This document shows, piece by piece, positions 1 to 64,000 of a stretch of 64,000 nucleotides of DNA. The position numbers were made by a program, and so were the translations under genes. Numbering within the stretch: the stretch's first letter is position 1; the number at the start of each line of letters is the position of its first letter. Under the pieces are notes generated by a model, which saw only the letters and a program-made list of their open reading frames with translations, did no database searches and was not told the origin of the DNA. This DNA comes from Tumebacillus algifaecis (lineage in GTDB: Bacteria; Bacillota; Bacilli; Tumebacillales; Tumebacillaceae), in assembly GCF_002243515.1 (NCBI RefSeq), contig NZ_CP022657.1, forward strand, positions 2,409,001 to 2,473,000, read 5' to 3'.

Positions 1-1
1 T

Positions 2-2800
2 GATCACGTTCTGCTGCTCAACATGCACCACATCATCTCCGATGGCTGGTCGATCTCGATCTTCACATCGGAGTTGACCGCGCTCTACCAAGCGGAGATC
101 GGCGGTGAAAAACCTGCACTTCAAGAGCTGCCGATTCAGTATGCAGACTTTGCGGTCTGGCAGAGAGAACAGTTGCAGGAAGCTGAGATGGAACGCCAGC
201 TGACCTACTGGAAAAAGCGTTTGAGCGGTCTGAATCCTTTAGAACTGCCAACCGACAGGGCGCGTCCAAGCGTTCAAAAGCAGAGCGGGGCGGTCGTACA
301 TTTCAACCTGTCGTCCGACCTTTCCAAGGGACTGCACGCGATCTCTCGGCGCTATGGGGTCACGCTGTACATGACGCTCTTAGCCGGATTCCAGGCACTT
401 CTCGCTCGCTATAGCGGGCAGGATGATATCAGTGTCGGCACGCCGATCGCCGGTCGGACCCATCAACAAACGGAAAGCTTGATCGGATTCTTTTTGAACA
501 CGCTGGTCATGCGAACCGAGTTTGACGACAGCCTGACGATTGCAGAATTGCTCGACCGCGTTCGAGAGGTCACATTGGGAGCCTATGCACACCAAGATCT
601 TCCGTTTGAACGGTTGGTTCAAGAGATCCAACCGGATCGTGACCTCAGCCGCACTCCGCTCTTCCAAACGATGTTCCTGTTGCAAAACATGCCGCGAGCG
701 GACATCGAATTGCCAGATCTCACCTTGCGCACCGTTCAGATGGACAGTGAGGTGGCAAAATTTGATCTGACCTTGACGATGGAAGAGCGGGACGACTCGA
801 TCTTTGGAGCGATGACGTACAGCACTGAGCTGTTTGATGAATCGACCGTTCTGCGCATGATCTCGCATCTGCAGATCTTGTTGCAGGAGATCGTGAACAA
901 CCAGGAACAGCCGATCAGCGAAATCGCATTGGTCAGCGAGGAAGATCGTCAACAGTTGCAAAGCGGATGGCGAGCGGAAGTGATCGACTACGGTCCAGAC
1001 CGCTGCCTGCACCAGCTGTTCGAGCACCAATCGAAACTCACCCCGGATGCTCCTGCCTTGATGTACCGAGGTGAGAGGATGACCTATCGGGAGCTAAACG
1101 CGCGCGCAAACTCGCTTGCTCACACACTTCAGCAGCAGGGAGTCGGGCCGGAGGTGATCGTCGGACTCTGCTTTGAGCGTTCGTTCGAAATGGTGATCGC
1201 GACGCTCGCCGTTCTGAAGGCGGGTGGTGCTTATCTGCCACTCGACCCGGCGTACCCACAAAGTCGCTTGGCATATATGCTTTCTGACGCGATACCGCTG
1301 TTGCTGCTCACACAGAGATCGCTCAAGGAGACGTTGCCACCATGCGATCAGAATGTATGGTGTTTGGATGACGCGCCGGAGCTCTGGTCCGGTCGAGAAG
1401 AAGACCTAGACTGTCAAGCATCGATCGACAATCTTGCGTACATCACCTATACATCCGGTTCTACCGGTCATCCAAAAGGTGTGCTTGCCGAGCATCGCGG
1501 CGCGGTCAATTACCTGCGTTACGTGCAAAAAACATACGGAATCAGCATCGAAGATCGCGTGTTACAGGTAGCCTCCTATTCGTTTGATGCGTCTGTGCGC
1601 GATCTGCTCGGACCGCTGCTTGCCGGAGCTTGTGTCGTGCTGACACCGAATGAAGATGCGAAGCATATGCCCGCATTGCTTCAACATATGAGCGACCATC
1701 AGATCACCTGTGTGTTGAGCGTCGTTCCAACCCTGCTTCAAGCATTGATCCAAGCAAAGCGTGAGTCGGATGCATCGACCGATTCACTGCGCTTGATCTT
1801 AGTCAGCGGGGAAGTATTATACGGATCTCTCGTGCGTCAAGCGTATCGATCATTTGGCCCGCAGGTTCAACTGGTCAACCAATACGGGCCCACCGAATGC
1901 ACGATGACATCGACCTATCAACTGCTCACGACAAAAGAGGCCGAGCGATCAACAATAGTAGCGGGACGACCGATTCCGAACAGCCAGCTCTATGTGTTGG
2001 ACAAGAGCATGCAACCTGTTCCGATCGGCGTAGTGGGGGAAGTGTACATCGGCGGGGAAGGGCTATCTCGAGGATATCTCAATCTGCCAGAGCAGACAGC
2101 AAGCGCGTTTCTTCCCAATCCGTTCGCATCAGCTGAGGGGGAGCGAATCTACAGAACGGGCGATCTCGGACGGCTGTTACCTGATGGAGCGCTTGAGTTT
2201 CTCGGCCGCAAGGACCAACAGGTCAAATTGCGAGGTCAGCGGGTCGAACTCGGGGAGATCCAAACGTCCTTGCTCGACCACCCGCAAGTCCGAGATGCTG
2301 CCGTCCTGTTGCGGGAGTCACAGCTGGTCGCCTATCTGGTCGTCGATCCGGATCATCCGTTCGAAAGCGGTTCGATCAGACGCTTTTTGCAGCAAAAGCT
2401 TCCAGACAGTATCATTCCGTCCGCTTTTCTTCCGCTTGATGCGCTTCCGCTGACCTCAACAGGGAAACTGGATCGCCGAGCGCTGCCCGAATGGAAAGAA
2501 GTGCTGGAAGAGCAAACTCGGGAAATGATCGATCCGCGGAGTCCATTCGAAGAGATTGTGGCCGATATTTGGAAAGAAGTGCTTGGGCTGGAGAGGATCA
2601 GCATGAGCGATGATTTCTTCGAACTTGGCGGGCATTCACTGCTTGCAACTCGAGTCGTAACACGCATTGAAGAGGCGCTAGACATTCGTCTTCCGCTCAA
2701 GCGGCTCTTTGAAAAAACGACAGCTGAAGCTTTGGCAAACGTCATCGAGGACCTTTTGTTCTCCGAGATCGAATCGGCAGACGATGATGACGAATTTTAG
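2..2800 (+). CDS. NRPS, 3' part: (C)-A-T module, truncated by window start
   Basis: The reading frame is open from base 2, so the true start lies upstream. The visible protein begins inside a condensation domain just before the catalytic HHIISDGWS motif (near base 29). An adenylation domain follows (YTSGSTGHPKG near 1447, YGPTE near 1885, GKLDRRALP near 2464), then a thiolation domain with the phosphopantetheine serine in LGGHSLLATR (near 2625). Read by eye against GrsA, the ten specificity residues are D-A-R-S-L-S-Q-M-T-K, which I cannot assign to a substrate. The protein ends in an acidic tail (ESADDDDEF) of the kind often used for docking to the next synthetase. The next NRPS begins 29 bp downstream on the same strand, so the two are co-transcribed. 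There is no epimerase or thioesterase here; release happens on the next protein. Confidence 0.95.
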   Translation, partial: DHVLLLNMHHIISDGWSISIFTSELTALYQAEIGGEKPALQELPIQYADFAVWQREQLQEAEMERQLTYWKKRLSGLNPLELPTDRARPSVQKQSGAVVHFNLSSDLSKGLHAISRRYGVTLYMTLLAGFQALLARYSGQDDISVGTPIAGRTHQQTESLIGFFLNTLVMRTEFDDSLTIAELLDRVREVTLGAYAHQDLPFERLVQEIQPDRDLSRTPLFQTMFLLQNMPRADIELPDLTLRTVQMDSEVAKFDLTLTMEERDDSIFGAMTYSTELFDESTVLRMISHLQILLQEIVNNQEQPISEIALVSEEDRQQLQSGWRAEVIDYGPDRCLHQLFEHQSKLTPDAPALMYRGERMTYRELNARANSLAHTLQQQGVGPEVIVGLCFERSFEMVIATLAVLKAGGAYLPLDPAYPQSRLAYMLSDAIPLLLLTQRSLKETLPPCDQNVWCLDDAPELWSGREEDLDCQASIDNLAYITYTSGSTGHPKGVLAEHRGAVNYLRYVQKTYGISIEDRVLQVASYSFDASVRDLLGPLLAGACVVLTPNEDAKHMPALLQHMSDHQITCVLSVVPTLLQALIQAKRESDASTDSLRLILVSGEVLYGSLVRQAYRSFGPQVQLVNQYGPTECTMTSTYQLLTTKEAERSTIVAGRPIPNSQLYVLDKSMQPVPIGVVGEVYIGGEGLSRGYLNLPEQTASAFLPNPFASAEGERIYRTGDLGRLLPDGALEFLGRKDQQVKLRGQRVELGEIQTSLLDHPQVRDAAVLLRESQLVAYLVVDPDHPFESGSIRRFLQQKLPDSIIPSAFLPLDALPLTSTGKLDRRALPEWKEVLEEQTREMIDPRSPFEEIVADIWKEVLGLERISMSDDFFELGGHSLLATRVVTRIEEALDIRLPLKRLFEKTTAEALANVIEDLLFSEIESADDDDEF

Positions 2801-2829
2801 TTAGTTTGCCGTGCACTGGAGGAATGTAG

Positions 2830-5800
2830 ATGAAGAAATCTATCTCGTACGAAGATCGACTTGCCAAATTATCACCCGCACAGCGCGCGATGATGGAAAA
2901 AAGATTGGCGCGCAGATCCGAATCGGAGCCGATCGAAACCCGCATCCCGAAACGCGCAGAAAAGATGTACGCACCGTTGTCATTTGCCCAGCAACGGCTC
3001 TGGTTGCTCGATCGGCTTCTCCCAGACGGTTCTGTGTACAACATGCCGTTCGCAGTTCGTTTGACAGGACGCCTTGATCGGGCAGCGCTCCAACAGGCGC
3101 TTGTGCAGATCATCGCTCGACATGAATCGCTGCGCACTTCCTTCATCGAACGAGATGGTGAGCCGATGCAGATGATCAGCGAACAGATCGGACTGGATCT
3201 CTCAAGCGTCGATCTATCTGCACTCTCAGCAGCAGAACAGGAGCGCGCAGTTCAAATGCAGGTAAAAGAGTCTGCCAGCAAGAGATTTGATCTGCGCAGT
3301 GGCAGACCGATACGCTGTACACTGCTTTCCATCGGAGAGGAGGAGCATATTTTGCTCCTCGCTCTTCATCACATCGTCGGCGATGCTTGGTCGATCAGCA
3401 TCTTGATCAAAGAGTTTTCTCAACTCTATGAGGCCTTCTCCTCCGATCAAAGCTCACCGCTCGCCGAGTTACCTGTACAGTATGGAGATTATGCTGCGTG
3501 GCAACGCGCAAACGCAAACGGGGAAGAATGGCAGGGTCAGCTCGCCTATTGGATCGACCGTCTCGCTGACAGGTTGCCTGTGCTGGATCTTCCTGCTGAC
3601 AGACCCCGTCCGGCCATTCAGAGCTATCGCGGAGCAAAGGAGCGCTTTCACCTTGCTTCCGAGCTGACGCAACAGCTTCGAGCTTTCAATCAAAAGTCGG
3701 GGCTGACGATGTTCATGACGTTACTCGCAAGTTTTTTCACCTTTCTGCACCGCTATAGCGGTGCAGAAGACCTAGCAGTCGGAACGCCGATCGCCGGGCG
3801 GCGAGCGCGGGAGACGGAAGACTTGATCGGTTTTTTTGTGAACACGCTCGTCATGCGGCAAAAAGTGTTGCCGCGCATGACGTTTGAACAGCTCGCTCGC
3901 GAAGTGTATGCGCTGGCGATCGATGCGTTCGCAAACCAAGACATTCCGTTCGATCTGCTCGTCCAACAGCTGCAACCGGAGCGCGACTTGAGCCGCTCTC
4001 CGCTCGTGCAGGTGATGTTTACCTTGCAAAACGCTCCTGTCAGCAACATCGAATTGTCAGGGCTGGTCTTGACTCCTGTCGAACAGGAACTCGAAAGCGC
4101 CAAATTCGATCTTACGCTGTCCGTTGTGGAAGGGGAGCAGGATCTGGTCTGCACGTTTGAGTACAATACCGACTTGTGGGATCGCGCGACGATCTTGCGG
4201 ATGATTTCTCAGTTTCAAAACTTGCTGACAGACATCCTCACAGATCCGTTGCGACCGATTGAGCATCTTGAGGTGCTCACAAAGCAGGAGCGTTACACGC
4301 TCCTTCAGGAGTGGAACAACACGGAGTGTGAGTTCCCTCAAGCACCGTTGCCTGTGCAATTTGACGAACTGGCGGCCCTATATCCTGATCGCATCGCAGT
4401 CTCGACCGATGAGGAAAGCGTGACCTATCGTGAACTGCAAGCTCGGGCAAACCGGGTCGCGCATCAACTCCTCGCTGACGGAGTCGGACCCGGTCAGATC
4501 GTCGGGATCCTGCTCAAGCGAAGCATCGAGGGCATAGTTGCGATTCTTGGCGTGTTAAAAGCGGGCGCTGCCTATCTGCCGCTCGACCCAGACTACCCAA
4601 AGGATCGGCTCAATTATATGTTGCAAGACAGCAGCGTGAAGCGATTGATCACAGATCGCCTCCAACCGGGCATTCCTTCTCATCTGTTCGACCATGTGAC
4701 CTATCTGGACCAGATTCAGTTGCAAACACCTTGCGATTCTCCGGTCGTCTCAGCTTCATTAGATGATCTCGCCTACGTGATCTACACATCAGGTTCGAGC
4801 GGACAACCGAAAGGAACGTTGCTTCGACAGGTCGGGGTTTCCAACCTAGCCGCGTGGAAGCGGACAGAATTTAACTATTCGGAGCAGGAGATCATCTTGC
4901 AGTTTTCCTCGTTCAGCTTTGACGCTTCGGTCGAGGAGATTTTCTGTACGCTGCTTTGTGGGGCGCATCTGCATCTCCTCTCCGACGAGGCACGAATTTC
5001 TGCGGAGGAGTTTGCAAAGTCGGTCGAGCGAACGAAAGCGACCGCCGTCACCGTGCCAACCGCTTTTTTCCGTCTGCTCGCAGAGTCTTTCTCGAACGAA
5101 TGGCAGTACAAGCTGCACTCGTTGCAAAAAATATTTGTGGCAGGGGAAGCGTTGGCTGGTCACGCGGTAGACAGCTGGCAGCAGCGTATGGGCACGCGCA
5201 TCGAAATAATCAATGCGTACGGCCCAACAGAAAGCACCGTCTGCGCGACTGCGTACCGCATTCCAGATCGGTGGCAAAAAGGATCTGCGCCCGTTCCGAT
5301 CGGTAAAGCGCTTCCGAATGTGAAGACGTACATCCTCGGAGCAAACGGTCAACCCTGCCCGATCGGTGTTCCAGGCGAGCTTCATCTCGCGAGCTGCGGG
5401 CTTACCGTCGGATATCTCGATCAGCCTGCACTCACGCAGCAGGTCCTTTTGCCAAATCGATACACAGATCTTTATGGAGGAACGCTTTACAAGACGGGAG
5501 ACCTTGCTCGCTACTTGCCAGATGGAAGGATCGAATATCTCGGACGGGTCGACAAGCAGATCAAAGTGCGCGGATTTCGCATCGAACCGGGGGAGATCGA
5601 AGCTGTCCTTGCCTCACATCCCGATGTTCGAGAAGCGGTCGTAGTCCTCAAAGAGGTGTCGGGTGAAAAATGTGTCATCGCCTACTTGGTGACATTCGAG
5701 AACAAGGATTGGCGCGAATGGCTCCTCGCGAAAGTGCCCGATTATCTGGTGCCTTCCTTCTTTGTCGAACTTCAGGAATTGCCGCTCACCGCAAACGGGA

Positions 5801-8800
5801 AAGTGGATGAGAAAGCGCTCCCGATGCCAGAATCGAAAAGCGATCGCCATCGGAGAAGCGAAACGAATCGACCGTTGGAAGAGTTGATCGCCGGGGTATT
5901 TGCTCACGTATTGCAGCGAGAACATGTCTCGCCAGATGACAATTTCTTCTCACTCGGAGGCCACTCTTTGCTGGCAACACAAGTTATCACTCGCTTAAAT
6001 GAGCTGTTTCGCGCCGACTTTCCGCTGCGATTGCTCTTCGAATTCCCGACGGTCTCTCGATTGGCAGAAAAAATTGATCGCTTGCAGCAGACTGGTCTGC
6101 AAGCGCAAACCCTTGCGATCACCCCCGTTTCCCGCGAAGAAGCGCTGCCGCTTTCCTTCGCCCAACAGCGGATGTGGATGCTCGACCAACTGCTTTCCGA
6201 TCGCACTGTCTACTCGATCCCGATCGCGGTTCGACTGCAAGGGGATCTACGAGCGGACGCAGTTGAACAAGCGCTTAACAAATTGATCGCGCGTCATGAA
6301 GCGCTCCGCACCACTTTTTCTGAACGGGCGGGGGAGCCGGTACAAAGGATCGAACCCTTTCAACCGCGAGAACTTCCGCTGCTCGATCTGAGTGAATGCT
6401 CGCCAGGACAGCGGGAGGAAGAGGTCAGACGCCTGATGCAAGGGGAAGCCTCACAGCCGTTCGATCTGCAGACAGGTCCACTGTTTCGCAGCCGATTGCT
6501 GAAGCTCGAAGAGCAGGAGCATGTCCTGCTACTCAACATGCATCACATCATTTCTGACGCTTGGTCGATGAACGTTTTCGTCAAAGAATTCACTTCGTTC
6601 TACGCAGACTGTCGCGAGGGGAATGCAGCATCGATTCCAGACCTGCCGATTCAGTACGCAGATTATGCGACACATCAACGCCGCATGCTCCAAGGCGAGA
6701 TGATGGAGCAACAGTTGAATTACTGGCGGAATCATCTCTGTGGAGAGTTACCCCTCTTGCAACTCCCGACAGATCGGCCGCGCCCGCCTGTACAAACACA
6801 CGAGGGAGGCGCTGTGCGATTCGAGCTCGACGCAGAGCTGACCGAACGATTGCTCACACTCAGCCGTCATTGCGGTGCAACTTTGTTTATGACATTGCTC
6901 GGCGGGTTTCAAAGTTTGCTCGCTCGCTACAGCGGTCAAACGGACATCATCGTGGGGACACCGATCGCCGGAAGACGTCAGCAAGAGACCGAAGGGCTGA
7001 TCGGCTGTTTCGTGAACACTTTGGTCATGCGAACAGACCTCGCAAACGATCCGTCGTTTGCGGAGACGATCGGTCGCGTGCGGGAAGTCGCCCTCGGCGC
7101 CTATGCTCATCAGGATGTGCCGTTCGAAAGGCTGGTTGAAGAGTTCCATCCCGAACGAGATCGCAGCCGTTCTCCGATCTTTCAGGTGATGTTTTCGCTC
7201 CAAAACACGCCCGCATCTGATGTCCATCTGTCCGATCTGACGTTGAGTGTCCTGCCGGCGGAGGAGAGAAGTGCCAAGTTCGACCTCACGCTCGCGATGA
7301 CACAGCTGCCGAGCGGACTTGCTGGGTCGATCGAATACAGCACCGACCTCTTCGACCGCGCTACCATCTCGCGGATGATCGCCCACTTCGAAAACCTGTT
7401 GCGCTCGGCTGCTCATGACGCTGGCCAAAGACTGTCGGAGCTGAGCCTGCTGTCTGAACAAGAGCGTCATCAACTGATCTGCGAGTGGAACCAAACTGAT
7501 GTGGACTATCCACAGGATGTGTGCCTGCATCAGCTGATCGAAGAGCGAGTCCGAAAGACTCCGGCTGCAACCGCGCTCGTCTTTGGCGATCAGACCCTAA
7601 ACTTTTCTGCATTGAACGATGCTGCAAATCGCCTCGCGATTCGTCTGCGTCAGGAAGGTGTGGGACCGAACCTGTTCGTCGGAATCTGCATGGATCGCTC
7701 CGATCAGATGATCATCGCAATGCTTGCCATCCTCAAAGCGGGAGGGGCATATGTGCCGCTCGATCCGACATATCCGCAAGAGCGCCTCGCGTTTATGATC
7801 GAGGATTCGAAGCCAGTTCTGATCGTCGCCCAATCACGATTTTCCCACCTGTTCACATCGTGTGCGGCGACCGTTCTTTACATCGACCAGGAGCAGACGC
7901 TCTCTTCGCCAGAACCTGCGGAGCGCATCGCGGTCGCCGTTTCATCAGACTTGCCTGCCTATATGATCTATACTTCTGGATCCACCGGAAAGCCGAAAGG
8001 TGTGATGATCTCACATCGTTCGATCGTCAACCAGCTGTTATGGCTGATCGATACGTACAACTTTGCGGCAGAAGATCGCATCCTGTTGAAAACACCAACT
8101 TCGTTCGACGCGTCCGTCTGGGAGATTTTCGCACCTCTCGCCTCCGGTGCTCAGCTGATCATCGCACCAGATTGGCAGCAGGACGTTCAATTGCTGTCAG
8201 CTGCGATCACGCGCCATGCGGTGACCGTTTTGCAAGTCGTGCCCTCTTTGCTTCGGACTTTGCTTGAACAGGAGATGCTTCCTGTCACCGGCATTCGACA
8301 TGTGTTCTGCGGCGGTGAAACTTTGCCCAAAGAGGTCGCAGAACAGTTTTTCGACCGATGCGAGGCCAAGCTGCACAATCTCTACGGTCCGACGGAGACA
8401 ACGATCAACGCGATCGCTTGGGAGTGTGAACGACAGAGTGAAAGCACGATCGTACCGATCGGCCGACCTGTAGCCAACACCCGCGTGTATCTGTTCGATC
8501 AGCATCAACAACCTGTGCCGATCGGCGTTGCTGGAGAGTTGTATATCGGAGGGCGTGGAGTGGGGATCGGATACTTCAATCGCCCGGAGCAAAATGAGCG
8601 ATCTTTTCTGCCCGACCCTTTCTCATCTCATGCTCAGGATCTTCTGTACAGGACGGGAGATCTTGCTCGCTATCGACCAGATGGCACCCTCGAATCGCTG
8701 GGTCGCCTCGATCATCAGGTGAAAATTCGAGGATTCCGCATCGAGCTCGATGAGATTCGAGAAACGTGCTTGCAGCACCCTTTGCTCAGCGATGCGCTCG

Positions 8801-11800
8801 TGCTGGCCAAAGATTATGAAGGTGGAGATAAGCGCTTGATCGCTTATTATGTTCCGCAGGAAGGGAGCCTGCTCAAAGCTGAAGATGTGCGCCAACATCT
8901 GGCTGACAGCTTGCCCGCGTACATGGTTCCATCCCGCTATATTCGGATGGAGCGAATGCCGCTCCTACCAAACGGAAAGATCGATCGAAACGCTCTGCCT
9001 ACACCCGATCAGCTTGCGGGGGAGCGAGACAGCTTCGTACCGCCAAGAACGCCGACCGAAGAGCTGATCGCCGGAATCTGGCAAGAGTTGTTAGCCTTAG
9101 AGCAGGTGAGCGTGCACGACGATTTCTTCTTGCTCGGCGGTCACTCGCTGCTCGCGACACAGGCGCTTCTCAGAATGAATGATGCATTTGGCGTCAATCT
9201 CAAATTGCGGGTTCTCTTCGATCATCCGACGATCTTTGCGCTGTCCAAACGGGTCGAAGAGATGCGACATAGAGAACAGGGGAGCGGTGAGCAAAGCATC
9301 GTCCCGTCGTCGCACGACCAGCCGATTCCGCTTTCGTTCGCACAGCAGAGGCTTTGGGTGTTGGAACAGTTTCTGCCAGACACCGCCCTGTATAACACGC
9401 CCTATGCGCTGCGTCTGCGTGGCAATCTGAACACATCCGCCATGGAGTGGAGTTTCGACAAGATCATCGAACGTCATCAAGTGTTGCGAACCACATTTGT
9501 TGAAACGGAAGGAAGCGTGTACCAGTCGGTTGCCAGCAGGATTGAATTGCCGTTTTCAAAAGTGGATCTGCGCGACGTCGACCATCCGAACCGGGAAGCG
9601 AAGATGAACGAGCGGGTTCGAGCTGCGATCGAACAGCCATTCGACCTGCAGCGAGGCCCGTTGATCCGGGTGCTCCTGCTCCAGTTGGAGCAAGACGAAC
9701 ATCTGCTGGTGGTGAACATGCATCATATCGTGTCTGACGGTTGGTCGATGAAAATATTGCTGGAAGAGTTTGTCGCTTTTTATCGGGCATTCATTGAGAA
9801 CGAGCAACCTTCGCTCGCCGAATTGCCGATTCAGTATGCCGACTATGCACAGTGGCAGCGAGATCGAATGCAGGGGGAGCATCTGGAAGCGCAATTGTCC
9901 TATTGGCGAGAACAGCTCCGTGGTGAGCTACCCGTTTTGCAGCTGCCGACCGACCGCCCACGACCACCTCAGCAGACATTTAGTGGGGCATCGAAGAGCT
10001 TTGCCGTCCCTCGTGCAACGCTTGAGGCACTGCGCAAACTGTCGCATCAGCGCAGCGCCACTCTATTCATGACTCTGCTCGCCACGTACAAGACGCTCTT
10101 GTATCGTTACTCCGGGCAAGAAGACATCTGCGTCGGAACTCCGGTGGCCGGCCGCTCGCGACAGGAAGCAGAACACCTGATCGGTATTTTTATCAACACG
10201 CTGGTGTTGCGCACCCACGTGTCAGGCGATTTGACCTTTGAGGAATTGTTGCACCGCGTGCGAGAGACGGCACTGTCCGCCTACATGCACCAAGATGTGT
10301 CGTTCGAACGGCTTGTCGAGGAGTTGCAACCAGAGCGCGACATGAGCCGATCTCCGTTGTTCCAGACGATGTTCGTTTTCCAAAACACGCCCGACGCGGA
10401 AGTTGAACTGCCGGGAATCATCGCTCAGCCGCATCCGTTTGATCACGCCGTGGCCAAGTTTGACCTAACGTTCGCCATCGGTGAGCATGAACAAGGGCTG
10501 TCCGGAATGATCGAATACAACACCGACCTATTTGATGAAGCCACGATCGACCGGATGATCGGCCATTTTCAGACCCTGCTCCATCAAATTGCCGAACAAC
10601 CGGCTCAACGTCTCCCTCAACTGCCGATGCTTCTCGAAGCGGAGCGGAACCAACTGCTCATCGAATGGAACGACACGCAGATCGAATTTCCTCGCGATCG
10701 AACGATTCATGAGCTGTTTGATGAACGGGTCGCCTTGCATCCGAATCGGATTGCCGTCTCTGATCGAGAGGGACGTCTCACCTACCAGGAGCTTCAACAG
10801 CAGTCCGACCGCTTGGCACACTGGCTGAGCGACCACGGTGCAAAAGCGAATCAAATCGTGGGCATGATGATGAACCGAAGCAGACATGCACTGGTCGCCA
10901 TCCTCGGCATCTTAAAGTCGGGTGCTGCCTACTTGCCGATCGACCCGGAGTATCCGCAAGAGCGGATCGCCTACCTGCTTGAAGACAGCGGGGCTCGTCT
11001 GATCGTCACGGAACAGGCCCTGCTCGACAAGATCGGGGATACAAATAAAACGCTGTTGTGCGTCGAGGACACTCCTGCTCAGCCGCTCACTCGATTGGAG
11101 CCAGGTTGTACCGCCGAAGATCTAGCCTATGTCATCTACACATCCGGCTCGACAGGGCGACCGAAAGGCACGCTGATCCGCCATATCGGCGTTGTCAACC
11201 TCGCACAATTTAAAGGAAGAGAGTTTGCTTACTCGGATGAAACGGTGTTGCAGTTCTGCTCTTTCAGTTTCGATTCTTCCGTCTGGGACACACTTTGCGA
11301 TTTGCTTAACGGGGTTCACGTTCGCATCTTAGCTGGAGAGGAGCGCCATTCCATTCAAGAGTTTGCGAACGTCGTAGCGGAGACAAAGGCGACGATGACG
11401 GCGCTTCCCGCCTCATTTTTCCACCAGTTGGGCAATTTCTTGAGCGCAGAAGACGCTGCGAAGTTTGCCACGCTCAAGCGCGTCTTCGTGACCGGTGAAG
11501 CGTTGACCGGTGAAGCTGCGAGAGCTTGGCAACGTCACTTTGGCGATCAGATTGAGATCATCAACGGCTATGGGCCGACCGAAGCGACGATCGGTGCCAC
11601 GACGCACCGCGTGCGCGCGCTGATTCCTGCGGATCAGATCTCCATCCCGATCGGGCGACCGATGCCCAACATCGAAGTTTTCATTCTCACAGCTGCTCAG
11701 GAGCTCTGTCCGATCAATATCATAGGGGAAATCTATATCAGCAGCGTTGGGCTCGCTACCGGATATCACAACTTGCCAGAGAAGACGGCAGAAGTCTTCC

Positions 11801-14800
11801 TGCCGCACCCCTTCTCGGCAGATCCGGGTGCACGGGTCTACAAGACGGGGGATCTCGGGCGTTATCTGCCCGATGGACGAATCGAGTATATGGGACGTGT
11901 AGACGATCAAGTGAAAATACGCGGTTTTCGTGTGGAACTAGGGGAGATTGAAGCGGTTCTTGCCGCTCATCAGGAGGTTAGCAGCACGGCGGTGCTCGCG
12001 CTCGATGACGAAGCAGGTTCGAAGCGATTGGTCGCGTACGTCGTGCCAACAGAAGATTCTGCGATGAAAAGCACCGAATTGAGAACGTTTCTGCTCTCGC
12101 GCTTGCCAAGCTATCTAGTGCCACCCGTCTTCCTCATGCTCGATCAGATGCCGCTCACACCAAATGGCAAGATCGACCGCAAATCGTTGCCGCTACCTGA
12201 TGCGTCACAGCTGGCCGGAACTTCCAACTACGAACCGCCCCGGACTTCGCTCGAACGAGAGATCACGAGCATCTGGGCCGAAGTGCTCGGCATTCCGCTC
12301 CTCGGCGTTCATGATAACTTTTTTGATCTCGGCGGCCACTCTCTGCTTGCGACTCAGATTCTGTCCCGCATCCAGAGCGCGTTTCAGTTTCAGATTCCAT
12401 TGCGCAGCCTGTTTGAAAGCCCGACGGTCGCCCAATTTGCAACGCATCTGATAGAGGTAGGGAATCGAGCGGACTTATCGTCATCCCATCTGCGCGTGCA
12501 GATCCCAAAAGCGTCTCGTGAACACCACCTGCCGCTTTCCTTTGCTCAACAGCGGATGTGGGTGCTCGATCGCTTCTTGACCGACCGATCTGCTTACAAC
12601 GTTCCGTTGATCGTGCAACTGGACGGACCTTTGAACATTCAGGCGCTCGAGGCGAGCCTCAACGCGCTGATCGTTCGCCATGAGACGCTGCGGACGACGT
12701 TCGCAGAGGTGGAAGGGCAGCTTGTACAGATCATCGCTGCTGGTCTTGAGCTCCCCTTAGCGCTGGTCGACCTTTCAGAGTTCCCGCTGGGGGTGCGCAG
12801 TCAAGAAGCGACAAGGTTGATCGAGCAGGAGGTTTCGTGTCCGTTCGATCTAAACGAAGGACCGTTGATTCGCTTTCACCTCCTGAGACTCGAAGACCAA
12901 GCGCATATCCTCGTTTTGAATTTGCATCACATCGTCACCGACGGTTGGTCGCTGAACATTTTTGTGCAAGAGGTGGCCAGCTTCTACGATGCATTCACAA
13001 ATGGGGAAGAAGTGAAGCTTCCAGAACTTCCGATTCAATACGGTGATTATTCTGCATGGCAACGACACCCTGAGCAAGCGGAGATGCTCAAGCAACAGCT
13101 TGCCTATTGGCAGCATGCGCTTCGTGGCGATCTGCCCGTTTTGCACCTGCCGACCGACCGCCCGCGTCCAGCACAGCAAACGCACCTCGGAGGACTCGAG
13201 CGCTTCTCTGTTCCTCAAGAGATCGCGACCGCTCTGCGCAGTTTAGGACAAGAACGAGCGGCCACCCTGTTCATGACATTGCTTGCCGCCTTTGCAACGT
13301 TGTTGCATCGCTACACCGCACAATCGGACATCTGCATCGGCACGCCAGTTGCGGGGCGTCAGCATCCGGAGACGGAAGGATTGATCGGCTGTTTCCTCAA
13401 CACTCTCGTCCTGCGCACCGACCTCTCGGATGATCCGAGCTTCGCCGGATTGGTCGATCGGGTGCGCGAAACGGCTCTCGGCGCATTTGCGAATCAAGAT
13501 GTGCCATTCGAATCGTTGGTCGAAGCGCTCCAGCCGGAACCAGATCTCAGTCGAACGCCCTTGTTCCAAGCGATGTTCACTCTGCAAAACGCTCCGCAGT
13601 CGCAGATTGACTTGCCAGAGTTGACAATCCGTCTGCTGGATGCTGAGCATCATGTTGCAAAATACGATCTGCATCTGACTGTCACCGAGCAAACGGAGCA
13701 CCTTAGCGGTTCGTTCGTGTATAATGCTGATCTCTTTGACCGAGAGACCATACTGCGGATGAAACAGCACTTCCTCAACCTGCTCAGCGAGGCGATCACA
13801 GATTCGCAGAAACGAATCTCACAGCTCGCCATGTTGTCGACAGCAGAACGATCCGAACTGATCGCCACACCTGCTGTAACTGAGCGGGAAGTGTCGCATT
13901 GGACACTGCATCAACAGTTTGAAGCGATTGTGGATCGAGCGCCCGACCGGGTTGCGATCGTCTGTGAGTCGAACTCCCTGACCTATCGGGAGCTGAATGA
14001 GCGCGCCAACCGGGTCGCCGCACATCTGCTGTCGCTCGGGGTACAGCCCAACACGCTCGTCGGCCTCTGCACCGAGCGCTCGCTGGATCTGGTCATCGGT
14101 CTGCTCGCCATCCTCAAGGCGGGCGGTGCGTACGTCCCACTCGATCCTGCCTATCCGGCCGATCGACTCGCGTTCCTGCTTCAAGATGCCAGCCTTTCGA
14201 TCTTGCTGACACAACAGCATCTGCTCGACGCGCTTCCGGCTCACCGTGCACAGGTCGTCTGTCTGGATGATCACGCTCTGTTCGCTACCGCAAGCGCTGA
14301 CAATCCGCACAGCGGCGCGACGGCGGAAAGCATCGCCTATGTGATCTACACCTCCGGATCGACCGGACAACCCAAAGGCGTGCCGATTCCGCATGCGAAC
14401 GTCATCCGCCTGTTCACGTCGACCGCACATTGGTTCCCTTTTGCAGAAGATGATGTCTGGACGCTCTTCCACTCCTTCTCGTTCGACTTCTCCGTCTGGG
14501 AGCTGTGGGGCGCGCTCTTGCACGGAGGGAAGGCGGTGATCGTTCCTTACTGGATCAGCCGCTCGCCCGATGCGTTCTTGCATCTGCTCGCCTCCGAGCG
14601 GGTGACGGTGCTCAACCAAACGCCTTCCGCCTTCCGTCAACTCATGCAAGCGGAGGCGGCAGAATCGGATCTGCAAGCGCTGTCCCTGCGCTGGGTGATC
14701 TTCGGCGGCGAAGCGCTCGATCTGCCCGCGCTGCGCCCCTGGTTCGACCGTCATGGCGACCAGAGCCCGCAGTTGATCAACATGTATGGCATCACCGAGA

Positions 14801-16521
14801 CGACCGTCCACGTCACCTATCGTCCCTTGAAGAGCGAGGATACGATGCGGGCCAACAGCGTGATCGGACATCCGATCCCCGACCTTGAGGTGTACGTGCT
14901 CGACCCGCATTTGGAGCCGGTGCCGATCGGCGTAGCGGGAGAGCTCTATGTGGGTGGGGCAGGGGTGGCACCAGGCTATCTCCATCGGCCAGAGTTGACC
15001 GTCGAGCGGTTTCTGCGCCATCCGTTCCACGCCGACCCGCAAGCTCGCCTCTACAAGACGGGCGATCTGGCGCGCCGCCTGCCGAGCGGAGAGTTGGAAT
15101 ACCTCGGACGGATCGACCACCAAGTGAAAATCAGAGGATTCCGCATCGAGCTCGGCGAGATCGAATCGCGGATCGGAGAACATCCAAGCGTGCGCGAGAC
15201 GGCCGTGCTGGTGCAAGAAGATCGGCTGGAAGACAAGCGGATCGTCACCTATGTGGTTCCCCATGTCGGTTCCGAACTGCAGCCGAACGACCTGCTCGCC
15301 TACACCAAAGCGCATCTGCCAAAATACATGGTTCCATCCGCCTTCGTGCTGCTTGACGCTCTGCCGCTCACGCACAACGGCAAGCTGGATCGGAACGCAT
15401 TGCCAGAACCTGAAGTTCACCACGCGCATCGTTTGTACGTGTCGCCAAGAGACGCGATCGAACTAAAATTGAGCTTTATGCTTGGGGAATTGCTCAACCT
15501 GCAGCAGGTCGGAATCAGAGACAATTTCTTTGAGCTCGGTGGGCATTCGATCTTAGCAGTTCGCTTGTTGGCTGAGATCAAACAAGAATTCGGACAAAGC
15601 ATTCCGCTCGTCGATCTTTATCAAAACAGCACGATCGAACATATCGCCGGGTTGCTTCGACAAGCGAGCTCGCTTCCCCAGATGTCATCTCTCGTTCCAT
15701 TAAAAACAAAGGAAGAGGGCACCCCACTGTTCCTCGTGCATCCCGGAAGTGGAATCGTGCAGAACTACTTGCCATTAGCATCTGAGCTGAACTTCCCAGC
15801 GGTTTATGCACTCCAATCGAGGGGACTACACGATGACGAGGAACTACTGCTCACAATTGAAGACATGGCGGATCACTATCTCTCGGAGATTCGAGAAGTT
15901 CAGCCGCATGGACCATATCTGCTCGGAGGTTGGTCGCTTGGAGGAGTGATCGCGTTTGAAATGGCGAAGCGGTTGCAGAAAACAGGGGAGGAGGTCGCAT
16001 TGCTTGCACTGTTTGATACACCTTCTCCACGTCGTGTTCTAGAAGAGATCGATGAAATGGACGACTTGGAGCTCCTGCTTTCGATGGCAGAGGAGATCGC
16101 GGGCCAACTCGGGATCGAGATGTCCGATTTTCGCAAGCAGGTTGAAAAAAGGGGAGCAGAGGAAGGGCTTGTCCAGCTTCACAGCATGGCTGTCGAAAAG
16201 CACTTGCTTCCACCAAATTTCAGCCTGACACAACTGATTCGTTACTTCGATGTGTATCGGGCAAACGTGAAAGCGCAAGGGAAGTACGCCTCCCCAGAAG
16301 AGAGTTGCGTACCTGCAATCGCTCTGTTTAAAGCGAAGGAGGAGGAGTCGACGATCTACAGCGATTCTGCTTATGGGTGGCACGTTTTTGCCAAGGAGGT
16401 CAAAGTCTACGAAATACCCGGTGGGCATCACTCGATGATGCAAGAGCCGAACATCAAGACGTTAGCAGAGCGTTTGCAACGAACGCTTGATGAAGCGTGT
16501 GCCGTTTCCTACCAAAAATAA
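2830..16521 (+). CDS. NRPS, four modules plus thioesterase: (C-A-T)x4-TE
   Basis: A 4563-residue multimodular synthetase. Start ATG is preceded by GGAGG at 8 bp. Approximate domain positions: C1 from residue 40 (HHIVGDAWS 179), A1 506, T1 1045; C2 1106, A2 1564, T2 2100; C3 2166, A3 2625, T3 3165; C4 3234, A4 3692, T4 4235; thioesterase from 4298 with GWSLGG at 4367 and the catalytic His in GGHHSMM near 4531. Specificity codes read by eye: A1 DAETFAAVCK (aromatic-like pocket with an odd Glu at 239), A2 DAWQFGLINK (close to a Gln-type code), A3 DSWAFTGIGK (resembles the kynurenine code), A4 DFWNIGMVHK (exactly the classical threonine code; it also has the GIT variant of the GPT motif). The condensation motifs are intact and no epimerase is seen. 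This is the last synthetase of its line; the terminal TE should hydrolyse or cyclise a peptide ending in Thr. Confidence 0.97.
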   Translation: MKKSISYEDRLAKLSPAQRAMMEKRLARRSESEPIETRIPKRAEKMYAPLSFAQQRLWLLDRLLPDGSVYNMPFAVRLTGRLDRAALQQALVQIIARHESLRTSFIERDGEPMQMISEQIGLDLSSVDLSALSAAEQERAVQMQVKESASKRFDLRSGRPIRCTLLSIGEEEHILLLALHHIVGDAWSISILIKEFSQLYEAFSSDQSSPLAELPVQYGDYAAWQRANANGEEWQGQLAYWIDRLADRLPVLDLPADRPRPAIQSYRGAKERFHLASELTQQLRAFNQKSGLTMFMTLLASFFTFLHRYSGAEDLAVGTPIAGRRARETEDLIGFFVNTLVMRQKVLPRMTFEQLAREVYALAIDAFANQDIPFDLLVQQLQPERDLSRSPLVQVMFTLQNAPVSNIELSGLVLTPVEQELESAKFDLTLSVVEGEQDLVCTFEYNTDLWDRATILRMISQFQNLLTDILTDPLRPIEHLEVLTKQERYTLLQEWNNTECEFPQAPLPVQFDELAALYPDRIAVSTDEESVTYRELQARANRVAHQLLADGVGPGQIVGILLKRSIEGIVAILGVLKAGAAYLPLDPDYPKDRLNYMLQDSSVKRLITDRLQPGIPSHLFDHVTYLDQIQLQTPCDSPVVSASLDDLAYVIYTSGSSGQPKGTLLRQVGVSNLAAWKRTEFNYSEQEIILQFSSFSFDASVEEIFCTLLCGAHLHLLSDEARISAEEFAKSVERTKATAVTVPTAFFRLLAESFSNEWQYKLHSLQKIFVAGEALAGHAVDSWQQRMGTRIEIINAYGPTESTVCATAYRIPDRWQKGSAPVPIGKALPNVKTYILGANGQPCPIGVPGELHLASCGLTVGYLDQPALTQQVLLPNRYTDLYGGTLYKTGDLARYLPDGRIEYLGRVDKQIKVRGFRIEPGEIEAVLASHPDVREAVVVLKEVSGEKCVIAYLVTFENKDWREWLLAKVPDYLVPSFFVELQELPLTANGKVDEKALPMPESKSDRHRRSETNRPLEELIAGVFAHVLQREHVSPDDNFFSLGGHSLLATQVITRLNELFRADFPLRLLFEFPTVSRLAEKIDRLQQTGLQAQTLAITPVSREEALPLSFAQQRMWMLDQLLSDRTVYSIPIAVRLQGDLRADAVEQALNKLIARHEALRTTFSERAGEPVQRIEPFQPRELPLLDLSECSPGQREEEVRRLMQGEASQPFDLQTGPLFRSRLLKLEEQEHVLLLNMHHIISDAWSMNVFVKEFTSFYADCREGNAASIPDLPIQYADYATHQRRMLQGEMMEQQLNYWRNHLCGELPLLQLPTDRPRPPVQTHEGGAVRFELDAELTERLLTLSRHCGATLFMTLLGGFQSLLARYSGQTDIIVGTPIAGRRQQETEGLIGCFVNTLVMRTDLANDPSFAETIGRVREVALGAYAHQDVPFERLVEEFHPERDRSRSPIFQVMFSLQNTPASDVHLSDLTLSVLPAEERSAKFDLTLAMTQLPSGLAGSIEYSTDLFDRATISRMIAHFENLLRSAAHDAGQRLSELSLLSEQERHQLICEWNQTDVDYPQDVCLHQLIEERVRKTPAATALVFGDQTLNFSALNDAANRLAIRLRQEGVGPNLFVGICMDRSDQMIIAMLAILKAGGAYVPLDPTYPQERLAFMIEDSKPVLIVAQSRFSHLFTSCAATVLYIDQEQTLSSPEPAERIAVAVSSDLPAYMIYTSGSTGKPKGVMISHRSIVNQLLWLIDTYNFAAEDRILLKTPTSFDASVWEIFAPLASGAQLIIAPDWQQDVQLLSAAITRHAVTVLQVVPSLLRTLLEQEMLPVTGIRHVFCGGETLPKEVAEQFFDRCEAKLHNLYGPTETTINAIAWECERQSESTIVPIGRPVANTRVYLFDQHQQPVPIGVAGELYIGGRGVGIGYFNRPEQNERSFLPDPFSSHAQDLLYRTGDLARYRPDGTLESLGRLDHQVKIRGFRIELDEIRETCLQHPLLSDALVLAKDYEGGDKRLIAYYVPQEGSLLKAEDVRQHLADSLPAYMVPSRYIRMERMPLLPNGKIDRNALPTPDQLAGERDSFVPPRTPTEELIAGIWQELLALEQVSVHDDFFLLGGHSLLATQALLRMNDAFGVNLKLRVLFDHPTIFALSKRVEEMRHREQGSGEQSIVPSSHDQPIPLSFAQQRLWVLEQFLPDTALYNTPYALRLRGNLNTSAMEWSFDKIIERHQVLRTTFVETEGSVYQSVASRIELPFSKVDLRDVDHPNREAKMNERVRAAIEQPFDLQRGPLIRVLLLQLEQDEHLLVVNMHHIVSDGWSMKILLEEFVAFYRAFIENEQPSLAELPIQYADYAQWQRDRMQGEHLEAQLSYWREQLRGELPVLQLPTDRPRPPQQTFSGASKSFAVPRATLEALRKLSHQRSATLFMTLLATYKTLLYRYSGQEDICVGTPVAGRSRQEAEHLIGIFINTLVLRTHVSGDLTFEELLHRVRETALSAYMHQDVSFERLVEELQPERDMSRSPLFQTMFVFQNTPDAEVELPGIIAQPHPFDHAVAKFDLTFAIGEHEQGLSGMIEYNTDLFDEATIDRMIGHFQTLLHQIAEQPAQRLPQLPMLLEAERNQLLIEWNDTQIEFPRDRTIHELFDERVALHPNRIAVSDREGRLTYQELQQQSDRLAHWLSDHGAKANQIVGMMMNRSRHALVAILGILKSGAAYLPIDPEYPQERIAYLLEDSGARLIVTEQALLDKIGDTNKTLLCVEDTPAQPLTRLEPGCTAEDLAYVIYTSGSTGRPKGTLIRHIGVVNLAQFKGREFAYSDETVLQFCSFSFDSSVWDTLCDLLNGVHVRILAGEERHSIQEFANVVAETKATMTALPASFFHQLGNFLSAEDAAKFATLKRVFVTGEALTGEAARAWQRHFGDQIEIINGYGPTEATIGATTHRVRALIPADQISIPIGRPMPNIEVFILTAAQELCPINIIGEIYISSVGLATGYHNLPEKTAEVFLPHPFSADPGARVYKTGDLGRYLPDGRIEYMGRVDDQVKIRGFRVELGEIEAVLAAHQEVSSTAVLALDDEAGSKRLVAYVVPTEDSAMKSTELRTFLLSRLPSYLVPPVFLMLDQMPLTPNGKIDRKSLPLPDASQLAGTSNYEPPRTSLEREITSIWAEVLGIPLLGVHDNFFDLGGHSLLATQILSRIQSAFQFQIPLRSLFESPTVAQFATHLIEVGNRADLSSSHLRVQIPKASREHHLPLSFAQQRMWVLDRFLTDRSAYNVPLIVQLDGPLNIQALEASLNALIVRHETLRTTFAEVEGQLVQIIAAGLELPLALVDLSEFPLGVRSQEATRLIEQEVSCPFDLNEGPLIRFHLLRLEDQAHILVLNLHHIVTDGWSLNIFVQEVASFYDAFTNGEEVKLPELPIQYGDYSAWQRHPEQAEMLKQQLAYWQHALRGDLPVLHLPTDRPRPAQQTHLGGLERFSVPQEIATALRSLGQERAATLFMTLLAAFATLLHRYTAQSDICIGTPVAGRQHPETEGLIGCFLNTLVLRTDLSDDPSFAGLVDRVRETALGAFANQDVPFESLVEALQPEPDLSRTPLFQAMFTLQNAPQSQIDLPELTIRLLDAEHHVAKYDLHLTVTEQTEHLSGSFVYNADLFDRETILRMKQHFLNLLSEAITDSQKRISQLAMLSTAERSELIATPAVTEREVSHWTLHQQFEAIVDRAPDRVAIVCESNSLTYRELNERANRVAAHLLSLGVQPNTLVGLCTERSLDLVIGLLAILKAGGAYVPLDPAYPADRLAFLLQDASLSILLTQQHLLDALPAHRAQVVCLDDHALFATASADNPHSGATAESIAYVIYTSGSTGQPKGVPIPHANVIRLFTSTAHWFPFAEDDVWTLFHSFSFDFSVWELWGALLHGGKAVIVPYWISRSPDAFLHLLASERVTVLNQTPSAFRQLMQAEAAESDLQALSLRWVIFGGEALDLPALRPWFDRHGDQSPQLINMYGITETTVHVTYRPLKSEDTMRANSVIGHPIPDLEVYVLDPHLEPVPIGVAGELYVGGAGVAPGYLHRPELTVERFLRHPFHADPQARLYKTGDLARRLPSGELEYLGRIDHQVKIRGFRIELGEIESRIGEHPSVRETAVLVQEDRLEDKRIVTYVVPHVGSELQPNDLLAYTKAHLPKYMVPSAFVLLDALPLTHNGKLDRNALPEPEVHHAHRLYVSPRDAIELKLSFMLGELLNLQQVGIRDNFFELGGHSILAVRLLAEIKQEFGQSIPLVDLYQNSTIEHIAGLLRQASSLPQMSSLVPLKTKEEGTPLFLVHPGSGIVQNYLPLASELNFPAVYALQSRGLHDDEELLLTIEDMADHYLSEIREVQPHGPYLLGGWSLGGVIAFEMAKRLQKTGEEVALLALFDTPSPRRVLEEIDEMDDLELLLSMAEEIAGQLGIEMSDFRKQVEKRGAEEGLVQLHSMAVEKHLLPPNFSLTQLIRYFDVYRANVKAQGKYASPEESCVPAIALFKAKEEESTIYSDSAYGWHVFAKEVKVYEIPGGHHSMMQEPNIKTLAERLQRTLDEACAVSYQK
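10700..12195 (+). other. Adenylation domain with kynurenine-like specificity code (module 3 of the 4563-aa NRPS)
   Basis: Residues taken by eye from the core motifs are D and S from FDSSVWD, W239, A278 (in TMTALPASFF), F299 and T301 (in RVFVTGEAL), G322 (INGYGPTE), I330 and G331 (EATIGATTH), and the invariant Lys. From memory, the daptomycin kynurenine domain is DAWTTTGVGK; the two share D, W, T301, G322, G331 and K plus a V/I exchange. The assignment is an inference supported by the tryptophan dioxygenase-family gene directly downstream. Confidence 0.5.
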
Positions 16522-16598
16522 CCGCAAATGATGCCAAAGGGTGAGCAGGAGATCGACTTACTGTGCTTGCCCTGCGGCTCCCTTCGAGGAGGATAAGG

Positions 16599-17288
16599 AT
16601 GCAAAACCGCGAGACCGATTATGAAAAGTACATCCGTACCACAGAGCTCTTGCAACTCCAAAAGGTGGAGGGAGAATTGTGCTGTGATGATGAGCTCACG
16701 TTTCAGACTGTTCATCAAATCTCAGAACTGCATTTTAAGCTAATTCTCCAACATCTTCGCCTTGCCAAGAGCGCATTGATTGTGGGAGAGAAGCGAACTG
16801 CCAGCCGTCAACTCCATCGAGCGAACATTCACCTGCTTCATTTGCCAACCGTCTTCAAAATCTTAGAGCAGATGGAGCCGACCCATTATCATACCATCCG
16901 TCTGGCGCTCGGGAGCGGGAGCGGGCAGGACTCACCCGGTTTTAATCAAATCTTGCAAGAAGGTCCGCAGCTGTGGGAGCCGTTTGATCAACTGCTGACG
17001 ACTCATTTCATTTCGCTTTTGGAGATCCACCAACAACCGGATAAACATCGAGACTTCTTTGATCTCATTCAAGAGTTGATTAACTTTGATCAAAACTTCC
17101 AGAACTTCCGCTATCAACATTTCATGCTGGTCCGTCGCATGATCGGAATCCAGACCACGAGCTTGAAAGGAGTCCCTGCCAACCAATTGCAGCGCGGTGT
17201 TCGCCAAGAGTTTTTCCCGGAACTCTGGCAAGCGATCTGTGATCAAACCGCAGCAGCAGGGAGTAGTTACAGTGCCTCTACGAGTTGA
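16599..17288 (+). CDS. Tryptophan 2,3-dioxygenase family heme oxygenase
   Basis: A 229-residue protein of the tryptophan 2,3-dioxygenase (TDO) fold. The ATG at 16599 is chosen because GAGGAGG lies just upstream; an earlier ATG at 16563 has no such site. Family marks are VHQISELHFKL (the distal His that contacts substrate is kept), the helix EQMEPTHYHTIRLALG with the substrate-binding Arg, GSGSGQDSPGF, and FRYQHFMLVRRMIG with the His that should be the heme ligand. The usual GTGGSSG loop after that His is replaced by an unlike stretch (TTSLKGVPANQ), so this is a divergent member; the superfamily also includes monooxygenases such as MarE. It starts 77 bp after the NRPS on the same strand. By analogy with dptJ of daptomycin, the likely role is to make kynurenine, or another oxidised tryptophan, as a building block. 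Confidence 0.85.
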   Translation: MQNRETDYEKYIRTTELLQLQKVEGELCCDDELTFQTVHQISELHFKLILQHLRLAKSALIVGEKRTASRQLHRANIHLLHLPTVFKILEQMEPTHYHTIRLALGSGSGQDSPGFNQILQEGPQLWEPFDQLLTTHFISLLEIHQQPDKHRDFFDLIQELINFDQNFQNFRYQHFMLVRRMIGIQTTSLKGVPANQLQRGVRQEFFPELWQAICDQTAAAGSSYSASTS

Positions 17289-17333
17289 ACTCGCTGAAGC
17301 GAGCAATACGCAGAACCAAGCATCTGAAGAGAG

Positions 17334-17459
17334 TTGAAGGTATGGTTCCTCGTGCCGCTGCGCGTGATTGACGAAGCGGTGCGCCGTATTCGAGATGGCT
17401 CGATTACCAATGTGGCCTATGATCCCAAGACGGCCAGTTTGGTCGGCCTGGCTCTGTAG
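17334..17459 (+). pseudogene. Short gene remnant, C-terminal fragment
   Basis: A 41-codon open stretch starting at a TTG and ending in TAG encodes ...VIDEAVRRIRDGSITNVAY... and DPKTASLVGLAL. The ending faintly recalls the DPRTAALLALL segment of GPP34-domain proteins. There is no convincing start site and the stretch is far shorter than any family, so I read it as the tail of a lost gene. A very small real gene is possible. Confidence 0.25.
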
Positions 17460-17478
17460 AGATGAGATGCGGGAATGA

Positions 17479-17622
17479 CGACATTATGCGTATTTTGGCC
17501 TAATCGGTGTTGTCCAAGCTAAAAAAGACTTCGCACAACAAATGGTTATTACAAGTGGTATGGAATATCAAAGCATCACAGCGACAGTTGCAAAAGAACG
17601 GCGCTATCGTATCTTGATATAA
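17479..17622 (+). pseudogene. Short gene remnant, unknown family
   Basis: The 47 codons between an in-frame TGA and a TAA read RHYAYFGLIGVVQAKKDF... and ...SITATVAKERRYRILI. The composition is protein-like but there is no usable start codon, and a terminator-like hairpin follows at once. This is probably the 3' end of a decayed gene. I do not recognise the family. Confidence 0.25.
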
Positions 17623-17627
17623 CAAAC

Positions 17628-17659
17628 ACAGGCCCTCGCTGCGTTACACGAGGGCCTGT
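17628..17659 (+). terminator. Hairpin terminator downstream of the TDO-family gene and remnants
   Basis: A perfect 11-bp stem (ACAGGCCCTCG with CGAGGGCCTGT) closes a 10-base loop. The U-run after it is poor (ACATTCTT), so termination strength is uncertain. It follows the remnant at 17479 and could end the left NRPS operon. Confidence 0.55.
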
Positions 17660-17949
<290 letters not shown>

Positions 17950-17990
17950 ACAGCCCCCACCGTGGTAACGAAATACAAGGTGGGAGCTGT
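17950..17990 (-). terminator. Hairpin directly after the VOC gene
   Basis: ACAGC and CCCACC pair with GGTGGG and GCTGT around a single C/A mismatch and a 17-base loop, starting 11 bp after the VOC stop codon. No long U-run follows, so it may protect the mRNA end rather than terminate strongly. Confidence 0.45.
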
Positions 17991-18001
17991 GTGTTGCTTG
18001 C

Positions 18002-18361
18002 TTACACCGGGGGTTCCCATAATTCAATACGGTTCCCCTCGGGATCTAACACCCAAGCGAATTTGCCGTATTCTGGGTCCTCGATTGTATCGAGAACCTC
18101 CACGCCTTCTTCACGCAACACTTTTACCAGTTCGAGCAAATTCTCCACCCGATAATTCACCATAAACGGAGCGGTCGAAGGGGAAAAGTACTTGGTATCT
18201 TTCGGAAACACAGACCAAACGGTCTGCCCGGCAGACTCAAACACAGAACCTGGCATGTTTGTGGCCAGTTGAATACCAAGATGTTTTTCATACCAAGCCA
18301 GCAACGCCTCAGGATGCTCCGCTTTAAAAAAGATACCGCCAATTCCAGTGACACGTTTCAT
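18002..18361 (-). CDS. VOC-superfamily (glyoxalase/bleomycin-resistance fold) protein
   Basis: A 119-residue single-domain protein of the vicinal oxygen chelate fold. The start MKRVTGIGG is chosen because GGAGG lies at the proper distance upstream; an ATG five codons earlier would overlap that site. Typical features are the N-terminal beta strand followed by AWYEKHLGI, the mid-segment FMVNYRVENL, and the C-terminal WVLDPEGNRIELWEPP with the metal-binding Glu. The substrate cannot be deduced; members range from glyoxalase I-like enzymes to antibiotic-binding proteins. It is a single gene with a hairpin right behind it and is not in the NRPS operon. Confidence 0.85.
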   Translation of the reverse strand: MKRVTGIGGIFFKAEHPEALLAWYEKHLGIQLATNMPGSVFESAGQTVWSVFPKDTKYFSPSTAPFMVNYRVENLLELVKVLREEGVEVLDTIEDPEYGKFAWVLDPEGNRIELWEPPV

Positions 18362-18503
18362 TGTTCTCGCCTCCAATAATTATTTTATCGGATAAGGCGA
18401 GTCAGATCAATTGCTGTGGAACGACTCGACGCAGGCATTACCGTAGCAGTTACCTTTCCTGCTCATGCTGCCTTGCACCCCATACAGTGATCATTTCATG
18501 CGA

Positions 18504-18929
18504 TCAGTCACTTTTTCGCGATTCCCCACCGTTGAGATCGCGTTTGAAGAGAGCATCCAGCGAGAAGCCAACGCTTCCGGAGATGGCGAAGAACGCTGTG
18601 ATCGCCAACAGGACAAGGTCGATCTCATAGCCTGGCAGACTTTCGGTGCCGAAGAAACCATTGCTCGATTTGGCGAAGATGATCGCACCGAGCATCAAAG
18701 CGGAGAAGGCCATCGAAATATAACGAGTCAAAAGGCCGACAATCAGCAACAGACCACCGAATAATTCCAAATTCCCGACGACGTAGGCTAGCCAGGACGG
18801 CAAACCAAGGCTGTTGAAGTAACCGCCCACGTTGCCAAGCCCCATCTGCATCTTCTGCCAGCCATGCAGCATGAACGTAAGTCCTAGTACCACGCGCAAA
18901 ATCGTTGACGCGATCCTATTTTTTGTCAT
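18504..18929 (-). CDS. DoxX family membrane protein
   Basis: A 141-residue integral membrane protein with about four hydrophobic helices. The DoxX signature is visible in LRVVLGLTFMLHGWQKM near the N-terminus and GNLELFGGLLLIVGLLTR in the middle. SD GAGGAGG precedes the ATG. DoxX-type proteins are small quinone-linked or redox-associated membrane proteins whose exact reactions are mostly unknown. It is divergent from the XRE-cupin regulator at 19101, and a TTGACA-18-TACGAT promoter plus an operator-like site lie in its leader, so control by that regulator is likely. Confidence 0.88.
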   Translation of the reverse strand: MTKNRIASTILRVVLGLTFMLHGWQKMQMGLGNVGGYFNSLGLPSWLAYVVGNLELFGGLLLIVGLLTRYISMAFSALMLGAIIFAKSSNGFFGTESLPGYEIDLVLLAITAFFAISGSVGFSLDALFKRDLNGGESRKSD

Positions 18930-18944
18930 TGAAAAATCCTCCTC

Positions 18945-18966
18945 AGTTTCATCATGGTGAACTTAG
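18945..18966 (-). promoter_or_regulatory. Operator-like site 1 in the doxX leader
   Basis: The core TTCA-N6-TGAA lies inside a longer element ending GGTGAACTTAG. The same element occurs in the opposite orientation at 19038-19058. It sits between the doxX promoter and its SD, where a bound repressor would block transcription. Confidence 0.6.
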
Positions 18967-18985
18967 TTTTGTAATACGCACAGAA

Positions 18986-19015
18986 ATCGTATCATCCCCA
19001 TCGTCTTTCTGTCAA
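18986..19015 (-). promoter_or_regulatory. Promoter of doxX
   Basis: On the minus strand, TTGACA (19015-19010) and TACGAT (18991-18986) are separated by 18 bp. The -35 is perfect and the -10 is four of six. Confidence 0.65.
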
Positions 19016-19037
19016 TTATTTTTTCGCTATAGACATA

Positions 19038-19058
19038 CTAAGTTCACCATTATGAACT
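19038..19058 (+). promoter_or_regulatory. Operator-like site 2 upstream of the XRE-cupin gene
   Basis: AGTTCA-CCATTA-TGAACT is a hyphenated palindrome. Its reverse complement matches site 1 at about 19 of 21 positions. It is placed just upstream of a TATAGT -10-like hexamer (about 19083) for the regulator gene, fitting autoregulation. Confidence 0.6.
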
Positions 19059-19100
19059 AGCGAAGAACTCTCCTTCTCTGCTATAGTTGGGATACAGCTA

Positions 19101-19640
19101 GTGGAAAGGAACGTGATCAAGTTGAATATTGGCTGCACCATTCGAGCGATCCGCAAACGGAAAGGCATCACCATCCCGCAACTTTGCGAAGGGACTGGTC
19201 TGTCGCGGGGATTCATCTCGAACGTTGAAACGAATAAAACTTCACCCTCGATCGCCTCTTTAGAACTGATCGCCAATTTTTTGAATGTCCCGATCACCTA
19301 CTTTTTCCTCACCGATAAGGAACGTATGACGGTGGTACGGAAGAACGAGCGGAAAATCAAATCATTTGGCATTTTTAACATCGAATACTTGACGACTGTC
19401 GGCCCGCTTCGTGTGATGCTGGTTGCATCACAGCCTGGTGATGTGACTGGCGAAACGCACTTCCATGAAGGTCACGAATGTCACGTCGTGCTCAAAGGGC
19501 GCTATCGAGCGGAACACGGTTCCGATTCTGTCGTTCTTGAAGAAGGCGATGCTTTTTCGTGGAACGCCAGCATTCCGCACAATGTGATCAACATCGGTGA
19601 TACGGAAGGTTTATTGCTGATTGCAAGCTACAAAGAATAG
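19101..19640 (+). CDS. XRE-family transcriptional regulator with C-terminal cupin domain
   Basis: Up to 179 residues. The N-terminal helix-turn-helix spans about residues 10-65 (IRAIRKRKGITIPQLCEGTG then LSRGFISNVETNKTSPSIAS). The C-terminal half is a cupin barrel with the metal-site pattern HFHEGHECH near residues 124-132 and a later His in SIPHNVI. Such regulators sense small ligands and control one neighbouring operon. The start is uncertain: the frame opens with GTG at 19101, but AAAGGA at 19105-19110 would better serve the TTG at 19122 (LNIGCTIRAIRK). It is divergent to doxX, with a shared inverted pair of operator-like sites between them. Confidence 0.88.
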   Translation: MERNVIKLNIGCTIRAIRKRKGITIPQLCEGTGLSRGFISNVETNKTSPSIASLELIANFLNVPITYFFLTDKERMTVVRKNERKIKSFGIFNIEYLTTVGPLRVMLVASQPGDVTGETHFHEGHECHVVLKGRYRAEHGSDSVVLEEGDAFSWNASIPHNVINIGDTEGLLLIASYKE

Positions 19641-20033
19641 GCCACGAGTAAGCCACCTGTTGGCCAATCGACCGCACCCGCTTCACATTTGACGGGTCCC
19701 ACCTGCACTCCCTATCACCTAGTGAAGCCCTCACCCGCTCATGAACCACAACTGTGCAACCCCAGTGTGTGCCCCTCGCACAATCATAATATAAAGTAGT
19801 TTATAATATACTCGAAAATAAAAACCTCCCCGATCTTGAAAACTTCTGTCCTGCGAGCAGCCATCATGCGCTCGCTCGCTTCCTTCCCCACTTTTCTCAC
19901 ATTCAATAACGGCTGTCAGGTACTGCTACCTGTGCTTCACCAAAAGCGGCTTACCCATCTCTGGACATCCGTTTTACAGGCCCTTCCCCATTCAGGATTC
20001 GTCCCACAGCACGCTTTTACACTCAGGGTATAG
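19641..20033. other. Intergenic stretch without a supported gene
   Basis: A 65-codon open frame (19836-20033) has no ribosome binding site or recognisable content. The only structure noticed is TATAAA-GTAG-TTTATA at 19790-19805, an AT-rich palindrome that could be an operator or chance. Confidence 0.4.
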
Positions 20034-20067
20034 AAAAAAACACTCGATCCCAGTTGAGATCGAGTGT
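20034..20067 (-). terminator. Rho-independent terminator of the desaturase-regulator operon
   Basis: A perfect 10-bp stem (ACACTCGATC/GATCGAGTGT) with an 8-base loop, followed on the minus strand by seven T residues. It lies 11 bp after the regulator stop codon. Confidence 0.9.
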
Positions 20068-20078
20068 CTTGCCTTGTT

Positions 20079-20771
20079 TTATAGTCGAAAAGATTCTTCA
20101 ATTCGCTGCCGTAAATATTCAGCCATCACTTGTACTTCCTCGTGGCTCAATTCGGCCAAGCATTCGTGAAACTGCTTGACCAGACAGCTCATCTTCGGGT
20201 CGAGTGCCTTACCGACCGAGCGCAGGACCACCCCGGAGACGGTGCCGACGAACATCGCAAGCAGCACTTCCGGTTGCTTGATCTCGAATGTGACTTCGAT
20301 CACAGCCTCTTGCAACTGCTCTTCCATCTTCCCCATGTAGTGAATCAATCCACCGAGCATCCAAGCGCAAAACTCCAACTTGTGTTCGACCGGTGGAGAC
20401 GCTTGTAAGATCCGACGCTGCGCCTCCCGCACGGAACGCGTTTCTAGCGCTTCAGCAATGTGGGACACCTGTTCCCGCACCGTGCTCCAATCGGCCAGCG
20501 CAGACAAACTGTTCCGAACGGGTCGGAACATCTCGCAGGCAGCCTGCGTCGGTGAATATAGCACGACGGAGCGTCCCGTTTCATTTTCGTTGACCGAATA
20601 AGAGCGGGCGAGCAGTCCGGCCTTCTCCAATTCTTTCAACACATCGTACGCTGTCCACTTACTGACACCGACAGACTCGGCGACGGACGCATAATGTACC
20701 GCCTCCCCTTCTTCTCGAAAGAGGCGGGTCAGATGTTCAAGAAACTCTAACCTTCGTTTGGTTAATTTCAT
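20079..20771 (-). CDS. Winged-helix transcriptional regulator coupled to acyl-ACP desaturase
   Basis: A 230-residue protein. The start ATG at 20771 (MKLTKRRLEFLEHL) lies 5 bases after the desaturase stop with no clear SD, so translational coupling is likely; the frame continues upstream but inside the desaturase gene. The N-terminus is a winged helix (HYASVAESVGVSKWTAYDVL, then KELEKAGLLARSY) followed by GRSVVLYSPT. The C-terminal 140 residues are helical with hydrophobic stretches (CAWMLGGLIHYMG, VLLAMFVGTVSGVVL) that could bind an acyl ligand. I cannot name the family with certainty; the recognition part recalls MarR/DtxR-like proteins. As the second gene of the desaturase operon it probably controls membrane-lipid desaturation and itself. 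Confidence 0.8.
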   Translation of the reverse strand: MKLTKRRLEFLEHLTRLFREEGEAVHYASVAESVGVSKWTAYDVLKELEKAGLLARSYSVNENETGRSVVLYSPTQAACEMFRPVRNSLSALADWSTVREQVSHIAEALETRSVREAQRRILQASPPVEHKLEFCAWMLGGLIHYMGKMEEQLQEAVIEVTFEIKQPEVLLAMFVGTVSGVVLRSVGKALDPKMSCLVKQFHECLAELSHEEVQVMAEYLRQRIEESFRL

Positions 20772-20776
20772 CGCGA

Positions 20777-21661
20777 TTAACCCAAACGTCTCGAGATGCG
20801 CTCCAGACGATCGCAATATTTTAAGATATCCAGACGCGCCTTCTCCGCTTCCACCGTGGTCGGGCGCAGATCTTTGATGTTCCAGTATTCGACCAATTTC
20901 ATCACAACTTGGCTATAGTAATGGGACGGGCCGTACCCGACTTCTTTTGCGATCACTTTCATCCGCTCGTCGTAGTTGGGAATGTTGTTGCCAGGCATGA
21001 AGAAGCCAAGGAGCACAGGCGCCACGTACATCAAATAGTTGGGCTCCAATTCCAAGTGAGCCATGACAACATCGCGGTAGAACGCATAGTGTAACGATTC
21101 ATCCTTCGCCAGACGGCGCAACAGCGCAGCGAGCGTCTCATCGTACGGGGCCGCAACTTTTGATACGTTCGTGTAGAACACCAAGGTTGCCAACTCTTGG
21201 AAGGATGCGTAGGTGATCGCTTCCAACGGTGTGGTAAAGCTCGATTCAAAACCGCTTTCGACAACCGTTTTGCGCAACTTGTGCAATTGATCGGGGTTGG
21301 CATTGCGAGTCAGCAACAGGTAGGTTTCGAGCAAGTTGCTGTGCTGATCCTCTTCAGCTACCCATGTATGAATGAATTCTTTCATTACGTCAAGAGAACC
21401 GGTAAACGTCGAACTGAGGTATGTGGTAAACCAAGGCAGGTTCACTTCGGTAAGCAACGCCGTTTCAATCGCCATGCTCACGGCCGGCGGTAGCGTCACC
21501 TGTTCAATACTCCAAGGAATTTCTTTGTAACTGCGCCCTAACTCCCACGGAACGAATTCATGATAGCTCCAGTCAATGTTAGCCGCACGTTTTTTATGCG
21601 CTTCGTACAAATCGATGATTTTCCGTTCCAGTCGCACGTCGAGGTTGGGGAGCAAGATCAT
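20777..21661 (-). CDS. Soluble acyl-ACP (stearoyl-ACP type) desaturase, diiron
   Basis: A 294-residue ferritin-like diiron protein. Start ATG at 21661 (MILLPNLDVRLERK) with AGAGGA upstream is preferred; the longer frame adds a hydrophobic lead that is merely the translation of an A/T-rich tract. The two iron-ligand helices are visible: WVAEEDQHSNLLETYL (E-E-x-x-H) and LAKDESLHYAFYRDV (D-E-x-x-H). ETALLTEVNLPWFTTYL supplies another Glu. Family members insert a double bond into acyl chains bound to acyl carrier protein, using ferredoxin and O2. This soluble class is common in plants and Actinobacteria but unusual in Bacilli, which mostly use membrane desaturases. It is first gene of an operon with the regulator at 20079. 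A link to lipopeptide acyl chains is possible but unsupported. Confidence 0.88.
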   Translation of the reverse strand: MILLPNLDVRLERKIIDLYEAHKKRAANIDWSYHEFVPWELGRSYKEIPWSIEQVTLPPAVSMAIETALLTEVNLPWFTTYLSSTFTGSLDVMKEFIHTWVAEEDQHSNLLETYLLLTRNANPDQLHKLRKTVVESGFESSFTTPLEAITYASFQELATLVFYTNVSKVAAPYDETLAALLRRLAKDESLHYAFYRDVVMAHLELEPNYLMYVAPVLLGFFMPGNNIPNYDERMKVIAKEVGYGPSHYYSQVVMKLVEYWNIKDLRPTTVEAEKARLDILKYCDRLERISRRLG

Positions 21662-21686
21662 TGTAAATAGATTCCTCTTTTCTTCT

Positions 21687-21733
21687 GTATGTTTCGATAT
21701 TTTTACTAGAAGGCGTACGTATAGAAAACATAC
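21687..21733 (-). promoter_or_regulatory. Inverted repeat upstream of the desaturase gene
   Basis: GTATGTTT (21687-21694) and AAACATAC (21726-21733) form a perfect 8-bp inverted repeat 31 bp apart, 26-72 bp before the desaturase start. This is a plausible operator for the co-encoded regulator. An A-rich tract with repeated CAAAAAGAC units follows at 21734-21769. Confidence 0.45.
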
Positions 21734-21769
21734 CCAAAAAAGCAAAAAGACCAAAAAGACCAAAAAACC

Positions 21770-22110
21770 TGTTCTTATTTTCACTTGCATCCCTCTCTGT
21801 GTCAAGGGACTAAAGACTAGCGAGCCCGAATGTTCACGGTCTTGTCAAATTCGTTCGATTGGCGATTGCTGCGCAGGTAAGGGCTGACGACCTCAAAGCA
21901 GCAAATTGATCGTGCTTTGCGTACTTGGCACGGGAGCGAAGGACTCATCTTGTTTGCGAAATGTGGCCGAATGTTTATGCGCAACTGAAACTGAAAGCGG
22001 CGTGATCTACCAGTGAGTTGCTCTGGAGATCACGCCGCTTGATCGGGTGATAGTAGGTTGTTCGCTAAGCGTTGCCTGTGCTGTCCAGCCATCGTTATGC
22101 ACAGCACAAC
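21770..22110. other. Intergenic stretch; possible decayed mobile-element trace
   Basis: No intact gene. Open pieces on the plus strand (for example QQIDRALRTWHGSEGLILF near 21897-21955) slightly recall IS3-type transposases but are too short and broken to call. The strong hairpin at 21996-22039 is listed separately. Confidence 0.3.
21996..22039 (-). terminator. Strong hairpin downstream of the 22115 gene
   Basis: A perfect 13-bp stem (AGCGGCGTGATCT/AGATCACGCCGCT) extended by CCAG/CTGG across a one-base bulge. It lies about 75 bp past the hypothetical gene. U-runs are weak on both sides, so a terminator role is likely but not proven. Confidence 0.5.
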
Positions 22111-22114
22111 GGTG

Positions 22115-22639
22115 TCACACATAGTCCCAGCGGTTTTGATACTGCTTCAGCTTAGACGTCGGTAGCAGACCTTCTTTTTGATCAATGATCAACCGAATCT
22201 TTTTGATGCACTCCTCAAAAGAGGCAAAGGTGGAGATGAGGTTCGCATAACGGTCTGTCAGATACAGAAAGTACGGCGCACGGTAGCTTTCTTCAAAATA
22301 ACGAACGATCAATTCGATCGGGGTATACTTTTTGCGCTTCTCCTCCCACCTGTCCACGACGAGCGGCAATGTGGAGCGCGTGTCGTTCGCCAAAGCGACC
22401 AAGTTCTTTAATCGCGTATGAAACGCTGAAACACCCGTTTCCCCCATCGTGCGCAGCGTCTTCTCATTGTGAGGGAACAGCACGATCTTCGTAAACTTTC
22501 GCGTCTCTGCCACCTCTATGATCCTCGACAACTCCTGTTCTGAAAATCCTTCAAAAGAATCGAGCACAAACAGCGTGCCTTTTTCAACCATGTCGCCGTC
22601 ACTGTGCCCGTACTCGACCAATTTCGAACGTTTCGCCAT
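22115..22639 (-). CDS. Hypothetical protein, 174 aa
   Basis: SD AAAGGAGTGA stands 7 bp before the ATG, so the gene looks real. The protein is soluble, charged and has no signal peptide. It shows an alternating beta/alpha pattern at the start (GTLFVLDSFEGFSEQELSRI, then FTKIVLFPHNEKTLR), which could be a small Rossmann-like or toprim-like fold, and a helical C-terminus (ASFEECIKKIRLIIDQ). I do not recognise a family and see no catalytic motif. It is divergent from the MBL-fold gene, sharing a 68-bp promoter region; the strong hairpin downstream suggests a single-gene unit. Confidence 0.7.
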   Translation of the reverse strand: MAKRSKLVEYGHSDGDMVEKGTLFVLDSFEGFSEQELSRIIEVAETRKFTKIVLFPHNEKTLRTMGETGVSAFHTRLKNLVALANDTRSTLPLVVDRWEEKRKKYTPIELIVRYFEESYRAPYFLYLTDRYANLISTFASFEECIKKIRLIIDQKEGLLPTSKLKQYQNRWDYV

Positions 22640-22707
22640 CTTCGGTCACTCCTTTCGATCCATGATACAATAGAAGAACTCAAAATGAAAAAAAGGAGCG
22701 TACACAG

Positions 22708-23670
22708 ATGCAGGTATTGCTGTGGATACTCGGGATTTTGGTGTTTTTGGTGATCGCAATGGTAACATTGGCTTTGATACAGTATGCGCGTGTACGCAAA
22801 CTGCACCCGAAGCCCGATTATAAGCATCCCCTTCACAAGCCAACTCCGAATGAATGGTCGGATGATCAGGTGACTTTCAGTTGGATCGGCCACTCCACCC
22901 TCTATTTCAATCTGATGGGGAAAACGATCATCACCGACCCCGTTTTTTCGGAAAAAGTGGGTGTGTCGCTCGGCGGGCCGCTGGTGATCGGTCCCAAACG
23001 GCATACGGCCGCCGCTTTGTCGGTCGAAGAAGTGGGCATGCCCGATCTGATCCTGTTGTCACACGCACACCTCGACCATTTGGACATACCGTCGCTGAAA
23101 CGCCTGCAAAATCGCGAGACAGAAGTCATCACCGCGCACAATACATCCCCCCTGCTCAAGCGGATGTCATTTCGGCGTGTGCTCGAATTGGGCGGACGGG
23201 AAGAAGTTGTGCTTGCCGATGGCTTAAAAATTATTGCGGTGCCTGTGCGACATTGGGGGCGGAGATTTCCGTGGAACGGAACATACGGGTGGACCGGGTA
23301 CCTGATCGAGTACAAAGGCGTCCGTCTGTTCTTCGCCGGAGATACGGCTTATACCCCGACTTTTACCGAACTGCGTAAATATGGCCCGATCGACATCGCA
23401 TTTCTTCCGATTGGCGCCTACTCGCCCGATTCCTACCAAGGCGCGCACTGCACACCCGAACAGGCATGGCAAATGTTTTTGGATAGCGGTGCTGAAAAGC
23501 TGGTACCCGTCCACTGGGATACGTTTGTATTATCGCATGAGCCGGTCACCGAGCCGATCGAACGCCTGCTACAAGTGGCAGGCGATCAAGCGGATCGCAT
23601 CTTGATCCGCTGGCATGGCGAGACGGTTCAGATACCTTTAGCTCGCTTTCACGAAACAACCCCTTGCTGA
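22708..23670 (+). CDS. Metallo-beta-lactamase-fold hydrolase (NAPE-PLD/UlaG-like), membrane-anchored
   Basis: A 320-residue protein with one N-terminal membrane helix (about residues 2-26, LLWILGILVFLVIAMVTLAL) followed by a metallo-beta-lactamase domain. The metal motif is SHAHLDHLD near residue 117; further ligands are expected in PVRHWGRRF, FAGDTAY and VPVHWDTF. The order and the WIGHSTLYFNLMGKTIITDP opening match the N-acyl-phosphatidylethanolamine phospholipase D/UlaG-like branch. SD AAAGGAG precedes the ATG. The substrate is unknown; the anchor and branch suggest action at the membrane face. The stop codon lies in the loop of its own terminator. Confidence 0.88.
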   Translation: MQVLLWILGILVFLVIAMVTLALIQYARVRKLHPKPDYKHPLHKPTPNEWSDDQVTFSWIGHSTLYFNLMGKTIITDPVFSEKVGVSLGGPLVIGPKRHTAAALSVEEVGMPDLILLSHAHLDHLDIPSLKRLQNRETEVITAHNTSPLLKRMSFRRVLELGGREEVVLADGLKIIAVPVRHWGRRFPWNGTYGWTGYLIEYKGVRLFFAGDTAYTPTFTELRKYGPIDIAFLPIGAYSPDSYQGAHCTPEQAWQMFLDSGAEKLVPVHWDTFVLSHEPVTEPIERLLQVAGDQADRILIRWHGETVQIPLARFHETTPC

Positions 23671-23690
23671 CCGCAAGGGGTTGTTTCGTG
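23650..23690 (+). terminator. Long perfect hairpin containing the MBL gene stop codon
   Basis: An 18-bp perfect stem (from CACGAAACAACC... to ...GGTTGTTTCGTG) with loop TGACC. The TGA of the upstream gene sits in the loop, so its last six codons form the 5' arm. Confidence 0.75.
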
Positions 23691-24255
23691 ATACTCACGT
23701 TGCTTTTGTAAATGACCACCAGTCGTTCTTTAATGCAGGACATCTAGCGTGTCCTTGTATTAAGCGTACAACAATAAAGAATAGTCGGTCAAGCCGGAAT
23801 TTTAAAATCGAATAATATGGGCTCCAATGTGTACAAGCCTAGCGACAGTAAGGTTGCACGCATCTGGCGAGCTTTCCAGCCAAAGTCAGAGAGGCAAGCT
23901 CACTCATTTCTTTAATAAACGATAAGTCAGATCATATATTAAATGAATCATGAGGTTTATTAAGATATCGCCCGTTCAGCAGTACCGATCTGACAACAGG
24001 TGGGTGAGGATTGGATCGCGATCACGTTATCGTGCGGAAATGGACGATTGCTCATATTCACGATCGACACGCCCTCCTCCGGCGCGATGTAAAAGTTCGC
24101 CGTATACGACGCCCTCCAATCCTATCCAGTCCCACTTTTCAGATAACACTTAATATATACCCCTGTTACAAGCAGTGCAATTTACCTATATTTTTCTATT
24201 GTTTAGAAAGGTGTTGAGTAATTTGTGTAGAATGCTTTAGCTATTAATAACTGCC
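23691..24255. other. Intergenic stretch with one gene remnant
   Basis: About 565 bp of mostly AT-rich DNA without an intact gene. The minus-strand remnant at 23960-24122 is the only protein-like signal. The promoter of the GGDEF gene must lie at the right end, but I could not fix its hexamers. Confidence 0.4.
23960..24122 (-). pseudogene. Gene remnant, possible C-terminus of a serine beta-lactamase-like hydrolase
   Basis: A 53-codon open piece bounded by stops, without a start codon, reads DWRASYTANFYIAPEEGVSI and then VNMSNRPFPHDNVIAIQ. The pattern of a strand, 'APEEGVSIV' and 'SNRP' recalls the C-terminal sheet of class C beta-lactamase/penicillin-binding-like hydrolases. Too short to be functional. 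Confidence 0.3.
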
Positions 24256-24275
24256 GTTGAAAGGAGTCTTTAGCC

Positions 24276-25934
24276 GTGACATTTTCACGTCTGGCCGTAC
24301 TAAGCACCGTGTTCGGCCTTGCTCTATTTGTCACCGGGCTTTTCCAATTCGAGCAGCCAGCGCTCTCTATGTCCGATGCACCCATACTGATCACATTGTT
24401 CGCGCTCTTTGCCATGACCGAATTGTTCAGGCTTAAACGCAATCAATTTTTCATCTCGTTGTCACTGAGCGTTGAACTTTTGCTCTTTTTAAAATTTGGT
24501 CTAGTGCCAGTCGTGATCTTGAGCCAGTTTATCACGTTCATCGCGCGCTGGTATCAGGAAGGCAAACTGGAGTGGTGGAAAGCGCTCGCTAACAGCGGCA
24601 TGCTCCTGACCGCTCTTTGCATCTCCGCCATTGCTTTTTACGGAGCAGGCGGTTCGCATAGGATGTTGCAGGACAACTTTGTCCCGCTGATCGCTTTTGT
24701 CTGTGCGTACTACCTGGCCAACCATATCATCGTTTACCTGTTCTTCCGCTACTTGCATGGCATTAAGCTCCGAGCGTATCAGACACAGATGAAATTTGAC
24801 CTGTTCTCGACGGTGTTTGCTACGTCACTGGGGTTTATCGTAATTCTGCTGTTCGAAAAAAACGGTCTGAGCGGGCTTGTGGCCTTTGGGCTCCCATTGG
24901 TGTTGTGCGTCTACGTGTTTAAGCTGTTTAACGATCTGTACCGCTCCTCTTCACTGTTTCGAAATTTGACCCGACTGACCGGATATTTTTCGGGTGAATT
25001 AGCGGCCGATGTCATGTTTGGACGCGTCACCACCGAACTGCCGAAGTGGTTCGACCATGTGCAGTGCATCATCCTCGTGCGCGAGAAGGATCGACTGGTC
25101 GTGCGCTCAAAATCGGCAGGCTTATCTTCGGCTGCGGTGCAAGCGCTGGAAAACTATTTAAAACAGTATGTGCCCAACCCTGAAGAACCTACCCTGCGCA
25201 AAGGGCTGCTCAATGTTGAGCTGTTCAAACACGGCTTTAACACGCTCTTGATCTCACCGTTCAAAGGTGCAGAGCGCCATGTTGGCTTTTGCTGTTTAAT
25301 CGGCACGAAAAAAAGCGAATTTGACGCGATCACCCTCGATGCGATCTCCATTCTTGCCAATCAGCTGACCGTCTCCTACCGCAACGCGATGCGCTACGCC
25401 ACGATGGAGAAACAAAGCTTGTACGATGAACTGACACAACTGCCCAATCATCGGTTTCTGGAGCGCCAACTGTCCAAGGAGCTCGAGCAGGTCACCGATG
25501 CGCCGTTATCGCTGATGCTGATCGACCTCGATCACTTTAAGCAAGTCAATGACCGCTTCGGACATCTGGCCGGGAACGCAGTCTTGGAACAGACCGCCCG
25601 CCTGTTCGAACTTGCCGTGCGCAAGAGCGATTTTGTGGCCCGCTATGGCGGTGAAGAATTTCTCGTACTGCTCCCAGGCGCTGGCACTGAAAGCGCCTGT
25701 CAGATCGCCGAGAGCATTCGGGAGATCATTTCGAAACAGAACTTTTCGGTACCGACGATGGAAGGTGAAACCAAGCAGATCGGAATGACCGTCTCGATTG
25801 GTGTCGCCACCTTCCCAGAAGATGCAGAAGATGCACAGCAACTGTTGCGCTATGCCGACCGTGCCATGTATTATGGCGCGAAACGAGCAGGTCGCAACCG
25901 CGTCGCCGTCTACAACAAGAACGAATCGCAATAA
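24276..25934 (+). CDS. Membrane-bound diguanylate cyclase (GGDEF)
   Basis: A 552-residue protein starting at GTG with AAAGGAG 9 bp upstream. Residues 1-220 hold several membrane helices in a MASE-like sensor. Residues 240-390 look like a GAF-type domain (ISPFKGAERHVGFCCLIGT). The C-terminal GGDEF domain (about 395-550) carries the active-site variant GGEEF near residue 458. RKSD five residues before it is an intact RxxD product-inhibition site. It should therefore make cyclic di-GMP from two GTP and be feedback inhibited. No EAL domain is present. It is monocistronic, with a terminator at its 3' end. Confidence 0.93.
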   Translation: MTFSRLAVLSTVFGLALFVTGLFQFEQPALSMSDAPILITLFALFAMTELFRLKRNQFFISLSLSVELLLFLKFGLVPVVILSQFITFIARWYQEGKLEWWKALANSGMLLTALCISAIAFYGAGGSHRMLQDNFVPLIAFVCAYYLANHIIVYLFFRYLHGIKLRAYQTQMKFDLFSTVFATSLGFIVILLFEKNGLSGLVAFGLPLVLCVYVFKLFNDLYRSSSLFRNLTRLTGYFSGELAADVMFGRVTTELPKWFDHVQCIILVREKDRLVVRSKSAGLSSAAVQALENYLKQYVPNPEEPTLRKGLLNVELFKHGFNTLLISPFKGAERHVGFCCLIGTKKSEFDAITLDAISILANQLTVSYRNAMRYATMEKQSLYDELTQLPNHRFLERQLSKELEQVTDAPLSLMLIDLDHFKQVNDRFGHLAGNAVLEQTARLFELAVRKSDFVARYGGEEFLVLLPGAGTESACQIAESIREIISKQNFSVPTMEGETKQIGMTVSIGVATFPEDAEDAQQLLRYADRAMYYGAKRAGRNRVAVYNKNESQ

Positions 25935-25966
25935 AACCGCCTCCCGCAATGGGAGCGGTTTTATTT
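25934..25966. terminator. Bidirectional terminator between the GGDEF gene and the 37-aa gene
   Basis: AAAACCG-C-CTCCC pairs with GGGAG-CGGTTTT around GCAAT with one bulged C, with T-rich flanks in both directions. It serves the GGDEF gene on the plus strand and the small gene on the minus strand, whose stop codon lies inside it. Confidence 0.8.
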
Positions 25967-26074
25967 GTTCTTTGTCTTAAGCACCACTTCGAACGTTGCC
26001 AAGACCAGAAAAAAGGCGAATACAAATTGCAGCCCGACAGCGACCGTCCAAATCACCGGGTCGTTCAGGGACAT
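25961..26074 (-). CDS. Small membrane protein, 37 aa
   Basis: An ATG preceded by AAGGAGG at 9 bp opens a 37-codon frame ending at a terminator. The sequence is MSLNDPVIWTVAVGL, a hydrophobic span continuing to about residue 30 (FVFAFFLVLATFEVV), and a basic end LKTKNK. This is one membrane helix with the short acidic N-terminus probably outside and the basic C-terminus in the cytoplasm. The perfect SD and terminator make it a credible gene. Function is unknown; such single-helix peptides often adjust a membrane enzyme. It is convergent with the GGDEF gene and divergent from the aldehyde dehydrogenase gene. Confidence 0.75.
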   Translation of the reverse strand: MSLNDPVIWTVAVGLQFVFAFFLVLATFEVVLKTKNK

Positions 26075-26209
26075 GTGCGCAAACCTCCTTCCCTGCTGCC
26101 CTTACTTTGAAGGTATGCACCGCTGGTTGAAAAAAGAAATGATACTCTTTTTTCGAACTCTCCAGTACAATAAAGTTGAACTGATGCGTCTAAAAGAGGT
26201 GAACGTTCG

Positions 26210-27781
26210 ATGACATATATGGTGCAAATCAACCCGGCGACTGGAGAAAAGGTCGCGGAGATCAAAGAGAAGTCCCAAACGGAAGTGTTGGCCGCGATGA
26301 CTCGCGCTCGCGCCGCTTTTCCAGCTTGGTCGCAGACGCCACTTGATCGGCGGCTGGCATTTTTGCGCCGACTGCGTGAACTGTTGGTCGATCAGATCGA
26401 TGAAGTGGCCGCAACCATTGCCCAAGCAACTGGCAAAGTGCAAGTGGAAGCGGTGATGACTGAGATTTTTCCGACCGCCGACATCATCCATTATTATGAA
26501 AAGCGAGCGTCCGACTTCTTGGCGCCCAAGCGTGTGAAAACCCCTTTCGTCTTTTGGGGCAACCACTCCTATGTGGAATACAAGCCGATGGGCGTGGTTG
26601 CGGTGATCTCGCCGTGGAACTACCCACTCTACCTGTCGATCGTTCCGATCCTCTCCGCGCTGGTAGCAGGTAACTGCGTGTTGTTTAAACCGTCAGAAGT
26701 GACACCTTTGGTCGGTGTGCTGATTGAAAAGCTCTTCGCAGACGCAGGTTTTCCAGCTGATGTCGTCCAGGTCCTGCACGGCGGACGTGAGACAGGTCAA
26801 GCGGTCGTCAGCGCCAAACCGGACAAAATTTTCTTCACTGGGTCGGTCGCCACTGGCAAAAAAATCATGGCTGCAGCTGCCGAACATTTGATTCCCGTGG
26901 AGTTGGAGCTGGGTGGAAAAGACCCGATGATCGTGTTCGCCGATGCGGATCTCGACCGTGCAGTGCGCGGGGCATTGTGGGGTGCGTTCACCAACGCAGG
27001 GCAAGTGTGTATGTCGGTGGAACGCGTCTATGTGGAAGCGCCAGTCTATGACGAATTCGTGCGCAAAGTGGTTGCCGCAACACAGGAACTGCGCCAAGGC
27101 GTGGAGTTTGGCTCGATGACGTATCCCCTCCAGATGCAGCTGGTGCAAGCCCACATTCAAGATGCGGTCGAAAAAGGGGCTCGTGTTGAATGCGGAGGTC
27201 ATGCCTTGCAAGAAGGCACTTTGTATTTTGCCCCAACGGTGTTGACTGGGGTCAATTCTTCCATGCGGTTGATGCAGGAGGAGACTTTTGGCCCTTTGCT
27301 TCCGATCCTGCCCTTTGCGACCGAAGAACAAGCTGTGAAACAGGCGAACGACTCGGAGTACGGGTTAAACGCATCGGTGTGGTCGCAAGATCTGGTGAAA
27401 GCAAAGCGCGTCGCCACACAATTGATCTCTGGCAATGTCTGCATCAATGACGTGATCACCAACGTCGCCAATCCGCATCTACCCTTTGGCGGTGTCAAAC
27501 ACAGCGGCATCGGTCGCTATCACGGGCCAGAGGGCCTGCACACCTTCTGCCATCAGACCTCGATAATGGTCAACAAAGGCACGAAGCCGCGCGAAATCAA
27601 CTGGTATCCTTACACGCCGGAACTGCAAGACGCGTTTCATACGCTGACCCGCCTGCTCTTTGGCAAAAAGCGCTCCGTTCCTTTCCCCGCGCTGAAGAAT
27701 CTGTTCAAGCAAATGCTCCGGACGTATCGAAAACAAAACGGGCAACCTTGGCAGGGTGAGCAGAAGAACCTGCCGATGTAA
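26210..27781 (+). CDS. NAD(P)-dependent aldehyde dehydrogenase
   Basis: A 523-residue member of the aldehyde dehydrogenase superfamily, oxidising an aldehyde to its acid. Visible landmarks are SPWNYPLYLS (active-site Asn region), the dinucleotide motif FTGSVATGK, the catalytic base in LELGGKDPMIV (about residue 233), and the nucleophilic Cys in NAGQVCMSVERVYV (about 267). The 45-residue C-terminal extension is basic and could contact the membrane, as in long-chain or class 3 enzymes; the substrate is unknown. SD AGAGGTGA precedes the ATG. It is a single gene ended by the terminator at 27846. It is not obviously linked to the NRPS next door, which is convergent. Confidence 0.93.
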   Translation: MTYMVQINPATGEKVAEIKEKSQTEVLAAMTRARAAFPAWSQTPLDRRLAFLRRLRELLVDQIDEVAATIAQATGKVQVEAVMTEIFPTADIIHYYEKRASDFLAPKRVKTPFVFWGNHSYVEYKPMGVVAVISPWNYPLYLSIVPILSALVAGNCVLFKPSEVTPLVGVLIEKLFADAGFPADVVQVLHGGRETGQAVVSAKPDKIFFTGSVATGKKIMAAAAEHLIPVELELGGKDPMIVFADADLDRAVRGALWGAFTNAGQVCMSVERVYVEAPVYDEFVRKVVAATQELRQGVEFGSMTYPLQMQLVQAHIQDAVEKGARVECGGHALQEGTLYFAPTVLTGVNSSMRLMQEETFGPLLPILPFATEEQAVKQANDSEYGLNASVWSQDLVKAKRVATQLISGNVCINDVITNVANPHLPFGGVKHSGIGRYHGPEGLHTFCHQTSIMVNKGTKPREINWYPYTPELQDAFHTLTRLLFGKKRSVPFPALKNLFKQMLRTYRKQNGQPWQGEQKNLPM

Positions 27782-27845
27782 ACTGGTGCCTCAGCAGGTA
27801 CGAATATGCTGACAAGGCTCGCTACCTCCCCCCTTGTTCGTGACA

Positions 27846-27882
27846 GCAAAAAGGACTGTGCCGACAGCACAGTCCTTTTTGC
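27846..27882. terminator. Bidirectional terminator between ALDH and the minus-strand NRPS
   Basis: A perfect 16-bp stem (GCAAAAAGGACTGTGC with its complement) around a 5-base loop, with A5/T5 tracts in the stem so that it can act in both directions. The right arm runs straight into the 13-bp repeat array. Confidence 0.85.
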
Positions 27883-28060
27883 TTTGCCTTATTGCTTTGC
27901 CTTATTGCTTTGCCTTATTGCTTTGCCTTATTGCTTTGCCTTATTGCTTTGCCTTATTGCTTTGCCTTATTGCTTTGCCTTATTGCTTTGCCTTATTGCT
28001 TTGCCTTATTGCTTTGCCTTATTGCTTTGCCTTATTGCTTTGCCTTTTTGCTTTGCTTTT
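27881..28060. repeat. 13-bp tandem repeat array (12 perfect copies plus degenerate end)
   Basis: The unit GCTTTGCCTTATT is repeated 12 times without change from 27881 to 28036. One copy with a single substitution (GCTTTGCCTTTTT) and a partial unit GCTTTGCTTTT follow, ending on the stop codon of the NRPS at 28059. It is noncoding: the 13-base period shifts the frame at each copy. On the minus strand it forms the 3' untranslated part of the NRPS mRNA (unit AATAAGGCAAAGC). Confidence 0.97.
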
Positions 28061-31000
28061 AAAACAGTTCGTCAAGCTCGAATTCCGCTTCTGCTGCGAT
28101 TTGCATCTGCGAAAGGCGCAGACTCGGGTCTTCCACGAGTTGGGCTAGCACACGGGTATACTGCTCTAAAAAACGTTCGATCGTCTCGCCACTAAAGCGC
28201 AACGGATGGAAGCGGGTCAGGACTTGGATGTCATGCTCGCCTTCATAAACATCGACATGCAAATCGAGTTGAACAGAAGGGTCACCATCAAAGCGATTGT
28301 GCACAAAGTCTTGCACCTCAAGGTTCCAAGGTGCAAACAACTCGGGCAAGGAGCGATTGGTCAGCGTTACGCCAGCTTCCAGCACGATCTCGTCGATGTG
28401 AGCGTTCTGTCCGACAAACACCACGGTATACAGCGGTGCCACCGCCAGCCCTTTCGCGCGCAGATCTTGCAACACGAGGTCGAACGGATAGTCCTGATGC
28501 GCATACGCTCCGATCGCAGAGCGCTTCACCTGCTCAATCGCCTGATAGCCGCTGAGGTTGCCAGAAAGGTCGGTTCGCATCGCCACCGGGTTGACCAGCA
28601 CACCGAGCACCCCTTCCAAATCTGGGTGGCTACGTCCCGAAAGCGGCGCGCAGAGGGTGACCTGATCCTGTCCACTCAAGAGCGACAGCCAAATTTTAAA
28701 CCCAGCCAAGAGCAGTACGTACATCGTTGTCCCCTGCGCGGCGGAAAGCTCCCGCAGTTTCGCCGTCAGTGCTGCATCGATCTGCCAACTGCGCAACAGA
28801 TCGCTGGCCGACCATGCAGCAGGTGGCAAATCGTCGCGGGGCAGTTCCGTCGCGCTCACTTCATGTTGCAACTGCTCCGCCCAGTACGTTCGCTGCGCCT
28901 CCAATTGCCCCGTCGCTAACAGATTGTTCTGCCATGCTGCATAGTCCGAATATTGAACGGCGTTCGGCAATGCGGCATCGTGCGGTTCCGCTTGGTAGAG
29001 CTGGCTCAAATCCTGCATGAACACCGCTTCAGACCAACTGTCATAGGCGATGGGATGCAAGGTGAGCAACAGCAGATAGTCTTGCTCTTCCAATTTGTAC
29101 AGCCCAGCGCGAAAAGCAGGCTCCTCCCGAAAATCGAACGGTGTTTTCTGCTCCCGCTTTACTGCTGCGGCCAATTGCTCCCAGCGCTGGGCAACGGGGC
29201 GATCGGTCAAATCGGTATATGTGATCGGCCGTTCCAGCTTCTCATGCACGATCTGTACGGGCATCCCGTCGCGTTCCGCAAACGTTGCCCGCATGATGCT
29301 GTGACGGTCACAGAGCGCTTCGTAGGCGTGAAGGAAACGATGGTGGTCGAGCGGCCCTTGAATCCGCTTGGCACTGACACCACCACACGCGTTAAGCGGG
29401 TCGATCAAGTATTGAAACCAGAAGCGCTTTTGCGCGTGAGACAGCTCATAGTCGGCTTGCACGGCCAAGCGTTCGATCGCAGACAGCGTCACTTTAGTCC
29501 CGCGCAGTTCCTCCACCTGTTCGGACAACCCCGCGATGGTCGGAGCCTCAAACAGCACCTTCAGCGGCAGATGCACCTCCAGCCTGCGGTTGATCCGCGA
29601 TAAAATGCGCGTCGCCGTAAGCGAATGCCCACCTAAGTCGAAGAAATTGTCGTAAATCCCAACTTGTTTTACATTCAGAAGCTCCTGCCAAATCTCAGCG
29701 ATCACCTGCTGGGCTTCCGTCTTCGGTGCAGTAAAACTGACATGCAGATCGGGACGCTCCTCGCCAGGATCGGGCAACGCCTTGCGGTCGATTTTGCCCG
29801 AAATGGTCGTCGGCAAAGCGGTATCCAATTTGACAAACCGCCACGGCACCAAATAGTTGGGCAAGCGCTCGCTCATATAAGCCCGCAACGCTTCCGGCGT
29901 CACACGCTCTGCGCCATCTTCGCGCGGCACGCAGTAGGCGACGAGACGATAACCGTCGCCGCCCTGAAACGCTTTGACAGCCGATTGTTCGAGATCAGGG
30001 TGAGTCGCCAGCACCGCTTCGATCTCACCGATCTCCACACGCTGCCCCCGCACTTTGATCTGGTCGTCCCTTCTCCCAAGGAACATGATCTGCCCGTCCC
30101 GGCGGAAATACCCGCGATCGCCCGTCTTGTACATCCGCTCGCCGCTCACAAACGGATCTGGGATAAATGCGGCCGCCGTCTTCTCCGGGTCATTCAAATA
30201 ACCTCTGGCCAGACCGACTCCCGCCAAATAAAGGTCGCCCGGCACCCCGACAGGAACGGGTTGCAAGTTGGCGTCCAGCACATAGCAACGGTTGTTATCG
30301 AGCGGGCGTCCGACCGAAACGATCTCCGACTCTTGCGTATCGGCCTCCGTGCAGGTATGGACTGTGGAATCGATCGAGACTTCTGTCGCGCCCCACGTGT
30401 TGTGCAGCTCACAGCCGACACGCTCCTGAAAAGCGCGCACCAGATCGGAGCGCAGCGCCTCTCCGGATGAACCGACATGACGCAGCGATTGCAGCTTAGC
30501 CCGGTCTTCTGCTGTCACCGCATCGACGAACAGCGCGAGCATACTCGGGACGAACGTGATGAACGCCGCTTGATAGGAGATCGCCGCCTCCACGATCGCC
30601 CGCGGGTCTTTGTGCAATCCTGGTTCCATCAGCGCGATTCGCCCGCCGACCATCAGCGGCCAGAAAAACTCACAGGCTGCATCGTCGAACGTCAAGGTCG
30701 TTTTTTGCAAAACGGTCTCCCCTGCCTGCAAGCGATAGTGGCGCTGCATCCACAACATGCGATTGACCCAGCCTTTGTGCGTGGAAGAGACACCTTTAGG
30801 TTGGCCTGTCGAGCCAGACGTATAGTAGATGGACACCAGATGCTCGGAATTAACCGCAGTGTGCGGTGCAGTGGCCAAATCTCCGTGTAGGGTCTCCGCG
30901 CTGTCCAACTCCACATACTCGACAGCCATCCCCTGTGGCATCTTGTCGCGAAAGGCGCTGTGTATCAAGCAGACAGGAGCGTTCGCATCGGACAAAATTT

Positions 31001-34000
31001 GCCCAATTCTGGCGGTCGGCGCATCCGTATCGAGCGGCACATATGCCCCGCCCGCTTTCAAGATCCCAATCAACGCCACAACCAGCTCCAGCGAGCGCTC
31101 GACACAAACGCCAACCGCTACATCGGGGCCGACACCGAGCGCAATCAGCTTGTGCGCCAGGCGATTCCCCTGCTCGTCCAAGTCTCGATAAGTGATGGTT
31201 TGAGCACCATACACCGCCGCGATGTCATCAGGTGTCCGCTTGGCCTGCTCTTCGAACAGCTGATGCAACAAAAGCTGTTCAGGGAACGCAACCTGAGTAT
31301 CGTTCCAGCCATACAGCACCTGTTCGCGTTCTTCCGCAGTCAACAGTGGCAGTGTGCTGATCGCCAGATCCGGTTGCTGCACAATGCCCTGTAGCATTTC
31401 ACAGAAGTGGGCCATCATGCGGTCGATCGTCGCTTCCTCGAACAGGTCGGTGCTGTATTCCACCTGCGTGAACAGTCCGTCCGCCTCTTCGGTCATCATG
31501 ACGGTGAGGTCGAATTTGGCAGTGCCACTGTCAAGGTCGGTCACCGTTGCGGTTAGACCGGGCAGGTTCAATTGCGTCATCGGCACGTTCTGCAGCGCGA
31601 ACATCACTTGGCAAAGCGGAGAGATTCCAGCGCTTCGCTCCGGTTGCAACTCCTCGACAAGTCGTTCAAACGGCACATCGCCATGAGCCATCGCTTCCAG
31701 CACCGTCACGCGCACCCGCTTCAAAAGTTCAGTGAAGCTAGGATTGCTTTGCAGATCGGTGCGCAAGACTAGCGTATTGACAAAAAAGCCGATCAATTTT
31801 TCCACCGCAGGATGACTGCGTCCAGCTACAGGAGAACCGACGATGATGTCCGTCTCGCCCGAGTAGCGGTACAGCAACGTTTGAAACGCCGCCAACAGGG
31901 TCATGTACAAAGTAGCACCTTCGCGGCGGGACAACTCCTGCAATCCGCTGAGCAATTGAAAATCCAGCCGATACGTCTTCAGTTTCCCGCGCTGGGACGG
32001 CTGAGACGGGCGTGGGCGGTCACTCGGCAACTGCGCGACAGGCAGTGTGCCGCCAAGCTTTTCTTTCCAATACGACAACTGCCCATCCAATCGCTCACCG
32101 GACAGCCAGGCCCGTTGCCAGGCGGAAAAATCAGCATATTGCACAGCCATGGCGGGTGGACGCGCCGCCGTTTTTTGTGTGAAAAAGGTGTACCAAGCGG
32201 CCAGTTCTTCATACAAGATCCCCTGTGACCAGCCATCCGCAATGATGTGATGCATCGTCAACACCAGCAGATGTTCTTCGGCGGCCAGTTGGAACAACCG
32301 CGCTCTGAACAAAGGCCCGCGGGACAAATCAAACGGAGTGCTCGCTTCCGCATTCACGGCACCTGTTGCCTCTTCGCGGGTCAGCTTTTCCGCGCGCAGT
32401 CTGATCGGCTGCGCATCGCAGATCACTTGCAACGGTTCGCCATCCACCTCTGCGAAGACGGTGCGAAGCGATTCATGACGCCGCACGATCTCCGTCAAAC
32501 TTTCATTCAGCGCCGTAACATCTACACACCCTTGCATCTCGATGGCGACCGGGATGTTATATACGGCCGTACCCGGTTGCAAACGGTCGAGAAACCACAG
32601 CCTTTGCTGAGCAAAAGAAACGCTGGCTGTGCCGCATTCTCCTTTTGGTATCGGAAGCAAAGGCACGGCCAACTCTGTCCCCGATCGCTCGCCGACTAGA
32701 CGAGCTACCTCGCCCACCGTCTCGGTCATGAACAGGTCGCGCACCGTCAACTCCACCGACAGCCGCTCGCGAAGGCGTGCTGCCGCCTGTGTCACCTGTA
32801 GCGAGTGTACGCCAAGTTCGGCTAGGCGGTCATCCATCCCGATCGGCACGATGCCGAGCACCTCTTCCCACACCGCTGCGACATCCCTTTCTTGCGGTGT
32901 GGACGGTCCTACATAGGCCACGGAGAGTTCGGGACGCCCTTGTTCCGGCTGTGGGAGCGCTTTGCGATCGATCTTGCCGTTCGGTGTAACTGGCATCTCG
33001 GTCATCAGCACATAGCGCGTCGGCACCATAAATTCGGGCAGACGAGCCGCCAAGAACGCCCGCAGAGCGGACGGCACGTAAACTGCTTCCTGTTCCGCCA
33101 TGACATAGGCGACCAATCGCTGCTCGCCTGGCACATCTTCCCGCAGCACCACAGCAGACTGGCGTACCGCTGGTGCTTCTTCCAAAACGCGCTCAATCTC
33201 GCCGAGTTCCACGCGGTAGCCGCGGATCTTGATCTGATGATCGACACGTCCGATAAACGCCAACGCGCCATCTGGCATCCACTTCACCAAATCCCCCGTG
33301 CGATACATCCGCTCCTCCGACTCACCCGAGCTCACATCGGGCAGAAAACGCTCCGCTGTTAGATCGGGCGCACCGTGATACCCGCGTGTCACCTGCAATC
33401 CGCCAATGAACAGTTCCCCCGGTTCACCGATTGCGACCGGCTGCAAATTGTGATCCAGCACATACGCTGTAACGCCTCGGATCGGATGCCCGATCAATTG
33501 TGCATCCTCTGGAGTCATCACTCGCTGAAAGGTTGACCACACCGTACATTCTGTCGGGCCGTACGCGTTCCAAATTTGCGAACCTGTCTGCAACAATCGC
33601 TCAGCCAACGGCACCGACAACGCCTCGCCGCCAGTGATCGCACGCAGTTTCGGATTACCCTGCCAGCCTGCATCGAGCAGTAGATGCCACGTGATCGGCG
33701 TCGCTTGGAGCAGCGACACGCCCTGTGTCTCCAACACGGCGCGCAGGGCAGCCCCATCGCCTGCCAAGCTCCGTTCCCCGATGATCAAAGTGCCGCCAAG
33801 CATCAACGGCTGGTAAAAATCGAGTACCGACATATCGAAAGCAAACGAAGCGAGGCAGAGATGGACATCATCCTCCCCGATCTCCAACTGCTCGGTCAAA
33901 GCTTGCAACAGATGATAGACAGAACGGTGTTCGACAGCCACTCCTTTCGGCTTTCCTGTCGAGCCCGATGTAAAAATCACATAAGCCAAGGAGTTTGGCG

Positions 34001-34433
34001 ATGCATCGTTCACCACATTCTGATCGTAATTTGCAGAGTTCGCTCCCTTTATCTCATCGAGCCACAAGGTCTTCGCCCCATGCGGCGGCAACGCGTCCTC
34101 CAAGGTCCGCTGCGTCACGACCAACTGCACATCTGCCAATCCCATGATGTGTGCCAGTCGCTCGGCCGGATAGGTCGGATCAAGCGGCACGTACGCTCCG
34201 CCCGCTTTCCAAATACCGAGCAGACCGATCATCAACTGCACGGAGCGGTCTGAGCAAATTCCGACCAGCGTCTCTTGTTGTACGCCGTTCGCACGTAACT
34301 CTTCGGCCAGACGGTTTGCCGATCGATTCAATTCGCGATAGGTCAAGCGTTCAGTTCCGCTCACCACCGCCACACGATCGGGCGTTCGCGCAGCTTGCTC
34401 TTCAATCATCCGATAGATGCATCGTTCGCTCAT
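28059..34433 (-). CDS. NRPS A-T-C-A-T-C with noncanonical terminal C domain
   Basis: A 2124-residue synthetase; start ATG at 34433 (an in-frame TTG directly before is possible) with GAGGGGGG upstream. It begins directly with an A domain, as initiation proteins do. A1 (FDMSVLD near residue 199) has code DMLQIGAVWK, close to the glycine code DILQLGLIWK. T1 (LGVHSLQ near 537) has one Gly missing but keeps Ser. C1 has normal HHIIADGWS near 725. A2 (TFDDAACEF near 1249, NTWGATE instead of YGPTE) has code DDCTGSTIDK, unassigned. T2 (LGGHSLTAT) is near 1597. The final C domain (1660-2124) reads HPIAYDS instead of HHxxxDG near 1793, so the catalytic second His is Pro. There is no TE. It has its own upstream AT-rich region after the terminator at 34497, so it is a separate transcript from the MFS gene. 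Confidence 0.95.
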   Translation of the reverse strand: MSERCIYRMIEEQAARTPDRVAVVSGTERLTYRELNRSANRLAEELRANGVQQETLVGICSDRSVQLMIGLLGIWKAGGAYVPLDPTYPAERLAHIMGLADVQLVVTQRTLEDALPPHGAKTLWLDEIKGANSANYDQNVVNDASPNSLAYVIFTSGSTGKPKGVAVEHRSVYHLLQALTEQLEIGEDDVHLCLASFAFDMSVLDFYQPLMLGGTLIIGERSLAGDGAALRAVLETQGVSLLQATPITWHLLLDAGWQGNPKLRAITGGEALSVPLAERLLQTGSQIWNAYGPTECTVWSTFQRVMTPEDAQLIGHPIRGVTAYVLDHNLQPVAIGEPGELFIGGLQVTRGYHGAPDLTAERFLPDVSSGESEERMYRTGDLVKWMPDGALAFIGRVDHQIKIRGYRVELGEIERVLEEAPAVRQSAVVLREDVPGEQRLVAYVMAEQEAVYVPSALRAFLAARLPEFMVPTRYVLMTEMPVTPNGKIDRKALPQPEQGRPELSVAYVGPSTPQERDVAAVWEEVLGIVPIGMDDRLAELGVHSLQVTQAAARLRERLSVELTVRDLFMTETVGEVARLVGERSGTELAVPLLPIPKGECGTASVSFAQQRLWFLDRLQPGTAVYNIPVAIEMQGCVDVTALNESLTEIVRRHESLRTVFAEVDGEPLQVICDAQPIRLRAEKLTREEATGAVNAEASTPFDLSRGPLFRARLFQLAAEEHLLVLTMHHIIADGWSQGILYEELAAWYTFFTQKTAARPPAMAVQYADFSAWQRAWLSGERLDGQLSYWKEKLGGTLPVAQLPSDRPRPSQPSQRGKLKTYRLDFQLLSGLQELSRREGATLYMTLLAAFQTLLYRYSGETDIIVGSPVAGRSHPAVEKLIGFFVNTLVLRTDLQSNPSFTELLKRVRVTVLEAMAHGDVPFERLVEELQPERSAGISPLCQVMFALQNVPMTQLNLPGLTATVTDLDSGTAKFDLTVMMTEEADGLFTQVEYSTDLFEEATIDRMMAHFCEMLQGIVQQPDLAISTLPLLTAEEREQVLYGWNDTQVAFPEQLLLHQLFEEQAKRTPDDIAAVYGAQTITYRDLDEQGNRLAHKLIALGVGPDVAVGVCVERSLELVVALIGILKAGGAYVPLDTDAPTARIGQILSDANAPVCLIHSAFRDKMPQGMAVEYVELDSAETLHGDLATAPHTAVNSEHLVSIYYTSGSTGQPKGVSSTHKGWVNRMLWMQRHYRLQAGETVLQKTTLTFDDAACEFFWPLMVGGRIALMEPGLHKDPRAIVEAAISYQAAFITFVPSMLALFVDAVTAEDRAKLQSLRHVGSSGEALRSDLVRAFQERVGCELHNTWGATEVSIDSTVHTCTEADTQESEIVSVGRPLDNNRCYVLDANLQPVPVGVPGDLYLAGVGLARGYLNDPEKTAAAFIPDPFVSGERMYKTGDRGYFRRDGQIMFLGRRDDQIKVRGQRVEIGEIEAVLATHPDLEQSAVKAFQGGDGYRLVAYCVPREDGAERVTPEALRAYMSERLPNYLVPWRFVKLDTALPTTISGKIDRKALPDPGEERPDLHVSFTAPKTEAQQVIAEIWQELLNVKQVGIYDNFFDLGGHSLTATRILSRINRRLEVHLPLKVLFEAPTIAGLSEQVEELRGTKVTLSAIERLAVQADYELSHAQKRFWFQYLIDPLNACGGVSAKRIQGPLDHHRFLHAYEALCDRHSIMRATFAERDGMPVQIVHEKLERPITYTDLTDRPVAQRWEQLAAAVKREQKTPFDFREEPAFRAGLYKLEEQDYLLLLTLHPIAYDSWSEAVFMQDLSQLYQAEPHDAALPNAVQYSDYAAWQNNLLATGQLEAQRTYWAEQLQHEVSATELPRDDLPPAAWSASDLLRSWQIDAALTAKLRELSAAQGTTMYVLLLAGFKIWLSLLSGQDQVTLCAPLSGRSHPDLEGVLGVLVNPVAMRTDLSGNLSGYQAIEQVKRSAIGAYAHQDYPFDLVLQDLRAKGLAVAPLYTVVFVGQNAHIDEIVLEAGVTLTNRSLPELFAPWNLEVQDFVHNRFDGDPSVQLDLHVDVYEGEHDIQVLTRFHPLRFSGETIERFLEQYTRVLAQLVEDPSLRLSQMQIAAEAEFELDELF

Positions 34434-34496
34434 CAAACCAGCGCCCCCCTCTATAACAATAACTTCTATTTATAATAACAATAAATAACTAAAATA

Positions 34497-34524
34497 AAAA
34501 GCCATCAGAAATCTGATGGCTTTT
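34497..34524 (-). terminator. Rho-independent terminator after the MFS gene
   Basis: A 12-bp stem (AAAAGCCATCAG/CTGATGGCTTTT) with loop AAAT; on the minus strand it continues with T-rich sequence. It separates the MFS gene from the NRPS downstream. The AT-rich DNA at 34440-34496 must hold the NRPS promoter, but I cannot pick its hexamers with confidence. Confidence 0.85.
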
Positions 34525-34543
34525 GTAAATAGAGATGTTCCCC

Positions 34544-35791
34544 TTACGGCTGCTCGGCAGGCTTCGGGGGTTCTGTGGTAGCGTTCGCCGCACCCAAGTT
34601 CAGCTTGAACAACGGCAGAGCGAGCAGCATCCCGATAAAGAAGAGACCAGCCGCCAACTCGAACGCAGTGGTCAGCGAGAACATTTTTTTCAGCGGGCCG
34701 GCAAGACTCATCGTCACTACCATCATGCCCATGAACAGCGGGTTCAAAATACCGTTGGCCCGACCGATAAATTCCTCTTCGGTCGTCTTCAACATGATCG
34801 TGTTCACCCCGATATGAATGCACGGTAAGAACAGACCTGCTAAAAACTGCGAGCAAAGCGTCAACACAAAGTTGGTTGACCAGCCGGTGACCGCAGTTGA
34901 GATCGTCACGGCGATCATACCGATGACAAGTAAGGCATGGGGTGGAATCTTCTTGGTCAGGCCGATCACCACACCACCGCCGATCAGCATCGCCGCACCG
35001 TTCGTCATCATCAACCACTGCACGCTTTCTTTGGGCAGACCAAGATTTTCCGTGACGAGAAAGATCGTCAGCGGTTGGATGATCCCCAAGGCCAGACCTG
35101 CAGCGGCAAAGTTGCCACCAAGAATCTTCAGCACCGGTTTGGACATCACGTAGCGGAAGCCATCCTTCATCTCCGTAAAGATCGATGTATCTTTCGCCAC
35201 GTTGTGCTCTTTCTTATCGGCAGGAATCATCGTCAACACAGCTGCAGACGCCAAGAAGGCGATCCCCATGACCCCGATCGACACTTTGATGCCGAAGTTT
35301 TGAAAAACCAGGGTTCCGAGGAACGGACCGATGATCATAAAGATCGACATCATCGTTTGAAACAGCGCCATGCCCATCTGCATCTGATGTTCCGGAACGT
35401 GCTGTTTAAACAGCTTCAACATCGAAGGCTGCGAGAATTGAGACAGGATCGCAGACACCAACGTCGCAAAGAAGATCGCTTGCCAATAGCCGGTCATCAA
35501 CGTCCCGAGCACTGCAAAGATGGACAGTGCACTGAGCACATCGGACCAGATCATCGTCCGCTTCGGACGCCAGCGGTCCGCATAGGCACCACCAATAAAA
35601 GAAAACAAGAAAATCGGGGCAAACTCGGCAACCGAAATCATCGAGACGGCAACTTCATCACCATTGGTCTGCTCCATGACGTACAGCAGCACCGCGAAGT
35701 TGCGCACCCAAATGCCGATTTGCAATAACAATCCAGACAATACGATTACTTGGACGAATCGATTGCGGAAGAAACTCGCCGTATTTGACAT
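34544..35791 (-). CDS. MFS exporter (MFS_3/EntS-like)
   Basis: A 415-residue permease with about 12 membrane helices. Start MSNTASFFRNRF is chosen because a purine-rich SD (GGGGAGTGGG) precedes it; the track frame runs 12 codons further up through that site. GGAYADRWRPKRTMIWSD is the family motif between helices 2 and 3. The overall type is that of drug and siderophore exporters such as EntS and macrolide efflux proteins. It follows hutG by 67 bp with no clear terminator between, yet does not resemble histidine permeases. Its place next to NRPS genes suggests export of the peptide or self-protection; co-transcription with hut may be read-through. Confidence 0.88.
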   Translation of the reverse strand: MSNTASFFRNRFVQVIVLSGLLLQIGIWVRNFAVLLYVMEQTNGDEVAVSMISVAEFAPIFLFSFIGGAYADRWRPKRTMIWSDVLSALSIFAVLGTLMTGYWQAIFFATLVSAILSQFSQPSMLKLFKQHVPEHQMQMGMALFQTMMSIFMIIGPFLGTLVFQNFGIKVSIGVMGIAFLASAAVLTMIPADKKEHNVAKDTSIFTEMKDGFRYVMSKPVLKILGGNFAAAGLALGIIQPLTIFLVTENLGLPKESVQWLMMTNGAAMLIGGGVVIGLTKKIPPHALLVIGMIAVTISTAVTGWSTNFVLTLCSQFLAGLFLPCIHIGVNTIMLKTTEEEFIGRANGILNPLFMGMMVVTMSLAGPLKKMFSLTTAFELAAGLFFIGMLLALPLFKLNLGAANATTEPPKPAEQP

Positions 35792-35858
35792 GTTCTTCCC
35801 ACTCCCCTCACTACAACTAACTTCCATTTCCTAGAATAGCCTTTGTTAACCGTTCTGT

Positions 35859-36830
35859 CTAGCGAACATCACGTTGAGATACACCCGCGAGGAAGGTCAA
35901 CATAAATTGCACGGCCAGCCTTGACGTGACATTGCGCACATCAACGGTCGGGTCGATGCAGACAAAATCAAGCCCTTGCACCTGTGGTAGCGTGCCGAGG
36001 TGGTACAGCGCATCCATCGCATCCCACGGGTTCATCCCGCCCGTGCCGATCGCCGGACAACCGGGTGCAAACGCTTGGTCGATCACGTCCACGTCAAAGC
36101 TTACGTAGAGCACGTCAGTTCCGTCCCCTGCGATTTCAAGCGCTTGGGTCAAAATCGTCTCCATCCCTTGGCGATAGACGTCGCGAGCGGTATAGACGGT
36201 GACACCATGTCCGGTCACATAGTCGTGGTACGGCTTTGAGTTCATGAAGCCGCGAATGCCGATCTGCACGATATTCTTCCCGTCCACGATGCCCGATTCG
36301 AGGATGCCCCGAAACGGTGTACCGTTCGAGACGCCGCCATCCTCGAAGTTGCGCACATCATGGTGAGCATCAAAATGAATGATGCCGACCTTTTGGCCAG
36401 GATGGCGATCGACGAACGCTTTCATCGATGGGCATGTGATCGAATGGTCACCGCCAAAGATGATCGGGATCAGGTCAGGATGCTTTTGATAAAGTGCACG
36501 CAGGCTCGCTTCGATGCGGCGGTGTGACTCGGCGTTATCGGTGACGTGCATCTCGATGTCACCGAGGTCGCGTACCGCCAGACTTTGCAGATCCACCCCG
36601 TATTCGAGCGAGTAGGTGGTGAACGATTTAAAAGCGGTGCGAATGGCGGCCGGAGTGGTCGAGGCACCGGAGACGGAGATCGACGGCTTGGAAAGTGGAA
36701 TTCCGATCACGCCAGCCGTCAGTTGCTCCTCCCCGTCCCATGCCGAGATCCAACGAGCTACCTTCGTTTCCATCTGATCGCGGAATGCCGCTTGGTCCGG
36801 CGTTTTCAAGTGCGGGATCTCATGGCTCAT
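35859..36830 (-). CDS. hutG: Formimidoylglutamase (arginase/ureohydrolase family)
   Basis: A 323-residue enzyme for the last step of histidine use: N-formimidoyl-L-glutamate plus water gives glutamate and formamide. The binuclear manganese site of the ureohydrolase family is visible in GGDHSITCP, HFDAHHDVR and SFDVDVIDQAFAPGCP. Its ATG overlaps the hutI stop codon (ATGA), so the two are translationally coupled. As fourth gene in hutH-U-I-G order its role is secure, despite resemblance to agmatinases. Confidence 0.93.
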   Translation of the reverse strand: MSHEIPHLKTPDQAAFRDQMETKVARWISAWDGEEQLTAGVIGIPLSKPSISVSGASTTPAAIRTAFKSFTTYSLEYGVDLQSLAVRDLGDIEMHVTDNAESHRRIEASLRALYQKHPDLIPIIFGGDHSITCPSMKAFVDRHPGQKVGIIHFDAHHDVRNFEDGGVSNGTPFRGILESGIVDGKNIVQIGIRGFMNSKPYHDYVTGHGVTVYTARDVYRQGMETILTQALEIAGDGTDVLYVSFDVDVIDQAFAPGCPAIGTGGMNPWDAMDALYHLGTLPQVQGLDFVCIDPTVDVRNVTSRLAVQFMLTFLAGVSQRDVR

Positions 36831-38116
36831 CTTGCTTCCTCCTGCACAATCTGGCGCTCCCAGACTACGACTTGACCGTTTTTGATCACACCAAACGTGT
36901 GGTTGATGCCAAAATGGTACGGCAGGTACTTGATGTTCGGCGCGTCAAAAATCGCAAGGTCGGCACGCTTGCCCACTTTGATCGACCCGATGTCGGTCGA
37001 GCGGCCGAGCGCGTTGGCCGCATTGATCGTACAAGCGGTCAAAATCTCCTCCGGCGTCATCTTCAAGTTGAGCGACGCCAGTGCGATGATCAACTGAATC
37101 GACTCGGTTGGGCAGGAACCTGGATTGTAGTCGGTTGATAATGCGACCGGCAGGTTGTACTTGTCGATCATATCCCGGGCACGCGCATGGTTTTGCAAAC
37201 CGAGATTGAACGAAGTGCCTGGCAGAAGCACGGGCGTCACGCCATTGTCGGCCATCTCTTGCAACCCTTCATCGGTGGCCGCCAGCAGATGCTCTGCGGA
37301 GATCGCGCCGATTTCACCTGCCAGTTGCGCACCGCCGAGCGGTTCGATCTCATCGGCATGAATTTTCGGCATCAGGCCATTGCGCTTGCCTTCCATCAGG
37401 ATGCGTCGGGACTGCTCGACGGTAAACACTCCGTGCTCACAAAACACATCGCAAAATTCGGCGAGGAACTCATCGGCGATCTTCGGCAACATTTCGTTGA
37501 CGATCAGATCGACATACTCTTCGGTGCGTCCCTTGTACTCCGGCGGTACCGCATGTGCACCCATGAAGGTGGACACGATATCGACCGGATGCGTGTCATG
37601 CAATTGTTTGGCGACGCGCAACTGCTTCAGCTCATCGGTGGTGGTCAAGCCATAGCCGCTTTTCGCTTCAACTGTGGTTACGCCATTCAGGAGCATTTCG
37701 TTCAGGCTCTTGCGCGCTTTTTTGTACAGCTCCTCTTCGGAAGCGGCGCGAGTCGCTGTGACGGTCGAGAGAATCCCGCCGCCTTGCGCGAGAATCTCCA
37801 GATATGGCACGCCGGAGCGTTTCAGTGCCAGTTCGTGCTCCCGCGAGCCACCGTGCACGAGGTGCGTATGGGGATCGACAAGACCCGGTGTGACCAGACG
37901 GCCGCCGACATCGATCGTTTCAGCGATGGTGACGCCACGCAAGTTCTCCATCACTTCCGCTTCGGTTCCAACATGAACGATGCGCCCTTCGTGAATGGCC
38001 ACCGCCGCCGTTTCGATCTCGATCACCTCGTTCATCTCCGCGCCAAATCGCGGAGCATCGCCGGGCGGCGTGACCAGCCGCCCGATGCCGGTTACCAGCA
38101 AATCAAGTTGTTCCAT
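36827..38116 (-). CDS. hutI: Imidazolonepropionase
   Basis: A 429-residue amidohydrolase that opens imidazolone-5-propionate to formimidoylglutamate. The start MEQLDLL at 38116 is chosen because GAGGAGG stands 6 bp upstream; a start two codons earlier would touch the SD. VDPHTHLVHGGSREHE carries the metal-binding histidines, IHADEIEPLGGAQLA further ligands, and STDYNPGSCPTE the Asp. Length and motifs are standard. It sits between hutU (33 bp gap) and hutG (4-bp overlap). Confidence 0.95.
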   Translation of the reverse strand: MEQLDLLVTGIGRLVTPPGDAPRFGAEMNEVIEIETAAVAIHEGRIVHVGTEAEVMENLRGVTIAETIDVGGRLVTPGLVDPHTHLVHGGSREHELALKRSGVPYLEILAQGGGILSTVTATRAASEEELYKKARKSLNEMLLNGVTTVEAKSGYGLTTTDELKQLRVAKQLHDTHPVDIVSTFMGAHAVPPEYKGRTEEYVDLIVNEMLPKIADEFLAEFCDVFCEHGVFTVEQSRRILMEGKRNGLMPKIHADEIEPLGGAQLAGEIGAISAEHLLAATDEGLQEMADNGVTPVLLPGTSFNLGLQNHARARDMIDKYNLPVALSTDYNPGSCPTESIQLIIALASLNLKMTPEEILTACTINAANALGRSTDIGSIKVGKRADLAIFDAPNIKYLPYHFGINHTFGVIKNGQVVVWERQIVQEEAR

Positions 38117-38149
38117 GCTCATCCTCCTCGCTCGTTCTATCGCTAGCTA

Positions 38150-39817
38150 CTACTCTTGTTCGCGCATCGGGATGCGGATGCCGTGCGTTTCAGCCGTTTC
38201 GATCGCTTCGTCATAACCTGCATCGACGTGACGAATGACGCCCATGCCCGGGTCGGAAGTGAGCACAGCTTGCAGACGCTCCGCCGCTTCAGCGGTGCCA
38301 TCTGCAACGACGACCATTCCCGCATGCAACGAGTAGCCCATACCGACCCCGCCGCCATGATGTACCGAAACCCAGGATGCGCCTGCGGAGGTGTTGATCA
38401 GTGCGTTCAAGATCGCCCAGTCGCCCACTGCGTCAGAACCGTCTTTCATCGCTTCTGTCTCGCGGTTCGGTGAAGCGACAGAACCGCAGTCGAGGTGGTC
38501 GCGCCCGATGACGATCGGAGCCTTCAGTTCCCCATTTTTGACCATTTCGTTGATCGCCAGACCAAACTTGGCACGCTCGCCGTAACCGAGCCAACAGATG
38601 CGGGCCGGGAGACCTTGGAAGGCGATCTTTTCGCCTGCCATCTCGATCCAGCGGCGCAGGTGATCATTTTCTGGGAACAGCTTGAGGATCAGTTCGTCCG
38701 TCTTCTTGATGTCTTCTGGATCGCCAGACAAAGCCGCCCAACGGAACGGGCCTTTGCCTTCGCAGAACAGCGGACGGATGTAGGCCGGAACGAAACCTGG
38801 GAAGTTGAACGCGTCTTGGACCCCTTCATCAAGCGCCACTTGGCGGATGTTGTTGCCGTAGTCGAACACGGTGGAGCCGAGCTTTTGCAGGTCGAGCATC
38901 GCTTGGACATGAACGGCCATGCTTTGCTTGGCCAGGGCGATCAATTTGTCCGGGTCGCTTTGGCGCAGCGCTGCCGCTTCTTCCAATGAATAGCCTACCG
39001 GAATGTAGCCGTTCAGCGGGTCATGGGCCGATGTTTGGTCGGTGACAAAATCAGGCTTGATCCCGCGGCGTACAAATTCCGGATAGATTTCTGCAGCGTT
39101 GCCGAGCAGACCGATCGAAAGCGGACGTCCTTCCGCTTTGGCCTGATTTGCCAGTTCCAGCGCTTCGTCGAGCGTTGTCGCCATCACATCACAGTAGCGG
39201 TGTTGGATGCGGCGTTCGATGCGGGTCGGGTCAATCTCGACGGCGATGACTACGCCTTCGTTCATCGTGACAGCCAGCGGTTGCGCACCACCCATGCCAC
39301 CGAGCCCTGCGGTGAGGGTCAAGGTGCCTTTGAGCGTACCACCCGTCTGTTGGCGGCCTGCTTCAGCAAACGTTTCGTACGTGCCTTGCAGAATGCCTTG
39401 GGTACCGATGTAAATCCAAGAACCGGCCGTCATTTGGCCGTACATCATCAGACCCTTTTGCTCCAGTTCGCGGAAGTGCTCCCAATTCGCCCACGCCGGA
39501 ACGAGCACGGAGTTGGACAGCAGTACGCGCGGTGCGCGCTCATGCGTTTTAAAGACGCCGACCGGCTTGCCCGATTGCACGAGCAGAGTCTCATCGCTTT
39601 CTAGACGCTTCAGTTCACGGACGATCGCGTCAAAAGAAGGCCAGTTGCGCGCAGCTTTGCCGATGCCGCCGTAGACGACAAGGTCTTCCGGACGCTCTGC
39701 CACTTCCGGGTCGAGGTTGTTCATCAACATGCGCAAAGCGGCTTCCTGAACCCAGCCTTTTGCGTTCAATTCGGTACCGCGCGGAGCGCGGATTTCACGT
39801 TTTTGTTGGTTGGACAT
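38150..39817 (-). CDS. hutU: Urocanate hydratase
   Basis: A 555-residue NAD+-dependent enzyme converting urocanate to imidazolonepropionate. The N-terminal [20 protein letters not shown] and [13 protein letters not shown], and [18 protein letters not shown] (NAD site) are hallmarks of the family, and the length is typical. A perfect AAGGAGG precedes the ATG. It lies 36 bp after hutH. Confidence 0.97.
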
Positions 39818-39853
39818 ACGTAATTTCCTCCTTAGGATCGATCATTTCAACTC

Positions 39854-41389
39854 TTACATCAGTTCGCCGGAGATGTTTTCCACGGCTGTGATCCACTCGC
39901 CTTCTAACAGAGCCGCAGCCACCTTTTCAATATCATCGCTGGTCGAGCGATCGGTCAACACCGGCGCCACGATGCCGCGCAACAGGTCGTACAGCTTGCG
40001 CGTTGCCGGAGCCAGCCCGTCTGCGCCAACAAATTCGGCCGCTTCACCAGCACAGATCAGTTCGATGGCCAGAACTTTAGACACGTTGTCAATCACTTGA
40101 GCCGCATGGCGAGCTGCCGTCGTCCCCATCGAGACGTGGTCTTCCTGATTGGCAGAAGACGGGATCGAATCGACAGAAGCCGGATGGGCCAGAACTTTAT
40201 TTTCCGAGACGAGCGAAGCGGCCACATATTGCGGAATCATCATGCCCGACTCCATGCCCGGATTGTGGCTCAAAAACGCCGGAAGCTCGGAGAGGGCAGG
40301 GTTGACCAGTCGCTCCGTGCGGCGCTCCGAAATATTCGCCAACTCGCTCATGCCGATTTTCAAGAAATCCATTGCAAACGCGATCGGCTGTCCATGAAAA
40401 TTGCCGCCGGAGATGACTTTGCCTTCTTCCAAAAAGAGCAGCGGGTTGTCGGTCGCCGAGTTGATCTCGATGGAGATTTTGTCCGCGACATAGGACAACA
40501 CTTGACGCGATGCCCCGTGCACTTGGGGCAGGCAGCGCAGCGAGTAAGCATCTTGGACGCGGATCTCGCCTTGGCCTGTCGTCAGCTTGCTGCCTGCGAG
40601 CAATTTGCGCAGGTTGCTGGCCACACCAATCTGCTCCGGATACGGGCGGACACGATGCACCTCTTCCGAAAAAGCTTCCGGGATGCCGCGCAGACACTCG
40701 ACGGTAAGGGCGGCGATCATGTCGGCCGCCTTGGCGAGACGCTCCGCTTTCACGAAGGTCAAAGTGCCGATCGAAGTCATGATTTGGGTGCCGTTGATCA
40801 GGGCCAGACCTTCTTTGGCCTGCAACTGGATCGGGGTCAGACCGGCCTTCTGCAGAGCCGCTCCGCCAGAAAGGCGTTCCCCTTGGTAATACGCTTCCCC
40901 TTCGCCCATCAATACGAGCGCCAGATGCGACAGCGGTGCGAGGTCACCCGATGCGCCAAGCGAGCCTTGCTCCGGCACGACCGGGTGCACGCCATGATTG
41001 AGGCAATCGATCAGCAGTTGCAGCGTCTCGGTACGAATGCCCGAATATCCTTTTGACAGAGCGTTCGCGCGGAGCATCATCAGCGCGCGCACAGCTGGGA
41101 TCTCCATCGGCTTGCCAACAGCACAGGCGTGCGAGCGGATCAGGTTGACCTGCAGTTGTGCAGCGTCTTCCGGCGAAATCTGTACATCGCTAAATTTGCC
41201 GAACCCGGTAGTGACCCCGTAGACCACCTTCCCAGTCCGTACCAACTCCTCGACCATCTCTCGACAGTCCTTGACGCGCTGCCATGCCTCATCGGCCAGC
41301 GCGACCGGAGCATTTTTAAAGGCGACCTGCGCCACATCTTGCGCCGTCACCTGCACCCCGTCCAACATCACGGTTGTCATCTCTTCCAT
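39854..41389 (-). CDS. hutH: Histidine ammonia-lyase
   Basis: A 511-residue lyase removing ammonia from L-histidine to give urocanate. The self-made MIO cofactor arises from Ala-Ser-Gly in GSLGASGDLAPLSH (about residues 140-153). VYGVTTGFGKF (catalytic Tyr loop) is near residue 55. AAAGGGG precedes the ATG. The tandem order with hutU, hutI and hutG shows a catabolic role rather than an aminomutase for peptide synthesis. The leader carries a large hairpin (41422-41463) between promoter and start codon, hinting at attenuation; no hutP gene is seen. Confidence 0.97.
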   Translation of the reverse strand: MEEMTTVMLDGVQVTAQDVAQVAFKNAPVALADEAWQRVKDCREMVEELVRTGKVVYGVTTGFGKFSDVQISPEDAAQLQVNLIRSHACAVGKPMEIPAVRALMMLRANALSKGYSGIRTETLQLLIDCLNHGVHPVVPEQGSLGASGDLAPLSHLALVLMGEGEAYYQGERLSGGAALQKAGLTPIQLQAKEGLALINGTQIMTSIGTLTFVKAERLAKAADMIAALTVECLRGIPEAFSEEVHRVRPYPEQIGVASNLRKLLAGSKLTTGQGEIRVQDAYSLRCLPQVHGASRQVLSYVADKISIEINSATDNPLLFLEEGKVISGGNFHGQPIAFAMDFLKIGMSELANISERRTERLVNPALSELPAFLSHNPGMESGMMIPQYVAASLVSENKVLAHPASVDSIPSSANQEDHVSMGTTAARHAAQVIDNVSKVLAIELICAGEAAEFVGADGLAPATRKLYDLLRGIVAPVLTDRSTSDDIEKVAAALLEGEWITAVENISGELM

Positions 41390-41421
41390 TTCACGTTCCC
41401 CTTTCAGCGCTTTAGCAAAAG

Positions 41422-41463
41422 AAAGGGACCGGGCAGAAGTTACTCACTTCCCCCGGTCCCTTT
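41422..41463 (-). promoter_or_regulatory. Leader hairpin/terminator upstream of hutH (candidate attenuator)
   Basis: The outer 12-bp stem AAAGGGACCGGG/CCCGGTCCCTTT and an inner stem GAAGT/ACTTC make a stable two-part hairpin 33 bp before hutH. On the hut strand it is followed by TTTCTTTTGC; on the plus strand by six T residues. It lies downstream of a likely hut promoter, as an attenuator would, but could also be a bidirectional terminator. Confidence 0.6.
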
Positions 41464-41567
41464 TTTACAAAAGAGGCAAATATGCGATTGTCTGTGTACT
41501 ACCTGATATGAGTACCTCATCCCAATCACGCGCCTTTGCAATTTCTTTTTAATGTTTCTTATCTTAC

Positions 41568-41597
41568 ATTCTCACATTCTAAGCAACCAGTTGTCAA
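41568..41597 (-). promoter_or_regulatory. Likely promoter of the hut operon
   Basis: TTGACA (41597-41592) and GAGAAT (41573-41568) are 18 bp apart on the minus strand, leaving a leader of roughly 170 nt that contains the hairpin at 41422-41463. Confidence 0.55.
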
Positions 41598-41681
41598 GTG
41601 CGTGCCTTTACACGACGGTCAAGGAGACGATGCATTTTTGCCGCATCGAGCTCCCATGCCGTTGTGCTTTGAGTATCGACT

Positions 41682-42563
41682 TTACAGATCGACCATCTCG
41701 CCGTACGTCTCCGGACGACGATCGCGATAGAATTGCCATTTTTGGCGGACTTCGTAGATCATCTGCTTGTCCATCTCTGCTACCAGCACTTCATCCTGAT
41801 CGCGAGCTGCGACCGCAACCATCTCGCCGCGCGGGTCGGCGAGGTACGATTGACCATAGAACTCGCCCATGTTCCACGGCGCTTCCACGCCAACACGGTT
41901 GATCGCCGCGATGTAGTACCCGTTTGCCACCGCATGGGCAGGCTGTTCTAGCTTCCAAAGGTACTCGGAAGTGCCTGCTACGGTCGCTGACGGGTTAAAG
42001 ACGATCTCCGCGCCTTTGAGCCCCAGCACGCGAGCACCTTCTGGGAAGTGGCGGTCATAACAGATGTAGACGCCGACTTTGGCATATCGGGTGTCAAATA
42101 CGTTGTACCCGAGATTGCCCGGTTTGAAATAGTATTTTTCCCAGAACCCGTGCGGCGGCTCGCCAGCCTCGACGTGCGGGATGTGATGCTTGCGGTATTT
42201 ACCGAGGTAACTGCCATCTGCATCGATCACCGCAGCGGTGTTGTACAGCGTACCGATGCCTTCTTTTTCATAGATCGGCAGGATGATGACCACTTCCAGT
42301 TCCTTTGCCAGCTTCATAAACAGTTGCGTGGTCGGACCCTGTGGAATTTCTTCGGCCGCTTCGTACCATTTCGGAGTTTGTTCTGCGCAGAAGTAAGGGC
42401 CGTAGAAGATCTCCTGCAGGCAGATGATCTTAGCGCCTTGCGAGGCGGCGTCGCGCACCATTTTGATGTGCTTGGCGATGGCCACCTCCTTGTGCACCGC
42501 AACCGGTTCGTCACCGTGAATTTCATGTTTGGCTTGGATAAGGCCGATTTTGACTTTGTGCAT
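41682..42563 (-). CDS. Beta-ureidopropionase (N-carbamoyl-beta-alanine amidohydrolase), nitrilase superfamily
   Basis: A 293-residue carbon-nitrogen hydrolase for the last step of reductive pyrimidine breakdown: N-carbamoyl-beta-alanine (or the beta-aminoisobutyrate analogue) to the free beta-amino acid, CO2 and ammonia. The start MHKVKIGLIQ at 42563 is supported by TAGGAGG. The Glu-Lys-Cys triad is visible: CLQEIFYGPYF, GKYRKHHIPH and VGVYICYDRHFPEGAR. It begins 16 bp after the hydantoinase and is the last gene of the run that starts in the synthetase genes, so its product would be free beta-alanine. Confidence 0.9.
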   Translation of the reverse strand: MHKVKIGLIQAKHEIHGDEPVAVHKEVAIAKHIKMVRDAASQGAKIICLQEIFYGPYFCAEQTPKWYEAAEEIPQGPTTQLFMKLAKELEVVIILPIYEKEGIGTLYNTAAVIDADGSYLGKYRKHHIPHVEAGEPPHGFWEKYYFKPGNLGYNVFDTRYAKVGVYICYDRHFPEGARVLGLKGAEIVFNPSATVAGTSEYLWKLEQPAHAVANGYYIAAINRVGVEAPWNMGEFYGQSYLADPRGEMVAVAARDQDEVLVAEMDKQMIYEVRQKWQFYRDRRPETYGEMVDL

Positions 42564-42579
42564 GGTCGTACAATACCTC

Positions 42580-43965
42580 CTAGGGGCGCTTAAATTTGTT
42601 GCGGCGAATGAAGCGTCCATTGCCTGCCGTACCGACAAATTGTTTGTCGCGAATGACATAGGTGCCGCGCGACAGCACAGAGACCACTTCACCGTGAACT
42701 TCCATGCCTTCAAACGGATTGTAGTCAACGTTCATGTGATGCGTGGTGGCCGAGATCGTGCGGGTGACTTCCGGATTGAAGATGACGATGTCAGCATCAG
42801 AACCGACGGCGATCGTGCCTTTTTTCGGGAACATGCCAAACAATTTGGCCGACTTGGTCGAAGTGATGTCAACAAATTGGTTCAACGAGATGCGCCCTTT
42901 GTGCGCCCCTTCCGAGTACAGGATGCCAAAGCGGTCTTCGATCAGCGGGCCACCGTTCGGAATCTTGGTGAAGTCACCTTTGCCAAGATCTTTTTGCCCT
43001 GCGAAGTTAAACGAACACTGGTCAGAGCCGACCGTTTGCAGAATTCCGTTTTTCAAGGCGCTCCACAGCACCTCCTGGTTCCACTTTTCACGCAACGGCG
43101 GCGACCAGACGTATTTGGCACCTTCAAAGTCCGGTTTTTCCAGACTGGTGATGTCAAGCGTCAGGTACTGCGGGCACGTCTCGCCGTAGACATTCAAGCC
43201 GCGCTCGCGAGCTTCCGCGATGCGCTGTACCGCTTCGGAACAAGAAACATGCACCACATAGAGCTGAGAGTCGGCCAGCGCCGTCAGCGCGATCGCGCGG
43301 CCTGTCGCCTCCCCTTCTGCCACTGGAGGACGGGTATGGGCGTGATAGATCGGGTCTGTGTTGCCTTTTTCCAGCGCTTCCTTGATCAGATAATCGATGA
43401 CATCACCATTTTCAGCATGCACTTGTACCAGCGCGCCCAGTTCTTTCGCGCGGATCAGCGTTTTGAACAGCGTTTCATCGTCCGCTTGGAACACATTTTT
43501 GTAGGCCATAAACACTTTCAGGGACGTGATGCCCTCTTCGTTCACCACCTGCTCCAACTGTTGCAGGACGCTGTCGTTCGCTTCAGCGATCATCAGGTGG
43601 AACCCGTAGTCGATCACCGCTTTGTGATCCGCTTTGGCATGCCAAATTTTGATCGCATCATTCAAGGTCTGGCCTTTGCTGGTCAAGCAAAAGTCGATGA
43701 TCGTCGTCGTGCCACCAAACGCGGCAGCCCGAGTGCCCGTTTCAAAATCATCGGCTGTCGTCGTGCCGCCAAACGGCATGTCGAGGTGGGTGTGCGGGTC
43801 GATGCCGCCCGGGAAGAGATAGCATCCGGAAGCATCGATCACTTCCGCATCGGTCACGTCCAACTTCTGTCCGATCGCGACGACGCTCTCGCCATCGATC
43901 AGCACGTCCGCTTGGTAGGTGTCGGCAGCGGTGACGACGGTGCCGCCTTGGATCAGCTTTTTCAT
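42580..43965 (-). CDS. hydA: Dihydropyrimidinase / D-hydantoinase
   Basis: A 461-residue amidohydrolase opening dihydrouracil or dihydrothymine (and hydantoins) to N-carbamoyl-beta-amino acids. The start MKKLIQGGTVV overlaps the preA stop by ATGA and has AGAGGGG upstream. Metal ligands are visible in FPGGIDPHTHLDMPFGG, the Lys to be carbamylated in ITSLKVFMAYK, His in VQVHAENGD and YVVHVSCSE, and the Asp in VGSDQCSFNF. The location between preA and the beta-ureidopropionase fixes the pathway. Confidence 0.95.
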   Translation of the reverse strand: MKKLIQGGTVVTAADTYQADVLIDGESVVAIGQKLDVTDAEVIDASGCYLFPGGIDPHTHLDMPFGGTTTADDFETGTRAAAFGGTTTIIDFCLTSKGQTLNDAIKIWHAKADHKAVIDYGFHLMIAEANDSVLQQLEQVVNEEGITSLKVFMAYKNVFQADDETLFKTLIRAKELGALVQVHAENGDVIDYLIKEALEKGNTDPIYHAHTRPPVAEGEATGRAIALTALADSQLYVVHVSCSEAVQRIAEARERGLNVYGETCPQYLTLDITSLEKPDFEGAKYVWSPPLREKWNQEVLWSALKNGILQTVGSDQCSFNFAGQKDLGKGDFTKIPNGGPLIEDRFGILYSEGAHKGRISLNQFVDITSTKSAKLFGMFPKKGTIAVGSDADIVIFNPEVTRTISATTHHMNVDYNPFEGMEVHGEVVSVLSRGTYVIRDKQFVGTAGNGRFIRRNKFKRP

Positions 43966-45227
43966 CTGGCAGTTCCCCTCTCTTGTACCAATTCGCCCCA
44001 CGTCATGTGCGGTTTGCCAGTGTCCACCGGAATCATGTCGATGGCACCGTCCACCGGGCAGACCAGCGAACACAGATTGCAGCCGACACAGTCATCTTCG
44101 CGCACTTGCAGGATCTGCTTGCCGGTCGCTTTGTCTTCCACACGGTCGATGCACTGGTGGGACGCGTCCTCGCAGGAGATGTAGCACTTGTTGCAGTTGA
44201 TACACGTCTCCGTGTTGATGCGGGCTGTCACTTTGTAGTTCAGGTTCAACGAGCCCCAGTCGGACATGGTGTGCACCGATTTGCCGACGATCTCGCTGAC
44301 CGAATCGATTCCTTTTTCATCCAAATAGTTGTTGAGGCCATCGATCATATCTTCGACGATGCGGAAGCCGTGATGCATGACGGCGGTGCAGACCTGTACG
44401 TTCGTCGAGCCCATCAGCATAAATTCGACCGCATCGCGCCAACTCGAAATGCCGCCGATGCCAGAGATCGGCAGTGCGACCTGCGAGTCATGGGCGCATT
44501 CTGCGACCATGTTCAGCGCGATCGGTTTGACCGCCGGGCCGCAATAGCCGCCGTGTGCGCCTTTGCCGTCCACGTTCGGTTGCGGCAGCCACGAGTCGAG
44601 ATCGACACCGATCAGCGAGTTGATCGTGTTGATCAAGGAGATCGCATCGGCCCCGCCTTCGCGTGCAGCGCGGGCCGTGTAGCGGATGTCGGTGATGTTC
44701 GGCGTCAGTTTGACGATCACAGGCGTCGTCGCCACCTCTTTGATCCACTCCGTCTGTTGACGCACCAGCTCGGGATGCTGCCCGACGGCCGCCCCCATGC
44801 CGCGCTCCGCCATGCCGTGTGGACAACCGAAATTGATTTCGAGGCCGTCCACCCCGACCGCTTCCACCCGCTTGACGATCTCATGCCAGACTTCGCGAAC
44901 CGGGTCAACCATCAGCGAAGCAACCAAGGCCCGGTCAGGAAAACGCTTTTTCACTTCGGCCATCTCTTTTAAGTTCACTTCTAGCGATCGGTCGGTGATC
45001 AACTCTATGTTGTTCAGCCCCATCAGCCGCTGTGTGCCAACGCGATAGCCGCCAAAGCGGGAGGAGACGTTGACGATCGGGTCGCCGAGCGTTTTCCAGA
45101 CCGCGCCGCCCCAACCTGCTTCAAAGGCGCGCAGGACTTGGTAGCCGGTGTTGGTCGGAGGTGCTGAGGCCAGCCAAAACGGGTTGGGCGACTTGATGCC
45201 GCCCAGTTCAATGCGTAAATCGGCCAT
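43962..45227 (-). CDS. preA: NAD-dependent dihydropyrimidine dehydrogenase, subunit PreA
   Basis: A 421-residue flavin and iron-sulfur subunit reducing uracil or thymine to the 5,6-dihydro form. The N-terminal 300 residues are a dihydroorotate dehydrogenase-like FMN barrel (LASAPPTNTGY, LEINFGCPHGM, ISGIGGISSW). The C-terminal part holds two 4Fe-4S motifs (CINCNKCYISC and CVGCNLCSLVCP). AGAGGAGG precedes the ATG. It follows preT by 15 bp and overlaps hydA. Confidence 0.96.
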   Translation of the reverse strand: MADLRIELGGIKSPNPFWLASAPPTNTGYQVLRAFEAGWGGAVWKTLGDPIVNVSSRFGGYRVGTQRLMGLNNIELITDRSLEVNLKEMAEVKKRFPDRALVASLMVDPVREVWHEIVKRVEAVGVDGLEINFGCPHGMAERGMGAAVGQHPELVRQQTEWIKEVATTPVIVKLTPNITDIRYTARAAREGGADAISLINTINSLIGVDLDSWLPQPNVDGKGAHGGYCGPAVKPIALNMVAECAHDSQVALPISGIGGISSWRDAVEFMLMGSTNVQVCTAVMHHGFRIVEDMIDGLNNYLDEKGIDSVSEIVGKSVHTMSDWGSLNLNYKVTARINTETCINCNKCYISCEDASHQCIDRVEDKATGKQILQVREDDCVGCNLCSLVCPVDGAIDMIPVDTGKPHMTWGELVQERGTAR

Positions 45228-45242
45228 GTGTGTGCCTCCTCT

Positions 45243-46604
45243 TTATACGGACAATGCGGCGGTGCTATGCAGCGCTTCATGGATCGAGCGTGCCGCCTGT
45301 TTGCCTTGTTGAGCGGCCGACACGACCATCGCGTCGGTGCCGCCTTGACCGCCGAAAATAAAGTCGCCAGCTGCGTAGACGCGCGCGCGGGACGTTTCCA
45401 ACGTCGCTTTGTTGAGCGTCGGAATGCCATGCTCATGCTGAAGTCCAAACGCTTCGATCAAAGGTAGCAAGCGGGTTTGACCGATCGCTTTGATCACAAA
45501 ATCAACTTCGATCGTCTTTTCGCTCCCTGCTACTGGCGTAGGTCTGCGGCGGCCCTTCTCATCCGCTTCCCCAAGTTCCATCCCGATCATCTCCACTGCG
45601 CTCACATGTCCGCCTGCACCCAAAATGCGGGTCGGCGCGCTCAACCAGCGGAACTCAACCCCATCTTGTTTGGCAAATTCGTACTCGAAGTCATAAGCGG
45701 TCATCTCATGTTCGGTGCGGCGGTAGTAAATCTGCACCACTTCGGCCCCGAGCCGCTTGGAGCAGGTTGCGGCGTCGATCGCCGTATTTCCCGCCCCGAT
45801 CACCGCCACTTTTTTGCCGACCATTGCGTCGGTCAGCTCCTTGGTTTTCGTATCTTCTACAAAGGCGATCGCGTCGAGCACACCGTCCAACTCTTCGCCT
45901 TCGATGTGCAGTTGCGGCACGGCCCCCATGCCCGGTGCGAGCAAGACCGCATCAAAGCTGGCCAGCAGTTCATCGGCGGAGATATCAGTGCCGACGCGCA
46001 CCCCATAGCGGAACGCAACGCCGAGCGCTTCCACCTGCTCCACCTCCCACTGCGGAATCTCCTGCGGGAGACGGAACGAGACGATGCCGTAGGTGTTGAG
46101 GCCACCTGCACGCTCTTTTGCCTCGAAGACGGTGACCGCGTACCCAAACCGTGCCAATTCGCGGGCGGCAGAAAGTCCGGCTGGACCCGCTCCGACCACC
46201 GCCACACGCAGACCGTTCGATTCCCCAGCTTGAAAGAGCGGCGTTTGCGCCTGCATCGCCCAATCGGTGACATGGCGCTGGAGCAGGCCGATGAGGATCG
46301 CTTTGTCCGATTCACCATTCAGGACGCACGCGCCTTCACAGAGTTCGGACGTAGGGCAGACCCGGGCGCAAGACGCGCCGATCGGATTGGCTTCCATGAT
46401 CGTGCGCGCAGAGCCAAGGAGATTGCCCGTGGCGATTTTTTTGATAAACGACGGGATGTCGATGCCCGTCGGACACGCATGCATGCAAGGAGCATCATAG
46501 CAGTACAGGCAACGGTTCGCTTCGTCCAACACCTCTTTTGGACGCAGCGGCGGCATGACTTCGTAAAAGTTAACGTTCAGCTTCGTGAGCGGATTCGCCA
46601 TCAT
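45243..46604 (-). CDS. preT: NAD-dependent dihydropyrimidine dehydrogenase, subunit PreT
   Basis: A 453-residue FAD- and iron-sulfur-binding electron-input subunit that takes electrons from NADH for PreA. N-terminal cysteine clusters (CLYCYDAPCMHACPTGID and CARVCPTSELCEGAC) bind Fe-S. The FAD motif is VVGAGPAGLSAARELA and the nicotinamide motif VIGAGNTAIDAA. The start is an ATG-ATG pair: the first overlaps the NRPS stop codon as ATGA, the second as TGATG, with a G6 stretch as SD inside the NRPS gene. Ribosomes finishing the synthetase could thus restart on preT. Confidence 0.95.
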   Translation of the reverse strand: MMANPLTKLNVNFYEVMPPLRPKEVLDEANRCLYCYDAPCMHACPTGIDIPSFIKKIATGNLLGSARTIMEANPIGASCARVCPTSELCEGACVLNGESDKAILIGLLQRHVTDWAMQAQTPLFQAGESNGLRVAVVGAGPAGLSAARELARFGYAVTVFEAKERAGGLNTYGIVSFRLPQEIPQWEVEQVEALGVAFRYGVRVGTDISADELLASFDAVLLAPGMGAVPQLHIEGEELDGVLDAIAFVEDTKTKELTDAMVGKKVAVIGAGNTAIDAATCSKRLGAEVVQIYYRRTEHEMTAYDFEYEFAKQDGVEFRWLSAPTRILGAGGHVSAVEMIGMELGEADEKGRRRPTPVAGSEKTIEVDFVIKAIGQTRLLPLIEAFGLQHEHGIPTLNKATLETSRARVYAAGDFIFGGQGGTDAMVVSAAQQGKQAARSIHEALHSTAALSV

Positions 46605-49600
46605 CGTCCCCCCATCGGTCGGCTGCGATCGATCCGCTTGATCATCCCAGCACCGCCATCACTTACGGCCGTGCCTTTTCTAGATTCGATCTTCGCCGCG
46701 ATTCCTTCGACAGTCGCCACTTCAAACAGGTCGCCTAAACTGTATTCAATCTTGTGCGCCTCTTTCACACGAGAGACGAACATCGTCGCTAACAAGGAGT
46801 GACCCCCGCGTTCAAAGAAGTTGTCGGCCGCCCCCACTTGCTCGATTCCGAGCAGTTCGCCAAACATCGCAGCCACTTGCTCCTCCAATTCGGTGCGCGG
46901 CTTGATATACGGGCGGTTGGCCGAAGTCAACACGCCACCTGGTGCCGGAAGTGCTTTGCGATCGATCTTGCCGTTGGCGTTGAGCGGAAACTCCTGAAGT
47001 GTGACGAAAACGGCTGGCACCATATATTCGGGCAGCGTTTGCTTCAAGAAGTCGCGCAGTAATGCCTCATCGGGCGTCTGACCAGGCTCGGCGACCAGAT
47101 AGGCGGCGAGGTTTTTCTCCCCTTGGTGTTCAAAGACGGTCAGCACCGCCTCTTTGACCTGTTCATGGCGGACGAGCACCGTTTCGATCTCGCCAATCTC
47201 AACGCGGAACCCGCGGATTTTCACTTGACCGTCCATCCGCCCGAAGAATTCGATGTTGCCATCGGGGAGGAAGCGCACCAAGTCGCCCGATTTGTAGCGC
47301 CGCTCGCCGTTTACGGTGATAAATTTCTCCGCGGTCAGCTCTTCACGGCCATAATACCCGCGCGTAACACCAAGACCCGCGATGTGCAGTTCGCCCGGTA
47401 CGCCGAGCGGAACCTCTTTGCCAAAGCGGTCACACACATAGAGCTGTGCGTTCGCGCAGCGCGTGCCGATCGTATATTTTTCACCTTCTTGACCGCGCTT
47501 TGCCAAGTATTCGGTCGCGAAGATCGACGTTTCGGTCGGACCGTACAACACGTACGACTCTGCATTGTGGAAGACTTCGTTCATGTCTTTGAGCAGCTGT
47601 GGCGACACCACATCGCCCGCCGAATAGAGCTGACGGAGCTTGTCAAAATTGGCGCCGTTCTCTTTCGCCTTCCGTCCAGCATCGACGATTTGGCGCATCA
47701 GACTCGGCACTGCATGCATGGTGGTGACTTCTTGCAACTCTTCGGTCAAGAGTTCTAGGTTGGTGATGTGCGCGCGGGTCAACACCTTCACACGAGCGCC
47801 GATCAGCAAGGGGTTCATCACTTCGAACAGCGAAACGTCAAAGGCAACCGAGACGACCCACGTCATCACATCGTCTGCAGTAAAGCCGCACGTCTTCTGC
47901 ATCGCGAACAAAGTGGAAAGCAGTTGGTGATGCTCGACCGCCACCGCTTTCGGAGTTCCGGTCGAGCCTGATGTATAGATCAGATAGGCCAGATTTTGCG
48001 ATGTGACATCAGTGACCAAATTATCGGTCGCATAGCCGGAGAGCGTTTCCCCGTCCGTGTCGAGGCAGATCAGGCGGGCGTCGTGAGCGGGGAGCTCTTG
48101 CGCCAGATGAGACTGCGTGACCATGACCGACGCTTTCGTATCCTGCAAAATGAATGCAGTGCGCTCCGCCGGGTTGCTCGGATCGATCGGCACATAGGCG
48201 GCCCCTGCTTTGAGAATCCCCAGCTCCGCCACGATCAGATCGATGGAGCGCTCGACGCATAGCGTGACGAGCGACTCGGTGCCGATGCCAAGCGTTTGCA
48301 GATGGCGAGCCAACTGGTTCGCGCGAGCATTCAGCTCGCGGTACGTCAAGGTCTGTCTTTCGCATTCTACTGCGATGTTGTCCGGTGTGCGTGCCGCCTG
48401 CTCTTCGATCAAGCGGTGGACACAGCTGTCGGCCGGGGCAGGCAGTTCACCGTTCCATGTTTTGAAAAGTTGCTGTTCCGCATCTGTCAGCATCTGCAGA
48501 TCATAGACCGGAGTGTCCGGGTTGTCTAAGAGGCTGGAGACCAGGTGGGTAAAATGTTCGGCCATGCGAGCGATCGTGCTCTCTTCAAACAGGTCGGTAC
48601 AATATTCGAAGCCACAGAGCAGTCCATCCGGCAGTTCCGAGCAGAAGAGCGACAGGTCAAATTTTGCAGTGCCGCTTTCGTGTGGGACTGTCGATAAGGT
48701 CACATCTTGCAAGTGCACTTCTTCGCGCGGCGTGTTTTGCATCGCAAAAAACACTTGGAACAGCGGCGAGTACGTGCGGTTGCGCTCCGGCTGCAATTCT
48801 TCGACCAGCTTTTCAAACGGGAAGTCCTGGTGTTCAAATGCATCGAGCGCATCTTTTTGGACGCGTTGCAACAGATCGCGGAAGCTTACGTTTTCCGACA
48901 GGTCGGCACGCATGACCAGCGTGTTGACAAACAGCCCGATCAACTTTTCGATGCCGTTGACGTTGCGCCCTGCGATCGGTGTGCCGACCCAGATGTCCTC
49001 CTGTCCGGTCCAACGGGCCAGCAGAACGTTGAAGGCAGCAAGCATTGTCATAAACATCGTCACGCGTTCCTGCTGATTAAAGTCTTGGAGCTTTTTCAAC
49101 AGATCGCCTGAAAGCATGTGCTTGTAAACTGTCCCGCGATAGCTTTGCACGACCGGGCGTTGCTTGTCGGTTGGCAGTTGTAGGATTGGCATCGAGCCGC
49201 CCAGTGTGTTTTTCCAATAGGAAAGCTGTTTCTCCAGCACGTCCCCGGTCAAGTAGTTAAACTGCCATTCTGAGAAATCTGCGTATTGGATCGTCAAGTC
49301 TGGCAGCGGAGAAGGTTGTCCTTTCGCGAACGCTTCGTAGATCGCCGCAAGTTCGGTGAAGAACACCCCCATCGACCAGCCGTCGGAGATGATGTGGTGC
49401 ATCGTGATCAGCAGCATGTGATCATCTGCAGCCAGTCGCAACAGGCGGGTTCGGACCAGCGGTGCCTGTTTGATCAGAAACGGCCGCGCAAATTCTTCTT
49501 TCGCCAGCTCCTGCGCTTTTGGAAAGCGCTCCTCGAGCGGAAGATACTGAAGATCGGTGATCGGAATCTCGACCACAAGCTCCGCGTTGACCAGCTGTTT

Positions 49601-49843
49601 CAAACCATCCTCCAACATTTCGAACGACGTGCGCAGCGTTTCGTGGCGGTAGATCATTTCATTGATCGTGTCGGTCAACGCGTCCAGATCGAGCTTCCCT
49701 TGCAGCCGCACAGCATTTGGCATGTTGTAAAACGGGTTGCCCGGCGAAAATTGATCGAGCACCCACATGCGCTGTTGGGCAAAGGAGGCGCGAAGTTCAT
49801 AAACTTCATCCTCATGAATCGTGTGTGTATTTGAAGTTGTCAA
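46601..49843 (-). CDS. NRPS single module C-A-T
   Basis: A 1080-residue synthetase starting at TTG with AAAGGA 9 bp upstream (no ATG fits). Domains are C (HHIISDGWS near residue 147), A (FDVSLFE near 665, YGPTETSIF), and T (RGGHSLLAT near 1010). The code read by eye is DVFHYALIFK, which I cannot assign. This A domain belongs to an unusual subtype with HAVPSLMRQIVD that recurs in the NRPS at 61888. There is no TE and only a short basic tail (IDRSRPMGGR). It begins 34 bp after the 2181-residue NRPS, and its stop overlaps preT, placing synthetase and pyrimidine pathway in one operon. Confidence 0.95.
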   Translation of the reverse strand: MTTSNTHTIHEDEVYELRASFAQQRMWVLDQFSPGNPFYNMPNAVRLQGKLDLDALTDTINEMIYRHETLRTSFEMLEDGLKQLVNAELVVEIPITDLQYLPLEERFPKAQELAKEEFARPFLIKQAPLVRTRLLRLAADDHMLLITMHHIISDGWSMGVFFTELAAIYEAFAKGQPSPLPDLTIQYADFSEWQFNYLTGDVLEKQLSYWKNTLGGSMPILQLPTDKQRPVVQSYRGTVYKHMLSGDLLKKLQDFNQQERVTMFMTMLAAFNVLLARWTGQEDIWVGTPIAGRNVNGIEKLIGLFVNTLVMRADLSENVSFRDLLQRVQKDALDAFEHQDFPFEKLVEELQPERNRTYSPLFQVFFAMQNTPREEVHLQDVTLSTVPHESGTAKFDLSLFCSELPDGLLCGFEYCTDLFEESTIARMAEHFTHLVSSLLDNPDTPVYDLQMLTDAEQQLFKTWNGELPAPADSCVHRLIEEQAARTPDNIAVECERQTLTYRELNARANQLARHLQTLGIGTESLVTLCVERSIDLIVAELGILKAGAAYVPIDPSNPAERTAFILQDTKASVMVTQSHLAQELPAHDARLICLDTDGETLSGYATDNLVTDVTSQNLAYLIYTSGSTGTPKAVAVEHHQLLSTLFAMQKTCGFTADDVMTWVVSVAFDVSLFEVMNPLLIGARVKVLTRAHITNLELLTEELQEVTTMHAVPSLMRQIVDAGRKAKENGANFDKLRQLYSAGDVVSPQLLKDMNEVFHNAESYVLYGPTETSIFATEYLAKRGQEGEKYTIGTRCANAQLYVCDRFGKEVPLGVPGELHIAGLGVTRGYYGREELTAEKFITVNGERRYKSGDLVRFLPDGNIEFFGRMDGQVKIRGFRVEIGEIETVLVRHEQVKEAVLTVFEHQGEKNLAAYLVAEPGQTPDEALLRDFLKQTLPEYMVPAVFVTLQEFPLNANGKIDRKALPAPGGVLTSANRPYIKPRTELEEQVAAMFGELLGIEQVGAADNFFERGGHSLLATMFVSRVKEAHKIEYSLGDLFEVATVEGIAAKIESRKGTAVSDGGAGMIKRIDRSRPMGGR

Positions 49844-49877
49844 GCTAGGTCATCCTTTCGTCTCGTGAATAATCTCC

Positions 49878-52800
49878 CTACTTGCGAGTTCGCTTCGTGC
49901 TGGCCATGCGGTCTCTGACCGCGATTTTCGGCTGGGCGAACTCCTGCTCGTCAGCGGTTCGAATCTGTTCAATCAAGGCGGCCACCTCTTCGATTGTCAC
50001 CGCTTCAAACAGTTGTTTGAGCGGCAGGACAACGCCGAAGCTTTGCTGAATGGCCGTATGCACATGGGTCGCCAATAGTGAATGCCCACCGATTTCAAAA
50101 AAGTTATCGTGAACGCCAATCCCCTCTGTGCGCAGCAGCTGCTGCCAGATTTCGGTCAACCGTTGCTCCGTCTCACTCCGCGGTGCGACGTACGCCCGCT
50201 CTGATGCGGTCGTGCGCTCGGGCACAGGGAGTGCATTGCGGTCGATCTTCTGGTTTGGCGTCAATGGAAACGCGCGCAAGAAAACAAAGTTGCTTGGCAC
50301 CATATAATCGGGCAGTTTGTCTTTGAGCAGGGCGCGCAGCTCGCTGACAGTGGGTGCCTCCTCTGCCGCGATCAGATAGGCGACGAGTCGCTGATCTCCA
50401 GGTGCATCTTCACGGAGCAAAACGAGCGCATCGCTGATCTCCGTATGGCTTTGCAAGACCGCCTCGATTTCCCCCGTCTCGATCCGGAAGCCACGCAGTT
50501 TGACCTGATGGTCGATCCGGCCGTGGAAATCGATCTCACCGTTTGGCAACCAGCGGGTGAGATCGCCCGTTTTGTAGAGCCTTCCATACGGGCTCTCGAT
50601 AAAAGTTTTGGCCGTCAGTTCTTCGCGGTTCAGGTAGCCGCGAGCAAGTCCTACCCCTCCGATGTACAGTTCCCCTGGCACGCCGACCGGAACTGGACGC
50701 AGCGCCCGATCGAGGATGTACAGTCGGTTGTTGGCAAGCGGTCGTCCGATCGGAATCACCTGTGGGTCCGCGGTAAGTTCGACCCGCCAATAGGAAGCGA
50801 AGATACATGCTTCGGTGGGACCGTACATGTTGTAGATCTGTGCGGAGGGCAGTGACTCGGTAATGCGGGCACAAAGCTCATAGGACAACGGTTCTCCTCC
50901 GCACAATAGGTTGCGTAACGACGACCAGTTCCTGAATCCCGCCTGATCGACCAGCAACTTGACCTGCGACGGCACGGTGATGAAAAAGCTGATCTGCCGC
51001 TCTTGCGAAACTTCGAGCAGATACGCTGCATCCGTATGACGTCCCGGTTCTGCGATGACCAGTTCCCCGCCGATCAAGAGCGGCGCGAACAGCTCAACGA
51101 CCGAAACGTCAAACGAAAACGGCGTTTTCAGCAAAAAGCGATCCTGCTCGGTCAAGGAGTTCGTATCGATGAGCCAACGTGTGTTATTGACCACGGAGCG
51201 GTGTGAGAGCATCGCCCCTTTTGGACGACCCGTTGAGCCAGAGGTGTAGATCACATAGGCAAGGTTGTCCGGAGTGACTTGCACCGCCGGAGCGACAGCG
51301 CTCTCCGCTGCGACCAGATCCCACTCGCTATCCAAAGCGATCACGTTCGCCGCTCCTGCATGCGCGGCCAGACGCTCGCGCAGATGGGACTGGGTCAGCA
51401 ACACCGCCGCCTGCGCGTCTTCGATCATGAAGGCGAGACGGTCGTTTGGATAGTCTGGGTCGAGCGGGACGTAGGCACCGCCCGCCTTCAACACCCCATA
51501 GACGGCAACGATCATCTCCAGCGACCGCTCCGTGCAGATTCCGACGCGCACATCGGGGCCGACACCGAGCTTCTGCAGATGGTGTGCCAGTTGGTTGGAA
51601 CGCGCTTGCAGTTCGCCATAGGTCGTGCACTGCTCTTGGTAGCGCAGCGCGATCGCATCAGGCGTTGCATCCGCTTGGCGGTCAAACCATTCGTGAAGGG
51701 TCAATTCCGCCTCCGGTACTTCTCGCTCCGTTTGGTTCCATTCGACGATGATTTTCTCCTCTGCTGTTGCTGAGATCAGGTTGTAGTCACAGATTTGTCG
51801 GTCGATGTTCTCGGTGATGCTTTGCAACAAGCTACAGAAGTGAGCGAGCATCGATTCGATCGTCGCCCGATCAAACAGATCGGCATTGTATTCGAACACC
51901 CCGCGCAGACCGTTTTCGTTATCGACCATGTTGACAACAAAATCGTAGTCGATCGATTCCTTTTCCACGCCGAGGCGCGTCAGCATCATGCCTGGCAACT
52001 GCACCTTCAGCCCTTCCACCTGTAGCGCGGAGCCCGGCGTATTCAACAGGGCGAACACCGCCTGCACCAGCGTGGCATGGGAGGTGCTGCGCTCTGGCCG
52101 CACCTCTTCGACCAGTCGTTCAAACGGCACGTCCTGATTCGCATAGGCGTCGAGCGTGGTACGTTTGACGCGGGCGAGCAGGTCGCGAAACGTCGGATTG
52201 CCAGACAGATCGGTGCGCAGCACGATCGTGTTGACGAAAAATCCGATCAGCCCTTCCACCTCTTCACGGGTGCGGTTGGCCACAGGCGAGCCGAGCAAGA
52301 TGTCATCTTGGCCGGAATAGCGCGACAACAGCGTGTTGAACGCCGCGAGCAACAGCATGTACAAAGTGACCCCTTCTTGCTGGCAGAGCTTGTGCAGATC
52401 GTCTGACAGCGTTCTCGGCACTTCAAACGCCAACGATTGGCCTCGAAAGGTCTGAGCGGCTGGCCGCGGCCGATCGGTCGGCAGTTGCAGGACGGGCAGC
52501 GAGCCAGCTAGCTGCTCGCGCCAATAGGTGAGCTGTTCTTGGAGCAGTTCACCTTGTAGCCACTCGCGCTGCCACACGGCAAAGTCAGCATATTGAACGG
52601 GCAATTCGGCAAGCTGTGACGGCTTGCCATGCGCATGGTGATCGTACAGGTCCAGCGTCTCCTGATAGATGCGGCTCATCGACCAGCCATCGGTGATGAT
52701 GTGATGCATGATCAGCACCAAGATGTGGTCTGCTTCTGACAAGCGCAGAAGCGTCAGCGAAAAGGGAGGCACTACATCTAGCTGGAACGGTCGTTTGTAC

Positions 52801-55800
52801 AGTTCAGCGATGCGTTGCTGCGCATGCGGGAATCGCTCCGATTCGGGCAGGTCTTGCAGGTCGATCAAATCGAGTGTCCGCGGCTGGTACGGCAGTATTT
52901 TCTGCACCAGTTTGCCTTCTGTCATCAGGAAGGTGGTACGCAGATTTTCATGGCGGGAGATCAGATCATTGAACGCCGCCTGCAGAGCAGCCAAGTCGAT
53001 CGCGCCTTCGATGCGTACGACTTCCGGGATGTGATAGGTCGGCGTGCCTGGAGAAAGTTGTTCGAAGAACCAGAGACGCTCCTGCGACGATGACATCGGC
53101 AATTGCTCGGTGCGGGGCTGTGGTAGCACTGGCCGTGTCTGCACACCGCGCGTGTCCCGCTTCGCCACTTCGATCTGTACTGCCAACGCGTGAAGCGTCG
53201 GCGTTTCAAAAAAGAGTTTTAACGGCAACTGCACATCGAACGCTCGGCGCACGCGCGATAAGATTTGCGTCGCCAACAGCGAGTGACCGCCAAGCTCAAA
53301 GAAATTTGCCGTGGCGCTCACCCGTTCCAAGCGCAGCACTTCCTGCCAAATCCCAGCCAATTCCGCTTCGACGCCAGTGCGTGGCGCCACAAACGTCTGC
53401 TCTGCCAGTCCTTGACCTCGATCGGGCGCCGGAAGCGCCTGTCGATTGACCTTCCCGCTTGGTGTGAGCGGCAAAGCATCGAGCATGACGAACGCAGACG
53501 GCGCCATATATTCGGGAAGTTTGTTGAGCAAAAAGAGTCTCAGGTCACCTGCGCTCAGCTCTCGTCCCACATGTGCGACCGTGTAAGCGACGAGGCGCTT
53601 CTCGCCTGGGATGTCTTCGCGGGCGGTCACGACTGTCGAGTGCACTCCGTCATGTTGAACCAGTGCCGCTTCAATCTCACCCAGCTCGATGCGGAAGCCG
53701 CGTATCTTGACCTGATTGTCGATTCGTCCCAAATACTCGATGTTGCCGTCTGGCAACCAGCGCACGATGTCCCCCGTCTTGAACAGACGTCCTGTCCCAA
53801 ACGGATTGGGCACAAACCGTTCCGCCGTCAAATCGGGCCGCTGATAATACCCTCGTGCCAACACAGCACCGCCAGCGTGCAATTCGCCTGGCACGCCGAT
53901 CGCAGTCTGCTGCATGTTGCGGTCGAGGATGTAAAGTTCTGCGTTGGCAATCGGACGTCCGATCGGGATGTTGACCGCATCATGCGACACCGCTTCCGTC
54001 TCGTACCAGGTGACATCGGCCGCGACTTCGGTCGAGCCATATAGATTGAGCAAAAGCGCTGTCGGCACCGCTTTTTGGAAGCGCTGCGTCAGTTCGACCG
54101 TCAGCGCTTCCCCACTGCAAACCCAAAAGTTCAGGTCGGGCAACTCTTTTTGCAGATCGTCATAGCTGTCAAGCAACGCGCGCAATAAGGACGGCACGAG
54201 CACGATCCGTGTCACGCGTTGCGTTCGCAGGGCCGGAACAAAGTGCTCAATGTCTTTGACTGCCAAATCAGAGAAGATCACGAGCGGCACGCCTTGCAGG
54301 AGCGGCCCCCAGATCTCCCAGATCGAATCACCGAAATTGAGCGACGTTTTCTGCGCGCACACCTCGCCCGAAGCAAACGGGTAACGCTCCCACATCCAGT
54401 GGAAGCGGTTGACCATCGCGCGGTGCGTGCCTTCGACCCCTTTCGGTTGGCCTGTCGAGCCCGACGTGTAGAGGACGTACATCACGCTGCCGGCGTCCGA
54501 TTTGACGTCCAGCCCCGCCGTGCTCTCCTTGGCGATTTCAGCCCAGTCGGCATCGAGGCAAATCGTTTGGGCATCGTGAACGGGCAGTCGCTCGAGCACG
54601 CTGGCTTCGGTGAGCAACAGGCGGACAGCAGAGTCCTGCAACATGTACGCTTTGCGTTCCTCCGGATAGCCGGGATCGATGGGAACATACGCTGCCCCCG
54701 CCTTGAGAATGCCGAGCAGCCCGATGATCATGGCAGGCGTTCGCTCCATCGAAATCCCGACCAGCGTTTCCCTCTCCACGCCCTGCTTCTGCAGGAATCG
54801 CGCCACTTGGTTCGCCCGCTCCTCCACTTCGCGAAAGGACAAGCTCTCATTTTCAAACAGGAGCGCAGGGGCATCTGGCGTTCTTGCGGCTTGCGCGGCA
54901 AACAGTTCAGGCACCGTCGCATCCTTTGGAAAATCGGCGGTCGGCCCGTTCCATGCTCCGGCACACAAATCGATCTCCCGCTCAGTGAGCAAAGACAGCG
55001 TGGCGATCGGTTGGTCGGCATCGCTCAAGATGCTGTGCAACAAGTTTTGGAAGTGTGCACCCATGCGTTCGATCGTCGCTCGGTCGAACAGGTCGGTGTT
55101 GTATTCGAATTTCACGAGCAGTCCCGCCTCTTTTTGCATCACATAAAGCGAGATGTCAAACTTGGACGTACCGCTGTCCAATTCGCGGGCTTGCAACTGC
55201 AAACCTGGCAGTTTCAGCTCGGGCACTGGGGCATTTTGCAATGCGAACAACACTTGGAACAACGGGGAAAAGCTCATGTTGCGCTCAGGTTGCAGGTGCT
55301 CGACCAATTTTTCAAATGGCAGGTCCTGGTTGGCAAACGCGCCGACCGCCGTCTGTTTCACGCGGGAGAGCAGACTGCGAAACGACAGGTCACCGCTGAC
55401 ACCTGTGCGCAGGACGATCGTGTTGACAAAAAAGCCGATCATCCCTTCGATCTCCGCTTTGTTGCGGTTGGCGATCGGGGAGCCTACTGAGATGTCCTCC
55501 TGCATGGTATAGCGATAGAGCAATACTTTAAAGGCGGATAGCAGTGTCATGTAAAGCGTGACATCTTCTCGTTTGCTGAACGCTTCTAAGCGCTGCTCCA
55601 ATGCTTTGGGCACCCAAAAATCGTACGTTGCACCTGCAAAAGTCTGCATCGCCGGGCGCGGGCGGTCGGTAGGCAGATGAAGGGTCGTCAAGCCTTGGCC
55701 CAGCTGCTCCTGCCAATATCCAAGCTGCTTTTGCAACACCTCGCCTTGCATCCATTCCCGCTGCCAGTGTGCAAAATCGCCGTACTGCACGGGAAGTTCG

Positions 55801-56423
55801 GGGAGCGGAGAGGGCGACCCCGCCAAAAATGCTTCATAGAGTGCGACCATCTCCCCGATCAGCACGCCGAACGACCAGCCGTCACCGATGATGTGGTGCA
55901 TGACGAGCACCAGCGTATAATGGTCTGCCCCATGCTGTAGCACGGTCGCGCGCAGGAGCGGGCCGGACGTCAAATCGAACGGCCGCTTCGATTCGGATGC
56001 GATCTGCGCTTCCAACTCCGCTGCTGCCAGGTCGGTCACATCCAGCAATGGAATGGTCAACCTCAGATCTGACAACACCGTCTGCATCGCTTCCTCTTCC
56101 CCTGCTGAAAACACGGTGCGCAACACTTCGTGGCGGGAGATGACCTCCCAGAGCGCGCGCTCGAGCACGTCGAGGTGCAGGTCGCCTTTCATCTGCACCG
56201 CATATGGGATGTTGTAGGTCGCCGTGCCCGGTTCCAATTGATCGAGCAGCCAGACACGCTGTTGCGAGAAGCTGAGCGGTGTGCGGCCAGACGGGCGGCG
56301 CGGGATTCCGTTCGGTTTGCCCGCTGCTTTTGCCGCTTCGCCGCGCATCCGCCGCTTGAGCAGTTCACGCTGGGCGGGGGTGAGGGTGGAACGCTTTTGT
56401 AAAATGTCAGTTTTGTTGTCCAT
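49878..56423 (-). CDS. NRPS two modules C-A(beta-Ala)-T-C-A-T
   Basis: A 2181-residue synthetase, 23 bp after the PKS; GGAGGTG lies about 11 bp before the ATG. Domains: C1 (HHIIGDGWS near 176), A1 about 500-1000, T1 (LGGHSLLATQ 1042), C2 (HHIITDGWS 1239), A2 about 1575-2070, T2 (IGGHSLLATH 2110). A1 has NFGDSIWE where normal domains have FDxSVWE. Its code GDWVVSLADK lacks the Asp235 that holds an alpha-amino group and matches the beta-alanine code VDWVISLADK in eight of ten positions. A2 reads DVVILGMIFK, unassigned. C1 should join the acyl chain from the PKS to beta-alanine. The gene is in the same run as the beta-alanine-forming enzymes. Confidence 0.96.
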   Translation of the reverse strand: MDNKTDILQKRSTLTPAQRELLKRRMRGEAAKAAGKPNGIPRRPSGRTPLSFSQQRVWLLDQLEPGTATYNIPYAVQMKGDLHLDVLERALWEVISRHEVLRTVFSAGEEEAMQTVLSDLRLTIPLLDVTDLAAAELEAQIASESKRPFDLTSGPLLRATVLQHGADHYTLVLVMHHIIGDGWSFGVLIGEMVALYEAFLAGSPSPLPELPVQYGDFAHWQREWMQGEVLQKQLGYWQEQLGQGLTTLHLPTDRPRPAMQTFAGATYDFWVPKALEQRLEAFSKREDVTLYMTLLSAFKVLLYRYTMQEDISVGSPIANRNKAEIEGMIGFFVNTIVLRTGVSGDLSFRSLLSRVKQTAVGAFANQDLPFEKLVEHLQPERNMSFSPLFQVLFALQNAPVPELKLPGLQLQARELDSGTSKFDISLYVMQKEAGLLVKFEYNTDLFDRATIERMGAHFQNLLHSILSDADQPIATLSLLTEREIDLCAGAWNGPTADFPKDATVPELFAAQAARTPDAPALLFENESLSFREVEERANQVARFLQKQGVERETLVGISMERTPAMIIGLLGILKAGAAYVPIDPGYPEERKAYMLQDSAVRLLLTEASVLERLPVHDAQTICLDADWAEIAKESTAGLDVKSDAGSVMYVLYTSGSTGQPKGVEGTHRAMVNRFHWMWERYPFASGEVCAQKTSLNFGDSIWEIWGPLLQGVPLVIFSDLAVKDIEHFVPALRTQRVTRIVLVPSLLRALLDSYDDLQKELPDLNFWVCSGEALTVELTQRFQKAVPTALLLNLYGSTEVAADVTWYETEAVSHDAVNIPIGRPIANAELYILDRNMQQTAIGVPGELHAGGAVLARGYYQRPDLTAERFVPNPFGTGRLFKTGDIVRWLPDGNIEYLGRIDNQVKIRGFRIELGEIEAALVQHDGVHSTVVTAREDIPGEKRLVAYTVAHVGRELSAGDLRLFLLNKLPEYMAPSAFVMLDALPLTPSGKVNRQALPAPDRGQGLAEQTFVAPRTGVEAELAGIWQEVLRLERVSATANFFELGGHSLLATQILSRVRRAFDVQLPLKLFFETPTLHALAVQIEVAKRDTRGVQTRPVLPQPRTEQLPMSSSQERLWFFEQLSPGTPTYHIPEVVRIEGAIDLAALQAAFNDLISRHENLRTTFLMTEGKLVQKILPYQPRTLDLIDLQDLPESERFPHAQQRIAELYKRPFQLDVVPPFSLTLLRLSEADHILVLIMHHIITDGWSMSRIYQETLDLYDHHAHGKPSQLAELPVQYADFAVWQREWLQGELLQEQLTYWREQLAGSLPVLQLPTDRPRPAAQTFRGQSLAFEVPRTLSDDLHKLCQQEGVTLYMLLLAAFNTLLSRYSGQDDILLGSPVANRTREEVEGLIGFFVNTIVLRTDLSGNPTFRDLLARVKRTTLDAYANQDVPFERLVEEVRPERSTSHATLVQAVFALLNTPGSALQVEGLKVQLPGMMLTRLGVEKESIDYDFVVNMVDNENGLRGVFEYNADLFDRATIESMLAHFCSLLQSITENIDRQICDYNLISATAEEKIIVEWNQTEREVPEAELTLHEWFDRQADATPDAIALRYQEQCTTYGELQARSNQLAHHLQKLGVGPDVRVGICTERSLEMIVAVYGVLKAGGAYVPLDPDYPNDRLAFMIEDAQAAVLLTQSHLRERLAAHAGAANVIALDSEWDLVAAESAVAPAVQVTPDNLAYVIYTSGSTGRPKGAMLSHRSVVNNTRWLIDTNSLTEQDRFLLKTPFSFDVSVVELFAPLLIGGELVIAEPGRHTDAAYLLEVSQERQISFFITVPSQVKLLVDQAGFRNWSSLRNLLCGGEPLSYELCARITESLPSAQIYNMYGPTEACIFASYWRVELTADPQVIPIGRPLANNRLYILDRALRPVPVGVPGELYIGGVGLARGYLNREELTAKTFIESPYGRLYKTGDLTRWLPNGEIDFHGRIDHQVKLRGFRIETGEIEAVLQSHTEISDALVLLREDAPGDQRLVAYLIAAEEAPTVSELRALLKDKLPDYMVPSNFVFLRAFPLTPNQKIDRNALPVPERTTASERAYVAPRSETEQRLTEIWQQLLRTEGIGVHDNFFEIGGHSLLATHVHTAIQQSFGVVLPLKQLFEAVTIEEVAALIEQIRTADEQEFAQPKIAVRDRMASTKRTRK
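53435..54925 (-). other. Beta-alanine-type adenylation domain
   Basis: The residues were taken by eye: G and D from NFGDSIWE (positions 235 and 236), W239, V278 in TRIVLVPSLL, V299 and S301 in FWVCSGEAL, L322 in LNLYGSTE, A330 and D331 in EVAADVTW, and the invariant Lys. The shift of Asp from 235 to 236, together with W239, V278, S301, L322, A330 and D331, is the published pattern for beta-alanine. A beta-aminoisobutyrate preference cannot be excluded; Gly instead of Val at 235 gives more room. Confidence 0.8.
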
Positions 56424-56446
56424 CTTCTCGCATACACCTCCGGAGC

Positions 56447-59400
56447 CTAGTAGCTCAAAGCCTCTTCGTCACTCAGTTTGGAGATTTCTTCGATGATCAG
56501 TTCTTCGATGATGATGGCAAGTTCGGCGACAGTCGATGCTTCAAACAGGATGCGCAGCGGCAAATCGACTTGGAAGGAACTGCGCAGACGAGTGATCAGC
56601 TGTGTGCCGAGCAGCGAGTTGCCGCCCAATTGGAAAAAGGAATCGTGCACGCCGACCGCTTCAATGCCAAGCAGATCTTGGAAAATCTCGGCGATCAGCT
56701 CTTCCCCTTCATCTCGCGGGCCGACATAGGCGGTGTGCAGATTGGGACGGGCGTGCGCCTGACCGACAATTTTGTCGTGCATGCGGTCGCCATCACCCAT
56801 TTGTCGTTCAAATCGAATCCATTTGTTCAGCGCGGAGGTCAGGTCTTTAGGCGAAACGATCAGTGTAGACGCTTGCTCCTGCGCCAAGACGCGGCCGATC
56901 GCATCGAGCATTTGGGCGCTTTCGCCTGGCTCCCAGTTGACCAGCAACCACGGGAATGATCCTTCGCGCTGTTGGTTGTTGGCGAACGTGTCGAGGAACA
57001 GGTGTGCGGCTGTCGGCGCCACCAGTCCGATGCCGCCAAGGATGGACGAAAGCGACGAATTGATCAGGAAGAAATCGAGCGGTTTGTCGGCAAACAGTTT
57101 TTGCAAAGCGTACGCTCCAAAGATGCGCGGCTTGAAATGCGGTTCACATTCGGCAAATGTCGTCTCGGCGATCGTCGTCATCGTGTCGCGATCGACGAGG
57201 CCCGCGGCGTGGATGACACCATGAATCGTGCCCCATTCTTGCTCGGTGGCTTTAATGACAGCGGCCATCTGAGATTCATCCGAAACATCGGCTGTGACGA
57301 CACGCACTTCCGCACCGAGCGCCTCTAGACGGCGCACGTTGTAGATGCGTGTGCCGATGTGGTCTTCGAAGTGCTCCCCTGCCAGCGGGTCGGCCCACTG
57401 TTCGCGGGATGGAAGCGGTGTGCGGGTGACGAGGACGAGCTTGGCTTGCACCGTTTTGGCCAGGTACTCGGCGTACCAAGTGCCAAATGCGCCGAGGCCG
57501 CCCGTGATCAGATACACACCCTTCTCCCGTAGACGACGTGGACGCTCCGCCACCTGTGGCAACCGGTGTGGCTCGAACGCTTGCACGAAGCGATGCTGTC
57601 CGCGGTAACCGACCAGACGGTCTGCGCTGCCCGCAGCCAACTCGTGGAGCAACTGCGTTTGCAAGCGCTCGCCTTGCGCGGAGGACAGCTTCGGCAGACG
57701 CACATCGATCATGCGGCACGTGATGTTGGTGTATTCCTGCGGGATGACTTTGCAGGCGGCGAGCAAGGTCGCTTTTTCGGCAAACGGTAGATCGATGCTC
57801 TCGATCTCACCGATCCGGTCGGCGATCACCCAGAGATCGAGCGGATCGGCGATGTGCAGACGAGAGATCGTCTTGGCGAGATGGAGCAGTGAGTACAGAC
57901 CGAGCGTCTGCGCCAGTTCGAACTGCCCTGCCAGATCACGGTCGCCAGTCACGCCAAAAAGGTGTAGGATCGCTTCGGGCGTTTTGTCCTGCTGGAGCAG
58001 GTCTTGCAGCACCCGTTCGTAATCGGTTGCTGAAGCAGGATCGATCACATAGCGCCCAGCATCAGTCTTTTCATAGCGCTCTCCAGCATGGACCTGAAAC
58101 ACTTCATCTTCTTGTGCGGTCAGACGGTTGGCCAGCGCTTCACCCAGCCCCTCCCGATCGACAAAGACCAGCCAGCGCGACCGCTTTTTGGGGGAACTCT
58201 GCGGCATGGCGAGGTTCCGCTTCCAAGTCGGGAGGGAGAACCAGTCGGCCACGTCCGCCTTGACCTCTTGCTCGGGGATTGCCATGCTGGTGCTACCTAC
58301 GGTCGCGTGGTGCGGCTCGATCCAGTAACGGCGACGTTCGAACGGATAGGTTGGCAGTGGCACGCGCAGGCGTTGCTCTTCGGCGCTAAACGCTTTCCAG
58401 TCGATCTCCACCCCTTCTAGCCACAGCTGTCCGAGCGTGCTAAGCAGGACCTCCACATCGGAGCGCTGGTCAAACGAAGCGCGCATGGTCGGGAGTACGG
58501 TGCGACCGGGCAGATTTTGCACGACAAAGCTGGACAAGGTCTGCCCTGGCCCGACTTCGAGCAACAGCAGATCAGGGTCCTCGCAAAGGGTGTGGACGCC
58601 TTCTGCAAAACGTACCGTCTGGCAGAGGTGGCGCGACCAGTACGCCGGGTCGGTCACTTCATCTGCAACCGCCCACGTTCCCGTCACATTGGACAAATAC
58701 GGTAGCTTCGGAGCCTGCGGATTGGCACGCTTAACCAGTTCGGTCAGTTGCGCTGTGATCGGCTCCATCAACGGCGAGTGGAACGGATGGGTTGATTGCA
58801 CGCGAGAGCAGGCGACTCCTTTGGCCAGCAGTTCCGCTTCCAACGCGGCGATCTGCTCATGCGTACCAGAGAGCACGCAGTGCTTCGGTGCATTGAACGT
58901 TGCGAGGTACACACCAGGGGACAACAGCCCCTCTACCTCTTCCGCACTCATCGGCACGGCCAGCATCGCGCCACCCGGCAGTTCTTGGATCAGCTGAGCG
59001 CGTTTGGCGATCAGCATCAAGGCCGCTTCCAAGCTGAACACTCCGGCGTGGCAAGCTGCCACATATTCACCGAGCGAATGGCCGATCATCGCCTGTGGAC
59101 GCACACCCCATTCGATGAGCAGACGGCTTAGCGCATATTCGATCACAAACATCGCTGGCTGAGCATAGCGCGTTTCGTTCAGCGTTTGGGAAGCGAGATC
59201 GGCCTCCCCGTCACGGCGCAACATTTTGCGCAGATCGAACGCTTGTCCAGACTGCTCGTCGCTCCTCGCCGCTTTTGCCGGATCGAACAGCAGATCACGC
59301 AGGTCTGCATCCAGATGTTTATTCAAAATCTCACAACATTCATCGACCGTTTCCTTAAATAGCGCTTCGGTCTGGTACAGTTCATAACCCATGTTGATGT

Positions 59401-61027
59401 ACTGATCGCCAACGCCAGTGAACAGAAATGCCACTGGGCGCTCACGCATCGGCGCGGTGCGGCTCATCAAGCGCAACGGATCGCGCAAGCTCAGCGCCTC
59501 TGCCCCCTGCTCGCGGTTCTGTACGACCAGCGCACGACGGGCTGCAAAGCTTTTTCTGCCCACTTGCAACGTGTAGGCGACATCTGCCAATTTTTGCTGT
59601 GGATGTGCGGTCAGATGCGCAGACAGGTTGTCGGTCGCGTCCTCCAATGCGGTTTCCGTTTTGGCTGACAGCAGCAACAACTGCCACGGTCTCGCCGCTT
59701 CCCCGCTCCCATGCTCAGGCGCTTCTTCCAACACGGCATGCACGTTCGTGCCGCCCAGTCCGAACGAGGACACGCCAGCACGGCGCGGCGAGCCGTCCGT
59801 TTCCCATCGGCTCAGTTTGGTGTTGACGACAAACGGGGAATTTTCGAAATCGATCTTCGAGTTGGGCTGTTCAAAATTCAAGGTCGGCGGTATCTCACCA
59901 TGTTGCAGGCTTAACACCGTTTTGATCAGTCCGGTCACCCCGGCTGCGGCATCGAGGTGGCCGACATTCGTTTTCACAGATCCGATTTTGCAAAATCCGG
60001 TGCGGTCAGTGCTGAGCTGAAACGCCTGTGTCAGCGCCGCAAGTTCGATCGGATCGCCAAGCTCGGTGCCTGTCCCGTGCGCTTCGATGTACGTGATCGT
60101 GTCCGGCTCCACGTCGGCCATGGCCAGCGCTTCTGCGATCGCCTGGGACTGGCCCTCGACGCCCGGTGCAGTAAAGCCCACTTTTTGCGCACCATCGTTG
60201 GTGATCGCACTCCCTTTGATCACCGCATAGATCGTATCGCCATCCAGCACAGCGTCTTCCAGCCGCTTGAGCACGACCACACCTAGACCGCTGCCCGGCA
60301 CCGTCCCTTTCGCGTTTTCATCAAAGGCGCGGCAGTGTCCGTCCGGCGACAAGATCGAGCCGCTGACATAGGTGTAGCCTGCTGCCTGCGGAACGGCGAT
60401 CGACACGCCGCCTGCCAAGGCCAGATCGGTATCACCGATCAACAGACTTTGGCAAGCCAGATGCACGGCTGTCATCGAAGTCGAGCAAGCGGTGGAGACC
60501 GACACGCTCGCCCCTTTTAAATCAAGCTTGTGCGAAGTGCGGGTGGCGACATAGTCTTTGTCGTTGGTGATCATCAGTTGAACATGTCCGACCCCGTCCA
60601 CCAGTTCACGGTTGGGAAGCAAGTTGAACAACAGGTAGCGGGAGATTCCCGTTCCCGCAAATACGGAGATCGTTCCGTCATATTGGTCCGGATCATAGCC
60701 CGCATGTTCGAGTGCCGACCAAGCGGTTTCTAAAAACAAGCGGTGCTGCGGGTCCATGATTTCCGCTTCCCGTGGGTTAAAACCGAAAAAGGCGGCGTCA
60801 AACTCCTCCACCCCGTCTAGCGCCGCATTCGCTTTCACAAAATTTGGGTCTTGCAATTTGGTATGACTCACTCCTGCTGCGAGCAGTTCTTCATCGGTGT
60901 AAAAGCGCACCGACTCCACTCCATCGCGCAAGTTGTTCCAAAACTCCTCAATATTTTTCGCTCCTGGGAAGCGGCCAGACAATCCGACAACTGCGATCCC
61001 ATCCAACGTTCGATCCTCTTGGCTCAT
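56447..61027 (-). CDS. Type I polyketide synthase module KS-AT-KR-ACP
   Basis: About 1526 residues; the start is ATG 61027 (AGGAGG 10 bp away) or TTG 61033 (5 bp away). The ketosynthase has Cys in STACSTSM near residue 178 and His motifs EAHGTGTELGDPIE and NVGHLDAAAG. The acyltransferase has GHSLGEY near 648 and HPFHS, the malonyl-CoA type. The ketoreductase keeps the NADPH motif GGLGAFG near 1174, but the usual Tyr and Asn of YxxxN are Pro and His (LVAPTAAHLF near 1333), so reduction is doubtful. The carrier domain has Ser in LGGNSLLG near 1467. It has no loading domain, so it extends an acyl or peptidyl chain from another protein by two carbons and passes it to the beta-alanine module 23 bp downstream. 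Confidence 0.96.
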   Translation of the reverse strand: MSQEDRTLDGIAVVGLSGRFPGAKNIEEFWNNLRDGVESVRFYTDEELLAAGVSHTKLQDPNFVKANAALDGVEEFDAAFFGFNPREAEIMDPQHRLFLETAWSALEHAGYDPDQYDGTISVFAGTGISRYLLFNLLPNRELVDGVGHVQLMITNDKDYVATRTSHKLDLKGASVSVSTACSTSMTAVHLACQSLLIGDTDLALAGGVSIAVPQAAGYTYVSGSILSPDGHCRAFDENAKGTVPGSGLGVVVLKRLEDAVLDGDTIYAVIKGSAITNDGAQKVGFTAPGVEGQSQAIAEALAMADVEPDTITYIEAHGTGTELGDPIELAALTQAFQLSTDRTGFCKIGSVKTNVGHLDAAAGVTGLIKTVLSLQHGEIPPTLNFEQPNSKIDFENSPFVVNTKLSRWETDGSPRRAGVSSFGLGGTNVHAVLEEAPEHGSGEAARPWQLLLLSAKTETALEDATDNLSAHLTAHPQQKLADVAYTLQVGRKSFAARRALVVQNREQGAEALSLRDPLRLMSRTAPMRERPVAFLFTGVGDQYINMGYELYQTEALFKETVDECCEILNKHLDADLRDLLFDPAKAARSDEQSGQAFDLRKMLRRDGEADLASQTLNETRYAQPAMFVIEYALSRLLIEWGVRPQAMIGHSLGEYVAACHAGVFSLEAALMLIAKRAQLIQELPGGAMLAVPMSAEEVEGLLSPGVYLATFNAPKHCVLSGTHEQIAALEAELLAKGVACSRVQSTHPFHSPLMEPITAQLTELVKRANPQAPKLPYLSNVTGTWAVADEVTDPAYWSRHLCQTVRFAEGVHTLCEDPDLLLLEVGPGQTLSSFVVQNLPGRTVLPTMRASFDQRSDVEVLLSTLGQLWLEGVEIDWKAFSAEEQRLRVPLPTYPFERRRYWIEPHHATVGSTSMAIPEQEVKADVADWFSLPTWKRNLAMPQSSPKKRSRWLVFVDREGLGEALANRLTAQEDEVFQVHAGERYEKTDAGRYVIDPASATDYERVLQDLLQQDKTPEAILHLFGVTGDRDLAGQFELAQTLGLYSLLHLAKTISRLHIADPLDLWVIADRIGEIESIDLPFAEKATLLAACKVIPQEYTNITCRMIDVRLPKLSSAQGERLQTQLLHELAAGSADRLVGYRGQHRFVQAFEPHRLPQVAERPRRLREKGVYLITGGLGAFGTWYAEYLAKTVQAKLVLVTRTPLPSREQWADPLAGEHFEDHIGTRIYNVRRLEALGAEVRVVTADVSDESQMAAVIKATEQEWGTIHGVIHAAGLVDRDTMTTIAETTFAECEPHFKPRIFGAYALQKLFADKPLDFFLINSSLSSILGGIGLVAPTAAHLFLDTFANNQQREGSFPWLLVNWEPGESAQMLDAIGRVLAQEQASTLIVSPKDLTSALNKWIRFERQMGDGDRMHDKIVGQAHARPNLHTAYVGPRDEGEELIAEIFQDLLGIEAVGVHDSFFQLGGNSLLGTQLITRLRSSFQVDLPLRILFEASTVAELAIIIEELIIEEISKLSDEEALSY

Positions 61028-61189
61028 CTTCAAAATGCCTCCTGACGGTGCCTGAGTTCTTCAGTTAATCTTGATAAAAATTAAGAAACCGTTATTTTCC
61101 TTGCTCCTCTTCATATTCTTTGTTCTAAAATCGGAAACCTCCTTAAAGCGCTTAATTTATTACCGAATTGTCGAAATAAATCCGATCAA

Positions 61190-61217
61190 AAAGGAACAGC
61201 CAATCGGCTGTTCCTTT
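61190..61217 (-). terminator. Rho-independent terminator before the PKS gene (copy A)
   Basis: Stem AAAGGAACAGCC/GGCTGTTCCTTT with a 4-base loop; on the minus strand it is followed by TTTTT. It is nearly identical to the hairpin at 61858-61885, differing only in the loop. Confidence 0.8.
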
Positions 61218-61358
61218 CAGATTGCAGACAAATGCCCTTCTTGACTGGGGACAAATCCTCCCGCAGCTCGCCATCCATTTCCCTGACCGTATTGACCTTC
61301 ATCTTCGGTAATTATGGCTTTCTGTACTTTTCACAAAATTATTGACAGACCCAACTAA

Positions 61359-61397
61359 AAGGACCTGAGGTCGGTGGAATACCGAACTCAGGTCCTT
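61359..61397 (-). terminator. Terminator of the small-peptide gene
   Basis: An 11-bp stem AAGGACCTGAG/CTCAGGTCCTT, one G/A mismatch, then TCGGT/ACCGA with a 5-base loop; TTTTAG follows on the minus strand. It starts 28 bp after the peptide gene. Confidence 0.85.
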
Positions 61398-61425
61398 GCC
61401 AACTGCGCGGCTGGTTACCAGAGAT

Positions 61426-61566
61426 TTAGTAAAACGCCCTTTGGTTACCAGCACGATATTCGGACACAGTACCATCAGCTGTGACTGTTGATGTATACGC
61501 GCTTACTACAGCCGTACTTGTCAGCAACATCCCCACAGCGAGAAAACCACTCACCCATCTCTTCAC
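61426..61566 (-). CDS. Small secreted peptide precursor, 46 aa
   Basis: A perfect SD (AAAGGAGGTGAT) stands 4-5 bp before a GTG start. The product opens MKRWVSGFLAVGMLLTSTAV, a classical Sec signal peptide with two basic residues, a hydrophobic core and a VVSA cleavage site near residue 23. The mature peptide would be 23 residues, starting YTSTVTADGTVSEY and ending RAGNQRAFY; it has no Cys. A clean terminator follows, so it is its own short transcript. Possible roles are an exported signal or a fragment of a larger lost secreted protein. I know no family. It sits between the TE-ending NRPS and the PKS. Confidence 0.7.
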   Translation of the reverse strand: MKRWVSGFLAVGMLLTSTAVVSAYTSTVTADGTVSEYRAGNQRAFY

Positions 61567-61637
61567 TATTATCACCTCCTTTTTGATATTTATTGATTGA
61601 TATACCACTTACACATTTAAAAATCCTGCACATTGAT

Positions 61638-61853
61638 CTAAGCAAGCAAGGCGCGTGCTCTCTCCGCTTCCTGCTGCTGTTCGTACCAATCTGCATTCAT
61701 CTCCGCATCCATCATCCGGCAAGCAGCGATCTCGGCAGACACCTGCTCCCGCGGCTGTACGCGCCTTCTAGCGGGACTTTCGCGAGAATAAACGTGAGTA
61801 TCGCTTCTTGGCTGTCCGGGCCGAAACTGTTCTCGTCGCAGAAAATCGTCACG
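61638..61853 (-). pseudogene. Frameshifted gene remnant
   Basis: Two minus-strand frames together give a protein-like sequence: FGPDSQEAILTFILAKVPLE then GAY in one frame, continuing in another as EQVSAEIAACRMMDAEMNAD and WYEQQQEAERARALLA before a TAG. A single frameshift near 61745 would join them. No start codon or SD is present. Family not recognised; the C-terminus is helical. Confidence 0.4.
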
Positions 61854-61857
61854 CAGA

Positions 61858-61885
61858 AAGGAACAGCCAACCGGCTGTTCCTTTT
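61858..61885 (-). terminator. Terminator after the NRPS-TE gene (copy B)
   Basis: Stem AAGGAACAGCC/GGCTGTTCCTT with loop AACC directly behind the stop codon at 61888; near-duplicate of the hairpin at 61190-61217. Confidence 0.8.
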
Positions 61886-61887
61886 AT

Positions 61888-63999
61888 TTAAATCAAATGT
61901 CCTGCGCGTCCCACTGTCTGCAACAGGTTGTTCAGTTTTTCGGCTACCTCCTGCACGTTTGGCTGGAGGAACAAACTGTGATGATCGCCAGGCACCGGAA
62001 CCACATGCACATCGCCTTTTGTGAACGCTTGCCACAGCTTAGGCTCCACCAACGGATGAGCCAACTCTTGCTGTTGTGGCACTTCCGAGCAGCGGAACAG
62101 CGTCAAGTCTGCGCGCACATTCGTTGGCGGCACATAGGAGAACCCGGCGATGCCGTTGTTCATCATGACGCGCATCTTCTTGCGCATCGCTTGCGGGGTC
62201 GTGCCTTCTGGCAAACGATTCAACTCATGCGCGCGGCGCAAGACAAGGTCAAGTCCTTCCTCGAACGACAGATCTTGTAGCAAAGACAGATCGAGTTCAA
62301 CCTGGGCGGCCTGATGAATCAACGCCACCTCCTCCGACTGCTGTCCGGCATTGATCTCCCCGTTTTCCGGGTCGATCGGCATGACGTCAAACAGGCCGAT
62401 GAACTCCACAACTTGCCCTTGCGCTTCCAGCTGCAGCGCGAGGTCAAATGCCGCAACTCCGCCGAACGACCAGCCTGCGAGGCGATACGGACCTTCCGGC
62501 TGAACCGCTTGAATCTCAGCCAAGAAGCGCTCCGAAATTTCTTCCATCGTCGAAAGCGGGGCTTCATCCGACTCGTAACCGACCGATTGCAGTCCGTATA
62601 CGGTCTCTGCTTCGGCCAAGCCTTTCACCAATTGCAAGTAGCTCATCACCCCGCCCCCTTGCGGCGGAAGCAGGAAGAGCGGTGGACGGGTTCCATCCCC
62701 TTTTTTCAAGAGGACGAGCACGGAGCTTTGTTCCAGTTCACGCTCCCCGCGCAGGTGACTGCACAGGCCAGCCACAGACGGCGATTGGAACAGCGAGGTC
62801 AACGGCAAGATGACGTCAAAGCGTCTGCGGACCGCTTCGAGCAGCGCAACCGCCTTTAACGAATGACCGCCGATCTCAAAGAAATTGTCGTTCATGCCGA
62901 CCGGATGCATTCCGAGCACCTCTTCCCAGAGCTGCGCCATCGCCAACTCGATCGCGTCGCGCGGTGCTGCGTACATGTACTCCCCCGCTGTCTGCTCGGG
63001 CAGCGGCAGTTTTTTGCGGTCGATCTTGCCAGTCGGAGTCATCGGCATCGCCTCGAGCAAGATGAAGAAGGACGGTACCATCTGTTCGGGCAGGCGGGCT
63101 CGTAAGGAACTGCGCAACTCGCCTGCCGACAAGCCCCCTGTTTCCTTCGGCACGACATAAGCGACCAACTGCTTGTCAAAAGCTTTGATCTCACGCGCCA
63201 GGACGACCACTTCTGCGACCGCCTGAAGCTTGCCCAACGCCGCTTCGATCTCACCAAGCTCAATGCGGAAGCCGCGAATCTTCACCTGGTTATCGATGCG
63301 CCCAAGGAAGTCGATCGACCCGTCCGCCATGTAGCGTGCCAGATCACCCGATTTATACCAGCGCTCCCCGTCGATTTCAACAAACTGTGCTGCCGTCAGC
63401 TCCGGTCTGCCAAAGTACCCGCGGGACAGGCCACTGCCACCGATGTAGAGCTCGCCTGGCACGCCGATTGGCACGAGGTTGCCGTGCACATCGTACATGC
63501 GGATTTTAGCATGATGCATCGAGGAACCGATCATGTAGCGCTCCATCGACGCATCGCGCGGAACCGGGTACTGCGCACAGATGATCGCCGCTTCAGTCGG
63601 ACCGTACAGGACGCGAACTTCGGCGTGGCGGAACGTGCGGTGCATGTCATTGAGCAGTTCTGGTGGCACCGCATCGCCGCCGATAAAGATCATGCGCAAG
63701 TGGTCGAAGCAGGACGTATCGATCGCTTGGCTTGCGATCAGGTCTACGATTTGACGCATCAGGCTCGGAACGGTATGGATCAGCGTATAGGTTTGCAGAT
63801 CGCGAACAAGAGCTGGCAGGTCGAGCAAGTGCTCTTTGTTCAAAATGACCGATGTCCCGCCTGTGATCAAAGGATTGAACAGTTCGAAGTACGCGATGTC
63901 AAATGCGAACGAGGCGACCCACGGGAACACATCGTCTTTAGAGAAAACGAAATGTTGCTGGCTTGCCAACAGAGTCGCGATCAGTTGACGATGTTCGAC
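61888..63999 (-). CDS. NRPS, 3' part: (A)-T-TE, truncated by window end
   Basis: The frame is open to the right edge (VEHRQLIATLLASQ before the first in-window start), so the N-terminus is missing. The visible part begins in the A domain (SFAFDIAYFELF, YGPTEAAIICA, GKIDRKKLP), followed by T (IGGHSLKAV near base 62865) and a thioesterase (PPLFLLPPQGGG, nucleophile in AGWSFGGVAAFD, GLFDVMP with the probable Asp, and VPGDHHSLFLQ with His). The code read by eye is DIFHFGLIIK, related to that of the 1080-residue NRPS. It is the termination module of a peptide line and lies upstream, in transcription order, of the PKS. If it serves the same product, the gene order is not colinear with synthesis. 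Confidence 0.94.
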   Translation of the reverse strand, partial: VEHRQLIATLLASQQHFVFSKDDVFPWVASFAFDIAYFELFNPLITGGTSVILNKEHLLDLPALVRDLQTYTLIHTVPSLMRQIVDLIASQAIDTSCFDHLRMIFIGGDAVPPELLNDMHRTFRHAEVRVLYGPTEAAIICAQYPVPRDASMERYMIGSSMHHAKIRMYDVHGNLVPIGVPGELYIGGSGLSRGYFGRPELTAAQFVEIDGERWYKSGDLARYMADGSIDFLGRIDNQVKIRGFRIELGEIEAALGKLQAVAEVVVLAREIKAFDKQLVAYVVPKETGGLSAGELRSSLRARLPEQMVPSFFILLEAMPMTPTGKIDRKKLPLPEQTAGEYMYAAPRDAIELAMAQLWEEVLGMHPVGMNDNFFEIGGHSLKAVALLEAVRRRFDVILPLTSLFQSPSVAGLCSHLRGERELEQSSVLVLLKKGDGTRPPLFLLPPQGGGVMSYLQLVKGLAEAETVYGLQSVGYESDEAPLSTMEEISERFLAEIQAVQPEGPYRLAGWSFGGVAAFDLALQLEAQGQVVEFIGLFDVMPIDPENGEINAGQQSEEVALIHQAAQVELDLSLLQDLSFEEGLDLVLRRAHELNRLPEGTTPQAMRKKMRVMMNNGIAGFSYVPPTNVRADLTLFRCSEVPQQQELAHPLVEPKLWQAFTKGDVHVVPVPGDHHSLFLQPNVQEVAEKLNNLLQTVGRAGHLI

Positions 64000-64000
64000 C

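Follow-up and report, generated by a model that had tools for sequence, protein, structure and literature searches.

A pathway for the reductive degradation of pyrimidines has probably been rewired in Tumebacillus to feed β-alanine (or β-aminoisobutyrate) to a PKS-NRPS assembly line, where both the substrate and the coupling of the two gene sets are inferred. In a more specific form of this reading, towards which we lean only slightly, a complete nucleobase-degradation pathway was captured by the PKS-NRPS operon through the swap of one end, with translational coupling at the seam. The genes lie on the minus strand of a 64,000-nucleotide stretch of Tumebacillus algifaecis DNA (hereafter the window). 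This genome (G000) was compared with T. avium AR23208 (NZ_CP021434.1; G001), a further Tumebacillus genome (G002) and two genomes of a sister genus (G003 and G004). The megasynthase genes are as follows:

56447..61033, minus strand: type I PKS module KS-AT-KR-ACP, first gene of the predicted operon
49878..56423, minus strand: NRPS of 2181 aa, C-A-T-C-A-T
46601..49843, minus strand: NRPS of 1080 aa, C-A-T, last megasynthase gene before preT

Gaps of 23 nt (PKS-NRPS) and 34 nt (NRPS-NRPS) separate them, and no thioesterase is present among the domains of the 1080-aa protein, which leaves release from the assembly line unaccounted for and counts against the proposed scheme. The PKS gene is intact here and in G002; in T. 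avium it is split into two overlapping ORFs of 1398 and 154 aa (G001:C1:3991576-3996185) by a frameshift or sequencing error. In the relatives, the space between an upstream thioesterase-ended NRPS gene and the PKS gene holds one or two opposite-strand genes for secreted-like proteins (G001:C1:3990198-3991373 and G002:C1:587268-589652); the window has an 854-bp gap there. This layout suggests a separate transcription unit beginning at the PKS gene. A scan for promoters and terminators returned fewer terminator-like sites than shuffled sequences and a weak excess of promoter-like sites. The PKS-NRPS and the reductive pyrimidine pathway would form one operon, read as a single transcript from the PKS gene to pydC. 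The pyrimidine genes are:

45243..46604, minus strand: preT, NAD-binding subunit of dihydropyrimidine dehydrogenase; best PDB match 4ylf
43962..45227, minus strand: preA, catalytic subunit of dihydropyrimidine dehydrogenase; NF006183 at 678 bits (cut-off 335)
42580..43965, minus strand: hydA, dihydropyrimidinase / D-hydantoinase; TIGR02033 at 690.7 bits (cut-off 393); 1yny
41682..42563, minus strand: pydC, carbon-nitrogen hydrolase, beta-ureidopropionase-like by its PDB matches

The reductive route leads from uracil through dihydrouracil and N-carbamoyl-β-alanine to β-alanine, and the Pyd enzymes take both pyrimidines, uracil and thymine. PreT aligns with residues 54-509 of pig DPD, the N-terminal half, and PreA with residues 531-856; no NCBIfam model reached its cut-off for PreT, whose best PDB match was deposited as dihydropyrimidine dehydrogenase subunit A. 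For PydC no family model scored over its cut-off. Its best PDB matches include human β-ureidopropionase (8pt4, 6ftq) and a fly relative (2vhh), and its closest solved relatives also include N-carbamoylputrescine amidases, for which family it scored below the cut-off; its position in the operon supports the β-ureidopropionase identity. With spacings of 15 nt (preT-preA), -4 nt (preA-hydA) and about 16 nt (hydA-pydC), the four genes make up what appears from their sequences to be a complete uracil-to-β-alanine set, in which the PydC step is putative. PreTA would reduce uracil, the dihydropyrimidinase would open the ring and PydC would release β-alanine, and thymine would yield β-aminoisobutyrate through the same enzymes. 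An earlier, sequence-only reading of this DNA had called preT a catabolic dehydrogenase. This was half right, as preT is no lone gene but opens a complete set which is probably biosynthetic here.

HydA, as a D-hydantoinase homologue, and PydC, as a member of the nitrilase superfamily, are both broad in substrate, which would also suit a role in tailoring the product, where amidohydrolase and amidase would open or trim a cyclic ureide, hydantoin or carbamoyl group and supply no monomer. This is highly improbable, given that PreT and PreA are subunits of a pyrimidine-reducing enzyme and that no member of the canonical set is missing or out of pathway order. A requirement of the operon for the β-alanine of CoA was also considered and rejected, since panD occurs in all seven genomes examined. 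PanD could moreover already supply β-alanine, which counts against a dedicated supply.

The last NRPS gene and preT, both on the minus strand, meet in a stop/start overlap with these elements:

46603-46601, minus strand: NRPS stop TGA, end of the 1080-aa ORF that runs from 49843 to 46601
46599..46604, minus strand: ATGATG, the NRPS TGA lying over two preT ATGs
46608..46613, minus strand: GGGGGG, putative Shine-Dalgarno (SD) sequence within the NRPS gene

On the plus strand the junction reads gcc atcatcgtccccccatcgg, which is ccgatGGGGGGacgATGATGGCGAAT on the minus strand. The TGA overlapping two successive preT ATGs, as originally described, was recovered in both the letters and the ORFs of the minus strand, and the G6 proposed as a ribosome site inside the NRPS gene was found at 46613-46608. 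The first preT ATG (46604-46602) overlaps the NRPS stop by 4 nt (ATGA), and the second (46601-46599), in frame with the first, overlaps it by 1 nt (TGATG). At the place of the G6, T. avium and G002 carry GAGGAGG, and in all three Tumebacillus species the ribosome site, here the G6, leaves a spacing of 3 nt to the first ATG and of 6 nt to the second. Duplex energies, computed with a standard 16S tail and not with the host genome's own, were -9.3 to -10.7 kcal/mol here, -11.6 in G001 and -15.1 in G002, the G6 pairing less well than the GAGGAGG of the relatives. Of the 55 preT loci with a recognisable SD, 48 have it 4-8 nt from the start codon, and the PreT start of the sister genus (MSLQDNF, pattern MSLxxNF) corresponds to the second ATG, from which T. 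avium PreT would read MSLNVNF. Given the 6-nt as against 3-nt spacing and this match, the second ATG, which forms TGATG, is the likelier start.

Comparison of the junction in related genomes, suggested in the sequence-only reading, shows that it holds within the genus: the identical ATGATG junction occurs in T. avium (gaggaggcaaATGATGAGC, also given as gaggaggcaaATGATG) and in G002 (gaggaggcagATGATGAAC, also given as gaggaggcagATGATG). The protein ends on either side drift, with DRSRPMGGR (here), DRGALRGGK (G001) and DRSQLRGGR (G002) at the NRPS C-terminus and MMANPLTKLNVNF (here), MMSLNVNF (G001) and MMNLNVNF (G002) at the PreT N-terminus. The ATGATG overlap has thus been kept in three Tumebacillus species while the adjoining codons changed, and conservation in three species is more than chance. 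A sequencing error at the junction, raised earlier as a possible undoing of the observation, is unlikely because the two relatives agree. Common descent accounts for the junction in the three species, however, and it therefore counts as one inherited event; the three genomes are not independent cases.

The overlap had further been held to be unexpected and to be strong evidence of coordinated expression. The former is not supported, since according to PMC10666635 spacings of -4 and -1 nt are by far the commonest among co-directional genes of 1,695 prokaryotic species, and hence the default. Two other pairs in the same gene string, preA-hydA and hutI-hutG, likewise overlap by 4 nt, and a rough count over the cluster stretches of the three Tumebacillus species, which missed preA-hydA owing to start-codon choice, found a spacing of -4 nt in four of 54 co-directional pairs. 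As the commonest spacing between genes, the overlap alone was rejected as evidence. Because it is of this commonest type and stems from a single inherited event, it supports co-expression but is by itself unremarkable.

Short overlaps are known to couple translation (PMC6728339 and PMC10666635). On this precedent, ribosomes ending the last NRPS gene would restart on preT across TGATG/ATGA, and the pathway would be produced together with the assembly line in time and place. It is also conceivable, if rather unlikely, that the overlap is functionally meaningless and that ribosomes enter preT at its own ribosome site, independently of the NRPS gene. An independent start of this kind could come from any good ribosome site, which counts against coupling; the GAGGAGG of the relatives is a strong one, and no stable structure hides the site, as no special RNA structure was found at the junction (z-score 0.09). 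A search of the 64-kb window found no Rfam family. Set against independent translation are the use in Firmicutes of strong SD motifs for reinitiation and de novo starts alike (PMC6728339) and the retention of ATGATG amid changing codons.

The order PKS-NRPS-NRPS-preT-preA-hydA-pydC is found in all three Tumebacillus genomes. Among 80 named preT loci from other genomes, at which up to 6 kb of upstream DNA was inspected (shorter on some contigs), only that of T. avium has an NRPS upstream. Outside Tumebacillus, preT following an unrelated gene, which the sequence-only reading had named as a finding that would speak against it, is the rule (79 of the 80), and the NRPS-preT junction is for this reason a Tumebacillus-specific innovation. 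In both sister-genus genomes the genes run MMSDH (CoA-acylating), class-III aminotransferase, preT, preA, hydA and pydC, adjoining a PucR-type regulator gene in G003; this is the usual operon that passes β-alanine to central metabolism. The place of MMSDH and aminotransferase upstream of preT holds the PKS-NRPS genes in Tumebacillus. Members of the two families exceeding curated cut-offs were found in only G003 and G004 of the seven genomes. Neither is over its family cut-off anywhere in the three Tumebacillus genomes, from which orthologues are likewise absent, the closest proteins there being paralogues about 32-39% identical. Other class-III aminotransferases (about 36% identity) are present in the Tumebacillus genomes and might still degrade β-alanine. 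In the origin that we propose, the assembly line would have taken the place of the β-alanine-consuming genes upstream of preT, so that a once catabolic route came to supply a precursor, and with the consuming enzymes gone (at family cut-offs) β-alanine would not be drained.

The same layout could have arisen by hitch-hiking, if an assembly line moved upstream of preT, displaced the aminotransferase and dehydrogenase genes and left the pyd genes on its promoter for nitrogen scavenging, with no part in the product. We consider this unlikely. It gains from the overlap type being the default for adjacent genes (PMC10666635), from the hut genes in the same region and from an NCS1 nucleobase-type permease gene directly after pydC in G001 and G002, which fits uptake and degradation. 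Nucleobase uptake fits precursor supply equally well, however, and hitch-hiking sits poorly with the loss of both β-alanine-consuming families, with a β-type A domain fixed beside exchanged ones and with an arrangement conserved in three of three Tumebacillus species. The permease has no relative in this genome (genome-wide, E<=1e-30), and uracil would therefore come via another carrier or from internal RNA turnover. The neighbour of pydC in the window is instead:

35859..41389, minus strand: hutHUIG, histidine utilisation, 292 bp or less after pydC

Only in this species do these genes follow pydC directly; in the relatives they lie in the same region, with the start of hutH about 19 kb (G001) and 7 kb (G002) past the post-pydC permease. 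They were rejected as part of the system, being distant in G001 and G002, with hutH present in all seven genomes and the adjacency here secondary. After its permease, T. avium has a different NRPS, with 40.6% identity to the 2125-aa NRPS encoded elsewhere in the window.

Precursor supply as the preferred reading draws on the first adenylation domain (A1) of the larger NRPS in the operon:

53718..54479, minus strand: A1 core of the 2181-aa NRPS, code GDWLVSLADK, beta-amino-acid type, probably beta-alanine

The code is identical in all three Tumebacillus species; it was read by motif alignment, with which a HMMER alignment to LgrA agrees, and its final Lys is assumed as usual. In α-amino-acid A domains, Asp235 binds the α-amino group (PMC11355689). 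A1 lacks Asp235, carries Asp at 236 and 331 and has a SLAD-like second half of the code, and the A1 domains of the three species are the only ones without Asp235 among 39 adenylating domains from the clusters. Its best plasmid-borne relatives (46-57% identity) have the codes VDWLISLADK, VDWLISLANK, VDSLISLADK, VDWLVSQADK and similar. We liken GDWLVSLADK to VDWVISLADK, which we take to be the classic β-alanine code, and for which no confirming text was found in the open-access literature searched. From codes of this kind and the Asp235 rule, the substrate of A1 is probably β-alanine, which this domain would load onto the assembly line. An A1 core search of 398 genomes of the class (E<=1e-50) matched only the three Tumebacillus genomes, although absence elsewhere is not firm because at most nine candidates were scored in most genomes.

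A comparison of this species with T. avium gave 82-88% identity for the A1 region but only 22-58% for A2 of the same protein, the code of which changes from DVVTLGMIFK to DLFTNALTYK, which indicates that this neighbouring domain has been exchanged. The 1080-aa NRPS also changes its A-domain code between the two species. With A1 kept and A2 diverging in this way, only the β-type module is fixed; the peptide would therefore vary elsewhere while the β-alanine module and the supply genes stay together. Within the supply explanation, the unit could instead be β-aminoisobutyrate from thymine, or another β-amino acid, a sub-case that seems distinctly unlikely. It is favoured by the acceptance of both pyrimidines by the Pyd enzymes. 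Thymine-derived β-aminoisobutyrate has also been proposed as a unit of surugamide F and the cadasides (PMC7459860) and of the kasichelins (PMC12305651). Against it, GDWLVSLADK is nearest to codes of the β-alanine type, in a comparison that held no β-aminoisobutyrate-specific domain.

Elsewhere in the window, a tryptophan 2,3-dioxygenase-like gene (16563-17288, plus strand; PF03301 at 76.5 bits) lies about 40 nt after a thioesterase-ended NRPS gene of 4563 aa. It is the window's second instance of an NRPS gene with a catabolic gene after it, and its enzyme may supply a kynurenine-type unit, as in daptomycin clusters. A 13-bp tandem repeat, CCTTATTGCTTTG, is present in 14 copies (27874-28056) immediately after the 2125-aa NRPS gene (28059-34436, minus strand), and the matching region of G001 and G002 holds long low-complexity repeat ORFs. 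The 2125-aa NRPS has two A, two T and two C domains and appears to end in a condensation domain, without carrier or thioesterase after it.

If precursor supply is correct, uracil or thymine would be a dedicated source of a peptide building block, and the locus would be a full in-operon example of a route hitherto only proposed for other natural products. Canonical enzymes and a β-type A domain would stand together in one predicted operon, and at least one genome that carries it, that of T. avium AR23208, is complete and named. The locus would also be a clear example of a catabolic operon becoming biosynthetic through the exchange of a single end, and would offer a handle for predicting the product of the PKS-NRPS.

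Precursor-supply genes in biosynthetic clusters are of an already known kind. The reductive pyrimidine operons of Bacilli (aminotransferase, MMSDH, preT-preA-hydA-pydC) encode the four enzymes in the order seen in Tumebacillus, with 68-84% identity in the sister genus, but have the two β-alanine-consuming genes upstream, where Tumebacillus has PKS-NRPS-NRPS and lacks both families genome-wide at the cut-offs used. Coupled gene pairs with short ATGA/TGATG overlaps have the same overlap length, internal SD and co-directional genes (PMC6728339 and PMC10666635); the class enriched among them is subunits of one complex, whereas the Tumebacillus pair joins a megasynthase to a metabolic enzyme. The kirromycin/aurodox (PMC9361827) and cryptophycin (PMC7459860) clusters likewise hold a dedicated β-amino-acid supply gene, in their case an aspartate decarboxylase serving β-alanine or methyl-β-alanine. 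There the unit comes from decarboxylation of aspartate or methylaspartate and not from pyrimidine reduction, and the code reported for AurB of aurodox, DTLQLGVIWK, is unlike that of A1. Searches of the open-access literature turned up neither a canonical PreTA-HydA-PydC set within an NRPS operon nor any account of this Tumebacillus cluster; the genus appears only in passing in the NRPS/PKS papers found there. The nearest parallels are the clusters for surugamide F and the cadasides (PMC7459860) and the kasichelins (PMC12305651), for which β-amino acids derived from pyrimidines (β-aminoisobutyrate or β-alanine, from thymine or uracil) were proposed earlier as parts of NRPS products and which likewise combine NRPS genes with putative pyrimidine-degradation genes. 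Their aldehyde dehydrogenase, hydrolase and (for the cadasides) P450 are assigned only by analogy, whereas Tumebacillus has the canonical, complete PreTA-HydA-PydC set, overlapping the NRPS gene.

Follow-up and report, generated by a model that had tools for sequence, protein, structure and literature searches.

Pyrimidine-degradation genes behind an NRPS

The window, a 64,000-nucleotide stretch of Tumebacillus algifaecis contig NZ_CP022657.1 (positions 2,409,001 to 2,473,000), contains a PKS gene (P0002) and two NRPS genes (P0001 and P0003) that are followed by preT, preA and the genes for a dihydropyrimidinase and a beta-ureidopropionase. All seven have the same orientation, and no gap between them exceeds ~35 nt (Table 1). 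P0003 and preT share 4 nt at the stop of the former and the start of the latter, preA and the dihydropyrimidinase gene likewise overlap by 4 nt, and the preT/preA gap is 15 nt. The overlap of the pathway genes with an NRPS gene suggests that the two sets are translationally coupled.

Table 1 Positions of the features within the window and the basis on which each was assigned
Feature	Position	Strand	Basis and remarks
PKS P0002	56447..61033	-	KS-AT-KR-ACP; directly upstream of P0001
NRPS P0001	49878..56423	-	2181 aa; C-A1(predicted beta-amino acid)-PCP-C-A2(DVVILGMIFK)-PCP
A1 adenylation domain of P0001	53409..54962	-	Pfam AMP-binding and AMP-binding_C, code extraction, tree; predicted beta-Ala / beta-aminoisobutyrate type
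FGDSIWE motif of A1	54315..54335	-	Gly235 codon 54330-54332, Asp236 codon 54327-54329; includes Trp239
NRPS P0003	46601..49843	-	C-A(DVFHYALIFK)-PCP; downstream of P0001; stop overlaps preT start
preT	45243..46604	-	Dihydropyrimidine dehydrogenase NAD(P)-flavin subunit; named by similarity and position beside preA, no equivalog model above cut-off
preA	43962..45227	-	Dihydropyrimidine dehydrogenase catalytic subunit; NF006183, 678 bits against a cut-off of 335
Dihydropyrimidinase	42580..43965	-	TIGR02033, 690 bits against a cut-off of 393
Beta-ureidopropionase, nitrilase type	41682..42563	-	Best solved match 2vhh
hutH-hutU-hutI-hutG and MFS transporter	34544..41389	-	Promoter-like site 41597-41568; strong terminator-like site 34524-34497
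NRPS P0004	28059..34436	-	A(DMLQIGAVWK)-PCP-C-A(DDCTGSTIDK)-PCP-C; conserved neighbour

Together, PreTA, dihydropyrimidinase and beta-ureidopropionase make up the whole reductive pyrimidine pathway, which leads from uracil to beta-alanine and from thymine to 3-amino-2-methylpropionate (PMC7459860). The metal ligands and carbamylated-Lys motif of the dihydropyrimidinase are intact, as is the Glu-Lys-Cys triad of the beta-ureidopropionase, and preA is single-copy in the genome. The structure 2vhh, listed as CG3027-PA, is presumably Drosophila beta-alanine synthase; the next solved structures matched by the beta-ureidopropionase are N-carbamoylputrescine amidases and beta-ureidopropionases.

The role of P0004 in making the P0001 product is uncertain. 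Its second A domain (near 30824) carries Asp at both 235 and 236 (FDDAACE), with a code identical in the congeners. A tryptophan 2,3-dioxygenase-like gene (16563-17288, plus strand) is located right after a four-module, TE-ended NRPS (2830-16521). Its match is N-terminal only and below the equivalog cut-off, and it might supply a kynurenine-type residue.

Pocket code and relatives of the A1 domain

A1 comprises approximately residues 488-1005 of P0001. An earlier sequence-only reading had placed an adenylation domain at 53435-54925, matching the boundaries obtained here, and had proposed that the FGDSIWE motif carries its Asp at position 236, not 235. Code extraction confirmed this placement: in GrsA numbering the motif corresponds to F234 G235 D236 S237 I238 W239 E240, and the alignment is ungapped across this region against both GrsA and LgrA (PDB). 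The complete pocket aligned to GrsA consists of G235, D236, W239, V278, V299, S301, L322, A330, D331 and K517, giving the code GDWVVSLADK. The pocket numbering, based on a GrsA fragment, was checked independently on the Alteromonas plasmid pAMDE1. The identical script reproduces the published pAMDE1 codes (NC_019394; PMC3777966 Table 1), including VDATVSIADK for pAMDE1-108-A1, a BlmIV homologue annotated as beta-Ala (PMC3777966). This homologue represents the BlmIV code throughout, because text searches on the codes gave no paper: none mentioning VDWVISLADK, VDWVVSLADK or GDWVVSLADK was found in the literature text searches. An AlphaFold2 model of the A domain (six sequences) has a mean pLDDT of 66, falling below 50 at the pocket loop, which is too low for pocket analysis or a fold search.

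The remaining pocket residues (W, V, V, S, L, A, D, K) fit the beta-alanine type, as had been suggested, and the code differs from VDWVISLADK only at positions 235 and 299. The alignment with a characterised beta-Ala domain that had been called for shows D236, V299, S301, A330, D331 and K517 to be shared with VDATVSIADK. A1 thus resembles the bleomycin-family beta-Ala domains (BlmIV, pAMDE1-108-A1; PMC3777966) in these residues and in having its Asp at 236 and not 235. It is unlike pAMDE1-108-A1 in having Gly for Val235, Trp for Ala239, Val for Thr278 and Leu for Ile322, with 35% core identity. The displaced Asp is no anomaly, as Asp236 without Asp235 is an already published signature of beta-Ala A domains (pAMDE1-108-A1, the BlmIV homologue; PMC3777966). 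Given the published VDATVSIADK, a beta-alanine code lacking Asp235 is the normal state of a beta-alanine domain.

The GDWVVSLADK code is unchanged in two congeners, whose A1 domains are 79-80% identical, and also occurs in an Acidobacteria MAG (locus L003). The corresponding domain of a Legionella MAG has GDWVISIADK, and cyanobacterial domains have VDWVVSLADK, VDWVISLADK or VDWVISLANK. Masking the pocket columns and the FGDSIWE region leaves 12 of the 13 Asp236 domains in a single group. Its support is moderate, with an SH-aLRT of 89 that stays under the starred level. The group includes one IRW domain, and the long-branched pAMDE1 domain falls outside it. The recurrence of the code in two congeners, together with the clustering of Asp236 domains on the masked tree, argues that the A1 code is not a chance occurrence. 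By all sequence features testable here, A1 appears to be a beta-amino-acid-type domain that groups with BlmIV-like beta-alanine domains. The code and the Asp236 tree group also support, at code level, the predicted beta-alanine-type specificity of the earlier reading. It is very improbable that A1 activates another beta-amino acid, or an acid lacking an amino group, and resembles these domains by coincidence. Such a reading could draw on the fact that the closest characterised code compared (VDATVSIADK) shares 6/10 positions, but the neighbours in the same clade carry VDWVISLADK or VDWVVSLADK, Asp236 and Lys517 are both kept, and the adjoining pathway makes precisely a beta-amino acid.

When 398 evenly sampled genomes of the phylum were searched for DNA encoding F[GV]Dx[IVM]WE, matches other than the P0001 gene came only at chance rate, so this type of A domain looks rare in the phylum. 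A contig scan of genomes yielded nine loci, five of them useful. The other loci with Asp236 domains (cyanobacteria, Acidobacteria, Legionella) are without pyrimidine pathway genes nearby. The VDWVISLADK domain of a Gloeocapsopsis dulcis plasmid (L107, 4022-10914) comes after a putative alkoxymalonyl-ACP gene set (3-hydroxyacyl-CoA dehydrogenase, ACP, acyl-CoA dehydrogenase and HAD-IIIC), which siderophore receptor genes adjoin.

Conservation of the arrangement and loss of the downstream enzymes

The order PKS-NRPS-NRPS-preT-preA-dihydropyrimidinase-beta-ureidopropionase is kept in both available congeners. The P0003/preT overlap is identical in both, despite divergence of the NRPS proteins to ~69% identity. 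The four pathway enzymes are 84-93% identical between congeners and mostly 60-84% identical to those of outgroups. As the three genus members share one history, they are counted as one evolutionary event and not three. For comparison, 74 outgroup loci of the class were sampled, one per genome (14 + 60). None has the pathway beside an NRPS (0/74), and 64 carry an aminotransferase and/or a (methylmalonate-)semialdehyde dehydrogenase within ~10 kb of it. A single outgroup locus (L133) has a PKS neighbour. This locus (G488, 1-15111), from another genus of the class, contains a complete catabolic pyd operon with aminotransferase and permease directly upstream of a discrete-AT PKS cluster. Pyrimidine breakdown and secondary metabolism may have become linked there independently, or the adjacency may be due to chance.

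Within P0001, the A2 region (49878-53408, around 51248) has been swapped between species, with 51% identity and a code of DVVILGMIFK versus DLFNNALTYK (compared with L037:18386 and L040:17659). The A1 domain beside it is frozen, at 83% identity and with its code constant. P0001 hence offers a natural case of A-domain exchange adjoining a frozen module. The constancy of A1 while A2 is replaced suggests that the beta-amino acid is an invariant part of the P0001 product.

The pyd operon of Bacilli consists of preTA, dihydropyrimidinase, beta-ureidopropionase, an aminotransferase, a (methyl)malonate-semialdehyde dehydrogenase and an NCS1 permease. The A1 locus is like it in encoding the four enzymes that lead from a pyrimidine to the beta-amino acid, with their active sites kept. 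It is unlike it in that the genes are overlap-linked to NRPS/PKS genes and that orthologues of the last two enzymes are lost from the genome. In whole-genome searches, orthologues of the beta-Ala aminotransferase and semialdehyde dehydrogenase were present in 7/7 pathway-bearing outgroup genomes and absent from all three genus genomes (this one and two congeners), and they were likewise absent from two preA-less family members. The best aminotransferase in the genus has ~37% identity, and no dehydrogenase was found at E<=1e-100. This genome retains weaker class-III aminotransferases (33-37% identity), which could still burn beta-alanine. Given the absence of both orthologues, the beta-amino acid appears to be the end point of the pathway in the genus, and since the downstream enzymes were sought and not found, it would be inappropriate to class the gene set as a complete catabolic operon.

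An NCS1-family permease gene directly follows the beta-ureidopropionase gene in both congeners (L038:7969-9483, L041:7237-8751). This genome lacks the pyrimidine permease, and the next gene, hutH, comes after ~290 bases (41389-41682). In all three genus genomes the hutHUIG genes and the MFS transporter separate the pyrimidine genes from another NRPS. This block is probably a bystander and a separate transcription unit: it forms a conserved catabolic set of its own, in the congeners a distance of ~9-24 kb separates it from the pathway, and in this genome it is bounded by promoter-like and terminator-like sites. Other genomes that were checked have hut and pyd on different contigs or far apart. 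Two further roles for hut were considered and rejected. HutH is not taken to be an aminomutase making a beta-amino acid, as it scores 716 bits, enough to pass the equivalog model for hutH, and shares 81-94% identity with the single-copy hutH family-wide. Nor is hut regarded as part of the NRPS operon, in view of the promoter-like site before hutH, the terminator-like site before P0004 and the separation of hut from pyd in congeners.

The genome also encodes panD elsewhere, and the pyrimidine pathway is thus not needed for CoA. The main rival reading is that A1 uses PanD-derived beta-alanine, with the pyrimidine genes being an ordinary nitrogen-scavenging operon that stands behind the NRPS by chance. 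Consistent with this, hut is a second nitrogen-scavenging neighbour, the identity of the enzymes between congeners is that expected of housekeeping genes, and the congeners retain a pyrimidine permease beside the beta-ureidopropionase. We nevertheless consider this account unlikely: the 4-nt overlap of NRPS stop and preT start is kept in three species, of the pathway-bearing genomes only those of this genus have lost the aminotransferase and dehydrogenase, no outgroup locus places the pathway next to an NRPS, and hut and pyd stand apart in relatives.

A proposed pyrimidine supply for the assembly line

The locus is probably best explained by a catabolic pyrimidine pathway that has been truncated so as to stop at the beta-amino acid, and that now feeds the A1 module of P0001, with the run of genes presumably co-transcribed. 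PreT and PreA would reduce uracil (or thymine), the dihydropyrimidinase would open the reduced ring, and the beta-ureidopropionase would decarbamoylate the resulting compound to beta-alanine (or beta-aminoisobutyrate). A1 would adenylate beta-alanine, or its 2-methyl homologue beta-aminoisobutyrate, with Asp236 holding the beta-amino group and Lys517 the carboxylate, and would load it onto its own PCP. The C domain preceding A1 would then join the beta-amino acid to the polyketide-extended chain delivered by the KS-AT-KR-ACP of P0002. With the aminotransferase and semialdehyde dehydrogenase gone, the pathway would be uncoupled from catabolism in this genus, and its flux would be directed to the predicted product.

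Several lines of evidence argue for such a supply. The beta-Ala-type code and the clustering of Asp236 domains point to a matching substrate, the gene run with its 4-nt overlaps is conserved, and A1 is frozen where A2 is replaced. The outgroup loci present the reverse picture, with no NRPS linkage among 74 and the aminotransferase/dehydrogenase in 64. The downstream enzymes are missing in the genus and present in all seven outgroups, the catalytic motifs of dihydropyrimidinase and beta-ureidopropionase are intact, and panD frees the pathway from any need in CoA synthesis. Weighing against it, the genus constitutes a single evolutionary event, the weaker class-III aminotransferases could still consume beta-alanine, and a dedicated source is not strictly needed where PanD already makes this compound. 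Furthermore, the adjoining hut genes, with their role in nitrogen scavenging, would also suit a catabolic island, the permease of the congeners is missing here, and Asp236 domains elsewhere occur without pathway genes nearby.

As PanD gives beta-alanine only, a dedicated pyrimidine route makes beta-aminoisobutyrate a more attractive candidate. A possible, if tentative, refinement of the supply model is that A1 uses (R)- or (S)-3-amino-2-methylpropionate from thymine, Gly235 giving room for the methyl group as the earlier reading had suggested. The pathway yields this compound and PanD cannot, the Val-to-Gly change at 235 is frozen in the genus, and a thymine origin has been postulated for the same residue in other peptides (PMC12305651, PMC7459860). 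In contrast, domains without pathway genes nearby can have either Gly or Val at 235, and the low pLDDT of the AlphaFold2 pocket loop (<50) makes the A1 pocket model unusable. Gly235 and Val235 are intermixed on the masked tree, which implies that residue 235 has changed more than once. The full proposal, in which the thymine pathway is cut after its third step, joined to the NRPS by the overlap and feeding beta-aminoisobutyrate to a Gly235/Asp236 pocket that selects the methylated residue, is put forward as doubtful.

Precedents exist for parts of the supply model. For surugamide F, the cadasides and the kasichelins, too, an NRPS module takes a beta-amino acid that has been proposed to come from pyrimidine degradation (PMC12305651, PMC7459860), but the genes of those clusters, for an aldehyde dehydrogenase, an alpha/beta hydrolase and a P450, match such a route only loosely, in contrast to the four textbook enzymes seen here. 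With regard to the KasF-like aldehyde dehydrogenase of such clusters, the window has an aldehyde dehydrogenase gene (26210-27781, plus strand) whose product scores slightly under the cut-off of a succinate-semialdehyde dehydrogenase model. Dedicated supply of a beta-alanine-like unit to an assembly line is also known from cryptophycin, where CrpG decarboxylates 3-methylaspartate (PMC7459860), and from vicenistatin with VinN/VinO (PMC7756342). Unlike the route proposed here, both are aspartate-based, and their enzymes are unrelated to those of the pyrimidine route. No paper describing the four textbook pyrimidine enzymes in an NRPS operon was found in the literature searched.

At this locus all four enzymes of the pyrimidine route share a gene run with a fitting A domain, without the enzymes that would burn their product. 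If the supply model is correct, a waste pathway would have been converted to a building-block supply line, and a dihydropyrimidinase gene beside an NRPS with no aminotransferase would provide a rule for genome mining. Were the thymine version to apply, the breakdown of nucleic acids would feed a secondary metabolite, and a textbook thymine-to-peptide route would be seen within a single operon for the first time. The locus would furthermore offer a system for asking whether residue 235 separates beta-alanine from beta-aminoisobutyrate pockets.

Follow-up and report, generated by a model that had tools for sequence, protein, structure and literature searches.

What does a polyketide synthase (PKS) module pass on when its ketoreductase (KR) has lost the residues that make it a reductase? 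The question is raised by P0001, a PKS module gene of the type KS-AT-KR-ACP, 1528 residues long, recognised from its open reading frame and domain matches at 56447..61033 on the minus strand of the window, by which is meant the whole 64,000-nucleotide stretch of Tumebacillus algifaecis DNA that was analysed and to which all positions refer. Judged by its sequence, P0001 is part of an antibiotic-type assembly line. Annotated at the level of domains, the module has a KR and is predicted to leave a hydroxyl, whereas the residues within the domain point to a ketone. The reading favoured here, with a probability of roughly 0.78, is that the KR is a reductase-dead, C0/C1-like domain which is kept as a structural scaffold, such that the β-ketoacyl chain would be passed on as it is.

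The remainder of the module has the appearance of a working cis-AT PKS module, with KS, AT, KR and ACP on one chain and with the KS cysteine, the AT serine and the ACP serine all present. The KS domain (residues 10-437; 59723..61006, on the minus strand, as are all the features of this gene) contains Cys183, His319 and His359, which by their motifs are presumably the active site. The AT domain (residues 536-852; 58478..59428) has Ser653 within GHSLGE and an HPFHS motif at 749-753, the latter presumably the mark of a malonyl-type domain, while the ACP (residues 1440-1515; 56489..56716), assigned by domain match and motif, has Ser1473; their motifs mark Ser653 and Ser1473 as presumptive functional sites. 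Since KS, AT and ACP are apparently intact, extension of the chain by one malonyl unit is expected, and HPFHS suggests that there would be no α-substituent on the chain. In other words, the malonyl-type AT together with the intact KS and ACP would give a β-ketoacyl-ACP without an α-substituent. The KR consists of a structural (psi) subdomain (residues 936-1165; 57539..58228), found by domain match and in an AlphaFold model, and a catalytic subdomain (residues 1170-1420; 56774..57526), found by domain match, alignments and the same model, which is predicted to be reductase-dead. By profile, the domain is a PKS ketoreductase of the SDR type (PF08659, E 3.5e-36), and its fold agrees, the model matching KRs with Z scores of 37-34.

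The lesion lies in the catalytic subdomain, where the tetrad reads R1303-S1326-P1340-H1344 against K-S-Y-N in solved KRs, with three of the four catalytic residues gone. Arg1303 (57125..57127) is at the Lys position, Pro1340 (codon CCG, 57014..57016) at the Tyr position and His1344 (codon CAC, 57002..57004) at the Asn position, leaving Ser1326 (57056..57058) as the catalytic Ser; Pro1340 and His1344 fall within LVAPTAAHLF, residues 1337-1346 in the minus-strand frame. The first-pass annotation had proposed that Tyr was replaced by Pro and Asn by His, and both replacements are borne out by alignments of many KRs, including three solved ones, MlnE (5d2e), 6ulw and PksJ (5ktk), which have Y and N in the rows aligned to P1340 and H1344. 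The change of Lys to Arg and the missing lid segment described below go beyond what it had noticed. Moreover, at the place of NSSLSSILGGIGLVAPTAAH in the window, two KRs of the same bacterial class but of other families, L079 and L080, have NSSLSSILGGIGLVAYTAAN, a version of this segment that contains Tyr and Asn. Alignment, which had been proposed as the check on whether another Tyr occupies the catalytic position, reveals none, the Y of the solved KRs aligning to P1340. A displaced catalytic Tyr is ruled out, since residues 1309-1425 contain no Tyr at all, the nearest being Y1308; a sequencing accident behind PTAAH is likewise ruled out, the motif recurring in the orthologue from a second species, G006, and in T. 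avium (there after a 1-nt deletion). The NADPH motif, earlier reported as an intact GGLGAFG, is indeed complete, and is found as TGGLGAFG at residues 1177-1184 (57482..57505). A KR that still reduced, with other groups substituting for Tyr, could draw on this motif and on Ser1326, but with Tyr, Lys and Asn all replaced, no Tyr in the segment searched and the lid absent, such an enzyme is scarcely credible.

The lid is lost through a shortening of the chain. In other KRs the αFG lid helix sits in the segment that here runs from W1367 to just before VLAQEQ (56891..56935), according to PMC11228615 and PMC5331325. This segment, which follows a strand ending in NW, has 15 residues in the window KR, as opposed to 34-58 in lidded KRs (34-44 in all but one row, L002, which takes the range to 58), and the lid stretch is thus shorter by about 20 residues. 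The two-subdomain KR fold is kept in an AlphaFold model drawing on 17 sequences (mean pLDDT 89.3, pTM 0.90), in which only four residues join strand 442-447 to helix 452-464, so that the lid helix is absent. The best structural matches of the model are PKS and NRPS-associated KRs, namely 6ulw (Z 37.2), 5d2e (Z 36.7) and DEBS KR1 (Z 35.8). Of the features expected of a competent A- or B-type KR, therefore, the domain has, by sequence, the glycine-rich NADPH motif but neither the tetrad nor the lid. With Tyr, Asn and Lys lost, and with no lid helix to complete the substrate pocket, the ketone would be neither protonated nor positioned, and the earlier proposal that this KR cannot reduce is in this respect well supported. 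No description of a lid-less KR was found in the open-access literature searched.

Reductase-incompetent KRs are in themselves an established class, and in one survey 12% of actinobacterial β-module KRs were of C-type (PMC11228615). On the definition given there, C0/C1 domains have lost the catalytic Tyr or the NADPH site, and the window KR falls among them by its change of Tyr to Pro; those C0/C1 domains that retain Tyr are mutated in the NADPH site instead. Like the window KR, C0/C1 domains (PMC11228615; PMC5331325) combine a KR fold with lost catalytic residues and an expected β-keto product, the difference being that the window KR is without Tyr, Lys, Asn and the lid segment while its nucleotide motif is intact. 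C2 domains, defined in PMC11228615 by a retained Tyr and an absent NADPH motif, show the reverse pattern. The epimerising C2 domains (DEBS KR3; PDB 3qp9, titled as a C2-type KR) resemble the window KR in that a non-reducing fold is kept in the module, but according to PMC11228615 and PMC5331325 they mostly retain Tyr, have a better conserved Lys and an altered NADPH site, and act on α-substituted substrates, whereas the window KR has neither Tyr nor Lys and is accompanied by an AT that looks to be malonyl-type. The nearest solved relatives, MlnE of macrolactin, PksJ of bacillaene and 6ulw, share the two-subdomain fold at 19-24% identity in structural alignments, but keep K-S-Y-N. Inactive KRs are already known; what sets this one apart is that a constrained domain has lost Lys, Tyr, Asn and lid together, and that its relatives form a graded set.

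P0001 has orthologues in two other Tumebacillus species, G006 and G005 (T. avium AR23208, NZ_CP021434.1), with 80% identity over the matched stretches, and the PTAAH lesion is present in three out of three genomes of the genus; as judged from these sequences it is old and fixed in Tumebacillus. A search of genome contigs with the two closest KRs returned a single locus, that of T. avium. In the T. avium copy (L028, L091) one nucleotide is missing from a G run immediately 5' of the dead active-site segment; this splits the frame, PTAAH being read past it. This deletion may be a true gene break or an assembly error, and, with either the gene broken or the assembly wrong, it stands as a point against the scaffold reading.

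Beyond the orthologues, the KR alignment contains 53 distinct rows (there were 55, but two, L005 and L068, are second readings of the window and T. avium copies and were removed before the KR tree was built), a 60-bit filter having excluded the more diverged KRs with Tyr replaced by Asn (L006, L007, L009/L042, L047 and L048). At the catalytic Tyr position there are 44 Tyr, five Pro and four Asn. Eight of the rows are lid-less; as the surveys of other genomes scored up to six first-look candidates per genome and took loci for at most 30 matches, there may be more such KRs elsewhere. These eight are precisely the rows with His for Asn, a residue seen at that position in none of the 45 lidded ones. 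Seven of them are from Tumebacillus and one, L086, is from another family (G257). Five read PxxxH, comprising the window, its G006 orthologue and a group of L033, L034 and L035, and three read YxxxH (L003, L088 and L086); the genus thus has a second module with a PxxxH lid-less KR and a third with a YxxxH one. A KR survey of 398 genomes of the phylum added nothing to the survey at class level. In the KR tree the seven Tumebacillus lid-less rows group together (96/80) with the five PxxxH rows nested among them (97/89), L086 being unplaced. A KS tree was built from 39 modules, rows with a KR state unreadable in the available stretch being excluded. One of its clades (98/97) contains 16 Tumebacillus modules, six with PxxxH lid-less KRs, two with YxxxH lid-less KRs and eight without a KR, and within it a sub-clade (95/91) joins the six PxxxH modules to six KR-absent ones. 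KR-less KS-AT-ACP modules of the genus (L049, L094, L104 and L109) are thus near to the window module by KS and are likewise expected to keep a β-ketone, but they have no KR region, the gap from AT to ACP being 103-133 residues as against 588 in the window module.

This mixture of lid-less and KR-absent modules looks like stepwise loss. The sequences suggest that the lid went first, together with the change of Asn to His, that Pro then replaced Tyr and Arg replaced Lys, and that other modules lost the whole KR. This order is to be read with the caveats that some forks of the trees are weak, that L086 has no settled place in the KR tree and that its KS lies outside the 16-module clade. Indeed, since the KS of L086 (L101) is outside that clade, lid loss may have occurred twice. 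Elsewhere in the KS tree, 11 modules form a group of their own (94/87) in which the KR has exchanged Tyr for Asn but retains Lys and the lid; the exchange was read in every one of the 11. As the PxxxH and Tyr-to-Asn modules fall in different KS groups, the family has probably seen at least two losses of Tyr. Among the best nine KR-family matches in the window genome, six modular KRs (L004-L009) are without the catalytic Tyr. Four of these six (L004, L006, L007 and L009, in the modules L093, L099, L092 and L042) belong to KS-AT-KR-ACP modules with Tyr changed to Asn and lid kept, the other two Tyr-less KRs being PxxxH; the four modules share with the window module its architecture and the loss of Tyr, but differ from it in their separate KS group and in keeping Lys and lid. 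A related hybrid PKS-NRPS module on plasmid pLCT2 of Bradyrhizobium sp. LCT2 (L146) has another dead KR, whose tetrad reads H-S-H-Y and whose nucleotide motif is broken, the other two KRs examined among 20 plasmid matches listed, the cyanobacterial L144 and L145, being intact.

The manner in which the dead domain evolves bears on whether it is kept or is being lost. Comparison of the window species with G006 by the NG86 method, in which a dS of about 1 is near saturation and makes the figures rough ones, gives a dN/dS of 0.065 for the KS, 0.128 for the AT and 0.058 for the ACP, 0.160-0.163 for the catalytic KR half, and 0.246 for the psi-KR half (residues 940-1165), the highest in the gene. 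For the same pair of genomes, two KRs with K-S-Y-N have values of 0.198 and 0.114, the remaining pairs of Tyr-less KRs lie at 0.118-0.231 and the YxxxH pair is at 0.175. Accelerated evolution of the dead catalytic half was not seen, its value of 0.16 lying inside the intact-KR range of 0.11-0.20, and from this it follows that the domain is maintained, being constrained about as live ones are. No stop codons occur in the catalytic half in either the window genome (G000) or G006. That the KR is simply decaying, with no retained function and a presence that is historical, would be in keeping with the KR-absent modules of the same KS clade and with the psi-KR half having the top dN/dS of the gene (0.25); but the constraint on the catalytic half, the stop-free copies and a KR fold predicted with high confidence render simple decay unlikely. 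A structural scaffold, although dead as a reductase, is the preferred reading. For the earlier suggestion that the KR has gained another role, nothing was seen except that purifying selection of the ordinary kind acts on the domain.

The intact nucleotide motif sits uneasily with a scaffold, being needless for a purely structural domain. In this regard, a non-reductive catalytic or binding task, such as a cofactor-dependent conformational role or the gating of the ACP, would explain both the kept TGGLGAFG and His1344, and could call upon the His in eight of eight lid-less KRs and upon the purifying selection. No KR activity, however, is known to use such a P/H lid-less site, the sister PxxxH KRs of the L033 group lack one of the motif's glycines, and the His may be a mere fold-compatible replacement, such that a task of this kind is very unlikely. 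The cofactor binding that the first-pass annotation had held likely has evidence on both sides, the window KR having kept its glycine motif and its sisters having lost one glycine, with the covering lid gone. A broader possibility, itself quite unlikely, is that the lid-less KRs in which His has taken the place of Asn are a subtype put to a new use, as a non-reducing and perhaps nucleotide-sensing scaffold by which the ACP transfer of unreduced chains is gated, and are not relics bound for deletion. The role of a non-reducing KR fold in a module is a practical question in PKS engineering, and the graded Tumebacillus series (lid-less YxxxH, lid-less PxxxH, KR absent and, separately, lidded with Tyr changed to Asn) could test of what use such a fold is to its module.

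On the scaffold reading, the β-ketoacyl-ACP would go to the first C domain of P0002, an NRPS gene with the domains C-A-T-C-A-T and an N-terminal βHD-like docking segment (49878..56423), which is followed by P0003, an NRPS of C-A-T with no TE (46601..49843), both assigned by domain matches and both, like the genes that follow them, on the minus strand. In P0002, the code positions of the first A domain, placed by the GrsA frame, give G-D-W-L-V-S-L-A-D. The β-alanine code of A domains is V-D-W-V-I-S-L-A-D-K, a string that was not found in the open-access literature searched, and the two are presumably close; A1 of P0002 probably loads β-alanine. Directly 3' of the NRPS genes, at 41682-46604, is a complete-looking reductive pyrimidine pathway, consisting of a PreT-like NAD(P) oxidoreductase, named from gene context as a dihydropyrimidine dehydrogenase subunit (45243..46604), PreA, the other subunit, by an NCBIfam equivalog above cut-off (43962..45227), an amidohydrolase read from domain match and context as a dihydropyrimidinase (hydantoinase; 42580..44073) and a CN-hydrolase read likewise as a β-ureidopropionase (41682..42728). 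The PKS gene, P0002, P0003 and these four genes are syntenic in three of three Tumebacillus genomes, and the set of four is likely to be a dedicated supply of β-alanine. The PKS ends in an acidic C-terminus, ...SKLSDEEALSY, and P0002 carries LTPAQRELLKRRMRG near its N-terminus; by eye, tail and N-terminus are read as a docking pair of the SLiM/βHD class (for which see PMC9113145). Because of the docking pair, the A1 code and the adjacency of the pathway in all three genomes, the unit made by the module is likely to be a putative 3-oxoacyl-β-alanine, and the product a β-ketoamide, such that the ketone which the first-pass annotation had placed next to β-alanine appears to have been a good inference.

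A ketone on the assembly line need not persist in the final product. In the pepstatin pathway, whose PKS has no KR, β-keto intermediates are reduced by PepI after the assembly line, and the andrimid module, which has no KR region altogether, keeps its β-ketone, as the window module is expected to do (PMC12081711). A separate enzyme could in the same way reduce or process the ketone left by the dead KR and give a hydroxylated product. Such a step seems improbable, although a distant gene could act, in that a Pfam scan of window ORFs, which covered the small ones in part, brought up no SDR, PepI-like or other obvious β-ketone reductase, and a search of the genome for the KR family gave no second match within the window. 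A literature search on Tumebacillus NRPS and PKS systems yielded nothing on this cluster.

The module order was read only for the step from the PKS to P0002. The upstream NRPS gene (61888 onward) lies 855 bp from the PKS gene and ends in its own TE; the gap at 61033-61888 contains a small minus-strand ORF (61426-61608) that looks like a signal peptide, and in T. avium this gap is far larger, at an estimated 24 kb or so. Elsewhere in the window, an NRPS at 28059-34436 has the order A-T-C-A-T-C, with A as its first domain, C as its last and no TE, and between two NRPS regions (34544-41389) are hutH, hutU, hutI and hutG of histidine utilisation together with an MFS transporter. Immediately after a 4563-residue NRPS is a tryptophan 2,3-dioxygenase-like gene (16563-17288; PF03301, a partial match), which might supply a kynurenine-type residue.
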